Assembly (NCBI GenBank): GCA_019914995.1 | Contig: CM034145.1 | Coordinates: 744,001 to 808,000 of the forward strand | DNA from: Acanthochlamys bracteata | Lineage: Eukaryota; Streptophyta; Magnoliopsida; Pandanales; Velloziaceae | Length of the DNA: 64,000 nucleotides | Direction: 5' to 3' | Shown here: one piece after another, positions 1 to 64,000 of the stretch | Numbering within the stretch: position 1 is the stretch's first letter | How the letters are laid out: the number at the start of each line of letters is the position of its first letter | The notes under the pieces: model-generated | What the model was told of the DNA's origin: nothing | Databases searched by the model: none | Seen by the model: only the letters and a program-made list of their open reading frames with translations | Program-made: the position numbers and the translations under genes

Positions 1-19
1 ACAGGTATACAAAACATAC

Positions 20-3000
20 TTTCTTTCTTTGTGAAGTTAAATAGCTTTCAGGCAAAGGAAACGGGTTGTATTTAGTTGGTTGTTGTGATTCACCGCCAAA
101 CCAGCTAGGAATCTGCATCATAACAAAAACATTAGATGGAATTTTACCCATACTGAATGGCTAGAAATAGACACAGATATACGTGAAGTATGCTTGCTAA
201 CAGAACATCATAGAACAGAAAAATATAGAAGAAAAGTGTATTGCTGCTTGTCAAAGGTAGAGGATGTAGCATCTGCATAACTATTTATTCAGTTAAAATA
301 TGCACTAAATACCATGAAGTTTGTGAACTGATCAGGGTCAACACGAGTAGCAGACTCTGCTTGCGCATCAGAAACTCCTGCTGGGTGAGAGAGGGAATCG
401 TGAGGATCAACCATTCCTAGCACCATTGGTTCGTCCCATCTGTTAATGGTAGGATTTACACCAACTTGAGTCATATGTTCCTCCAGACATGCGTAAAAGG
501 TGTTATACGGAGCCACCTGTACAAGCAGCATGTTGAAAGAAGTCATTATCATGCATCAGAAAACTATTGAATTCATTCTGCAAAGAGAAGAATTTTGCAA
601 ACTGAAACTAAGCAAACAAACAACTGTTCAAAGTCTCTACAGTAATGACATTAAGCAACTCAAAGAACTTGCGAAATTTTAAATGTTGTGGATGATGTCA
701 GGAATTAAAAGCAAATTCAAGGGCTAAATGTAAACACAGCCAACCATGTTATTGATCTCGACAATCATGTGAGAGATTAAACTATATCAAACAAAGACAT
801 TGATAAAGAGAATTAGTCAGCAATGAAATGTATGTCCTCCATAAGATCCTAGTTGAGACGTGAACCATATAAACCTAAACAAACATGAAGTAACTCACTT
901 GTAAGTTGTGATTATCTCCAACAATTAAAGGTCTTTGATTGACCCCCAAGAAGAAGATACATTCTCGACAATTCGCAATGCAAATACGTTTAGTTGCTGT
1001 AATAACTTGCACCCTCTCGCAATGTTCCACCCTCAGAGCCTGAGAAATCAAATCATAAAGATGTGGAAAGAGCGATTGACAAAAGACTCCAGCATGCATT
1101 AAGCACTAAATTTTGATGGAATAACTGCAAGCCCATGGATTTCAAAACAGGAAAGTTTCTTTAAGAACTTACATTGGACAACCTAGTTTCTTACTAACAT
1201 TTGCTTGAAGAACACATTTAAGTAAGAATGAGACGGACAAAGTGCAAGCCTAGGTAGTTCTAAGAAGTTGTCCATCAGCAGCACAGGTGCTCAATGCGGA
1301 CAACAAACAACCTTAAGTCTCAGACTATTACATAGAGATGTAAGTGAATGTAGAAAGGCACTGTTGGAAAAAAGCACGAAACAATTCCAGGGACAAGAAT
1401 GAACTTCAAAAAGCTAAAATCTGTTAAAGTAGGAAACATGACACTGCAATAGATGAACAAGTACCTTCCCGATAGCACCTAGAACGATTGTTGCATCCGA
1501 ACATCCATATACAGTAGCATAGTGAAGAGGAGCAAGTACATAAATCATGGAATCATGGCAGTTTAGCACCTGCAGCAAGATAGCTAGAAAAGTCAAATTG
1601 ACATATGTAGTGCCTCCAAACTCAAACAACAAGTCAATTACATGTTTATAGGAACGAATGAGCAACTTGGACCATACTATAAACATTGCCATATACAGAA
1701 TATACTAAATTAAACATCTCAGCATATACCCAAGCTATCATGAGATGCTAGGATGAAGTTGATTCCTAACTCACCATCGGGCCATACCAACCCAAATTAG
1801 CATCGAGATCTTTAACAAATGTGCATTTGAGCCAAATGAGCACAAACGAACTCAGCCTTTTTGCATATATAAAAGCAGAAAGATAAACACTTAGAATGCC
1901 CATAAACTAAAATGCATTTTGGCCTTATAGATTGTGCAAGTCAGTCCACAGTTTTCATGTATCCGCATGTCCAAAAGCATCAATTGTTTTACCAACCAGT
2001 GAGTGAAAGAAACAACATTCTTGTCTGGCTTTCACCTTAGTGTCTAACAGATATATGGAGGATCATGATAGAGTTCCACAAACAATTGGCAACTGTCAAA
2101 GCCAAAGGTAAAAGGTTTTAGAGAAGTTTCCATTTACAGATTTTATATGAAAAGAATACTAAGCAACCACCAACAGTAGATCATGCATACATGTGCACCT
2201 TGGAGCCATGTAGTAGGGAACATAGTTCTTGGAAAGTTAAAAACACTACTACTTTCTTCAAACGTCCTCAAGAACTTTAATGTAACTTATGTAAAATAAT
2301 TCCAGCTTGAGACCAAAATCAAGCTCAAATTCCAACTTAAAAAAAAGGCTTTCCGTGTGGAGTTACCTTCACAGAATGTCCATCAATTTCAGAACCCTGC
2401 CTTAAAACAGAAGCTTTAGAGAAACCCTCAACAAAAGTCTGAGTTCTTGAAGAGGAGGCATTATTAGGCTTGCTTGTGGAGGCATCAGCCATTATCACAT
2501 CTTGGTCAGAGTTAGTAATGGGGCCATTTTCTTTAGCTGATGCTCTCTCAGCATTATGTTCCAACGAAACGGCTATAGTTTGCAATAGCCATTCATGGAC
2601 TTGAGCAGCAGGGAGATGAGCAGCAGGCATGTCAGGATCAGAATTAGCAAAGAAAGGAGCTGCCTGACTCAACGAAATTCCCTCTCCCCTTTCACCAAAT
2701 TGAATGAGAAAACCAAGGTGCTCAAATCTTGCTGATGTCAAGACCTGCAATTTAGATGTTAGTTGTTATCAAGACAACAATTCCGATTTCACTAAAGCTA
2801 GCTAAGTATCAAACTCCTCTAGGAACCAACCACTATGGTAAGTTGTAATAGACTACGTCGAGTTAGAAGAACAAAGAAAGAGAAGAGTTAAAGTAGTATT
2901 GCGAGTTTGACTAGAACTACTTGAGAAAATTACTGCAGTGGGAACACACTGGTTTTGAAGCTTCAGGAAGTAGAGAAAATCTAGGGAAAGGCAGTTAGAA

Positions 3001-5002
3001 TGCAAAGTGCAATAGATCATCAATTAGAAGGTTAAGGTGAGACCACAGACAAAAGAAATTCTATATGCCTCTAACACAATGAAAGATGCAAGCATTAAAA
3101 CTATGAGAAACCAAGTACTTTGCAGGGGAATCTTCTCTTACAGTTTTGTACATGTGTCTAGGGAACCTGTTTTATTTACGAAAAGAACCTACTAATAATA
3201 TGTACAAACATTTATACTGTGGAAAATGAAAGGTTTCTGTTGAATAAGTGACAACTCACATACTGGTTCAGAAAAGAGCTCTCAGTCAAACCATTTTATG
3301 ACTTCAAACTGACAATATTGTCAATATCATTTCTTAAGTTTTCCAATATCAACACATTCACAATCAAAAGGAAAACTTAAAATCCAAATTCAAAGTAGGG
3401 CATGAATAGATTAGAGTTATCATAAATACAAACCAGAGATTCATCACCCTCGCCTTCGACAGGCTCCGCCAATAGAGCAACAATGTTTGCCATATGTTTC
3501 TGAAGATATGACAACTGATGTGCCTCTTCGTCTGCTTGTGAGGGCATAAACCGACGGCTGTTACTACGTACAAGCTGCAATTTCCAACATGTCATCATCA
3601 AACTTGAACTGAAAGCCTGAACTAAATCATTTAGTCTACTACCGCAATAATCTACTCTGAATATGGATCTGAAAAGTGTGCATTCTATGTAAGGTTTAGG
3701 CACATGTTACACCCACTAAGTTCACATCGAAAGGATGATCTATTCTTTGAGAAAGACATGATTACCTGTTGATCTTCTAACAAATTGCATTACCATGGTG
3801 CTGTTTCACATAGATACAAATTTCGATATTTCTAAATCAAAGATGCAGAGTATTTTCAATATATGATTTCATACAAGCTGTTGTTGTCATAATTTGAATT
3901 TATTATGAGAACTATGGAGAAATATGCATACTTTAGCAGAGGATGCATTGAGGTTTGCACAGAGCTATTTGGTTTGGCTATTGACAAACTTGAGCATGCT
4001 TCAAGACAAATGACAATCTAAAAAAGCTCTGTTTAATGCAAGTTGTTATGCTAATAAAATAATCTGCAACTAGTGTTACTTAGAATTTCCATAGACTTAG
4101 TTAACCAAATGAAATTCATACTGAGTATGCAGCATCAAACCAAAATCAATAAAATAAAAGAACACGTCATAGATCATCAATTAATCACATTTCTAAGATC
4201 TATTTGATTCTCAGTCAGCATTACTACTCTTCATCTGTCACAAACTAAACACATACCAAAGCAATCAAGCTGCTGCATAACTAGACAACATTTTGCTAAT
4301 CAATTAAACATTCTACCAATCAATTCGTGCCAAAAGTTGCTACAGCAACTACAAACACTAAACACAGCATCAACTAACAAGATTCCATCAATTATCTACA
4401 TTTCAAGCTAATCAAACAACAACAACAAGAGCAACTTCTCTCATAACACTCACTCAATTAACCACATTTCAAGAAAAATCAAATCAACCACGAATTTCCC
4501 TCACCTGAAGGGGCGACAAAGCCGACAAGTACCCATCGAACGCCGAAGTCGAAGGCCACACATCCGCAACGGCCGCCGAATCCTTATGCGCCTTCGGCAA
4601 CAGTCTCTTATACGACTGTATGTATAGAAACAGCATCAGATCAAACACGTCAGCTCCTTTCCCTTCCTCGAGATCAACACTCTTGTTATGAACGGCGTGG
4701 AGCGTGTCGAGAACAAGACAAGCCTGATCATAGGAGATCTGTAATGCTTCAGAGATCTCATCAGGGCCAACGAGGGAAGGAGAAGCGGCGGAAGGATCGC
4801 CTGTGCTGCTGACGTGGCGGTTAAGAAGACGATCGCGAGTTCGGGCAAGGGTGTGGGTTCCGTCGGTGAAGATGAGTTTGGAGATCGGAAGTAGACCGTG
4901 CTCAAACGGTTCTCGCCGAGGACGGAGTAATGTCGCAGTAGACGGCAGAAATGTGTCGGCGGTTGTCGTTGGCGGCGGTGATGGATCAAGATTTTCTTCC
5001 AT
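20..5002 (-). CDS. TBCCD1: TBCC domain-containing protein 1 (partial, 3' end outside window)
   Basis: Seven exons read in one frame, all junctions phase 0: 5002-4505, 3574-3434, 2744-2367, 1569-1465, 1039-899, 516-313 and 112-20. They give about 520 residues. A donor GT lies at 19-18, so the last exon or exons (about 50 residues judging from the plant family) are beyond the left edge. The ATG at 5002 heads a Pro/Ser/Thr-rich N-terminus. Exons 4-6 (about residues 340-489) carry the C-CAP/cofactor-C beta-helix, with motifs such as YATVYGCSDATIVLGAIG and CRECIFFLGVNQRP. Family knowledge: TBCC folds act on tubulin or small GTPases. TBCCD1 relatives in animals and algae (Chlamydomonas ASQ2) position centrosomes or basal bodies, and the role in centriole-less land plants is unclear. 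The gene is divergent from the EIL3-like gene. The family call is strong, the function is inferred. Confidence 0.9.
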
Positions 5003-5045
5003 TTCTAGTAATTATTTGTTTTCGATTCTCTGCGCGAGGGAGTGA

Positions 5046-6440
5046 AAAGAGAATGTGAGAGATCTTCCGGGAAGGAAGGTGCTACGCAGGAGCAAGAAAT
5101 AAAAAAACGATGGAATAATGTAAGGAGGGGGTGATGAATAATCACGGCCATCTGTGGGACCCACGTGCTTATTGTGGCGTGTTCTGGATGGCTACTGCTA
5201 TGGCACGAGCATTCAGATGTGCCTATCTAAATGGGCCTGGCTATTTTTTGTGGCCCACGAGAAGGTCCAGTAAGTTTTGGTTAATAATGGATTAACTCCG
5301 TTTTTATGGTCCATTAATTCCGCGATACCGATCTCACACCTGGATTAAGAAAAAGAAAGAAATTGGGTTATATTAGCAGTAATTCGTAAAAAGTAAAAGG
5401 TCTAAAAATAATACTTACTGTATTGTTACTTTATTAATCTTTTCATTAATCCTGTGTTGAGGAAAGTATTCATATAACTAATAACTCTATTTAGTAACTT
5501 AAGGAGGTGCTTAAAAGTACTTTTTTTAAAAAAATTTTAAATAAAAATATTTTATTTGATTTTAATAAATAAATTTTATTTTGATTTTAAAAATAATAAA
5601 TAAAAATAATAAAAATTTTATTATGTAAAATTTTTTTTTAAATTTTTTGAATAAATTTATAAAATATTATATAAAATTTGTTGAAAACTAAAAAATAAAA
5701 AACTACTAAAATTTGTTTCTGAACGCGCTCTTATTGTTCTTATAGTATCATAAATTATTACGTCTGGCATATTTTGAATGGTTAATATTAAAGTGTATTT
5801 TACTTATATGACTAAATTTTGTCGAAATATCAAAAATAAGTTTTATAAAAAAATAAATTTTAATAAAACATAGAATTTTAATAAAAGTAATATTTAGATG
5901 TTAACTGAAATACATAAAATTAAATTTTAAATTAAATTTTGCTAAAAGTAAATTTTAAATTAAATTTTGCTAAAAGTAAATTTTAATATAAAAATAAAAA
6001 TAAAATTCATAATAAATTGAAATATATAAGTTATAAATTTAAAATCTGAAGATAGAAGTGAATGTTTGTGTTATTAAAATATGCTTTATAGCAACAACAA
6101 TCAGCTTTGCCTGTCTGAAATGGGCCAATGGTCGGCCTACTATATTTGTAGATCAAAATAACGAAGGCTCATGGAAGGGTCCATTAAGTGTTAATTAATT
6201 TGAGGTGTGTTTGGCATCATTTGAAAAGCTATTTTTTTTAATATATTTTTTAATATATATTTTATAAATATTTAAAAATTTAGATAATATATAAAATTTT
6301 ATATAATAAAATTTTTTTATTATATATTTTTATTATTATTTAAATAAAAAAATAAAATTTATTTTTAAAAAAAAACAAAAATATTTTTTATTTTAAAAAA
6401 ACTCGGTGAAAACACCGCTAGAGTGGAAATAGGGGTTAGT
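5046..6440. other. Divergent intergenic region between TBCCD1 and EIL3-like genes
   Basis: The part near 5046-5340 has mixed composition and should contain the TBCCD1 promoter and leader, with a CACGTG G-box core at about 5162. From about 5490 to 6420 the sequence is almost pure A+T with T-rich and A-rich blocks typical of the miniature elements described below (about 5490-5735 and 6206-6420). No coding region is visible. Confidence 0.6.
5921..5976. repeat. 28-bp direct repeat, two exact tandem copies
   Basis: The 28-base unit at 5921-5948 (starts TAAATTTTAAATTAAATTTT, ends GCTAAAAG) is repeated exactly at 5949-5976. The first bases of a third copy follow. It looks like replication slippage in A+T-rich DNA; no function is implied. 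Confidence 0.85.
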
Positions 6441-6465
6441 TTTGTATTTCGTGTTTTCAACCAGC

Positions 6466-7559
6466 TCATTATAAATTGTTAATTGATTTTCATTCTCGTC
6501 CGCAAGAGAAAAGGAAAAAAAATTGGGAAAAAATAGGGAAAAGAAGAGGAAGAAATCGAATTGGGTTTGACCTCTTTGCGGCGGCTAAAGATTCGATCTT
6601 TACTCGGTTATGTAATAGAATCAGTGTTTTTGTAGAAGAAATTTTTTTTTTCTGGTTTAATTAGTTAAAAGAAGAATTCGTTCTAGTTTTTGCTGTTATA
6701 TTGTTGTAGTTTGTTTGAGAAATTTTTTGAAAATTATTTTTCAGTTGTTTGTTTTTTGTGAATTTTATGTGATAATTATTGGAAAGCATGATTTGGTCGT
6801 GTTTTTTTTTTTTTTTTAGGGTAAATAAGTATTGGATTGCAATGATTTTGTTGATTTTCTAATTTTTCTTTAGCTGATTTGTTTCATTGTGCTGATTATT
6901 TTAACATTCTGTGTGAATTTTTTGGAGTACAGAAAGCAACAACAAGTTTAGCAATCAAGGGTGGAGTCTTCTAGATTCGATTGGTGAAAATGGAAATTTT
7001 CTCTGTTATTGGAGCGGTATTCAACATTGGAAATGAACATCCGAGGTAATTACTTTGGAAGCTTGTTTGAAGTTTTGTTCGGTATGGAGACTAGAGTTTT
7101 GTAGATTAGATTGTTTCTGAATTACACTGATGCTAGGTATTGTTTCAACTATACATTTCTGCAGAACCTCCTGAGTTCAGAACTGCTACAGATACATATC
7201 AATTTCTTAACATTATCTTTGATAATGGATTCTACTTGTTATCCACACCACTGACGAGTGAACTTTTTCACTTAACAATTGCTTCCATGTTGCTCGTCTG
7301 TGTTTTTTGCTTTTTGTTATAGTGAATACTGAATAGTGTAAGATTTCTATATTATTATGATGAGGAAATAGAATCGGAATTGTATTAGTAGTTCTGTTCA
7401 TTATGCCCGTGTACGCAATTGCAAATTAGTTCTTTTCGTAATAGCATGGCTAATGATGCTTTATGATACCAGGAATATTTTCTATGAGTGAGGATGAAAG
7501 ATTTAGACAATTGAAATAGTAAGAGGTTAACAGTCGACTTGGTTTAGGAGTCTGTTATT
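6466..7559 (+). promoter_or_regulatory. Probable core promoter and spliced 5' leader of the EIL3-like gene
   Basis: A TATA-like TTATAAATT near 6469 is followed by a purine-rich leader (about 6495-6560) and then intron-like T-rich DNA. A plausible leader exon runs from 6933 (after TACAG) to 7045 (before GTAATT). A plausible acceptor feeding the coding exon is at 7471-7472 (exon from 7473). The leader exon holds a short upstream ORF at 6990-7049. The leader structure is inferred from splice motifs only. Confidence 0.45.
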
Positions 7560-9395
7560 ATGGAGCAGTTGGCAGCAATTGCAAGCGGATATGATGATGG
7601 CTCAGACTTTGAGGTTGATGACGTCAGGAGCGAAAATCTTAATGAGAATGAAGTCAGTGATGAAGAAATTGAAGCGGAAGATTTGCAGAAACGGATGTGG
7701 AAGGATAAAGTAAGGCTAAAGAGAATCAAAGAGCGACAGAAGCTGACAGCGCTGCAGGCTTTGGAGAAATCTAAGTCCAAGCAAACTTCTGATCAGGCTC
7801 GGAGAAAAAAGATGGCTAGAGCCCAAGACGGGATTCTAAAGTACATGTTGAAATTGATGGAAGTGTGCAATGCTCGTGGATTTGTATACGGTATCATACC
7901 CGACAAGGGAAAACCTGTAAGTGGAGCTTCAGATAACATAAGAGCCTGGTGGAAAGAGAAGGTGAAATTTGACAAAAATGGTCCTGCTGCTATAGCAAAG
8001 TATGAGGCAGAGAACTTGGCTGCTCAAAGTGCGCTGCATAATGGCAAGGGAAACCATCACAGTCTCATGGATCTTCAAGATGCGACTTTGGGGTCTCTTC
8101 TGTCATCTTTGATGCAGCACTGCAACCCCCCACAGCGCAAGTACCCACTAGAGAAGGGCGTGCCGCCCCCCTGGTGGCCTACGGGAAATGAAGAGTGGTG
8201 GACTGAATTGGGGCTACCAAAGGGACAGGCGCCTCCTTACAAAAAACCACATGATTTGAAGAAGGTGTGGAAGGTTGGAGTCCTGACCGCTGTGATCAAG
8301 CACATGTCTCCTAGTATTGACAAAATCAGAACCCATGTCCGCAAATCAAAGTGCTTGCAGGACAAGATGAGTGCAAAAGAGAGCTCCATCTGGTTGGGTG
8401 TGTTACATAGAGAGGAAATGATATGCCAGCAACTGAGTAGTGACAACGGATCATCGGATGTCACGGAGGCCCAAGACAACAGTAATGGGGAGAGAAGGGA
8501 AGACTCTGGTAGCAGTAATAATGAATTCGATGTTGATGGTGCACAAGATGTCCGTGGCTCTGTATCATCAAAAGATGATAATAGAAATCTGCGTGCAGTT
8601 GATGTTTCCCAGCAAAGAGTGGAAACTTTGACCACTTTAGCTAGAGAAAGTGACCCACAAGATAACCCCAGTCAAATTGTTCAAGTAACAGAAGTACCTG
8701 AGGAGCGAAGGAGAAAGAAACCTCGTGAAAATCCTGAAGTTGCAGTTCATAAGGATGTGCCATCTCCTAATAATCATGTGTCTCATGAGCAATGGAATCC
8801 AGTACCTGATATCAACCACACAGTTTCCACTTCTTCACTAGGCTATGACATACAGAATAACATCCAGGGAAGAAGTTTACCTTTCCCTTCTGGACCTCAG
8901 CAAGGAGTGTTCCAAAACCGGTTCTTTTTACCTCAGCCTGCTCAACAACGTGCATTACATGCTCCTCCTAATTTGTCTACCGCCAAAATGCATGACAACC
9001 ATCCCTTGGCATATGTAGCTCCACCAAATCCTGAATTGTCATCTGGAACCACATTTGGATTCTTTTCCACGCCAGTGGGACAATTGAGCTACAATCTTTC
9101 TCATGACAGACGGCAACTTCAACCTAACTTACATGCTTATCAAATGAGCACGGAAGGATCTGGAGCCCCTGCAGGAAGACAAGTTATTGGGGATTCTTTA
9201 ACATTGAATGGCAATTCAAATGGATCTGCTGCTGTACAACCATACCCCGACAACACATTCCACAGCGAGCATGATAACTTCTTAAGGATGCACTTAGATT
9301 CTCCTGTTGGTGAACTACCTCTTAGTCCACTTGATATCAATATTGATGATTACTTAATGCCAGAGGACGAGCTGATGGGGTACTTGGGAGCATAA
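7560..9395 (+). CDS. EIL3: EIN3-like transcription factor, EIL3/SLIM1 type
   Basis: One uninterrupted 611-residue ORF, as usual for EIN3-family coding regions. An acidic N-terminus (residues 15-40, [10 protein letters not shown]) precedes the conserved EIN3 DNA-binding region (about 40-290). That region contains [17 protein letters not shown], the basic [39 protein letters not shown], the Pro/Trp block [14 protein letters not shown] and [15 protein letters not shown]. The variable half is Ser/Asn-rich with a basic [10 protein letters not shown] patch near residue 382, and it ends in an acidic tail. Several details match Arabidopsis EIL3/SLIM1 better than EIN3/EIL1: [11 protein letters not shown], the Asp/Ser-rich stretch with GSVSSKDD, and the basic cluster. 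Family knowledge: these are nuclear DNA-binding proteins. EIN3/EIL1 carry out ethylene responses, while EIL3/SLIM1 controls sulfur-deficiency genes. Assignment to EIL3 rather than EIN3 is by remembered sequence and should be tested by phylogeny. Confidence 0.9.
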
Positions 9396-10956
9396 GGTGG
9401 TACTTTTAGCTAACACATATGCAATATGTTTCATTTCATATTTGTTCATCCAAATTAATTAATTATTTGGTCTTTCAGGTGATTGCTTTATCCAAACTTG
9501 TCACCTTAATGCTTACCTTTGTGGTCTTTGATCCACTGTTATGCTGTGTGGCGTGTCCTTCAATTCAAATCATGTTTATTTTCACTTACATACTAACTGT
9601 ACATTGTCGTGAAGAATACTGCTGCTTGTAGTATAGAGTGTAGCGTGAGCTAGGACAATGATTGCCGATTTCCTTAAAAGTCATAATCTGTGTAACTCTA
9701 CGACCTACCTGGCTTCGTCCAATATTGTGCATGACAGCAAGTCCTTGTTCGGTGTTGCAAGACATGGTTTTATTAGATCATCACATGTTGTAGCCTTGTA
9801 GGTAGAATTATGTCATCGTTGACTCAGTTCATAATTTGGGTATAATTGCATGCATAAAAACATCTAGAAGGGCAACCTGCATTCAGCAGCACATGGCTCT
9901 ACATAGCATTCAACTGGACTAAAAAAATTGCACTTTTTGACCGTACCATTTGGCTCTCTTCACTGTCTAATTTGATTCCTAGAACTTGTGCTAAGAATCG
10001 CTTTTGAATTTTATACTAACAATTCTACAATACAATCTTCTATTCTTGGTATTGAGAACAAACTTTTAGCATGGTTAAGGCAGTTTTACTACATTGATCT
10101 AGACTATTGAGCAGTCCTTTCTATACTAACAACAGTAGATAAATCCAATGTAATTTTCTTATCATTTTCTTAGTCATATATGCATTCACTCTAATCAACT
10201 TTTGAGGCTGTTGGCGGCTGTGTTCATGTGCATGAACTTTAATGCAATTGACGAAGTAGAAAGCCATTTATATGGAAGTCATTGGGGTCTTGTGAAGCAT
10301 ACTTCCTGTTTGACCACTTGCTCTATCATTTTATTTTATGTATCACAGAAGCATGTTTATGATTTGTTCTGTTCATGTGCTAGTCGAAAACTCAAAAAAC
10401 ATTTCTTTGTACCATGGTTTATAAATGATTGATTGGCATAATGTCTATAGGTAGCATTGCTCTTCAAGTCTTAAGAGAGAAACCTCTGCATCACTCTTCA
10501 AATTCTGCAGCGGCTACTAAGTAGTAATATAACAACCTCTCCTGGCAGCAGGTATATGAGCTGTATGTATATGCAGTGGGCATGCGATCATTGTCGATTC
10601 AACAACTTACATGACGCAGGTGTGCTCGCAAGATGCTTCAAGTTAGCTGAATGACGATTTCATAGCACAGATGCACCGATGAAGCTTCAGGACTAATAAT
10701 AGGTCTGGAAATTTATTCTACTGTGATTGTATATGAACTCCCTTGCAGATTTTACGAGTTCAGTAAGGTTATTTTGCCCTGTACATTTATCTACCTTATT
10801 GATCATTCATTTGTTAAACTGAGATAAAAATAGCTTCTGGTTCACTATTTTATTTGTTACTGCTGGTAGAAGTTTTCAAATCTTCTGTAAACTTTTCCTT
10901 ATTCAGCAACTGTAAATCTTACCAGTATCCATCTTAGGGAAAAATCCAAAACTCTA
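9396..10956. other. EIL3 3' region and intergenic DNA before the CLE gene
   Basis: Composition is more even than the deep spacers, and several intron-like motifs occur, for example CTTTCAG at about 9473. It probably includes the EIL3 3' UTR, perhaps spliced. The short ORFs here (for example 10202-10432) have no recognisable similarity, so no gene is called. Confidence 0.5.
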
Positions 10957-11084
10957 TTGAGAAATTACTTTTTACTCAAACCGAAATATTGCAGAACTTT
11001 GTTTCAGTTATGTAAACCTGAAGGGTATATTCGTAACTTGGATTCAAGGATACCACGCGCAGAGATTACCCACTACCATACTGC

Positions 11085-11090
11085 CACGTG
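11085..11090. promoter_or_regulatory. G-box (CACGTG) upstream of the CLE40-like gene
   Basis: A perfect CACGTG palindrome lies in GCCACGTGTTA, about 190 bases upstream of the CLE ATG. A weak TATA-like GTATAACT sits near 11135, which would place transcription start around 11165. G-boxes bind bHLH/bZIP factors. Function here is inference only. Confidence 0.35.
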
Positions 11091-11278
11091 TTATGCCAAC
11101 TTCTGCCAGCTCGATTTTTTCTCTCTCACTCGACTACGTATAACTCGAGAACAAAAAAGAAACAAACTCCACAGCAGAATTGAATCGTTTAAAAGAAAGA
11201 AGAAGGAGAAATCGATTTTTTTTTCAAGTTTTGTAGATTTTTAGTTTAGGTTTTCCTTTTTGTGTTGGTTCTTGTGTA

Positions 11279-11935
11279 ATGGGGAAGAAGAAAGTTTCAT
11301 GCAATGTTGTTGCTCTCTTCTTATTTTTTGTTCTCATTGCGTCTAAGGGAATCTTGGTTCTCTCTTCACGCTCTGGTAATCTTGCTATTCTATTATTTTA
11401 ATTGTTTTATTTCACTTTTTTTTTTTTTGAGCTCTCATATTTGTGTTGGTTTTAATCTTTCAAACACCAAAACAAATAGCAACTGGTTTTAAAACTTGAA
11501 TCTTTGGTACTGTTGTTCCAAAACTCTGGGTTTTTTCTTTCCTCTTTTTTTGTTCTTTTTTTTGTGCGTGGGTTTTTATCCATTGCAGGATTATGGCAAT
11601 ATTTGAAATATTACACCAAAACAAGTAGGAAAAAATTAAAAAGAATGAATGTTTCGTTACGAGTGTTTTTAAAATTTGGGTGTTAAATGTTCACAGGATT
11701 ACTGCAAGATGAACTTGAGAAGGTGGTAGTGATGGCTAGAGAATCCAATGTGAGTATTGCAAAACTCGAGTCCTTTGATGAAATGGCTCAGTTGAAAACA
11801 TTTTTTGGTTTTCTTGGAAACTCTTAGGGAGGAATTGGCCCAGCAAAGATGGTACTGAAAGAATCAGCAAGGCAAGTTCCTACCGGACAAAATCCAATTC
11901 ACCACAATGATGTTCCTGTTAAACCTTTCCATTGA
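11279..11935 (+). CDS. CLE40: CLE signalling peptide precursor, CLE40-like
   Basis: Three small exons with good GT-AG junctions: 11279-11375 (phase 1 end), 11697-11749 (phase 0) and 11828-11935. They join into an 85-residue precursor. The N-terminus (MGKKKVSC, then a hydrophobic run VVALFLFFVLIA) looks like a secretion signal. The middle is short and charged. Near the C-terminus lies RQVPTGQNPIHH, matching the CLE consensus R-x-VP-x-G-x-x-P-x-HH, followed by a short tail NDVPVKPFH. Most CLE genes are intronless, whereas CLV3 and CLE40 have two introns. Arabidopsis CLE40 is 80 residues, with RQVPTGSDPLHH and a similar Pro-rich tail, so CLE40 is the closest match I recall. Family knowledge: CLE40 is secreted, processed to a 12-13-residue hydroxylated glycopeptide, and restricts root and shoot stem cells through ACR4/CLV1/BAM1-type receptors. 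The Gln-Asn-Pro-Ile variation in the core is unusual. Confidence 0.85.
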
Positions 11936-14900
11936 TGAGGAGAGCTCTCTTTCTATACTCTGTTCTTCTGTTTTTTTTATGTTCTGTTCCAAAATTTATT
12001 CATGAAAGCTGAAAATGTCATAGAGTGATAGAATTGGTTCTTTCTGAAAACATGGTATGATTTTTTTTTTTCTCCTCCTCCTTCTTTGGCCAGTAACAAT
12101 GTTATGTTTTGTGAAATAGAGAGATGGTACAAGTACAGAAAATTCATGCAGACTTTGTTAAGAGGCAAAAACTTTTTGTGTTATTGGGGTGATGTGATTT
12201 CAGCTCTTGCATTGTGAAATCAATGGAAAGAATCAAAAGTAGAAAGAATCAAAGGTTTTATTGTTTTGTCACTTTGTGCAATAGCAGATCTAAATGTTTA
12301 GGGCTCAGCCCAATTTTCCGTACTTCAGCTGAAATATGTTTTTATTTTCTCTTCTTTTTTGTTGTTTGTTAGCTCCATGCTATCATCTAGTTCAAATACA
12401 CGTAATTGAATTTTATATAAATTGAGTTTTTTAAAATATAAATTGAAAGTTTAATTTTTATATTTTAATTATTTTTAAAAATAAATTTAAAATGAAATTT
12501 AAAATTTTATTTTTTGAAGTAAATTAAAATAAAGTATAATAAATTTGAAGTGTAATTCTGAATTTAATTTATATTTAAAATATATAAATTATTCAAAATT
12601 CTAACTCCAACGAGTAAACCGCGAGTTCCAGATATTTTCTTTATTTATAATTAAGCATAATTTATACAGGCCTTTTTTGTTTTTTTTCACCTTTATTTTC
12701 TTCGAAGTTTTTGCATCAGATTGAAAAGATCCTAAGAATTTATTGACTGAGTTAGGAAGACTAAAACATTGTCAACACTTGATATATAGAGTGCAAGTAG
12801 AAGCTAACTTTAAAGAAAAAACTTGTTGACATTCCATATATTTTACTGATTCTGATAAGAGATTTTTATGCAACTTTATGAAAATAACATGTCGGATGTT
12901 GATAGGGATTTTTAATTAAAATTTAGTGTAGACTTTATGTGTATTCAAAGTATCTTAGTCAATGATTGATAATGTATATTAGCTCCAATGGACTTTTCTA
13001 AAACAATGGTATTTGTAATGGCTAGTACTTTGTGTACAGTGTGTTTGAATTTCATTATATATTCATTAGATTATTGTAGACATGAGAATTTATATATGTT
13101 TAGAGTACTTTTGGGAGTGTTTAAAATAAGAGATTGTTTTCTAAAATAGAGCTTATTTTGAAAATTTTTGAAAAAACGAACTTAATTTTTTTATATTAAA
13201 AAAATTATACATATTGTAATTTTACAACATACATTTATGTGTATTTTGAAAATTTTTGAAATACAAATTTTAAATACTATAAAAAATTTATTTAAAAATG
13301 TAAATATTTTATATAATGAAAATAATACGAAACGCACGGCCAATCAACTCCCTTAATACGGTGGAAATAAGTTTAAATACACTTTTTTAATTTTTCAGAA
13401 AGCTTTTCAATTTTTTAGTTTATATTTTTTAATATATATTTTTTAATATTTAAAAAAAATAAAAAAATTTTACGTAATAAAATTTTTATTATTTTTAGTA
13501 AAAAAATAATATTTATTTTTTTAAATAGACAAAAATAATTTTTATTTTAAAACAATTCTATTTTTAAAACACTTCTAAACGTCTCACTATCTAGGAATGT
13601 ATCAGATCTGGGTGCGTTTGCTTTTCCCAACGAAATTTTTTAATTTTTAATTATATTTTTTTAATATATAGTTTATAAATTTTTGAAAAATTTATTTAAA
13701 AATTTAAAAAGTAAAAAAAATTCTATATAATGAGATCTTTTTATTGCATATTTTTATTAATTTTTAAAAATAAAAAAAAACTTATTTTTAAAAAAATATA
13801 TATATATTTTATTTTTAAAAAAATTTATTTTATAAATAATTCCAAACGCACTCTGAAAGCAGATGAGGTGAATATGATGATTAATAAATTAGATATGGTT
13901 TGCTGAATACAAGTTTTGCCATTTTAAGTTTTTCAAGTGGATTATATATACAAATAGTATTGCACTTTTCGATTACTTATGTGTTATACCCTTGAAAATT
14001 TGCATTTTTCGATGGATAGTATGAAATACACTTAACTAAGAGCATATCTACTTCATCCTAAAAGTAGCTTTCTTCTGATAAAAAATTATTTTTTATTTTT
14101 ATTTTTATAAATTATTTTTTTAATAATATATTTTTGAAGAAATTTATTTTCTAATTTTTTTTCCGCACGAGTAAACTTCTACTAATTGTCCTAGGAAATA
14201 TTTGAGAGTGTTTTCAAAATAGAAAATTTTTAAAATAAAAAGTATTTTATTTTTAAATAAGTTTTATTTTTTATTTCTGAAAAATAATAAAAATATATAA
14301 TAAAAAAATTTTAGCTACATAAAATTTTTATATATTTTTAAATTTTTAAATACTTATAAATTATATGTTAAAAAATTTAAAAATTATTTTTTTATAAGCT
14401 GAACCAAACAGCTCTTATAAATGAAAGGGCCAAGACAAGTAACAGCAAGGATATACTTATGAACAACTTATTTTTATATGAAGTTGCAAAAAAATTGAAG
14501 AGCATTATTGATCAATCTCTCATGCAGTAATTAACCTTTCTATACCAGAAATTCTTTCTTTTATTATTTGATCTTCATTTTTTTTCTCTATTTCTTTTGA
14601 AAGCATTCTGTAGTTTCAATGTCTTCCTAGCATTTCAATAAAGTAAGCTTGGCAGATTGTTCCTGCATTTCATAATATAGGGGTCATATTAAGTTATAAA
14701 CTGTTGTATTTGGTTTTTCACGTACTGTAGTCACACTAATAAGGTGGTAGGTGAAGGAATATAGAATCTTCAAAGCACTACATGATTTATTTTATGTTTT
14801 GGATATAAGAATAATGTTGGACTTCCAAGTTAAATTAGGCACGAATTAATAGCGTATAGAACTTGATAAGCTCAAATAAAAAAGAATTAATTTGGTAGAC

Positions 14901-16440
14901 TATGGTCGAATTAATAGCGTAGGAGTTTGGAATGGTGACAAAATAAAAAATAAACTAGTTAATTTGAAAATGGCAAGCAATTCGTATTTGATTGAGACAA
15001 GAAGATTTTGACTTGTTATACTTAATAATTCACGCATTTTTAATAGTCCTATATTAGCTGAATATTGAAATAAATATGTGCTTATATAGAAGATACTAAT
15101 TTATAAGAAGTTTGCAAATCTTTTTAATATGAGAATTTGATACTACAAATGAGTTAAATTAGTGGTACATGAAAAAAATTTAAGATATTGACCATTGACT
15201 ACTGTTATCTGATGCACATAATGACCACTTGAAGGAAATTATTGAACAGCTTGTTGCAAGAATGAGATATAAGGTTAGAAATTGCTTTATATCAGGCTGA
15301 AAGTAATGAACTAGCTCTTTAATTAGGAGAACAAATCAAAATTAATTTAGCCTATAATAAAAGAGAATTAAAATTTTCACTAAATTTAATATATAAAATA
15401 AAAAATTCTGATTAATATAACCGATCTATTTAAATAGGATAAAGATTTAATTTGTTGTTGTTGTTTATTCAAAGTATGTCTATAATTAGCAAGCAAGCAT
15501 CAAGATGCTACTTCTTTTTCTTTGTTCCATATATAAAGAACTGCTTACTCTAGAAATAGAAAATATTTTTGCATATGGAAGTGATTTTTTTCTACTAAAA
15601 AATTGTTTTTAATTTATTTTTTATTATAAAAAAATATAAAAAATTAATTTCAACTTATTTTTTAATACAAAAAATATATATTATTTTTAATAATACTATT
15701 TCCAACAATTCATTTTTAAAAAATTCACTTCTAAAGTCAAAAAAAACTTAATTAAGACTGTGGTTTAAGTTATTGTTGTAGGAAATTAGGAATTAGTTTC
15801 TTTCTGGTTATTAGGCTGTTAAGAGGAGTGGGTGAAGATTTAACATAAACAATTAGAAACTGCTGTCACTAATTTTCTGGTTTTTTTTTCTTTTCATAAA
15901 CCTAATCCTTTATATTGTTCATTCATGCACTTCGCATCTTAAAGTGTCAATATCTGATGGTTTGTCTTGAATTAGTCTGTTCTTTCATTTTGGACAGCAA
16001 CTTTGTTTTAAAGCGTGTTTAGTTAATAAGGTGAACTTGAGTTTTGAAAATTTTAGAAAATGAATTTAAAAATTAAATTAAAAATTAAAAATATTTATAA
16101 AAAATAAAATTTAAAAAATTAAAGAACGAAAAATTTTAAAAATTTTAAAAAAATTATTTTAGCACGCTTCAAGTTATTAAAAAATATAAATGACTTTATA
16201 GTAAGTCACTTCTTTAGCGAGACAGTTACCGTAAAAAGAACGAACATGATGGGCTAAAATAAACATGAAAGACACACAAAAAAAAAGAATTTTCAGTTAC
16301 ACCAATAATATTGTGGGGCTATTGCTGTAAACGAAGTTTCAGTGGGCCTGGGCTTCATAATGCTTCGTCGGAATATTTGTGGGCCACAATTCCATCCCCA
16401 CACGTTTGATTCATCAAAAGAAAATTGCAAAACAGAGACA
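11936..16440. other. A+T-rich intergenic region with miniature inverted-repeat elements
   Basis: About 4.5 kb with no coding signal. After a few hundred bases of likely CLE 3' UTR (to about 12340) it turns into alternating A-rich and T-rich blocks. At least four blocks look like members of one MITE-like family: about 13115-13345, 13390-13590, 13610-13853 and 14195-14420. More degenerate copies lie near 15550-15740 and 16010-16165. DNA between them (14450-15500, 15740-16000) is ordinary A+T-rich spacer. Confidence 0.6.
13610..13853. mobile_element. MITE-like element, family A
   Basis: The left end GGGTGCGTTTGC and the right end CCAAACGCACTC are near-inverted copies, about 12 of 16 bases matching over the extended ends. 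The interior is the T-rich then A-rich sequence shared with other family A copies in this window. There is no coding capacity, and no clear target-site duplication was seen. It is likely a non-autonomous DNA transposon copy. Confidence 0.5.
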
Positions 16441-16521
16441 CTAGAAATAAAATTAGAAAATAATTATGCATGAAAGCGTAAAAATTGAAAATTGTCACCG
16501 CGGTCGCAAAACCGCAAGAGG

Positions 16522-16547
16522 TGACATGTCAGCAAGGCGCTATAAAT
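16522..16547 (+). promoter_or_regulatory. TGA10 core promoter: palindrome plus TATA box
   Basis: A TATA box (CTATAAAT, 16540-16547) lies in G+C-richer DNA, with a perfect 10-base palindrome TGACATGTCA at 16522-16531 just upstream. The TATA position predicts transcription start near 16570 and a leader of about 335 bases before the ATG at 16907. TGAC cores are bound by several plant factor families (WRKY, KNOX/BELL, bZIP). Which factor acts here is unknown. Confidence 0.45.
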
Positions 16548-16906
16548 CGGTCTACGGCTGTTTGTCGTCTTTTTCTGTTAACGTCCTTCGAGGCGGTAAC
16601 GTTACCTCCTTTTCCTTATCTTCTTTCTTCTTCTGCTTCAACTCCAAAAAAACAAACAACAATAAAGAAGAAAATGTCTTCCGCTCTTTATTAATAAAAC
16701 ACAAGAAGCAGAAACAAAGAAAACAAAACAATTATTTTCTTCCATTTCAATTCATTTCAAAGAAGACAGAAAGAAAAAGTTGTTCAGTTCTTCTTCCATT
16801 AATGGGTTAGATAAAGCTTTAATTGTCCACGCTTTCTTGTGATTATCAGTAGTTCTCAGTAGAGTATATAGCAGCCGCAGGAGGACAGCATCAGCAACAG
16901 GGAATC

Positions 16907-19900
16907 ATGGAGAACCAGATTTCATTTGGAATGATTCATCCTTCTTCCTCTACTGCTTCTTCCATGCATGCAGCTGTTGCTGCAGGCTTCATGTAATTAA
17001 TCTCTTCCCGATCTGTATATCTTGTCTCCGTTTTGATCTTCTCAAAGGTGCTGCAAGCATGTCTGGATCATTCAGAAAATTCTTTTCTTTGTTTCTCTTT
17101 ATTTTTTGGGTTCTTGTTTTTCAGAAGATGATCAGTAGTTGGTAGTAGTGTTGGTGATGTTCAGTTCATATCATTTGATGAAGTGGTTGATGTGGATCAG
17201 TTGGAAATCTAACTCACTCTAACTAGTCATTTCTTTCATAGAGCTTTAAAAAAATAAAAAAAGGACCTCATGATCTCAATACAAAAATTTTGTTGTTGTG
17301 GTTGCTGCAGGAATAATAACAAGAAGGAGATGAGTACTTCAAGTTCTTCATATCATGACCTGGTAGAGCTTGAGCAAGCTCTCTACATGTATTTTGAAGG
17401 CAACCAACAACAACAACAACAACAAGATCATCACCATCATCCTTCAGCTGCCACAACTCCTCATGAACACCATCGACGTATGTATACATATAAACATCGA
17501 TCAATTAATCCGTCCATATATATCACATTTTTTTATTATAGATATTATCAAGATGATGAAGATCAAAAACAAACTATTGTAAATGATCATATGAAGCTTT
17601 TTTTTTTTTTTTTTTGAAGTCATGGGAACAACATGAACAAGATTTGATTTTCGGTTTTTTTTTCTTTGATTCTGATAATACATGTAACAACTTATTGCGT
17701 CAGCTCCCATGCCTCTTGATTTTTTTTAATATATGTATATATGTAGAGAAAGAATGTCTGTAATTAATGGTTGCAGGAATTAATGTTTTATTATTTCATA
17801 TATTGCAGAGACTCTCAATATCTTCCCTTCTCAACCCATGCGTGTTGATCATGCTTCCTCAACAAAGGCCTGTAAAAATAATCTCATATATATTAACTTC
17901 TTTAATTTTCAATATTATTAAGATCATGAAATTTTCATTTTAACAAAAAAATTTTAAATAATTACAGAGTGGTATGATCAGCATAGCTTCTGCTGATATT
18001 AACTCATCGAATAAGAAAACATCAACAGATCGTCAACAACAACAAAAAATGGAAAATGTTGATCTTGCCGCAAATCATCAACCACTGAAGAACAGCAAAT
18101 CAACAGTAAATGTGATGATAAAAAATTCTCAAAAACTAGTAATTAAAAAATTATTTTTCTAGCTTTTTTTTTTGTTAAGCTTATATGTTTTTATCTTTTT
18201 TCTTTTTTCGGTTCTTTCCCTAAACAGAAGGAAGGGGAGAAGAAAACAACTTCAAATACAGATCAAGATGGTCCTAAAACTCCAGACCTTAAAGTAAATA
18301 TCAACCTTTTCCTAAAATTATGTATTTTCCTGTTTTCTTTTTTATTTCAATGATGAATAATTTTTTGATTCATGTAATTTTTGTGTTGTGTAGATTTTGA
18401 GAAGGCTTGCTCAGAATAGAGAAGCAGCAAGAAAAAGCAGGCTAAGAAAAAAGGTATACGTATACTTCAATCATTTTCAACTTTTTATCACCCAAAATAA
18501 ACAAAAAAAAAATCCTTAAATCTTCGTGCCGGCCGACTTCGTGTTTCATCTTCGTTCTTCTTCATCAACAGGCTTATGTTCAGCAACTCGAAAGCAGCAG
18601 AATCAGACTAACCAATCTTGAACAAGAACTTCAAAGAGCTAGATCTCAGGTTATGTATATATTTTCCAAAAGAATTTGTTTTTCGTTTTCATTGATCGAT
18701 GATTTTTTACGCACTAATTTTTACGCTGTTTGTTTTATGATTATAGGGTCTGTTCTTCGGTGGAGGATCACTTCATGGAGATCAAGGGCTTCCACCGGGC
18801 GTCAATGCTCTTAGTTCAGGCACGCAAAAAAACCCAAAATATAACAAAAATTTCACCCGAAATAATTGTTTTCAACTTAAGATTAATTGATATTATATAA
18901 TGTGTTTTATCAGATGCAGCTATGTTTGATATGGAGTACGCGAGATGGTTAGAAGATCAGCATCGTCTAATGTGCGAGCTACGGGCGGCAGTCCAAGAGC
19001 AGTTGCCGGATTCAGAGCTCAGACTGTTCGTCGATAATTGCTTAGCGCACTACGATGAGTTGATCAATCTGAAAACCATGGTTGCGAAGATAGACGTGTT
19101 CCATCTTCTTTCAGGTATGTGGAAGACACCGGCGGAGAGGTGTTTCCTATGGCACGGCGGTTTCCGGCCATCAGAGATAATCAAGGTTTGTTTTCTTTTC
19201 TTTTGAGATATATATATAACCCTAACCGTATATTTAAAACTGTAGTACTGTGAAAAAAATAAATGAAGAGAACAAGCAGGCATGGCGTGTTTAAATGTTA
19301 CTTAACTAAATTTTGTGAAAATAAAAAGTAAGAAATAAAATTTTTTAAAAAATAAAATAGAAATAGAATTTAATATTTATATTTTAATAATTTTTTAAAA
19401 TGTGTTGAAAATTGAAATATTAATTATATTAAAAAATGTGTAAATAAAAAAATTGAAACTAAAATATTGCATATGAAAGTGAAATTTTGAATTTTTTATA
19501 TAATTAAAATATATGAACTATTTAAAATTACGGGGCATTTGAAATACGTCCTAAACAAGAAATGATGAAAGTGGTTTCCTGAAATATAGTGGAAGTGAAG
19601 CATGACTTCATTTAAGTTTTGTTTCAAAAGTTCGTAGCTCTAATTTGTTTACTCAAAATTGGAATTCTAATCAGTCGTTTAATATGTAATGAAAATTTAG
19701 AATTTTATTTAAGTATCCTTATATAAAAACTCTAAATAAAATTAAAATATAAAAATTAAATTTTACTTTCTCTAAGTAAACATGCTCTTAGCCAAATAAC
19801 GTCTTAAAAAGAACTTCCTTACTAGTAACTGACTTTTCTTTTTAAAAATTACTTTCGAATAACTTCATACTTATTTTTGAATCACTTATGTACGTATAAG

Positions 19901-22900
19901 GTATACATACCTAATAAAGCTTCTGTTATATGGTTGTGTTGTATACCGGCGTGTTTCAAATACCCATAATTTTATTTTTTTGGGTCAGATTTTGAATTTT
20001 AAATAGCTCATATATTTCAATTATATAAGAAACTTAAAGTTCTATTTTTATATACGAAACTCTAATTCTAATTTTTTTATTTGCATAATTTTTAATATAA
20101 TTATATCTTTTAATTTTCAACACACTTTTAAAATTTATTGAAACACAAATACTGAACTCTACTTTTAATTTATTTTTCAAAAAATTCTACTTTTTATTTT
20201 TCATTTTTACAAAATTTAATTATGGATATTTGAAACGTACCTTATAATAGATTAATTAATCTTATACGTAATTTGCAGATTGTTTGGGGACACATAGAGC
20301 CATTAACAGAACAACAGTTCCTGGATATCTCTGCACTGCAACATTCAACACATGAAACTGAAGAAACCCTTGACCAAGACCTCAACGCCCTTAAAATTTC
20401 CTTATCTGATGCTGTTGCTTCCCAAACACTTAGGTGCCCTTCAAATATGGCGAATTATATGGATCAAATGGCAGTTGCCATAAATAAATTATCTGCTGTT
20501 GAAGGGTTTGTTAGACAAGTAAGTGTTTCCTAATTTTATATCTTCTTTTTTTATAATTTATCCGAACTGTTTAAATTAGCATGAGATATATTGTTCGCGA
20601 AACTTTTTATTTCATTTTATTATTTTATTTCAATATTTTTTAAATAAAATTTACAATATTTTAGATTATTTTGAATTTTAAAAAAAAATATAGATAAAAT
20701 GTACGTTATAAAATATTTATAGATAGTTTTATATTTTTTTAGATAAAAATAATTGAACTCGTTATTGAAAAATTTAAATAAGCTAATTTATAAAAAAAAC
20801 TTTGTATTTTATGCACTTCCAAAATGATTTCTGAATTTAGAAGACATTTGAGAGTATTTATAAGGAAAAATTTTTATAAAATAAAAAATATTCTAAAAAT
20901 TTCATAAAATTAAGTTTAATTTTTTATTAAAAAAATAAAAAAAATTGTACATATAAAAATTATACGGTATAAAAGTTACCTCTATCTTATAAAATATTAT
21001 AAAAATTTTATTAAAAAATATGAAAATTTTGGAATATGAAAATCATGGTTGCAAGTATTGCCAAATATTTTCTTAGTAGTTAGTTTCTTGCAAGACAACA
21101 TAAGTATGTATATGCTTAAGTATATCTTAATTTAGTTAGGTCAAAATACAACATAATAAAATCTCAAATTAGTGATGAGAGAGAAAACTTCATTACATAA
21201 TTATTATAGATTGCTTTCAAAAGGCAATGACAAAGAATGTGCTTTTAAATCTAACTTAAAGGGATTTGGTGAGTTAGTAATAATCTTAATTAACAATCAC
21301 ATCAAACATTATTATTATTATTATTATCATTAATAAGTTGGTTATCTATGTGTATGCCATAATTGTTAGTCGGACGGTAAATCGGTCTGAATTTATAAAA
21401 AATTGTTTATGCAATCGATCTATTTTGACCCAATTTGATTCGTCCGATCCGCTTCAATCCGATCGACCAGTCCGTCTGGATCAAACCGAATTAAAAATTT
21501 TTTTAAAAAATTAATTAAAAAATTTTAAATTGATAATATATTTAATAAAAATAATTATTAATACCTTATGTTGAAAAATGATATGATAATACAAAAATAT
21601 ATTGATTATGTCTTATTTATAAATATCAATTATTAGTGATTTTGAAATTTTTATATTGTAAAATATTTAGGCTCAAATATGTATACCTAAAAAATTTAGT
21701 TATATCTCTTTTATAATTTATCTATTTTATGGTTTTATTTTTTTCTAATCTCCTAATTTATTTAAATATTTTCATTATAAATTTTAGTTATTATTATTAT
21801 TATTATTATTGGTGACAATTATGGTGGTAATATTTCAATTTTTGATGTGATTATTATTACTGTTGTTGTTGATAATAATGGCATAATAAAAATACTTTAA
21901 TTTTTTATTATAATTGCTATAGCTATTATTATTGGTATGATTATTGGCAGTAGATTTTCTACTATAATTATTATCATTCTTAGTTAAAGATGCTTTAACA
22001 TTATTGACCCAACGGTTCGACCGGTTGACCGGATGGTTCAACTCGAGAACCGTGATCCGAACAATTTTTTGGTTCAATATCTGATCCGGTTTTTACGACT
22101 ATAATGTATGCAATTAGTTAAGCACATGCAACATTAGACACATCTAGCTAGGTGCTCATATATGTTGCTTCTAGAAGCTTTTTTTAACCCCTCATTTAGA
22201 TAGCGTTTATTTTGATAAATTTATTTAAAAAAATTTATATAAAAATTAATTAAGAAATAAAATAAATTATATATATTTTTATTAATAGTAAGTTTTAAAA
22301 TAAATTTTGAGAAAAAATTTTGTGATAAACAAATTTAATTTATATTAAAAGTAAATTTAAAAAAATAAAATTTAAGAAATTAGTAAACACATACTTAGAC
22401 ACCCTTTGATACTGTGTTTAATGCTTTTTCATTTTAATTTTATATTTTAAAATAATAAATATTGTATATATTTTATAATTTTTGAAGTTTGAAAAATAAA
22501 ATTATATTTTTAAAAAAAATATTTTTGTTTTAGAAAAATTAATGTTTTATAAATATTGTAAACATTCTCTTAGTAATTTTTTTTTCTTATTATAGCTTAC
22601 AAATAAAAATAAAAGAATTATTTATCACCTTAAATTGAAATATTACATAAAATAATACAAGAAATACATGTATATATTGTATCAGCTATAATTAATTGTT
22701 TTAGATCAGACAAAGAATATATTTAAATTTTGAAAGATATATTTTTAAACAGGCAGATAATTTAAGACAACAGACGCTGCATAGACTCCAGCAGCTGCTG
22801 ACGGCTAGACAATCGGCGAGATGCTTCCTCGCCGTCGCCGAACACTTCCACCGTCTCCGAGCTCTTAGCTCTCTCTGGCTCAATCGACCTCGACAAGATT

Positions 22901-22902
22901 AA
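16907..22902 (+). CDS. TGA10: TGA-class bZIP transcription factor, TGA10-like
   Basis: Eleven exons: 16907-16992, 17311-17477, 17809-17867, 17968-18105, 18228-18293, 18394-18453, 18572-18649, 18747-18819, 18914-19185, 20279-20518 and 22753-22902. They give about 462 residues, close to Arabidopsis TGA10. The N-terminus is Ser/Gln/His-rich and contains TLNIFPSQPM, shared with TGA9/TGA10. The bZIP basic region reads RRLAQNREAARKSRLRKKAY (exons 6-7), followed by a short zipper. Exons 8-11 carry the DOG1/TGA domain, including FDMEYARWLED, TPAERCFLWHGGFRPSEIIK and ARCFLAVAEHFHRLRALSSLW. Family knowledge: nuclear factors binding TGACG. TGA9 and TGA10 act with ROXY glutaredoxins in anther development. 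Two introns (after exons 3 and 8) keep the frame only with GC donors (see findings). The last intron (2.2 kb) contains an inverted-repeat element. Confidence 0.9.
19284..19551. mobile_element. MITE-like element, family B, in TGA10 intron 9
   Basis: The left end GGCGTGTTTAAATGTTA and the right end TTACGGGGCATTTGAAATAC are approximate inverted repeats with an A+T-rich, non-coding interior. Interior strand composition suggests the opposite orientation to the copy at 43868. No clear target-site duplication is visible, so this is an older, diverged copy. Confidence 0.55.
19948..20241. mobile_element. MITE-like element, family B, in TGA10 intron 9
   Basis: The ends GGCGTGTTTCAAATACCC and AATTATGGATATTTGAAACG are inverted copies over about 22 bases with few mismatches. 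The interior shares phrases with the 43868 copy (for example ATTGAAACACAAA and TATTTTTCAA). The right end lies about 40 bases upstream of the exon 10 acceptor, so the insertion sits close to a splice site. Non-coding. Confidence 0.65.
21308..21327. repeat. (ATT)n microsatellite
   Basis: Uninterrupted ATT trinucleotide repeat in TGA10 intron 10. A second, similar tract lies at about 21787-21810. Confidence 0.8.
21366..22104. mobile_element. Inverted-repeat element of about 740 bp in TGA10 intron 10
   Basis: The termini are imperfect inverted copies: left TTAGTCGGACGGTAAATCGG, right CCGGTTTTTACGACTATAA. The relationship extends inward for about 100 bases, through G+C-richer segments rich in CCGATC/GACCGG (left 21410-21495, right 22005-22090). 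The core is A+T-rich and contains TTA repeats. There is no transposase ORF. Long terminal inverted repeats suggest a non-autonomous DNA transposon, perhaps Mutator-like, but the superfamily is not established and no certain target duplication was found. Confidence 0.5.
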
Positions 22903-24280
22903 AGATGTAGAAAAATTATTGTATAGCTATGTAGAATATAATTTTCATCGGAATTTTATAGAATTATTAATCGGTTTTCATCATTGATAGAAAATTTGAA
23001 CATTATAGTTTCACAATCGTTTAAAATTTTAGGAACTTAATTTGTTTTTATATTAATTTTTGTGTCAAAAAAAAAAAAAAAAAAAAAAAACAAGTTCTTC
23101 ACCAGGTGGTAACAATGTGTTTATTTAAACGGAAAGTAAATATTATAAAATAAATTATTAAAAATATATTATTGAACGTGAATTTAATTTTTATATTTTT
23201 TAAAAAAATGAATCAAAAATTATTTTTTTATTGTGTAGCTAGACTAGTAGTCGAAAATAATCTTTTTATTAAAAAATGAATTATAAAGAATATGTTTGTT
23301 TAAAATTAAACTTATTTTTTTAAAAGTGAATCTAAAACCTAAATTTAAAATATTTGAAAAAATAAAATTTTATATGAATTTTTATATTAAAAGTAATTTC
23401 TAAATGTAAATATTGATGGCAAATTTAATAGAAAAATAAAATTTTTTATTAATTTTATATTAAAATAAGTTTAAAAATGTAAATTTTAGATGGTAAATAA
23501 ATACGTCCAAAAATAAAAAGAAAACCATCTAAATTTCTTAGTTTGGAATTTCCCAAAAAATAACCTCACGCTTTTTAGTTAAAATTTCTTTTTCAAACAT
23601 AGGATTCCCAAATTGTAATACAAATTTATTATTAAAAATAAAAAGTTAATACATAATTAGTGAGTTTTGAGACATTTTATTTAAATTTTTGAATCAAAAT
23701 AAACTTTTCAATTAAGAGACAGACTTTTAGAACAAAAGTTTTTAGTTTTTATATAGTTTTTTTAAAATATTATAATTTTATCTTTGTTTGCGTATTGCTT
23801 CGAAACTACGCACATCATGAGTACACAATTCAATTTGAAATCAAATTTAAATGTATTACTAAATTCAATTTTTTCGCCAAAACATTATATTTCTGAAATT
23901 TAAATTTTAATTCTAAAAATTTCACTCTCAATTTATTTTTAATAATAAATAAATATAAAAATTTAACTTATTTTTGAACTATATTTTTTAAATAACTTAA
24001 TTAAAAAAATTTAGTTCCGACAATTCAGTTAAAAAAAAGAAACATGCTCAAAACTATATTTACCAGGAAGCCTTTTCATTTTTATTATTAATTTAATTAT
24101 TAATATGTTTTGAATCAACTGGTGATCATAATTCATAAATGAATATAAGAAGAATTAAGCAATTAACAATAATGAAAACGAGTATTTAATATCTCGGAGG
24201 AAATTACAATTTTCAATATGTAAGGGCTAATATGCAAAAGTTCTACCTTAAACCCCTTAAACCCCCAACTTAGAAGAACC
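22903..24280. other. A+T-rich intergenic region between TGA10 and BRX1
   Basis: It contains a 24-base poly(A) tract at 23067-23090 and several diverged A/T-block repeats (about 23200-23500). The last 100 bases before 24290 are less A+T-rich and probably hold the BRX1 promoter. The AACCCCTTAAACCC and AACCCTAA motifs at about 24249-24293 resemble telo-box (AAACCCTAA) elements, common upstream of plant ribosome-biogenesis genes. No coding signal was seen. Confidence 0.55.
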
Positions 24281-24442
24281 CTAATAAGAATTCTCCAATT
24301 TCGATCCTCAACAGCACCGATCGATATTTCTGGTAATCAATCGATTAAAAGAAGAAAACTTTTCGATTCAGTTTATGGTATGGGTTCTTCAGTCCAAGCT
24401 CAAAGATGAAATCTTTTTTCTTTCAGGAGTCAGTGAATTTCG

Positions 24443-27400
24443 ATGGGAAAGAAACGGAAGAATGTAGAAGTTTCTCAGCCGGCGGCGGCGGCTCCGGAGG
24501 TGGAGGAAGAGGCGGAGCAGGAAAGACCTAAGAGGACGTTGTTCGGTTACAAGAAGGATAAAGAGAATGAAGGAAACAACGAAACTACTTCACCGGTGTT
24601 CAGGAACAAGGAGAAGGTGCTGGCCATCTGTTCCCGCAGGATTATCTACAGGTTCAAAAAATTGAACTGTTTTTTATATTGGGATTTTGAAAGTTTGAAT
24701 TTTGTGTATAAGTTTTCGTGTTTTAGTTAGTTGGTTCTTTGTACGAAATACACCTGACTCAGTACTAATTTCACAAAAATAAATCTCATTTTTGAAAGAT
24801 TTCCCCTATTTCTTGTTGCTTTGGCTGTATATGTCGAGGAGCTTGAACCACTTGATGATAGGTGCATGCGTTACTTTTTCTTTAACTAATATTGAAAGCC
24901 AACATAGTTCATCTTTTCTTTTCTGGTTGTTTTGATGAAGTTATTGTTACTTCTCAGTCACTTTGATATTGTGTATTATTGGGCTTTAAGTTTGCATTTG
25001 GTTGTTTTGGTTGAAGATACCGGCATTTGATGATGGATATAGTAACGCTGTTACCACACTGCAAGAAAGATAGCAAGATAGAGTCGAAGGAAAGCAAAGG
25101 GGAAACGCTAAATGAACTAGTCGAGCTTAGGAACTGTTCTTCATGCTTGTTCTTTGAGGTGAGCACTTTCTGATTCTCTAACTGGGCTTTAAGTTCTTGA
25201 TTTTCATACCAGTTCTCCAATATATTGCAAAAAAGTAGTAGAGAATGCTGTATTAATCTATTGCAAAAGACTAGTTCCAGAGAGTGAAATGTGAATTGTG
25301 TTGTAAATAGGGTGGTGAATACCTATTAACTAGCATTAGAGTGGACAGAGAATGTCGGTAGTACTCTATAAATGAAAAAGGCTTCACTAGCAAATGGCTC
25401 TTATGAAAAGGTCATTGTTTATCTCAGGTGCCTCAAGTAGGCTAACTGTTCAAGTTGTTTATCTTTTTACCAGGTTACAACTTGCTGATTCTTGTTTGGT
25501 TTGTACATTTTCAGTGCAGAAAGCATAATGATCTTTACCTTTGGATGGCTAAGTCCCCTAATGGACCATCTGTGAAGTTCCTGGTCAGTGCAGGTAATTC
25601 ACCTCTGGTAATGATTTTCACCCACTAATTAGTGTGACCTGGTATGCCCTATGTTAGCTGTAACTCGATCGAACAGCGTGATTCTGTAACAGCTTTTCGA
25701 ATTTCTTAAACATTTCGACTTTCTCTGAATATGCTGGTTATAATTATATCCTACAGTGCATACCATGGAGGAACTGAAGCTTACTGGGAATCATCTTAAA
25801 GGTTCTCGTCCAATATTGACTTTCTCCTCTAACTTTGAAAAAGAACCTCACTGGAAGCTAATCAAAGAAATCATAACACAGGTTTGTTACCACTTAATTT
25901 ATTTAGCCATTGGATAGAAGTTTAATTTGTCGGTAGTGCTTTATTTGATGGGAATATGTTAGTGTTTTTAGCAAGGGCTTGGGGGCGTTTGGTAGTGCTT
26001 ATGAAATGGAGCTTTTCTAAAATGGAGGGTATTTTTGTCTTTTTTGCAAAACGAGTTCTATTTTTTTTACTTCCAAAAAAATAATAAAAATATGCAATAA
26101 AAAGATCTCACTTCGTAGAATTTTTTTACTCTATCAAAATTTTTAAATAAATTTTCTAAATACTTATAAAATATGTATTGAAAAACGTGAAATGGAGAAA
26201 AGTTGAAAAGCTGCTTATGATAAGCAGTGCCAAACGCGCTGTATTTTGTGTACTGTATTAATTATTTTATTTTATTTCATCCCTGAAACTACTGATCCTT
26301 CTCATATGCAGGTTTTTGCAACACCAAAGGATCACAGGAAGGCAAAACCTTTCCATGATCATGTATTTACTTTCTCTATTGTTGATGATCACATTTGGTT
26401 CAGAAACTATCAGGTAGCCATGTATTAACTTTGATTCCTTTTTGACGAATAGAGCTGGGGCTTAAGCTCATACTTGTGGCAATATTGACTGAAGTGTTTT
26501 CTGAATAAGTTTACCTAGCTGATTGTGTTGGTTAGCCATTAGTTAATGTTGAAAAATTAAGCTAATTAGAAGCTGATAGGTATTATCTAACAGACTTGTT
26601 CATTTGGATTACAGTGTTATTCTCTTACTTGAAAGAATTATAGATCAATTGCTATCACTTCATTTGAAGATTCAAAGATGATGGTAAATTTGTAATAAGT
26701 TCTAAAGTTCATGTTATTGGAATCATGTTTTGAGCGTCATCCTTTGTTTAACTCTCTTATCCATTTAGTTAATACAATATGTTGGTATTGTAAGTGGCAT
26801 TTAGGAACTAAAGATTTGGTATGGTAACTGTTTCTATAGTTGTCAAGGATAAATCTTTTCATATTAGTCGCTTGAAGTTTATAGGAGTAGGATATTCCTT
26901 CATACTGAAAGTTTGAAAGGTGAACCTTGACAGTTGTAGTTATCTGGATTTTCAACTTAATGGATGTGGAATTGCATATTCTTCACCGTAGCTGATTGAT
27001 TAATTCAACGTCGGTTTCAATTCAGAAGGTAACAATGTTTTGGTTGTGTTCTTCAGATCTCTGTTCCACATCACGTAACCGATAAAGTGGACCGTGGTGG
27101 TCTGGAGCAAATGACCCTCATAGAGGTAAAACATGTCTCTAATCAAGATAGTTATGTTGGACGCAGACATTATTTTCTGTTGACAGTATACTAATAATTG
27201 CTGTATAGGTTGGTCCAAGATTTTGTCTGTACCCAATCAAGATATTCCGTGGCAGTTTTGGTGGTCCCATTTTGTATGAAAACCCATACTATGTATCACC
27301 AAATCAGGTGAGTCTGATCGGGTTTAGCTTTTAAAATTCAAGATAGTATTGTTACTTATTTCCGGATGTAGTGTTACTTGCTTAGCTTCTTCTCTCAGCA

Positions 27401-27515
27401 AGTGAGTAGATGGTTCTAAAGGCTTGTTTGAAATAGTGTAGTAGTTTACTAGCAACTTGTTTTCGAATCTAAAATCATCTCTATAGCCTAACATCTATTT
27501 AGCCTTGGCGCTATT

Positions 27516-27551
<36 letters not shown>

Positions 27552-27798
27552 TCCTAGCCAGTTTAATGTTTTACTTATATTTATCTGATTCCTAACCAGT
27601 TAATGTTTACAATTTTCTCTAATACCATCATGTCGATGAGGTTTTATGTGATTGCTTCAGATTCGGGCAATCCAGAAGAAAAAGAAGGGAGGCAAGTACG
27701 CCAAGAAGATCACGGCTAAGAAAAGAAGAAAGCAACATGAGATGACGAACCAACTGGAGCGAGATGAGTTCGCTGATTTATGGAAAGAAGAAGAGTAA
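24443..27798 (+). CDS. BRX1: Ribosome biogenesis protein BRX1 homologue
   Basis: Eight exons with GT-AG junctions: 24443-24651, 25017-25158, 25515-25593, 25757-25881, 26312-26413, 27057-27125, 27209-27307 and 27661-27798. They give about 320 residues, the normal size for the family. After a charged N-terminus (MGKKRKN; PKRTLFGYKKDKE) the Brix domain spans about residues 60-250. Its motifs include CSRRIIYRYRHLMMDIVTLL, CRKHNDLYLWMAKSPNGPSV, GSRPILTFSSNFEK and GPRFCLYPIKIFRGSFGGP. The C-terminus is Lys/Arg-rich (KKKKGGKYAKKITAKKRRKQ) and then acidic. Family knowledge: BRX1 is a nucleolar assembly factor for early 60S pre-ribosomes and 27S pre-rRNA processing. Intron 4 contains a MITE-like copy and intron 7 an (AT)n tract. 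Confidence 0.95.
25984..26239. mobile_element. MITE-like element, family A, in BRX1 intron 4
   Basis: Clear terminal inverted repeats: left GGCGTTTGGTAGTGCTTAT; the right end reads, in reverse complement, CGCGTTTGGCACTGCTTAT (16 of 19 bases match). The interior, about 220 bases, is A+T-rich and non-coding. It is the best-preserved copy of the family that recurs throughout this window. It sits 72 bases upstream of exon 5. Confidence 0.7.
27518..27548. repeat. (AT)n microsatellite in BRX1 intron 7
   Basis: About 15 uninterrupted AT dinucleotides. Likely length-polymorphic. Confidence 0.9.
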
Positions 27799-29125
27799 TG
27801 CCGATCTCATCCTGTTTAAACTATGATATAACCAGTATCCTATTTAAATTTATGTATCGCAAAAAAATTTGCGCCGTAAGAACGAATAAGGTACTACGGC
27901 CAGATTAATTACTCTTCAAACCGTTTGGCTAGTTCTTTACCAGATCCATCATGTTAAACTGTCCTGAAATTTCTAGAATGACTTATGAAAAGCTGCATGA
28001 TTGTGTTAAGCAAATTGTAATGAAAGCATGGAGAATAAGAATCTGCTTCTTCATTTTGCTTTTAACATGTTGATTGATGATTGATTATTGTGTTGAGAAT
28101 CAATTCCTTCTTGTAAGAAAGCTGGTATGTGTGTATACAAGAATAAAGACACCATTACACTTTTGTTGCCCTTGTGTTATTGTTTTTGTCTTAGAAAAGG
28201 CAGCAGGTTAGCTTCATCCCTTCACCCTTGCAACTTCTCTGCAAGTGTGCAGAAGTTGTGGCATATGCTAGGTAGAGCTTTCTTTGAGAATCAGAAAGGT
28301 AAAAAATGTATCAGTTCTTTTTGAAATTTCTTTTTGCTGAAAATTATTTTAAAACTAATTATTAAATATAACTGAACATAAAAATTTTAAATAAAACTCA
28401 GTTTTTATTCATTTTTAAAAATTTGCTTTTCTAAAAATTTACTTCATTGCAAACTAAATAAATCCAAATTTGTTTTACTTTTTGACAGCTCCATAGAAAA
28501 GACCGTAACTCTTTCGACAGGTTATATAAGAGTGCTATTAAAAAATAATTTTTCTAAATACAAAATTATTTTAAAAATTTTAAATAATTTTGTAGTCATA
28601 AAACATTAAAAAAATAAAATTTATAACGCAAATTTTTATAAAATATTATAAAAACTTTATTTAAAATTTAAAATAAAAATTTTGAAAATCAATCTCAAAT
28701 TCCATCTAAATACTGCACTTTTTCAACAGCTAAGTTTTGCAAGAATAAAGTTTTCACGCGTATGAAAAGCTTCTTTCGCAAAAGCTCCCCCGTCGAGTGC
28801 CATAAGCTTTTTCTTATCTCCGCTATTTTTTTACTCCCTTTCTTTGTTTTCCATAAGCTTTGCTGTCAACGTAAGCAAAGCATCTTATACTTAAAAGCAA
28901 AAAGAATTTGCCTGCTTATAAAAACATAATCCATTAAACAATAGAATAAGCTAAAATTTAAAAAAGAACTGCTTATTTTAAAATTGAATTGATAAGTACT
29001 CATTTCTCATCTAAGCGGATTGAAAAAATGAAATACAACAACAGTGTTAATTCTTCTTCCATGACAAAGATGTACTAATTAAGCAAAAACAACTCCTGAT
29101 TCACACACTGCAACTACGAACAGCC
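27799..29125. other. BRX1 3' region and FTIP1 upstream region
   Basis: The first 500 bases are of even composition and probably hold the BRX1 3' UTR. A diverged A+T-rich repeat block occupies about 28320-28720. The last 300 bases upstream of 29126 contain no obvious TATA box at standard spacing. No gene is supported here; the 65-residue ORF at 28127 has no family features. Confidence 0.5.
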
Positions 29126-31489
29126 ATGCAACAACACTCATCTTCATCTTCTCCGGCGACAGCACCGGAGGAATACAAAGTCAAAGACACGAACCCGAAC
29201 ATCGGAGACCGATGGCCAGGAGCCGGAGCAGCAGAGAAAGTTACAAGCACGTACGACCTCGTTGAACAGATGCACTACCTTTACGTACGGGTCGTAAAGG
29301 CCAAAGACTTGCCGCCGAGTCCGATCACCGGAAGCATCGACCCGTATGTGGAAGTAAAGCTCGGCAACTATAAGGGCACTACGAGACACTTCGAGAAGAA
29401 AACTAATCCTGAATGGAACCAAGTGTTCGCTTTCTCTAAGGAAAAGATTCAAGCTTCTGTTGTCGAAGTGATCGTGAAGGATAAAGAGTTGATCGGAAGG
29501 GACGACTTCGTCGGTAGGGTTGTTTTCGATTTGAACGAGACGCCGACACGTGTCCCCCCGGATAGTCCGTTAGCACCGCAGTGGTACCGGTTGGAAGACA
29601 GAAGGGGGGAAGGGAAGGTTAGAGGTGAACTAATGGTTGCTGTTTGGATTGGGACACAAGCCGACGAAGCTTTCGCCGAAGCATGGCACGCCGACGTAGC
29701 GGCAGCTCGCTGGCCGGACGGCGTGCAGAGCACTCGAGGAAAAGTTTACGTGTCACCGAAGCTGTGGTACTTGAGGTTGAACGTGATCGAAGCACAAGAT
29801 GTTCAACCGACGACGATCGCCGGGAATAGAATACCGGAACTGTTCGTTAGAGCGCACGTCGGTCACCAGGTTTTACGGACGAAAGCTATCCCGGCGAGGA
29901 TGCTGAACCCTATGTGGAACGAAGATATGGTGTTCGTTGTTGCGGAGCCGTTCGACGAAATGCTGGTGATTACTGTCGAGGACCGAGTTGGTCCTCGGAA
30001 AGATGAAGTGCTCGGAAAGACTGCTCTTCCTTTAACGATATTCGAAAGAAGGCTAGATCACCGGCCGGTACATTCACGGTGGTTCAATTTGGAGAAGTTC
30101 GGGTTCGGTGCTCTAGAAGCTGACCGGAGAAAAGAGCTCAAGTTTTCCACGAGGGTTCATCTCCGGGCATGCCTTGAAGGAGCTTACCATGTAATGGACG
30201 AGTCAACGATGTACCTTAGTGATACAAGACCAACAGCTAGACAACTATGGAAGAACCCCGTCGGAGTTCTTGAAGTTGGTATCATCGGCGCTTCGAATCT
30301 TCAGCCGATGAAACCTCGCCGCACCGACGCGTACTGCGTCGCAAAGTACGGTCAGAAATGGGTGCGTACGAGGACGGTGATCGACTCGCTTTCTCCGAAA
30401 TGGAACGAGCAGTACACTTGGGAAGTGTATGATCCTTGCACTGTTATTACGTTCGGAGTCTTCGATAACTGTCAGCTTGATAAGAGCAATAATGGAGGTT
30501 CAGGCAGAGACAGCCGGATCGGAAAAGTCCGTATCCGGCTGTCGACGCTTGAGCTGGATAGAATCTATAGCCATAGCTATCCTTTGATTGTTATGCAACC
30601 TAACGGAGTGAATAAAATGGGAGAACTACAGCTTGCCGTTAGGTTCACTTGCCTGTCGTTCGCCGGAATTGTTTACCTTTACGGTCACCCGTTGCTTCCA
30701 AAGATGCATTACATTCACCCTTTTACAGTAACACAGTTGGATAGTTTGCGGTATCAGGCAATGGGCATTGTCGCGGCAAGACTTGGAAGGGCGGAACCGC
30801 CGTTGAGACGAGAAGTTGTAGAGTACATGCTCGACGTTGAGTGTCATCTGTGGAGTATGCGCCGGAGCAAAGCTAACTTTTTCCGGATCGTTTCTATCGC
30901 TTCCGGCATTGTCGGGCTTTTCAAATGGCTTGAAGAAGTCCGCCAATGGCGGAATCCAATCACCACCGTGTTAGTTCACGTCCTTTTTGTCATACTGATT
31001 TGCTACCCGGAGTTGATCTTGCCGACGGTTTTCTTATACATGTTTGTTATTGGATTGTGGAACTACCGGTTCCGGCCAAGGCACCCGGCGCATATGGACA
31101 CTAGACTGTCCTGGGCAGAGACGGTGAGTCCCGATGAGTTAGATGAAGAGTTCGACACGTTCCCAACTTCCCGACCGCACGATGTTGCCCGAATGCGGTA
31201 TGATAGGTTACGCAGTGTAGCCGGAAGAGTGCAGACAGTGGTCGGAGACATGGCGACACAAGGTGAACGGTTAGGATCGTTGCTCAGCTGGAGGGACCCA
31301 CGGGCAACGGGGTTGTTCGTCGTGTTTTGCTTGGTAGCGGCGGTGGTGCTGTACGTGACGCCGTTCAAGGTCATAGCTTTGGTGACTGGATTGTTCGTGT
31401 TAAGGCACCCGAGGTTCCGAAGCAAGTTGCCGTCGGTGCCCAGCAACTTCTTCAAGCGTCTGCCGTCCAGGATTGATAGCATGCTTTGA
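29126..31489 (+). CDS. FTIP1: Multiple C2 and transmembrane protein, FT-INTERACTING PROTEIN 1-like
   Basis: A single-exon ORF of 787 residues, standard for plant MCTP/FTIP proteins. A short N-terminus ending in TSTYDLVEQMHYLYVRVVKA leads into three C2 domains at about residues 51-155, 213-325 and 378-490. The C-terminal phosphoribosyltransferase-C region (about 630-787) holds two hydrophobic membrane segments, near NPITTVLVHVLFVILICYPE and ATGLFVVFCLVAAVVLYVTP. In the first C2 domain, acidic residues remain in both loops (SIDPYVEV; KDKELIGRDD). NLEKFGFGALEADRR, YGHPLLPKMHYIHPFTV and RHPAHMDTRLSWAE match Arabidopsis FTIP1 better than MCTP3/4. Family knowledge: ER-anchored tethers at plasmodesmata, and FTIP1 helps export FT protein from companion cells. 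It lies in the same orientation as TGA10, as I recall for Arabidopsis, and converges on JMJ30. Confidence 0.92.
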   Translation: MQQHSSSSSPATAPEEYKVKDTNPNIGDRWPGAGAAEKVTSTYDLVEQMHYLYVRVVKAKDLPPSPITGSIDPYVEVKLGNYKGTTRHFEKKTNPEWNQVFAFSKEKIQASVVEVIVKDKELIGRDDFVGRVVFDLNETPTRVPPDSPLAPQWYRLEDRRGEGKVRGELMVAVWIGTQADEAFAEAWHADVAAARWPDGVQSTRGKVYVSPKLWYLRLNVIEAQDVQPTTIAGNRIPELFVRAHVGHQVLRTKAIPARMLNPMWNEDMVFVVAEPFDEMLVITVEDRVGPRKDEVLGKTALPLTIFERRLDHRPVHSRWFNLEKFGFGALEADRRKELKFSTRVHLRACLEGAYHVMDESTMYLSDTRPTARQLWKNPVGVLEVGIIGASNLQPMKPRRTDAYCVAKYGQKWVRTRTVIDSLSPKWNEQYTWEVYDPCTVITFGVFDNCQLDKSNNGGSGRDSRIGKVRIRLSTLELDRIYSHSYPLIVMQPNGVNKMGELQLAVRFTCLSFAGIVYLYGHPLLPKMHYIHPFTVTQLDSLRYQAMGIVAARLGRAEPPLRREVVEYMLDVECHLWSMRRSKANFFRIVSIASGIVGLFKWLEEVRQWRNPITTVLVHVLFVILICYPELILPTVFLYMFVIGLWNYRFRPRHPAHMDTRLSWAETVSPDELDEEFDTFPTSRPHDVARMRYDRLRSVAGRVQTVVGDMATQGERLGSLLSWRDPRATGLFVVFCLVAAVVLYVTPFKVIALVTGLFVLRHPRFRSKLPSVPSNFFKRLPSRIDSML

Positions 31490-32688
31490 AACATCGTTTC
31501 TATAATTGATCACATGAATGCTTTGCTTCTTTCCCTGTTCTCATTTCATTTCCGATACATTGCAAACTAATAAATGTATCAGAAGAAATTTGAACTACCA
31601 GGTAAACCAACCCAACACGACCTCCAGTATCCAGATAGTTTCATATTTTAAAATTCTGACTCATATAATAATCTGATTAAAATAATTTAATTTAATTTAA
31701 TTTATATATTTATATAAATCAAAATTATTAAATCTAATCTAATTTATTAATATATAAATTAATTTAAAATCGGTCTATTTAATAATAAAATATTAAAAAA
31801 TAAGAATTACAAAATTAATTTTTACTATAATGATAAAAACATTATTAGATATCATATATCTATATAAATAAGTTTAATAAAATTTATAAAATATGTCACT
31901 ATTATAATATTTTTAAAATATTATATATATATATATTATATAAATAATTATTTAAATAAAATAAATTAATTTTCGACCAAATTTATATCTATTAATATTT
32001 CAGATCAAATATAGATCAATCGAAATTAACTTCAACTCCACTAAAGTCAAACCTAAACCTAATTTAAAAAATCAATTTTAGATCTAATTCGTTGATCGGA
32101 TCATATATTACCACTCATGTTTATACTCACAATTACAACAAGAAGAAGAAGACAGAAATTCCTCCATCTTTCATGCTTCATAACGTTGTACATGCACCAA
32201 TTAACGAAATTAAGTCGTTAGGATCCCGCGTGCAGTCCGCTTGGCACGATTTGCTCTATTGTAAGACAGTACTCTCGATCAAGCACAAACAAGTCGAATA
32301 CATGAAAACAATATAATTGTAGAAAACTGAGAACAGACAGCGTTATGCTTCTGTGGTAAATAAGCTTAAAAGAATCTTGGTTGAGGTCGGAATTCGCATA
32401 ACCCTTCCATCTACAGCAGGTGTCTTACGTTTCTGTATCAGAAGAAGAAAATTGATCAGAAAAAAGTTTACTTAACAGTAGTTGGAGATACCTTCCTCAA
32501 GTTGTCTTGAAGACGCGCCAACCTGCTCAATAAAATAAAACACTTCAAATGGCCCAGCATCTTCTGACCCCTTCCCAAGATATTAGTCTAATCTATCTAA
32601 TCTACTTGAGTAAATAACTCCAATGTAATCAAATATCAATGTAAATGATGATGATACAGTATACAAATTATGAATAATGAATCGTTCC
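31490..32688. other. Convergent intergenic region between FTIP1 and JMJ30
   Basis: Even-composition 3' UTR-like flanks (31490-31620 and about 32340-32688) surround an A+T-rich block (31640-32090). That block has GATC/CGGTC-containing edges resembling the degenerate inverted-repeat elements at 21.4 and 38.8 kb. The 74-residue ORF at 32092 shows no family features. Confidence 0.5.
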
Positions 32689-35600
32689 TTAAATGGTATT
32701 AGTGTCAATGCCTGAAGCTGTCCACCAAAAACTAACAGAAAAGCTTGTTGAGAGAGATCTGACATAATGCCACCACTTGGGTGGAATGTAAAGCAACTCT
32801 CCTTCATCCAAAACACAATCGAGAAATTCTAGATGATCCGCCTTTGGAAACTCTGCGATATCAAGGCTATCAAGATCCACCTGCAATATACGGCATCAAA
32901 AGACTTTCAAATATTAGTTGTACAAATAAGGCACCCCTTAAGTTAGGTATTCAGAGATAATGCAGTCTCCCACAAACAAAATAATGAACATGCTAAAGTT
33001 TCACTACAAGTAATAAGTGTTCACCAAACCATAGTTGCAGGAAAACACAGCAAGAATCATTAGAACATGGAATCATGATTTGAAGCTTGAAGAGAATCTT
33101 GTTGCTTTTCTTTTTTTATGTATAACTCGCAACTGCACGACTTCTTGTGTGAATATATTTGCATATCTATATGACCTCATAGAAAATATCATGACTACTT
33201 AAATGCTTACGCATAATATGCGACTAAGACATGCGATTTCATGATACTGATTGAACATTGGGGTTCTGAATATCCAACAATAAGCCAGGAGTGAAAGAAT
33301 TTGATAATTTTACCACCTCATGCAAAGCCGCGGTCAAGAAAAACATCTATGGCTTCTTCAAGCTACTTATGGACAGAGTGATACCTGGCTTGAATTGCTC
33401 AACATTGACTCAGAATATGGGTACAAGTCCTCAGACACAGAAGCTGGGTAGAGTCTTATATATTTTCTCCCAACAACCTAAAATTGAGAGATATGCAGAA
33501 TAATTATTTAGATAAACAAATTACACATCGTTGTTGTAGAAAGTCTAAAGACATGTACAAGACAATGCAATCCATGCCGTGCATTTAGCTTACAAGATTA
33601 GTCAACAACAACCTACTTGTCATGAATAAGCCAGCTTATGTGTTTTATGATGTGTTATAGTGAACAACAACCTACTTAGTCATTCGGTATAGTATACGAT
33701 GTTTTATTTTGTGTTTTTACGCTTTGTAAAACAAGACAAACCAATTGCGAGCTTCCTAACTGTTTATTGTTTATACCTGAGCAAAAAGATTATGGTGTGG
33801 ATCATGATGTAATGGAGTCACTGTTCCAGGGGGACCAAACCAAGCATTAAGAGAATGAAGCTCCCCACCGCCAGCAAAACAATAGTCTGGCACCATTATA
33901 TCATTGCGTAATTCTTCAATCTGATGACAATAATATAGTTCAAATAATGTTTAGAACAAGTTACCCCAAAAAAAAAAAACAGTAACTTAAGAAAAGCTTA
34001 AATTACCTGATCAAACAAGGTATGTTGTGCGAGATAGCTGAGCTTAGTAGGGCACTCACTAGACTGAATCCTCTCGAGAAACTGCCCAAATGTGATCAAC
34101 TCCTGCTTCCACTCAGGGGACAAGTAGTTTGTTCCTACCTTTGAACATTGCCAACTTCAGTCACTATCATTTCGTTTTAAAAGAATACTACTGTGATGAA
34201 GTTTTAGAGAACTGCATAGGACTTAAAATGACTCTAATTAGGCATATGCCTTTAATAAAATCTTAAACATCTCCCTAAAACTTTCATCTCAATCATGATA
34301 AGTTAATTTATAGCCCATAAGCTTTTACTGAATATACAAGAAGCTGAAATCGTGTCATAAATCTTCAGTATAGCATGGCTATAAGGTATTTATACCACTA
34401 AGTTAGGACTTTGACTGAAGGTGCTTATAAGAACAACTATATAATAATAATCCAGAATAAAGAATATGGAGTAACTATGTCCTAGAGCGACAAAATATCA
34501 CATAATAGTAGGAATTTACACAAAAAGAACATAAATATAACCAGCAAGATAGATACGGCTGGTCACCTCAACAGGAATAGTCCTATCATCAGCAACCCTT
34601 TTCAGGTACTCAAGGTCTTTCCACCTCGTCCGTGCAGGCCAATGGTCAATGGAGCCGCTGATGATGACTGGTGAAGCTCGTAAAAAGTAGTCACAAACAA
34701 ATGCATCAAAAGAAAGTGACGGCTGTTTCTCGACTAGCTTACAGGACAAAGACTTGGTTGGAAGAATTCGAATCACCTGAAGTAAAAGAAAACCAGAACA
34801 AATTATTCGTTCTTCACATTCACCAAACTACAGTGTTTGTCTAAATACACACAATAATCATATCGTATTTAGTTAGGGAGAAATTATGCAGCTTGCTAAA
34901 AGCATACTATAAAAGACCTTATTTTACCAGGAATTTTGGTTTGTTTGTCTATCTCCACAACATTGAGATGCATCAGGAGCTTGCTCAGAATGAAACATCA
35001 ATTCATATCAGAATTATTATGCCATGAAAAGCATGCAATTTGCAAGTCTGCTACTCATTTCTGCCCAGTCCCAGGCCTTAGAATCACATATTGCTGAGTT
35101 GGGGGCATCCACCATGATACAATTATAGGAAAAAGACCCACCTGCCTTAACTCGTCTTTGGAATTATTATGTTGTGAAAAATATCAGTGCTACACTGCTA
35201 CTTTTAGTTAAAAACTCAGTATAATTGATGCCAGAAACGGTGTCTATTGTAAACAATCTTTCCACAACCACATATCGTACCAACTCGAAACCTTAGAATC
35301 AAACATATATTGCAAGTGAGCAAATTACTCCGTTGAGCATAATCGTGATATCAAACAACTACTAGCTAGCATCACTATTACCTCCGACCGCACTAAACCT
35401 CCAAAAATTCACGTTACCAAGAGCTATCATAGAAGGAATCTCAAGATGAAGCAGAATAACGTTGTTGTATTTGAAATAAGTTGCAATTCTTTTAAACTAA
35501 AACGATTCAGTTCCTTTCAAAGATGATATCTTCGGAGATTAGCTACTATACCTCATTCAAATCCCATGATTTCGAATTAGAAATCTCATCAGTAACCCAA

Positions 35601-36064
35601 TTCTTATCACCTCCAGAACAATCCCGACCGTCCGATTCATCACCATCGCCTCTGCAACGAACGGTGACGATTGTCTTCACAGCATCGCAAAGCTCTCTCC
35701 TTAACAACGTTCCTCCCATTATAATCCCCATATCAAGCGCTCGTAAAGCTTCTTTCCTCTCACCGGCGGCTAGCCGCAGCGCTGCGACGTGTAAGCACGC
35801 CATTGCATAAGCGTCTCTCCAAGCAGAACCCACGTCATGCCAAGGACCGGAATGAAGTTGTTCCCAAGCCATCTCACGAGCTGCCTCTGCAGCACGAAGA
35901 TCGCCGGCGGTGAAAGCTTGTTCAGCTGATGCGGCGAAAGCGAAGCCCCCGGCTTCCGCTACGCGGCGAAGGAGTGCTGACCGCCGGGAAGATTCAAGGA
36001 ATGGAAGGCTCGGTGATGATGAATCCGGCGGCGGAGGTGGATGAGACTCGGCGCCGCTGCCCAT
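32689..36064 (-). CDS. JMJ30: JmjC-domain histone demethylase/hydroxylase JMJ30 (JMJD5)
   Basis: Six exons, all phase 0: 36064-35552, 34776-34567, 34138-34007, 33920-33777, 33477-33385 and 32880-32689. They give about 427 residues, against 429 in Arabidopsis. Exon 1 is an intact helical N-terminal region with [20 protein letters not shown] and [20 protein letters not shown]. The JmjC core follows. The Fe(II) ligands are visible as H-x-D in [14 protein letters not shown] (exon 4), with the distal histidine in [12 protein letters not shown] (exon 6). [16 protein letters not shown] supplies the 2-oxoglutarate-side lysine region. Family knowledge: a nuclear Fe(II)/2-oxoglutarate oxygenase linked to H3K36 or H3K27 demethylation, clock period and flowering time. 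Two evening elements lie just upstream. Exon 5 is only 93 bases and has no start codon in frame. Confidence 0.95.
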
Positions 36065-36097
36065 GAGTTGGAAAGAGATGACTGGAAAAGTGAAGAT

Positions 36098-36106
36098 AGA
36101 TATTTT
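36098..36106 (-). promoter_or_regulatory. Evening element (AAAATATCT) upstream of JMJ30, proximal copy
   Basis: On the gene strand 36106-36098 reads exactly AAAATATCT, the evening element bound by CCA1/LHY/RVE-type MYB factors. It lies 34-42 bases upstream of the JMJ30 ATG, so within the proximal promoter or leader. The exact match and the known evening expression of Arabidopsis JMJ30 support it. Confidence 0.7.
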
Positions 36107-36134
36107 TTAGTTTTGAGTAAAAAGTTCCGGAATC

Positions 36135-36143
36135 AAAATATCT
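36135..36143 (+). promoter_or_regulatory. Evening element (AAAATATCT) upstream of JMJ30, distal copy
   Basis: An exact AAAATATCT on the plus strand, opposite in orientation to the copy at 36098-36106 and 28 bases away, 71-79 bases upstream of the ATG. Paired elements so near the start suggest clock control is conserved. Confidence 0.7.
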
Positions 36144-37371
36144 TTCTTCGCTTTTTCCTTTTTCAACTGTTGTTAGCATGGTGGTGTGGTTACCGGAACA
36201 ATCTATCCTTTGTTTTCTTGCATTGTCAGACAGGAAATTGATTTTGCAATCTCAGGGCAACTGATATTTTTTGGGAGAATTTTCGTGTATTTAGAAATAG
36301 TATTATAAGAAATTTGTTGACCAGAATTATTTGAAATTATTTAACATTGCTTAAAATGTAAAACTTTTAGATATAATATATTAGCTGTTAGATTTTTAAA
36401 AAATAAAATTGTATCTTTAAATTTAAAAAATAATTAACTATAAATAATAATTTCATAATGTATAATTTATTAATATTTTAAATTATAAAAATTTTCTTAC
36501 AATTTTTTTGAAAAAAAGTAGTGAAATGCAATATCACAATATCATCAACTTTATGGTGCTTTTTCTAAAATTATTTTGAAGCATTTGTCGATAATAATTA
36601 TTATTATTTATTTTATAATCACAGAATAACACTTGCTGAATGAAAATATATCGTGTTTCTGCATTAAAAGATGACATCTACTTCATTTCAAAAAATTAAC
36701 AACTCATTAAAAAAGTTTCACAATTATAAATATTTATTACAATTACAAAATATAGTAGTAATTATTAATGTCTTGCTTTTATTAAAAGATATATAAAAAA
36801 TAGCATTAATTGATATCGAATTAAAAAAAAACATTTAAGGAGAATGAGACGCGAAAATGAAAACCACATTATTTTCGGCTAAATGTTAATTAGGTAGGCC
36901 TCAATTGTAAATTTAAGTAGGTACTTAATAACCAGGTGATGATCTTACCGTGGGTGACCATATTCGACCACAGTGCATCCGACTACCTTCATATTTTTGT
37001 CGACCGGTACAAAATTCTAAAAAAAAGTTGTGAGTAGGCACTGTTTGAAATTATTTTCATATATAATTACATAAATAAAATTAAGTTTATAATAAAATTT
37101 AATAAAAATTTTGATGTACAAATAAAAATAAAAATATAAAATATATAAAATATAAAAAATAGTTGAACTCAAATTAAAAAAAGGGAAATAAAATAAGAAG
37201 TTAAGTGAGACACGCTTTAAAAACGGATTGTATTGAGTTTGGATTCGACTGTGACAGGATTCTCTCTAACTCGGGGACCAATTTTAGTTTGTTCTGGATT
37301 CATCTCTTTGAATCACTGGGACCATACGGAAAATGAAATAAGAACTTAAGCCATATTTTGCATGACTCATT

Positions 37372-37679
37372 GGCGTCTTTCAAACCTCGTAATTTTATTT
37401 TGTTTTATTAAATTTTAAATTTTAAATAATTTATATATTTTAATTAAAAAAAAATTAGAATTTTATTTTTATATGTGAAATTCTACTTCTAATTTTTTTA
37501 TTTATATATTTTTTTATACAACTATATTTTTTAATTTTTAATATATTTTTATAAACTATTAAAATACAAATATTAAACTCTACTTCTATTTTATTTTTTT
37601 AAAAATTTTATTTTTTATTTTTTTTTTTTTTTATTTTTATTTTTACTAAACTTAATTACGAGATATTTAAAATACGCTC
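37372..37679. mobile_element. MITE-like element, family B
   Basis: The ends GGCGTCTTTCAAACCTCGTAA and TTACGAGATATTTAAAATACG are inverted copies with a few mismatches. The interior is A+T-rich with the family phrase TGTGAAATTCTACTTCTAAT. A second copy in opposite orientation begins six bases downstream. Confidence 0.6.
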
Positions 37680-37684
37680 TTAAA

Positions 37685-37971
37685 GGGTATTTCAATGTAT
37701 TCATAATTAAATTTCATATAAATGAAAAATAAAAAATAAAATTTTTTAAAATAGATTAAAATAAAGTTTAATTTTTATGCTTTAGTTATCTTTTAAAGTG
37801 ATTTTAAAATTAAAAAATAAAACTATATTTAGAGGTATATATATAAAAATTTAAATTAGATTTTTATATGTGAAACTGAAATTTTTATTTTTTTTATAAA
37901 TAAAGTATATCAATTCTTCAAAATTTTAATTTTGATATAAAAAATTAAAATTTCGGACCGATTGAAACACG
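37685..37971. mobile_element. MITE-like element, family B, inverted copy
   Basis: The left end GGGTATTTCAATGTATTCAT and the right end TTTCGGACCGATTGAAACACG are diverged inverted repeats. The interior resembles the reverse complement of the neighbouring copy. Two copies thus lie back to back in opposite orientation. Confidence 0.5.
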
Positions 37972-38179
37972 AATATATAAAAAAACTTTTAGATATTTTA
38001 AATCCAATCTGAAATGGTCTTCCACGGCACTTCAATTTTTTATAAAAATATGTAACTTATACTTCTTAGAATACTTATATATATAAAGTTTTAAAAAATT
38101 TTAAATATCCAAATTGTTTTTTTAAAAAACTCTATTTCTACAACTATTTCAAACCCGCTGTCTTCATGTTATGTAAAAG

Positions 38180-38438
38180 GGGGCGTTTGTGATTGCGTTT
38201 CCCAACCGCTTCTATTTTAATTTTTTATTTTATATTTTTTAATATATATTTTATAAATATTTAAAAATTTTATTTAAAATTAAAAAAATGTAGAAAATTT
38301 TATGTAGTGAGATTTTTTTATTGTATATTTTTATTACTTTTTTTGAGATAAAAAAATAAAGCTTATTTTTAAAAAAAATAAAAATATCTTTCATTTCAAA
38401 AAAATTTTATTTATTTTATAAGCACTCACAAACACTCC
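38180..38438. mobile_element. MITE-like element, family A
   Basis: The left end GGGGCGTTTGTGATTGC and the reverse complement of the right end GGAGTGTTTGTGAGTGC match at 14 of 17 bases. The non-coding T-block then A-block interior is the same as in the BRX1 intron copy. Confidence 0.6.
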
Positions 38439-39662
38439 AAATATGTTTGTTTCGTGCAATAGTTTTTAAAAGTTATTTTTTTATAAAGTTTATTTAAAAT
38501 ATAAGTTATTAAAAGTGAGTTCATAAAAGTAAATTCAAAAAATTATATTCTATATATTTAAAAATAAAAAATCATTTAAAAAGATTTAATATTAATTATT
38601 ACTATTAAAATTATTAAATTATTTAACATATTAAATTTTGTAATAATATTTATATAATTTAGTCATATATTCAAGTTAATTTGTTTTTGATAAGAGGTTC
38701 TCTGCATCAAGGCGTGATTACAATTAATACAAAAACTTTGGGCATGAAAATAGAAATTGGGCTGTCACTAGTTTGTATTGATATGTGATCTATTGAAAGT
38801 TAGATTTGACAAATTTTGACCCGATTCAAAAATTTGATCCAAAATTAATTCAAAAAAATCGGATTTGGATCAAATCTTAGTCGGATTCAAGTCGATTCGA
38901 GAATTTTAAATAAATTCGAATCGAGTTCGAATTGACCCAAAATTAATCTATATAACTATTTATATAGTATATATTATTTAATAATTAAAAAATAATAAAA
39001 AAATTTAAATTTAAATTATATATATAATTAATTTAACTAATTTTTATTTAATTTATAAATTTTGTCAAAATTAATATTTCTTTTTAAATATATCATAATT
39101 AATAAATTAAATATATTATAATTTTTTAATAATTTTAATTATTAAATAGGTCGATCTGAGTTTGATTCAGTTATAAATAGATTGAGTTAGAATTGACAAT
39201 TTTGACACATATAGATAAATGGGTCAAGTCAGAGTTGAACAATTTTGATTTAGAACCGATATGAGTCGACACGGAATCGACCAATGAATCCGAATTACTA
39301 CCCTTATTAAAATCATTTGAAAGTATTTATTAAAAATATTTTTTTTAAATAAAATTTTTTATTATATTTAAAAATTATAATTTTATTTTTTTAATTTATA
39401 TAAATAAAAGTATATAATAATAAGATTTTATGACAAAATTTTTTATATCTTTTATTTTTAAAATAAATTTTATAAAATATTATATACATTTTATTAAAAA
39501 ATATAAAATATTAAAAAATATTTTTCGGAAAAACGTAGCTAAACGCGCCATAAAGTTCGTACCTTTGTTCCGTTGATGCCATTAATTACAAAATAAAACG
39601 TTCATGTGTTAGTTGATGGATTATCTTTCGATTCGTGGAGCTTTTTCCGGGGCTTCTACTTT

Positions 39663-39928
39663 GGGGTTGTTTTACGGTGCTTATAAAATAGAATTTTTTT
39701 AGAATAAAAAATATTTTTATTTTTTTTAAAAAATAAATTAAATTTTTTTTTTTAAAAAATAATAAAAATATATCATAAAAAGATCTCATTCTGTAAAAAT
39801 TTTTTACATTTTTTAAATTTTTAAATAAACTTTTTATATATTTTAAAAATATATATTAGAAAATATAAAATAGAAAAAATTAAAAAAAACTGATAAACTA
39901 CTTCTCAAACGCAGCACCAAACAGCCTC
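39663..39928. mobile_element. MITE-like element, family A (diverged)
   Basis: The ends GGGGTTGTTTTACGGTGC and GCAGCACCAAACAGCCTC are related inverted repeats, about 14 of 22 bases over the extended ends. The interior is typical of the family, in the orientation of the BRX1 intron copy. A further degenerate copy appears to follow directly at about 39935-40165. Confidence 0.45.
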
Positions 39929-40779
39929 TTAGTCCGATTTGGTTAAACGTTATTTATAAATAATTTTTTTTCTTTTATATTTTCTAATATATATTTTATA
40001 AATATTTATAAAATTTATTTAAAAATTTAAAAAATGTAAAACTATTCTACGTAACGAAATTTTTTATTACATATTATTATTATTTTTTTAAAAATAAAAA
40101 AAATAAAAATTATATAAAAAAATAAATATATTTTTTTATTTCAAAAAAATTTTATTTTAGAAACACTCATTTTTTGCCAAATTTAAAATTTAGAGTTACT
40201 TTATGTATTTTAATTTTGGAATTCACCGACTTCACGTAATGCTCACACTATTCAATTCTATTTAGCCGCGATTTGAGCGTTCGTTTGAATTTTTTAAAAA
40301 ATATTTTATTTTATTTTGAAAAATAAGTTTTATTTCTTTTTTCTAAATATATTTTATTTTATTTCAAAAAATAAGATTTATTTTAACATATATCAACTTA
40401 ATCCAAAATCATGTAACATGCATCAATTAATAATTTATAAAATAAAATTTTTTAATATTTCAAAAAATGTGCTATATTTTTTTATTAAAAATAAAAATTA
40501 TGCAATAATAAAATTTATGATATATAATTTTTTATATTAAAAATTTTTTATATAAATTATATAAAATTATAATTAATTTATTAAAAATATAAAATAAAAA
40601 TTAGAATTAAATGAAGTTCAATAACACCATTAAAACGTTGCCTTAATAGCTTTTGTAGTAACACAATGTTTCTAACTTATCCCAAAAGCCCATAGAGCCT
40701 AGTTATAGAATGTGGGCTTTATTGAAATTAGGGCTTCACATGGCCTTATGATAAGTGGGCTTTCCTATGGGCCTATCGT

Positions 40780-41516
40780 CGTCTTCTTCGAGTAAGAAGG
40801 TTAGTGAAAAAAGTAGACCTTCGTTCTCTCTGTAATCCCTCTCACTTTTCTGGCGGCTGTCTTCTTTCATTCTTCCTCTATTACTACAAATTTCAGGTAC
40901 CATGAACAAAAAAGAAGGAAAAAGATGTTTTTTATTCACTGTTGATTGGTGTATGATTAGAAATTTATTGGGTTTAAAAAATAATCACTGGGTTTTTCTT
41001 CATTCTTTCTGTTTGTTATTTTCCGATCTCTACTATCTTCTTCCTTTTTTATTTGATAAGTTTTTGGAGGAATTTTTGTTAACAAATAGATGTGTACTGT
41101 AAAATTTCAGGAAAAATTGCATCTTTCGGGTTTTAGGGTTTTTTTTATTATTTACAGCTCTTTGATTTTTGTAGAGTTTTCGAGGTGTAGATAGTGTGGT
41201 GTTTGGATTATTTGTTAAGGATTGAAGTTTGAAAACCATTATGTATGTTTTTGAGTTAGAAGAAGATAGTGATAGATGCTTAAAAGATTTTTAGCGAAAA
41301 TTTCTTTGATATTTGTTTTTACTGCCAAAGAAAAAAAATCTTTTGTTGGTTCAAAGATTACAACTTGCTCTGCTGTGTACACGTTTTGTTGGACTGCAGT
41401 TGCTTCAAATAGAATGCTCATGTATTTTTCTGAAGTCAACGCAGTGTTTATCTGAAGGTTTTGGCATAATGTTTTGATTGAGGTGATGGTCTTGGCTTTG
41501 GAACCAGGGGTAGAGG
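40780..41516 (+). promoter_or_regulatory. Probable spliced 5' leader of FRIENDLY
   Basis: A C/T-rich leader (about 40790-40895, CTCTCTGTAATCCCTCTCAC) ends at TTTCAG|GTACCATG, a plausible donor. The DNA from there to about 41500 is T-rich and intron-like. This suggests a first intron in the leader, typical of long housekeeping genes. The acceptor was not located with confidence. Confidence 0.4.
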
Positions 41517-44500
41517 ATGGCAGGGAGATCTAGTAAAGGGAGGAACAAAGGAAAGGTATCAAATTCCAATGCCAATGGTCACTCCGTTCAGAGCACGAAG
41601 AAAAATGACCCATCCCAATTGGATAGCAAAGATACTGATGCGGCAGAGATTCCAAATGGTGAAGCCAATGGAAGCGGAGATACAAGTACAGTGGAGGGGA
41701 AAGTTGAAGGTAGCATGGGGAATGCTGATACTTCAGCAGATACATCTAAACAGACTGAAGGTGAATTCTTACCTTCTTTTTGATGAAATGGATGTCGTTT
41801 TAGCTAATGTTAGATGTAAAAGCGAAGTGGTCGTCTTTGTAGGAGGTTGTGTGCAGTTTCTGTTTTCTTATTGATTAATCAAAATTAATGTAATACATGA
41901 AGTTTCTTTCACTTCTTACTCCTGTCTACTTTAGAGAGTGTCCAATCCGATAGCCTTAAAGCCTTACTGACGAATTTTTTCTCACAGGTGAACTCCATCT
42001 TTATGCAGTTCCTGTCAAGGGAATGGCTGGTGAAAAATTAGAACTCCAGGTAGGTTGCTCTTCTATGTAATTTGTTAGTAAGATCCTAATAGTATGGATG
42101 TAGAATGGTGCAGGATGCTTATCCTGATCTACGTACTATTGTTAAACCCACTTCTATTATTTAAAAGGGTATATTGCGATCACTTTGTGTTTTTGTTTTT
42201 CATATGCTAAAGATGCTTAAGTTTTTAGGCACTTGATACTCCTTTGCACTACGTCCCTTCTGTGTTTGTGGGGATGTTATGCTTTGTCTTCTTCAATCAA
42301 GATTCCATTTCCAGTCATTATTTTGTATTTGAATCTGTGAGAGGATGAGATGAAAGTGGGCGAGTATACAAATTCAAAGTCATATTATTCTTATTAAAAT
42401 ATTGTAAATCAGATGTTATGTAGAACACATTTTTCAGTGTATCTTGAAGAGAATAGAGAATCTTGTATTAGATAGTTGCATTTTTAATGGATTTTAAAAT
42501 TTATGAATTCAAAAGTAGCTGTTCCTTTTTCTTTTCTGTTCGCATAACATTATAAAGATAGGTCAAACAATCTTTGCATCAGTTAGCTATGACACAAGTG
42601 GCCACGTGACATTTCAGTGTAATGTCAGAAGAGCACCTGCATTAAATATTCATTCTTTTCATGATCTCCTAAAAATTATTCAGAACTATCCTAACTTTCC
42701 AAAGCTGCAATTCAGTATACGTAATCTTTTCCAACAGTATTGATATCTTCCTGTTTATGTTTTTAGTTGTTCCTTTTTTTGGGTTATTTATTGATTCATT
42801 TAATTATTTTAAAGAATGCTCTTGGTTGGTGGTTTCTAATTTGGAGTGTTTGGAGAATCTGATATCCATGCAACATATTTCCTACTTCTGGAGTGCTTCT
42901 GATATTTTATGTTACTTTATTTCTCAGTTAAGTCCAGGTGATTCTGTCATGGATATCAGGCAGTTCCTTCTCGACGCCCCTGAAACTTGTTTTGTTACTT
43001 GCTATGATCTGATTCTGCATACTAAGGATGGATCAAACCATCATCTGGAAGATTATAATGAGATTTCTGAAGTTGCAGATATTACTAGTGGTGGCTGTTC
43101 ATTGGAAATGGTTCCTGGTATATGCATTTCCAATTACTTGTATTTAATTGAAGTTGTTTGATTAGTAATTGCTGGAGCTGATGCTTGTCCCTACAGCGTT
43201 GTATGACGACAGGTCCATAAGGTCTCACGTGCGTCGTGCTCGAGATTTGCTGTCCCTTTCGACTCTTCATGCATCATTATCAACAGCACTAGCTTTGCAG
43301 CATGAAAACACTAAACACAGCACACAAGGTCGTATATATTTCTTGTTTTACAGCATGCATATCCTACACATGTTTACTGTCATCACCTTCTTGGTGTTTG
43401 AAAATTCAGTTAATCATAGGCTGCTATGGTTCTCTTTTTCCCTTTGCGTGAGAGTTTATTATGTTTTACCTTATCTTCTCTATCTATTTCAACTCAACTA
43501 TTTTTTGTATCCACAGATGTAAAATCTGAATCCCCCGAGCTTGATGGCTTGGGTTTCATGGACGACATCACAGGGTTGCTCAATAAATTGCTGAACTCAT
43601 CACCTAAAGATGTCAAATGTGTTGAGAACATTGTTTTTTCTTCTTTCAATCCCCCTCCAAGTTATAGGAGGTAAGCTCTTTCTACCAGTATTTCTCTTCC
43701 TTTTTCACTTTAGTCAAATGATTTTGACAATTGGTTTTTTTATAGGCAATTTTTCTTATATGATCTCATTGATTGTCATATAGTTTGGTATATTATAGTG
43801 CTGCCACTTAAAGTGTAGTTTCTCTTTGTTAGGTATCATGCGTTAGTGCATCCTTGATTCCATTTAAGGGCGTGTTTCAAACGCCCGTAACTCCACTTTC
43901 TCTCGCCAGATTTTGAGTTCCGAACAGTTCAATGTTTCAATTACACAAAAAATTCAGAACTCTACTTCCACATACGGAACTCCAGTTTCAACTTTTTTAT
44001 TTGCACACTTCCCAATACAATTATATTTTTTAATTTTTAACACATTTTCAAGAACTATTGAAACACAAACACTGAACTCCACTTTCATTTTATTTTTCAA
44101 GAAACTCTACTTCCTACTTTTTACTTTCACGAAACTCAGTTACGGACATTTGAAACATGCCCTAAATGGAAAATGAGTTCAGTTATTATTGATGGATGTA
44201 AACAGCCTTCATCAATTACTACGTGTTTCTGCATTCTGATTGTATCCTTTTATGATTTTATGTTTGTTTGGCAAGGGTTGCTTTGATGGATATCGCGTTG
44301 CTATCTTTTGCAGGCTCGTGGGAGACTTAATTTATTTGGATGTAGTGACAGTAGAAGGCAACAGATATTGCATAACAGGAACCACTAAAGCTTTTTATGT
44401 AAACTCTACCAATGGAAATGTACTTGACCCAAGGCCAGCAAAGCCTGCTTATGAGGCAAGCACCTTGTTTGGTCTATTGCAAAAGCTCAGCCCAAAATTC

Positions 44501-47500
44501 AAAAAAGGTAAAGACACATGTTTGTATGGAACTAATAACAGTAAAATAGTGAACATTGTTATTGATGAAGTTTGTTTAGTAGTAGCACCTTTTAGCATCG
44601 GATCATAATAGTGATGTTTTCACCGCGTTGAGTAAGATGCAAGCAATAAGACTGATACCGCCTTACAAGAACTTGACTCTGCAATTGTAGGTTTTCGTGA
44701 AATATTGGAGCACAAAGCTTCTGCGCACCCTTTTGAAAATGTTCAGCTGCTCTTACCGCCAAACTCATGGTTGGGGGTTCACCCTGTTCCAGGTAACTAT
44801 TGTGAATAATTGCACTCTGCATAGCATATAGCCATTTGTATACACACTGCTCGCTCTTTTTCTTGCTGCCAGCAGCGTATTATTGTGAAAGTAGTGATTG
44901 ATTTTGGACATGTTGCTTTTTCCACTCCGAATTATATCCTCCTATAACCTTGACAGTTCAGAAGATTTCATCTGAATATAGATTAAAGTAGCAATAATTA
45001 TCTATGAACTAATTAACTCAATGATTATATTATGCTTTATGTAATATTCAATTTTCTGATTGAACCATGTCTGTTAGAACTTTCTATGCATGCATTCTTG
45101 ATTTTACCTCCTATGTTTGTGCTTTTAATAGAACATAAACGAGATGCTGCAAGAGCTGAGGACTCTGTGACTCTTACGTATGGAACTGAGCTAATGGGCA
45201 TGCAGAGAGACTGGAATGAGGAATTACAATCATGCCGGGAGTTTCCTCATAAAACTCAGCAGGAAAGGTGCATTCTATTGCCATTTGGAACATCTCTTAT
45301 TCGCCCTTTTCTTTCCATAATGGCAACTACTTCTCTGGTTCATGGTTTTGAGTTTTTGCTGCATCTATTCATTTTCAGGATCTTGCGTGATAGGGCTCTT
45401 TATAAGGTGTCCTGTGATTTCGTTGATGCAGCCATAAATGGTGCAACTGGTGTCATAAACAGATGCATTCCTCCCATCAATCCTACTGATCCAGAGTGCT
45501 TCCACATGTAAGTGAACCCAGACAACCTACCATTTAGTTGATTAATATTCTTTTGCCTAAGTTGCATATGAAATCGTCATAAGCCATTGACATACCCATA
45601 TTTATCCAGTGGAACTAGAGAAGTTAATGATTTGCTATAATACCAGAAGGAGTTTTCAAATATTTCTTGTTCCACCTGAGACAAAAATCTTGCTGCAGTC
45701 GTTGTCATTAGCTGCACATTTTTTTGGTTCCCACCATTTTTTGATAGGACAGATATATTCACTTTAGTTTGTAAACAGACTTCTTTACTGTTTTAGAGAG
45801 ATGATGCTCATATCTTTAGTTTATATATTTAAACTGCTTTAGGGACGTGGGCTTATGTTGTTTTTTGACATTTTATCATAGGTACGTACACAACAACATT
45901 TTCTTTAGTTTTGCTGTGGACGGCGACCTTGGACAAGTATCCAAAGATCTGTCTGTAGCTGGTAAATTGAACACTCACTGTGAAAGTACTCATCAAACTG
46001 ATCCAAACTTTTGAGAACAGACACTTGACGAGAGGTTGGTTGTAATCCTTGTTCATTTGCATGTGTTAACTTGAATGTAGAAATGCAAGATGGTTCTGGC
46101 CTCGGTTCAGATGCCTCAGCTGGAGCAGCGTCCACTGACGGTGAGCAGGCTACTTATGCATCTGCAAATAATGATCTAAAAGGAACCAAGGCGTACCAAG
46201 AAGTTGATGTTCCTGGACTGTACACTCTTGCAATGGCAATTATAGATTACAGGGGTTTTAGAGTTGTCGCTCAGGTAGATCTCAAGGACTCTCTTTTGTC
46301 ACATTAGTTTTCTTGTTTACGAGATTACAGTATCTTCATATCTCTTCTTTGAGTTGTTCACTTTTAAGATTTCTGACTATTTTCTTATCTAAACAATGAC
46401 TTCACTGATCAATATGTTTAGTTGTATTTAGTAGATGTTATAATGGATGATTGGAGTAAGGTGGTTGATTGTTTCAGGGATGATTCTTCTGTTTGAGGTT
46501 ATATGCTTTCTGTTGATAAGGAGTTCTGCACATTGCAGGCATGCTTCTGATGATTGTCTTTGATTTTGGTATTATAGTGAATGGATTCTTTGTTGAAAAT
46601 GAAACATAGATGTAAAAGCCTACAGTTGACAGAGTAGGTAGGAACGTGTTGGTTGCCTAAGAGATATCTCTGTTGTGTCTACAGAATATGAAGAAATAAC
46701 CTAAACATGTATTATGTTTGGAATAGTTTGATGGAGAGATGTCAAATCAGTTATGTGATAATTCATGTCTGCTTGAAACTTTATTCATGAGCAGTGTTGT
46801 TAGTTTTATTGGCAGTAAGTATTTCACAAGGCTTTTAATCTGCACTAGTAATTCACCAGCAGCAACTTGAAGGTGCTCATGCATGTTTGTGAGTGTGCCT
46901 TGGCATATGCATGCACATTAGTATGTGCCCGCATGTGCCAGGAAGCAGTAGATGACTAGATGGAGGAAAGGAATGCTTCTGAATCATACATATTCTTTTG
47001 CAGAGCATTATACCTGGTATCCTTCAAGGAGATAAGTCAGAGTCTCTTCTGTATGGATCTGTGGACAATGGCAAGAAAATCTGTTGGAATGAATCTTTTC
47101 ATTCAAAGGTCAGTTACTCAATCTCGTAAACTTTGCATCTAAGCATTGCTGATGTAGTTTTAAAGTTAATATATGGGTGGATGCATCTATCACCTTTTCA
47201 TCAAAGATGCATTGTTGTGTTGAGAAGGAAGATTTTGTGTTATCTTTTGGTAATATAAACTCAGTACATGCTGAAAAAGGATGTATCCCTTATCTAAAGT
47301 TTATATATTAACTTCATTCTGCTTAAGATTGTTTTGGGCACGGCCGATTTTCTCCAATTAGATTTCCTAAGCTGTCACTTGGAATTTTTTCCACTTTTAT
47401 AAATTTAATCACTATGTTATGAAGTGACCACTGAGTACATTCACAAATTTCACTGATATTTTGTTGTCTCATTGAGATTCTTTTCATCAAGATTTCCTTC

Positions 47501-50500
47501 ATCTCAGGTACTAGAGGCTGCCAAGCGTCTTCATCTCAAGGAGCACACTGTTTTAGATGGTTCTGGAAATATCGTCAAGTTAGCTGCTCCTGTTGAGTGC
47601 AAGGGCATTGTTGGTAGTGATGACAGGTAAGCCTAATAAATGCATAAAGGCATTTCTCATGAGCTTCATCATTGAAATAGGATATTTACCTATGGGCATG
47701 GTAACAAACTGTTATGATGACACAGAAATGCACATGTAAAAAAGCTTTATGATTTGTTGCTCGGTACATTGAGTTTTTGTAAACAGAATAACTTATCTTG
47801 GGAATGTCCTTTATTTCATTGAGTCTGATTTCAACCACATATTGCCACAAGGAGACAAGTAACTTTCATTGTCTTTATCACTATGCTAGTTTCTCTAGCA
47901 TCGCCATAATTTCTGGACTGATTAAAAGTCCATAACTAAGTTGCGCCAGTTCTATATGTTAATGTCTTGTTGTTTGTTTGTAATATCAAATGTATTGACA
48001 TACTATACTATCACTAGGCATTATCTTCTGGATTTAATGAGAGTGACCCCTCGAGATGCAAATTATATCGGGCCTGGATCTCGTTTTTGTGTCTTAAGAC
48101 CTGAACTTGTTGCTTCCTTCTGTCAGGTATTTATGTTTTGTGCAGCAGTTGATTCTGGATAACTATTTTTGATATCTCATTTTTAGAATGTAATTTACTC
48201 TGTTGCAGGCTGAAGATGCTAAGCTCAAATCTGCATCTGAGGAAGGTGAAAAAGGCCCTGATGCTACTCCTCATGGCAGTGATAGCACCAAGGAAGTGGT
48301 CAGTAACGAATGTCATGAATTTTGGTTTTGATTTTCTAGCAGATTGTTGCTACAAGAGTTTAACATTGACCTTGGCATGGTACCTGTTATATTTTATTAA
48401 ATGTATAGGTGTTATTGAAATGTATAGGCACTTTATATCTTTTACGCTTCTGTTCTTGAGTTAATTTCATTGAGTCTGAGTTTTTAATTGGCAGCAGTAT
48501 CTAAGATTCTAGTAAAGCTAGCTTAAATACTGGACAACCTGGAGTAAGCTATGTATTCAACCTACTTTTGAATGAGAGTTATGGCAAATTTATTCTTCAA
48601 TATCATCTGTTATAGTGAGGATTACAGGAGGTTCACTGCAGATAGGTGCCTATAATGTTCTATGTAAATTCATCTAAGCTACAGGTAGATTTCCAACATG
48701 GAAACTCTTACTAAGCTTAGTTTCATAACTTCTTCTTTCAAATTATAGTGTTAATTTGCTTTCATGTTAAACTGTTCTTTCTACTGCGAATTGCCATTTT
48801 GTCTTGGAGGATGTTCTAATCCTTTTCCTCTTTTTTCCTCTTTGCAGAGCATGCCAGTAGAAGGAAATGCAAACAGCGTAGAAAAAAGTGTTTCTGCTAC
48901 TGAAATTGGTCATAAACACAGTGAGGATATACTCCTCAACCCAAATGTCTTCACTGAGTTCAAATTGGCAGTCAGTCAAGAGGTATTTATTTGATGGATC
49001 TCCTGGTTTTAGGTCATTTTTCTAGTTGTCTTATGTTGTACCTTATTTTGATAAGACTTTAGGATGCATTTATCATTTAACTTTTATCTTTTGGTAGGAA
49101 GTTGCAGCTGATGAAGCAACTGTAAAGAAAGCTGCAGCCTATCTGATTGATGTTGTCCTTCCCAAGTTTGTGCAAGACCTTTGCAGCCTTGAAGTGTCAC
49201 CCATGGATGGTCAGACGTTAACTGATTCCCTTCACGCGCATGGGATAAATGTTCGCTACTTAGGGAAGGTCGAAAATTTATAGTCTTAGTCAGGTTCATC
49301 CTCATTTTAAGCTGTCTATTATGCTCTTAGTAACAATCCTTTTGTTTTCAGGTAGCTACCATGACAAAACATGTACCTCATTTATGGGATATATGTGTAA
49401 CTGAGATCATCATCAGATCCTCCAAGCATCTACTTAAGGTGTGCATAAGTTTTCTCTATTTCATATGAAATTAATCTATTGTACTGGTTTGCCTTTTCAT
49501 TTAACAATGAATACTATATGGAACTTGTCGTTTATCACCTAGTGCGTCTATGCTTTCACCTACATCTTATGTAGTTTGTAATGCCACTTGTGCTGGCTGG
49601 CTAAGCTGTTTTCGCTGCACAGGATGTATTAAGAGATGCCCAGGATCATGATCTTGCCACCGCCATCTCACATTTCTTTAACTGTCTCATTGGACATATT
49701 AAAGGTGGTGTTAGCAGTGTGCAATCAGGAACTCCAAAGAAGGTATCCATCTTGTTTTTCAGATCAAACTTTTCAACATTCTTAAGTGTCAAACTGCAGC
49801 AAACATTCTGTCTTGTATTCCTCACTACAATACTTTAAAAAAATAGCAAACATTCTGTATGTATCGTTTTTACAACACTTCAAAAAAATCAGAAGTGCTT
49901 ACTTAAAATAAGAATGTTGGCTAGTACTTGATATTTATATTCAAATTCTATAGTAAGGATACTATGATTTTGATTACTGATGTGAATCTCATACTTTGAG
50001 CACCCCCTGATACGACCTTTTCAATTCACACTTAACAGGCCGTTAAACAATCATGATATCTTTGGGTTTCTTTGTGCTGTGGTGGTTACTTGATTATCTC
50101 TAATCTAATTCCAAGTTCATGTGTTCATGTATTTAATCTACTTCTTTGTGTTCACATATTTAATCCCTTGAAGTATACTCCCTCTTGATTATTTGACATT
50201 CAATTTGCTTAACTACCTTCCATGAAAAGGGGCAACTACGATCGAGCAGTGCTGCATCCTCTAGAAAAAAGAATTCATCTCATCTCCTTATGACCTCTGA
50301 AAAGCTGTGGTCTTCTATTAAGGATCTTTCACAATTCAAATACCAGGTATTCTGATTGTAGTCCGATTTTCCTCCTAGAGTTGCTACTTGCAGGATTTGC
50401 AGTATATTGCTGTCTTTCATTTTGCAGATTGAACTTCCAGACGATGCAAGGTCAATGGTCCGAAAGGTTTCAGTCTTTAGAAATTTATGTCAAAAGGTAA

Positions 50501-53500
50501 GCTTCTTTATAAAGTGTGCCCCTTCTAACTGTTTGGTCCTGTACTTAGAACTCCATGCTCTGTATCGATAACATGTCAGTTTGTTAGTTTTATGCTTTGG
50601 AAAGTCCCATATCCCACTTTTTACATGAATAGGGAGAATGCAGAAATTAGTGACTGTTATTTGTTTTGCAAACTCCATCTAGTGGGATAAGGCTTAGATG
50701 TTGTCTCCGTCTTGTTGTATTGTTGCAAACTCCCCTTGTTTTGAGCAATGGGAGCAATATTTCAAATGCATTCTTTTGTCTATGGCTTTCTTTATGTGGG
50801 TTTATACTGTGTTTGCTACTGAACATCTACAGGTTGGAGTAACAATTGCAGCAAGAAAATACGATTTGGACAATGCAGCACCCTTTCAGAACTCAGATAT
50901 TCTAAATCTGCAACCAGTTGTCAAGCACTCGGTTCCCGTATGTGTTGAAGCACGAGAGCTCATGGACAAGGGGAAAGCTCGACTAGCTGAGGTGTTGGCT
51001 CTCATCAGTATTTTCTTTATATAAGTTTCAACTGGCGTACAAATGGCAAATTATCTATGTGCAACTCATTTGAACTCCGGATTTGGATCTAATGTTGCAC
51101 TTTTCATACAGGGTATGCTGAACGAAGCTTACATCCTTTTGTCAGAAGCCTTTTCTATACTACAGCAAGTATGGATTTGCTTAAATTGATGTTCTCTCTT
51201 TTCTTCATGAAGTACATTTCAAACTATAATTTGGTTATAATGGTTTCAGGTAACAGGCCCAATGCATCGAGAGGTTGCCAACTGCTGCAGGTGATGCGCT
51301 TGAAAGCATTCTGATGTTTGTGCTACTAAGACCTGCTCCCCTTTACTGATTGCTAAGTAAAACAAAGCTAGAGTTAATTGAAAAGTTGCACAATACACTC
51401 AAACAGCACCCTGCATATACTTCGGATTAACCTTGTATCGCTTCTTTCCATCATTTTGCTACACGTATCATCGCCAATAACTGTCATATAAGTATATACC
51501 TATCAGGCCCTTGCCAAAAGACCATAATGGAGTTTATTAGTAATAAGGATACCAGAAATTTTAGTAGAGAACATGGAAGCTGTGAAAATCATACTTTGAA
51601 AATGACCTTGAAAATTGGCCGCCAGCTGGTGCTCCAGTCCTATCCAAAATCATGATGATGCCATAAGTATGTTGTGATGATCTCCGATCAAAAAAGACAA
51701 ATTAGTGAAACTAAAACGGAAAGAAGACCTGGTGCCAGTGTCACAGTAATTATCTTTCGTGTAGGGAACATCTGACTGAATCGAAGACCTGGTTTTTCTA
51801 AATTAGTTAATCTCCATTTTATATTAATTTTGTACAAACTAATACTCCTGTTTTTATTTTACTGTTTTAACATATTGAATTGGTAATGGAATTTAAGGAA
51901 ATATGTTTTGTGAATTCAATTTTTTTTAATGCAACCAGGTATCTTGCAATGGTTCTTTACCATGCTGGAGATATGGCTGGTGCCATCATGCAGCAGCACA
52001 AGGAGCTCATCATTAATGAACGCTGTTTAGGTCTTGATCACCCAGATACAGCTCATAGGTGACGTATTTTGTGCTTGTAGTGTTTCCTTGTTTGAGCTAG
52101 TGTTATTCCTACAATTTGGCTACTCAATATTCACATAATTTATGATCTTATTTTCAGTTATGGCAACATGGCTTTATTTTACCATGGCCTCAATCAGACA
52201 GAGCTTGCTTTACGCCACATGTCCAGAACATTACTCTTGTTAAGTTTGTCTTCTGGGCCTGAGCATCCCGATGCTGCAGCAACTTTCATTAACGTTGCTA
52301 TGATGTATCAAGATATTGGCAAAATGAATACTGCTCTGCGGTATTTGCAAGAGGCTTTAAAGAAGAATGAACGACTTCTTGGTCCAGATCATATTCAAAC
52401 TGCTGTTTGTTATCATGCTCTTGCTATTGCATTCAACTGTATGGGCGCCTATAAACTCTCGTTGCAGGTATAATTGCTGCTCACACAGAATAACGTTAGT
52501 TACTTCTCACTTCATTTAGTTGATTGTCTGTATTTCTGTTGTAGCATGAGAAGAAGACCTATGATATACTTGTGAAGCAACTTGGAGAGGATGATTCGAG
52601 AACACGTGATTCTGAGAATTGGATAAAGACTTTCAAGTTGCGTGAGCAACAGGTAATGCATGGCTTCATGATAATTAGATAATATGTAAATGACCTATTA
52701 TTTGCTTTTGCTCCTGCATTGGACACATTTAAAACTAGAGTCATATTTGCAAGTAATATGTGTCTCCTCAAACCTATTTAGATATTATTGTGTTGATTTT
52801 CTTGAAGACAAAATGATAAAATTACTCAGAAAGTAAATGTTTGCACCAAAGAAAATCAAATTGTTGGTATGTCCTAACAAATTTGATGAGGATCTTAACT
52901 GTTATTCTCCTATTTATTCTTTTTATTCTACCGACAGGCAAATGCACAGAAGCAGAAGGGACAAGCAGCTAATTCAGCTTCCGCTCAAAATGCTATTGAT
53001 ATTTTAAAGGTGCTAGTCTGATCCTTAAAAAGTTTCCACAATCTTTATTGCAGCTTTGCTTCATTTTTAGAGTTAATAAAGTTGGTTCCCTGGTTTCAGA
53101 CTTCAAAGCAGGCGTCAGGGAAACTACTTCATTATTCCACTGTTATCATTTTTTACTTTCGTTGTTATATATGTGTCCCATGTATATGGACCAGTGTTGA
53201 TGGTTCACAGATGGTCCTATCATATTATCCTAAAGTTAAAAGCATCGTTAAAGTTTTGAACTTGCACAATGGATCTTCCAAGATGCTCATAATTGCCATT
53301 TCAAGTGGATTCAGTAACATCTCTTACAGGCTTTCCAGGAAGCAGCTAAAGGATCTGGCAACCTCAACGCTTCTTCAGTAAACAAATCTATCAATGCAGC
53401 CATGCTCAGTGAAAGTGGTGTTCCTCGGGGCAGGGGTGTTGACGAGAGAGCTGCACGAGCAGCTGCGGAAGTGCGGAAGAAGGCTGCAGCAAGAGGCCTC

Positions 53501-53776
53501 CTTGTGCGGCCAAACAGCGTTCCTGTTCAAGCCCTTCCTCAACTCACACAGCTTCTTAACATCATCAACCCTGGAGCTAACACAACTGAAACTGCAACAG
53601 ATTCTCAATCAAACGGGCACAAGAAAGACTCTAATGACGGTGAAGACCTAAAGAAATATTCACAACCAAATGGAAACAGTTCACACCAGGGCCACGAAGA
53701 TGAGGCTCCAGTTGGTCTGGGTACTGGTTTAGCTTCATTAGACTCGAAGAAGCAGAAATCAAAATCCAAGGTATAG
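41517..53776 (+). CDS. FMT: Clustered mitochondria protein (FRIENDLY / CLU homologue)
   Basis: Twenty-nine exons joined in frame give about 1350 residues (Arabidopsis FMT is about 1400). Exon starts: 41517, 41988, 42928, 43197, 43517, 44314, 44691, 45132, 45379, 45882, 46081, 47004, 47508, 48018, 48209, 48848, 49098, 49352, 49623, 50230, 50428, 50833, 51112, 51250, 51939, 52158, 52545, 52938 and 53330. Landmarks are a low-complexity N-terminus; the CLU N-terminal part ([20 protein letters not shown], about residue 103); the central CLU domain (about 360-640, with [17 protein letters not shown] and [13 protein letters not shown]); a C-terminal TPR array (about 970-1170, with [17 protein letters not shown] and [20 protein letters not shown]); and a basic Ala/Arg-rich tail ([19 protein letters not shown]). 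Family knowledge: a cytosolic RNA-binding protein controlling mitochondrial distribution, association time and turnover. Intron 5 carries a well-preserved MITE. Confidence 0.95.
43868..44162. mobile_element. Tourist-like MITE (family B) in FRIENDLY intron 5
   Basis: 295 bp with terminal inverted repeats of about 26 bases. The left end is GGGCGTGTTTCAAACGCCCG. The reverse complement of the right end is GGGCATGTTTCAAATGTCCG. The element is flanked by a TAA duplication (43865-43867 and 44163-44165). The interior is non-coding; the 87-residue ORF spanning it has no protein features. TWA target sites and GGG-starting ends are typical of PIF/Harbinger-derived Tourist MITEs. The good match of the ends suggests the youngest copy in the window. 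Confidence 0.8.
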
Positions 53777-54592
53777 CTTGAAAATGACAAAGTTCTTGGA
53801 CGATTTTGATTGAAGTTTTGGGTGGTTAGAGTTGGCTCCTCATGTATAGAGCAATTTATACCATCACCTTGTAGATATTATTAGCTCGTCTCCAAAGGTG
53901 ATCGTTATCCTTCGCTCGTGGGGTTTCTTACACCAGCGTCGCACTGCAAGAATTTTTAAGTTTCCCAGGCCGTTTCTTCTTGCTGCTTAATTTATGCATC
54001 TTTAACATTTCCCTATCCTGATTATTTGAAGGATGTAATGGTTTAGGTTTTAACAAATAAGTGCCTTCCTGTAGGCCTCAACTTGCCAAGCCGCTTGTGC
54101 AGGTTATACTTATTTGTCTACTGTTACAACTATCAACAAGAGAGCATGAGCAAGTTTATCTCATTGTTGAATGGAACAGAGACCCCTTTCATGAATGTTA
54201 CCGTCTCTATATTGTCTCTAGCAGCTAGTAGTACATTGTAATGATCAGGTACTGCCCTTATCTGCAGTTTTCCTTCATTCCTCTCAGATGTTTATAGAGT
54301 ATAACAAGAATCATATTCAGCAGTGCCAAAATTCCATGAAGTTAACAGAAGAAGCTTCATGGTTTTTCACAAGCATAACAACTCGAACAGTAGCAATGTT
54401 AGAAATTGGGACTATCGACAATTAAGATAGCACTTAAACGTTTGAATGCAAGCAGCCTAACAGAAAGCTTCAATTTCAAAGGCTTTAAGAGAATGAACAG
54501 ATGTACAAATAAAGATGAACCGCAAAATTCAATGACTGGAAAATGTATGAACAAATGGATCCTTTGGGACATTTCTGGAAACTTTGGAAGAA
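53777..54592. other. Convergent 3' regions of FRIENDLY and IRKI
   Basis: 815 bases of even composition separate the two stop codons. This probably consists of the two 3' UTRs meeting tail to tail. No further gene is visible. Confidence 0.6.
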
Positions 54593-57500
54593 CTACGGCA
54601 TAGTCCGGTACCGGCAGAGAACTTTGCATCTCAAAACCCTGTCTTGGACATAGAAGCCAGGCATCACCATGATCTTGACACGCGCAGGAGCATCTCCTCG
54701 ATGATTATCTCCAAGAATATCCTCCATGTAAGTTGGGTCGAAATCTCTGTTTTCATCGACCCTCAGTATCACTAAAGGAGGATTAAATGAGAAAGCGAGA
54801 AGATGGATCAACCAGATACATTTTGCTGCCACAAAGAACGACTGAAGCACTGGCTCTGGCCAAGGTCTGAACCAATCCAGTACGGAAACAAGGCCATCCA
54901 TCTTCTGATCGCAAAACCTACCGAACTCTTCGCTGTAGTACTTAGTTCCCTTTCTCAAGACCTCGTTCCAACTCAAGTTGCGGAGGGCAACAAAAGATGA
55001 GAAATTCTCCTGGCGATCTTGCTGAGGATCTAGAATTTTCGGTGATCCGTTCCTCTGGAAGATACAATTTTCAAAATCTTGATACATACACTGGTTAATC
55101 AGTGCTTCCAAATAATACTGCACACCTTTCGAGTACTTGTTGCTTGACGTAATCTGATACGGGTGGAAGAGAGAATTCAGCTTCTCAATTAACCCATCAT
55201 CGGTTTCTTCGACTTGGTTGATCAGGGTTTTGCAGAAATGTGTTATCGATAGCCTGGCTTCTGATACAATCTGCAGAAAGCCTTCCACCATCACTTCATG
55301 GCTCACAGGCAATGAGGTATCTCTGCTTCCACCAATGGCTTTCGCTCTCTTAGACAAATTAGACCTTTCTCCAAACTGTGATACCTTGCCTTTGAATGCC
55401 GGTTTGAGTGCCTTCTTCAGCTCCTCACAGTAAGATTCCAAGCTTGTTAGCTTCACTTTCAATTCAGTCATTGTAGATTTCATTTCAGCAACCTCTTGCA
55501 AAGCTGCGTTTCTGTTCTCATTAGCCTCAAGTAGCTCTTTCTTCAAGGATTCAAGAGAAAAAACCCCACAGTCCTTCAATAGTTGGGACATGTTCTCTGA
55601 GTCCACTGTGTTCGAAGACATTTCTGACTTGCTTTTCTTCTTCACTTTGTGTAACAGCCATGAAAAAGAAGATCCTCTACTCTTTGTCTGCGATTGTATA
55701 GATGACTGAATGACAGTTGAAGGCGCAACATCTCCAAAATTCTTCAGATTTTCGTGATCGCTATTACTTTCCCGTGAAATGGTAGCAGGCCTGCATCTAT
55801 TGCAAGTTGTCACTGTCTTGCATTCTCCAGTTCCCATCCTCCTATCCGACAAATCCTTCCAGACAGAGTCTTTGCTGGAGACGACGAAGTCATTTACCAA
55901 ACAAATGTGCTGATCTCCATTCAAAGAAGGAAATATGCTCTCTGTTCTATTGTCTGATAGGATTGATACATCATCATTTTCTTCTCGTGTCAGCCCAATG
56001 TCACTCCACCTCTGTGGAGCTCTTTTATTCTCTGAGAGAATGTGATGATATCCAGGTAATGGTTCATCCTCGTAACTCTGTACCAACCGCGATATTCTTA
56101 TGATTAGCAAATTAGCACTAGCAACTAAAACTAGGAGTTCTTAAGTAACTCTGCTTAGGACAAGATCTTAGAAAACAAAAAACACTTCATAAAAAGATGT
56201 TATGTAACCGCTAAAATCAAACTTATTTTAATAGGTAATGAGCCAAATAGCAAATTACACCACGATTACAAGGTAGAAACAACCAGGAAGTTATCAACTA
56301 TAGCTTTCCAGATTGCTCTTGTTAAGAGTTTCGACAGTTTTTCAGATGCTATTGCATATATCCATCATCAGAAGTCATAGATTTCATGAGAATGATAAAC
56401 ATATACTCACATCAATCTCGAAATAGTGAAGATTTACCAGGAAGGCGGAAGCATATTACAACCTATTATGCAATCCCCATACTGGTTTAAAACGATGAAT
56501 CAACACTTATTGTTGTTATCCACCTAATCAAAACAACCTAGCAGGCAAGCATAATGATTAACAGCAATCACGGCATAATGATTAACAGCAATCACGGACC
56601 ACCCTAATAATGTGTCATACATGATACAGCAGTAAAGGTTCACATCACAGAAACATTGATATAATGCAAGTGATACAGATCAACCAATACACAAATTACA
56701 ATCTTGCAGACAACAATCCTATAACCAAAATTCATTCATTGCCTTCAATCATACTTGAAGTTTCTAAACCAGATGTGTCAAGACTATGATTGCAGGGACT
56801 TCAAACTCAGAAGGAACAACAGCAAGAACTATGGCCAAGAACTAAAAGAAGTTGCAGATCCAACATTAGTATAAATAAATAATCCATCCAGTTATCAAAA
56901 TGGTCAAAAAGATGCAAACATTTATTGCCAAATTGTTATTTTCGTACCTGAAAAAAACTACAAAATTTTTGATATTGAAGAACAAATAAGGCTGCAAAAC
57001 AATCTAATAAGGGCACAAGAACAGAATGGAGAAAAAAGGAATATATCCACATGAAATTCCAACTTTAGTAGCTTATTTTCACACAGAAACTAAGAGAAAT
57101 GGCCTAACTACAAAGGTCTTCATTCTTGAAACGAAATTAACACAACCCCATTCACAAAACATGAATTAGAACTAACAAATTGAGAAGAGTTCCAACAAAA
57201 AAAAAAAGACTAACTCAACATTCCAATTCCAAAGAAATGAACATAACCCTGTTAACAAAACTTGCAAAAATTGCAATCCAAGTGTAACTCCCAACAAGAA
57301 AGTAACTAGCCTACATTCCAATATCAAAGAATGAACACAACCCAATTCACAGAACTTGAAAAGAAGTGAAAATTCCACCAAAGAATCAACAAATATCAAA
57401 GGAAAAACCCAATTCCCAGAACTTGAAAAAGAATCAAAACTCATAAAAGAAAACGAATAAACTTTTACCGGGTTAAACACAGGGTAGTCATCTGCAGAGA

Positions 57501-57690
57501 GTTGGCTGTGATTCACAGGGCCACGTGTGACTGCTGTGACGGGAGACCGCAGTGGCGGTACTACTGCTGCAGGGCTGCTGCCGTTGAGTAGAGCAGCGTG
57601 GAGGGCACGGAGTTCGACAGCTTTCGCTATCGCTGCTTGGATTTCTTGCCTCTGAGAAACACCGGTTGAAGAAGAAGAAGATGTCATCAT
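54593..57690 (-). CDS. IRKI: IRK-interacting protein (GIL1/DUF641 family)
   Basis: Two exons: 57690-57469 (74 codons) and 56077-54593 (494 residues plus stop), joined in phase 0 by a GT-AG intron of about 1.4 kb. Total is about 568 residues. The start is the first of two ATGs at 57690; the codon before it is TTG. The N-terminus contains RQEIQAAIAKAVELRALHAA and DDYPVFNP-SYEDEPLPGYHH, matching Arabidopsis IRKI. A coiled coil follows at about residues 247-300 (SLESLKKELLEANENRNAAL onward). The C-terminal DUF641/GIL1-type region includes SHEVMVEGFLQIVSEARLSI, FRPWPEPVLQSFFVAAKCIW and VMPGFYVQDRVLRCKVLCRY. Family knowledge: IRKI binds the receptor-like kinase IRK, and GIL1 acts in phytochrome-dependent loss of gravitropism. 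The molecular activity is unknown. It converges on FRIENDLY. Confidence 0.9.
56550..56597. repeat. 24-bp exact tandem duplication in the IRKI intron
   Basis: CATAATGATTAACAGCAATC plus ACGG occurs twice in a row with no mismatch (56550-56573, 56574-56597). It is a recent slippage duplication in intronic DNA. Confidence 0.9.
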
Positions 57691-59729
57691 CAACTACTTC
57701 AAATTCAAAGAAACCCAACAACAAACACTGAATCTTTCTGTGAATATTTCTTGTTAGATCGTAGTAGAAAGAGTTTAGTCGATTAATCTTTGAGAGAACA
57801 GCTGGAATAAGAAAATTGTTAGAAAATATTCATTCTTTCTTGAAGAAGAGATTTGTAACAGAGTACTGTTTGGAATTTCTCCAAAATGGAGAGAATGAAT
57901 TTGTTAGGAATCTTCTTAACTCATATTTTATATACACATCTTGGAAGAAGAATAAAAGAGAACGAAGCTAACACAGTTACGGTTTCAGTTTTTTATACTG
58001 GAGAAGAAGGTTAGAAATTTTAACCACCACAAGAAATTTTCTGTATGTGTTAAACAGAAAAGAAGAAAAAAAACATTATCTTTCTTCAAGAAATAGAAAC
58101 TTTTTTTGGAGATATTTGAGAGAAAGATTATAAGATAGTTTTTAAAAAAACTGGATTATGGAAATCTAATGATCAAGAAGGAAAAAAGTTTGTTCATCTA
58201 ATGAGAGTGTTTGATTAGTTTTGATCCAAAAAGAGTTTGACAATATAAAGCAAAATTGCAAATATTTTTGTTATTAAATATCAATTAACTCTTCTAATCT
58301 ATTTATTACTAATTGATTTCATTGAGAATAATTATTTTTTTATAATAGAATATTATTATGATAAAAGTTAGTGAGAGAAATTTTTTTTGTAGTGAAATAA
58401 TTAGCAAACAAAACCAAGTGTTTTGGCAGCAGATATGCAACATGATTGTTACTACCATGAATCAAGAAACTTGTCTGGCATGTAGAAATGTAATAATAAT
58501 AATAATAATACAACATAGATGATGATCCTCCCACAGACAAAGAAAGGAACAACTTAAAAAATAAAATAATAAACAAATATTAAAATTAATTTAAAGTAAT
58601 TTTTGATAAAAAAATGTGTGTGTATATTTCATCATAATTCATATTTTCTTATAAAAAAAGTGAGTTCTAAAAAATTTTCGTATTTATTTTATATTAGAAA
58701 GTCATTTTTAATATTCATGATAAAAAAATGCACTAACTTTTAACAATTATTTTTTAATATTTCATTTTTTAATAATTTATTTTTTAAAAACTTAACATAA
58801 AACAAATAAAAAATTACTTCTAAAAAATAAAAATAAAAACAAGAACAAGAGAGATGTGTTCAAAAAGCTTACAAACAATAGCCTTACAAACTGCAAACAC
58901 CAAAAAAAAGCAAGTAAAAGTTGGGTCCCCTGCCTTCAACTTCATCAACAAAGAGGGCAACTTTCCAGCTACACTATCCACATGACATGATATATATAAC
59001 TAATAATTATTTTGCTTTGTTTAACAATTTAATGAATAATCTAAGTTTAATAAAAGGTTATGATAAATATGTTTTTATTCAAGATATTACTGCTTTCATT
59101 GTTATTACCAGATAGTGGCTGTTAATTGCTTGCTTTTTGAGGACTTTAGTACAGTGGTTATGATAAATATATTGTTTACCAGCTTTAAGAAAATATATTT
59201 AGAAATTTAAAAAATATAAAAAAAATTTACAAATATTTTTATTATTTATTTTTATGTAAAAAAATGAGCTCATTTAAAAAAAAATATTTTTTATTCTAAA
59301 AAAATTTATTTCAAATGTAAGACGTCTCTTAGTTCATTCTGCATTGACTTGGTAGGCTTTTGTTAAATAGTTTTCATGCAATCTCTTAAAGTTACTTGCT
59401 TTCAATTGAAGCAACAAAAAATTTGAAGCTATGCAGGTAACCAATGCAGTCAATGAAATAGTAAACAGTTAATATTATTGCTTAAATAAAAAGGTAAGTG
59501 GTCGTTATTAGAGAAAAACTATACAGTCGCAATAATGGTGTTTGACTTGAAAGTCCTTCAACCAAAAGTTATCTCAATTAAGTGTCAGCTAACGTAAATG
59601 TTACGAGTAACAGCTACCAGGAATCCCAACCATCTTATTTTACTCGAGCTTCAGATCGCCTATATAAAATATTAATACTTATGAATAATTGAATATATGA
59701 ATATATATAATTAAAATTCACAAGAAGAG

Positions 59730-59952
59730 AACGTTTGGTAGTGTCTATTGAAAAAAAAGTTTTCTTAAAAAAAATATTTTGAAAAATAAAATTTAATTTT
59801 TTATTTAAAAAAAAACTAATAAAAAAATTTCACGACATAAATTTTTTTATATTTTTAAATTTTTAAAAAAAAATTTATAAAATATTTAAAAAAACTTTAT
59901 TGAAATATATAAAATAAAAAATTAGGATAAAAATACTCTCCCAAATATAACC
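59730..59952. mobile_element. MITE-like element, family A (diverged)
   Basis: The left end ACGTTTGGTAGTGTCTAT and the right end ACTCTCCCAAATATAACC are partial inverted repeats (10 of 14 core bases), with an A+T-rich interior. Confidence 0.4.
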
Positions 59953-62160
59953 TTAGTGAAAAGAATGACAATAGTGACCGGAATGAAAAATAAATTAACT
60001 AACTTGAGTTCTGATTTAATAGACTCAACAAACCACGATCATTAATAGTTCCGCATTAATTAGATATAGAAAAAAAAATTTGTACTCATATAAGAGATGC
60101 TCATCCTAAATGACTAGCCACTTATTTTTGTATGAATACATGATCTAGCATAGAAGATGTTTGAGAATACTTATTAAAAAAAATTATTTTAAATTTTAAA
60201 AACAAATAAACCTTATTTTTTATCTAAAAAAATTAATAATAAGATTTCACGATCTGTACTTTCTAAAATTTCAAATCTGTGAATATTAAAAAAAAATTAA
60301 TAAAAAATTGGAGTGAAAATGAGATAGTAAACTCTCACAAACATCAACATAGAGGACTTGGGGTTCATCTAAAATTGTTTTGGAAGTGCTTGTACCATAT
60401 ATGATTTTTGGTAGATGAGCCAAACTATGGACAGGTGAGCTTGCAGATGCAGTCGAGAGTAGTTAAGTATAACGCCAAAAAAGACTACATAAATCAAAAC
60501 AATAGAAGGAGAATTCTTCTAGTTCCAGTTAGACAAACTACATTACTTGCCAGATACGATTGCATACTATTTCTTAAGAATAATTTTAATAGCATGCAAT
60601 TGCATTGAAAGGCATGGCGCATGAAACTAGTGCTGATCTATTGTATATACTATTTCCTGGAGAAGGATGTGGCTAAACTGAAAACAGAACTGCATCTACT
60701 ATGGTAGAGATAATAGATCATCTCCAGAATAATGAATGAACTACGAGACAAGAGATGTCGGGGTTTTTAGATCTTGAAAAGAAAAAAGATACAAGATTTT
60801 TTTTTTTTTTTTTTGGCTGAATTCTTACCTTACGTATCCTCCACCTACATGGCTCATATCTTCACTTAGTTGATTCATGTGATGGTTTGTTTTCCTAAAT
60901 TACAGAAGCAACAGAAAATGTATACATCATTATCAGGCATAACTGCTCATGAGACAGGGAATAGCTCATAGAATTTTTGAAAAAGCAGCACGACGCATTT
61001 TCTAAGAACATTGAAGTAAACAGATATAGAGTAAACTACAGCAGCAACACTGATAGCATGTTGAATCGAATTGAAAAGCTCAGCAATTTCCTAAACATTT
61101 TCAGGAACCATATAACAATAACAAGGTATCCTGGATAAGTGCGAAATTCTTATATTCATAACCACCATGGAAGCATCTTGACAATATCTGTGATATTGAA
61201 GAAATCTTAACAATAGCTTTCATGTTTGTCATGCTGGGTACCTATGCCTCAGATAGATGACTACATAAAGATCTATCTACTAAAAGGAAAGATAACTGAA
61301 CATTACTTCTGAACAAACGTCGTGAGCTTGAGCTCATCTTTCCCTTGTTAGCTAAACTGTAGATCTCCTACCACTCAACTGCAGCTAATAACAGCTGCAA
61401 TAACAAAAGAAGCTCGAGTTGCATATTCTTCTGTAGCACAGTTGCAAACTTCTTGCTTTAAAATAGACTTCTAGCTTATTCCAATTGAATGATGTCAAAC
61501 CCTTGAGGATACATACCTACTTATACATGGTCACAGATTAAGCAAAATTGGACTTAAGCCTTGTTCTGATAGCAAAAACTAGATAAACAGTAATAAACGC
61601 CTAAAGCTAAAGTCGACATGCTGCATATGGTCATTGTTTACTGTAACCCTCCTTGAGGGCAGTTTTTAAATGGCATTTTCTGTGATAGAACTGTGTGATG
61701 ATGTGTAGGCTTTCGGATCGCATATTTCCAACAAAGATAGTAAATACAAGCCATAATTACTGAGGATGAATTAAAACACCGATTTTGACTAGAAAAATAT
61801 TCAGAAAATTAATTATGCGATAGTATGGGAAGGTGGAGGAATGAAGGCAAGAGAAACTTTGAGAAGTTATAGGAACAGCTGAAAAGGGAGAAGGAAGCAG
61901 TTGAGAGGGGATAGTAGTGGCAAGATGTGAAGGAACTAGTATCATAGAAAAACATAGGGACAGAAACATACGAAATACGTGTGTTAGCAAACTGCTCACT
62001 GTTGAGTTTTTAAGCATGCAAAGATAGTAATAGTTTTGATAGAGTACCATGGCCTCAAACGCAAATAGAGCGACAGGACTGATTTAGTTTAAATGCAGAT
62101 GGAAAGATTGTTTTGAATACCTTGCAGCTGTTGTCTGAGTACAATAACAGGGAGGCAGCA

Positions 62161-62224
62161 ATATACAACTTATAATGCATACGAGAGGGTGAATATACAA
62201 CTTATAATGCACACGAGAGGGTGA
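62161..62224. repeat. 32-bp tandem duplication
   Basis: Two 32-base units (start ATATACAACTTATAATGC, end ACGAGAGGGTGA) lie head to tail with a single T/C difference. No coding context. Confidence 0.9.
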
Positions 62225-62425
62225 ACTTACATTTGAGATAAGCAACTTATAGCAAACGAATAAAAAAGAAACATTATAAGTTCAATATTTCATAGGCAAA
62301 CATCTGCAGATCTTAAGGAAATAATGTCCTAAAAAACAAGATTAGTGAAAAAGGCTAAGCACCACTCTGCATAAGAGTCTAGAAGACATGCAAGGATGAT
62401 TAAGAAAACTTACTTTGTGTCGGTC

Positions 62426-63415
62426 TTACCCAAGAGAAGGTATGAACCAGATTGGAGGTGGATAAGTGAGGTAAGCATCACGCAAATACAGATATTCATA
62501 TTCTTTCTTTACCATATCAAAGATTCCCACATCACGGGTTCGCTGCTTCCCTGCATCTAAAAGACCCTCTGCCAAATACTCTGTGCAGTAGATGCGATTT
62601 TCTATCAGTCCAAGCACATCTTTCGCTGCCAGGGGTGATGGCGCTATTGGTGCCCAGGAAGATAGAGTGTCCCTGCAGGTCAGCGATTGCAACCCAAGCA
62701 GCTCCGTCCTTATCTATGGGTCTCCAAGCGGCAACCCCTATACCAGATGTCTTATACATCTGGTTATCAAGATCATTAGAATCTTCCCCAGCCCTCGGAT
62801 CATGCACCAAATCTTGTAAACGATCAGGCAACAAAATCTCACCATTGCAGACGGTGATAGAACAAGATGCTGTGCAACTTTCAACCCCCTGCACCAATTG
62901 GAACATGACTTCGGCACTGGCTTCTGAAATTCGAACCTAACTACATCAGCCGCCCCTGTTAACCCCAGCAACACATCCTTGTTCAAAAACATAACATCAA
63001 CGAAGTTGTAATACTTCTTCGTCGGAGGGCTGTCAATCACAAGCCAAGAACTATCACCCTGTTTTGCAAAAGCCAACTGCTGAAAAGGTGCATGGTGAAG
63101 CACAACAATACAATCACCAGAAGAAGGGTTATATTGAGAGTACCAACTTGCTCACAAACAACACTATGAACCACTCCTTCTCATAAACATACATAGTGTT
63201 TTCATCAATCATGCTCTGGATAGTGTATTTGGTAATCAAACCAGACGAGGGATCACGAATGGCGTCAACTATAGGAACAGTAGTGAGTGGAAGGCAAGAG
63301 TAAGACTCCCCTGAGTGGTTGAAAAAGAGATAGATAACACGATTCTTCATCGATTACAACAATCCAACCATGATCAGAACCAAGCCAACCAGAAACGGAG
63401 AGGAGAAAAGTAGCA
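62426..63415 (-). pseudogene. Decayed DUF295/KIB1-4 beta-propeller (F-box family) gene
   Basis: On the minus strand, recognisable propeller segments occur in order but in shifting frames. They are GWLGSDHGWIVVIDEES (about 63380), the segment with LPLTTVPIVDAIRDPSSG (63350-63150), the segment with QQLAFAKQGDSSWLVIDSPP (63147-62920), DKDGAAWVAIADLQGHSIFL (about 62700) and IENRIYCTEYLAEGLLDAGK to YPPPIWFIPSLG (62620-62426). At least four frame changes separate them, near 63350, 63145, 62920 and 62640. No F-box is found upstream, although typical family members are about 350-420 residues with an N-terminal F-box. The C-terminal PPIWF-PSL ending is intact. The family regulates poorly known SCF targets and is prone to duplication and decay. 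This copy is most likely non-functional; assembly errors could explain some but hardly all frame changes. Confidence 0.8.
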
Positions 63416-64000
63416 GCGGTTGTTAGGAAGATTAATGTTAAATAAATGTTATATAAAATTATTTATAAATGTTATATAAATTTATAAATGTTTTATAAAA
63501 TTATTTAAAGTTAAAAGGTAGTACAAAACGTCCCTGTCCAGAAAAGTTGAAATTGGCCTTATGTTAAATATATAAGGCCTAAAATGGAAAATGTTCAGCT
63601 GTTAAGACCCAATTGTGGACCAAATCATAACAGTGACTTTCAATAAAAAAATGTTGCAAAAATAGCTAGTAATAAGTTCACATAACTTCTCAGAGCATGT
63701 TTATTCACTCCGACTGTGACTTTCTCTCTCTCAAAAAAAAAAAAAAAATCATTCAGATGATTTGTTATATTTTTTATTACAAATTTATTCTCATAAAGTT
63801 ACTTCTCAATAATTTACTCGTAGAAACTTACATCCTTGTCCGTGATAACCTACCACAATGGGAAATTTCATCACAAGAATCAACACAAAAAACAACCTAC
63901 TGCGGAGCTTGAACGCCGAATCAGTTCTCAATCAGACTTTCATATGCACCTCTAGGTTGAATCGAAAAAACAAAAATTAGCTACATTGGCTGTTCATATG
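63416..64000. other. Non-coding right edge
   Basis: A short A+T-rich tandem-like stretch (about 63430-63510, repeats of AAATGTTATATAAA) and a poly(A) tract at about 63733 are visible. The 71-residue ORF at 63697-63912 shows no family features. Nothing else can be supported. Confidence 0.5.

Follow-up and report, generated by a model that had tools for sequence, protein, structure and literature searches.

The DNA shown above raises the question of whether three short open segments between positions 11279 and 11935 of the window, by which we mean the whole stretch of 64,000 nucleotides analysed here, form a functional gene for a secreted CLE peptide, and to which part of the CLE family such a gene would belong. 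Since gene callers easily miss short, intron-split peptide genes, a correct model of this one is a useful annotation. The preliminary description of the locus had proposed a CLE40-like gene whose three exons of 97, 53 and 108 bases join in correct phases into a precursor of 85 residues, with a signal-like N-terminus and a CLE motif near the end. Splicing and translation in silico reproduced this structure, and we consider it probable (roughly 0.78), judging from the sequence, that the locus is a functional flowering-plant CLE gene of the CLE40/FCP1 type. Its parts are as follows.

11139..11144, plus strand: TATA-box-like hexamer TATAAC, possible core promoter (pattern match only)
11279..11375, plus strand: exon 1, start codon and signal-peptide region (translation, hydrophobicity, coding score +8.6 bits)
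11376..11696, plus strand: intron 1, GTAATC..TCACAG (321 nt, phase 1, GC 0.28)
11589..11624, plus strand: rival exon 2, judged less likely (best acceptor of 64, coding score -4.4 bits)
11697..11749, plus strand: exon 2, pro-region GLLQDELEKVVVMARESN (coding score +12.4 bits)
11750..11827, plus strand: intron 2, GTGAGT..TCTTAG (78 nt, phase 0, GC 0.36)
11828..11935, plus strand: exon 3, end of the pro-region, CLE core, tail and stop codon TGA (translation, coding score)
11870..11905, plus strand: CLE core RQVPTGQNPIHH, residues 65-76 (sole CLE-like match in the window)
11906..11932, plus strand: C-terminal tail NDVPVKPFH, residues 77-85 (both prolines align with the CLE40 tail)

The three exons add up to a coding sequence of 258 nt (97 + 53 + 108) with no stop, no frameshift and an intact core, and its predicted product is the 85-amino-acid precursor MGKKKVSCNVVALFLFFVLIASKGILVLSSRSGLLQDELEKVVVMARESNGGIGPAKMVLKESARQVPTGQNPIHHNDVPVKPFH. 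Both introns begin with GT and end with AG, and the exons (GC 0.40, 0.42 and 0.44) are richer in GC than the introns. The start codon at 11279 is the sole ATG within 11101-11281, and the TATA-like hexamer lies 140 bases upstream of it. The precursor opens with the basic stretch MGKKK and continues through a hydrophobic run (best 12-residue Kyte-Doolittle mean, 3.38) and a pro-region to the core and a tail of 9 residues. The (-3,-1) cleavage rule, a general and sequence-free rule, by itself allows six signal-cleavage sites between residues 21 and 32, and the signal peptide is perhaps cleaved after residue 29 or 30. As judged by hydrophobicity and this rule, the short precursor carries a predicted secretion signal.

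We then considered whether the motif could be a chance occurrence. Three CLE patterns, one strict (R.VP[TS]G.[ND]P[LI]H[HN]), one looser and one minimal, matched in the six frames of the window only at 11870-11905, so that a 12-residue C-terminal core of the type RxVPTGxNPxHH occurs at just one place, and 0/60 order-2 Markov simulations of the window matched any of them. The coding scores of the exons were +8.6 bits for exon 1, +12.4 bits for exon 2 and +20.1 bits for exon 3 without its stop codon (+13.5 bits with it), the scoring having been trained on seven ORF pieces of the window (2484 codons), two of them without a Pfam match. For comparison we scored open windows from three stretches that are only presumed to be non-coding, the windows overlapping one another; the score of exon 2 was equalled by 81 of the 2278 windows of 54 nt and that of exon 3 (+20.1 bits) by 26 of the 683 windows of 105 nt. 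Codon usage thus lends moderate support to the exons. Searches of Pfam and NCBIfam with the 85-residue precursor returned no family match, a PDB search with it returned only two rows (E 1.3 and 1.6), which we take as chance, and an Rfam search at gathering thresholds and a tRNA scan were both empty. A scan for bacterial promoters and terminators was discounted, as it has no bearing on a plant gene.

The splicing of the three-exon model is predicted from sequence, and we compared it with other ways of reaching the CLE frame. Candidate gene models could start at any ATG in 11001-11866, had introns no shorter than 70 nt and needed splice scores that exceeded -3, on general splice matrices that are approximate. 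This procedure yielded 36 models, of which the sole intron-less one has a 7-codon leader starting at 11849, and the top seven all share the start at 11279 and the donor at 11376. The model preferred here, which is that of the preliminary description, ranked third; the two above it use the exon 11589-11624 together with later acceptors for exon 3. Between 11001 and 12200, the donor of intron 1 ranked first of 77 GT sites and its acceptor second of 64 AG sites; the donor of intron 2 ranked third of 77, and its acceptor is weak (14th of 64). Two candidate acceptors of intron 1, at 11586-11593 and 11694-11701, share the sequence CAG|GATTA and lie 108 bases apart. The upstream acceptor, at 11588, has the higher score, and an exon running from it to the end of exon 2 meets a TAA at 11684. 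Use of this acceptor could give non-productive splicing, leading either to that stop codon or to an exon that resembles non-coding DNA. Exon 1 and the exon with the motif look robust, and exon 2 is less certain.

These results bear on three readings that would alter or abolish the proposed gene. That the motif is a chance reading of non-coding DNA might be argued from the precursor having neither a family-model match nor a meaningful match in the PDB; we regard it as extremely implausible, given that none of the 60 simulated windows yielded any of the three CLE patterns and that the motif shares its reading frame, after splicing, with an N-terminus that is both basic and hydrophobic. A milder departure would leave the peptide as described and change the pro-region, with exon 2 at 11589-11624 or with another final acceptor. 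Models with that exon do rank first, second and fourth of the 36 by the splice matrices, but this ranking rests on general, approximate matrices. As for the coding score of 11589-11624 (-4.4 bits), of 3441 open windows of 36 nt from the same presumed non-coding DNA 1609 do as well. Codon usage is the reason for which we prefer 11697-11749 (+12.4 bits), and we think the alternative improbable; the mature peptide is unchanged whichever exon 2 is used. Finally, the locus might be a silent or decaying CLE copy, whose frame survives while the peptide is not made. There is a precedent of sorts in soybean GmCLE40b, which the available text of PMC4526924 calls a likely pseudogene, and an exon that ran from the stronger acceptor (11588) as far as the end of exon 2 would include the TAA. 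Against such decay stand the coding sequence free of stops and frameshifts, the GT..AG ends of both introns, the intact core and the coding-like exons, and we judge it very unlikely.

Taking the gene to be a functional CLE gene, we asked to which subgroup it belongs. Two introns are reported for CLV3, CLE40, FON2, FCP1 and HvCLE402 (PMC5519606, PMC8594942), and the Arabidopsis CLE genes outside CLV3/CLE40 are all said to be intron-less (PMC8594942). The two GT..AG introns predicted here bear out, in a comparison of intron number, the likeness to CLV3/CLE40 that had been proposed. For legumes, introns are reported as predicted in 12 soybean and nine bean CLE genes, and throughout the CLV3/CLE40 group; soybean GmCLE40a, which at 82 amino acids resembles the present precursor in length, has a predicted intron, and the table row for GmCLE40b gives none (PMC4526924). 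Because introns in legume CLE genes are uncommon but not exclusive to this group, those of the present gene fit the CLV3/CLE40 group without proving membership. CLV3/FON2 and CLE40/FCP1 have themselves been placed in one CLE group.

The core gives a similarly qualified answer. The core RQVPTGQNPIHH matches that of Arabidopsis CLE40 (AT5G12990) at 9/12 positions, including Gln2 and Thr5, and that of rice FCP1 and barley HvCLE402 (HvFCP1) also at 9/12, including Thr5 and Ile10. It thereby combines Gln2 of AtCLE40 with Ile10 of FCP1, Thr5 being common to all three. It differs from Arabidopsis CLE40 at positions 7, 8 and 10, which are Gln, Asn and Ile here and Ser, Asp and Leu there, and from FCP1/HvCLE402 at positions 2, 7 and 8, which are Gln, Gln and Asn here and Glu, Pro and Asp there; unlike that Pro, Gln7 cannot become hydroxyproline. 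Among 17 labelled cores, namely AtCLE40, HvCLE402/FCP1 and 15 tomato labels (17 of 29 tomato rows), SlCLE46/47 match at 10/12 and SlCLE25/29 at 9/12, and a second scoring against 28 rows (SlCLE25-52) left the best match unchanged. Since the 10/12 core lies outside the CLE40 name, the core is not by itself enough to fix the subgroup. The tail offers a further point of comparison: as had been noted, it is short like that of CLE40 (9 residues here, 7 in Arabidopsis CLE40), and its two prolines occupy the same aligned positions as the two in KHIPFTP, the tail of Arabidopsis CLE40 (PMC13082318), an agreement expected by chance about 1 time in 36.

The remaining evidence comes from the neighbourhood. 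The window is AT-rich (33% GC) and carries plant genes recognized by Pfam.

292-555, minus strand: weak match to TBCC (Pfam; 20.6 bits, cut-off 24.8)
7560-9395, plus strand: EIN3-like gene, 611 residues in a single frame (Pfam; PDB)
18901-19203, plus strand: DOG1-domain exon (Pfam)
29126..31489, plus strand: MCTP gene, 787 residues, three C2 stretches and PRT_C in one open frame (Pfam)
34519-36064, minus strand: KDM8-like gene with ARM repeats in its N-terminal part and a piece resembling a cupin (Pfam)
42673-52470, plus strand: parts of a CLU (clustered mitochondria) gene with several exons, namely CLU_N, GSKIP, CLU and TPR (Pfam)
54596-56110, minus strand: GIL1/IRKI-like gene (Pfam)
62741-63151, minus strand: KIB1-4 beta-propeller piece (Pfam)

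The EIN3-like gene, which has the same orientation as the CLE gene, stops 1.9 kb upstream of it, and the better of its two PDB chains is EIL3, not EIN3. The DOG1-domain exon is presumably part of a TGA-type bZIP gene, the N-terminal piece of the KDM8-like gene has no PDB match at 0.001, and the TBCC match is perhaps the end of a gene running on to about 5002. AT3G57890 has been used as a reference gene (PMC6508794). The MCTP gene lies 17 kb downstream of the CLE gene. It probably belongs to the MCTP3/4/5 clade. If At5g12900 is IRKI, the GIL1/IRKI-like gene may serve as a second marker of synteny with the CLE40 locus. The available text of two papers lists At5g12900 as a miRNA target (PMC8996056) and as an 'unknown protein' (PMC3981707), without confirming the name IRKI. 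AtMCTP5 is reported as At5g12970, two gene tags from CLE40, and none of the 16 AtMCTPs listed in the source lies on chromosome 2, the home of CLV3 (AT2G27250). The MCTP neighbour therefore favours CLE40 over CLV3, as a single marker. Legume CLE40 genes are reported to be syntenic with Arabidopsis CLE40, and grass FCP1 regions are reported to be collinear; a text search of the available literature with rice gene numbers for FCP1 and its neighbours gave no match.

Could the gene nevertheless be the CLV3/FON2 orthologue, that is, a shoot stem-cell ligand that stem cells would secrete and CLV1 would perceive? The two-intron structure is common to CLV3 and FON2, and the single CLE group that holds them together with CLE40/FCP1 leaves room for this reading. 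Gln2, Ile10 and the prolines of the tail, by contrast, fit CLE40/FCP1, as does the MCTP neighbour, with no listed AtMCTP on the chromosome of CLV3. The sequence part of this comparison is one-sided, as it was computed against the letters of CLE40 and FCP1/HvCLE402. We consider a CLV3/FON2 orthologue unlikely and the gene probably nearer to CLE40/FCP1. With two introns, 9/12 identity in the core, the tail prolines and an MCTP gene nearby, the CLE40-like identity proposed at the outset is probably right.

It had also been suggested that Gln-Asn at positions 7 and 8 and Ile at position 10 could affect receptor preference, an idea that we consider weak and for the most part unsupported. The barley HvCLE402 core REVPTGPDPIHH has Ile10 too; this core is reported to match the rice FCP1 core completely, and at 1 uM the HvCLE402 peptide is reported to act on Arabidopsis roots like CLE40 (PMC5519606); this result is silent on Gln7, since the peptide has Pro7. 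Asn8 occurs in 17/28 and Ile10 in 4/28 of the tomato cores SlCLE25-52. Gln7 alone is unusual: position 7 is proline in 25/28 and serine in 3/28 of the same tomato cores. Legume cores usually have proline there, with serine or alanine in some, and the available text of PMC4526924 does not name CLE40 among the legume genes with either of these two. AtCLE40 has serine at this position, and FCP1/HvCLE402 has proline. The lack of Pro7 is thus shared with Arabidopsis CLE40 and is not a mark of the subgroup, as FCP1/HvCLE402 has it. A search of the running text of the available literature for core strings of the Gln7 type found no CLE paper; the CLE40 tail, searched in the same way, matched PMC13082318.

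Gln7 might still define a CLE40-type ligand that lacks hydroxyproline and arabinose at position 7 and has an altered internal subtilase site after Gly6, a proposal that we hold to be unlikely. PMC10244433 cites findings that CLE9 bound BAM1 unchanged when its positions 4 and 7 carried proline instead of hydroxyproline and that P4A left CLE40 activity in root assays unchanged, and these speak against a strong effect of Gln7.

The features observed here are the three open exons, a CLE core preceded by a hydrophobic N-terminus and followed by a tail, and the neighbouring MCTP gene; beyond these, knowledge of the CLE family suggests how the gene may work. The spliced mRNA would encode the 85-residue prepropeptide, which would enter the secretory pathway by means of its signal peptide. 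In the core, Pro4 would probably be hydroxylated, as in CLE40, where this modification is reported to guard against internal cleavage by subtilases. Subtilases, perhaps with carboxypeptidases, would release the 12-residue RQVPTGQNPIHH into the apoplast, and the tail would be trimmed by analogy with CLE40. CLE40 is reported to be released by subtilases, to have its tail trimmed, to be perceived by receptors of the BAM1/CLV1 type and to control the size of the meristem (PMC13082318, PMC8594942). RQVPTGQNPIHH would then bind LRR receptor kinases of the CLV1/BAM family and may set the balance between maintenance and differentiation of stem cells in the root meristem, the shoot meristem or both. 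Barley seedlings without HvCLV1 are reported to be unresponsive to the FCP1 peptide.

Apart from one unusual residue, the gene is an ordinary and well-formed representative of a well-known family, to which it adds a probable CLE40/FCP1-type gene with a natural Gln7. The nearby MCTP gene accords with a CLE-MCTP linkage at the CLE40 locus, and this linkage is perhaps older than the divergence of this plant and Arabidopsis. If the proposal for Gln7 were true, the stability of the ligand or its preference for CLV1 versus BAM would differ from that of CLE40 and FCP1, and Gln7 would be a lineage-specific change in a stem-cell signal.
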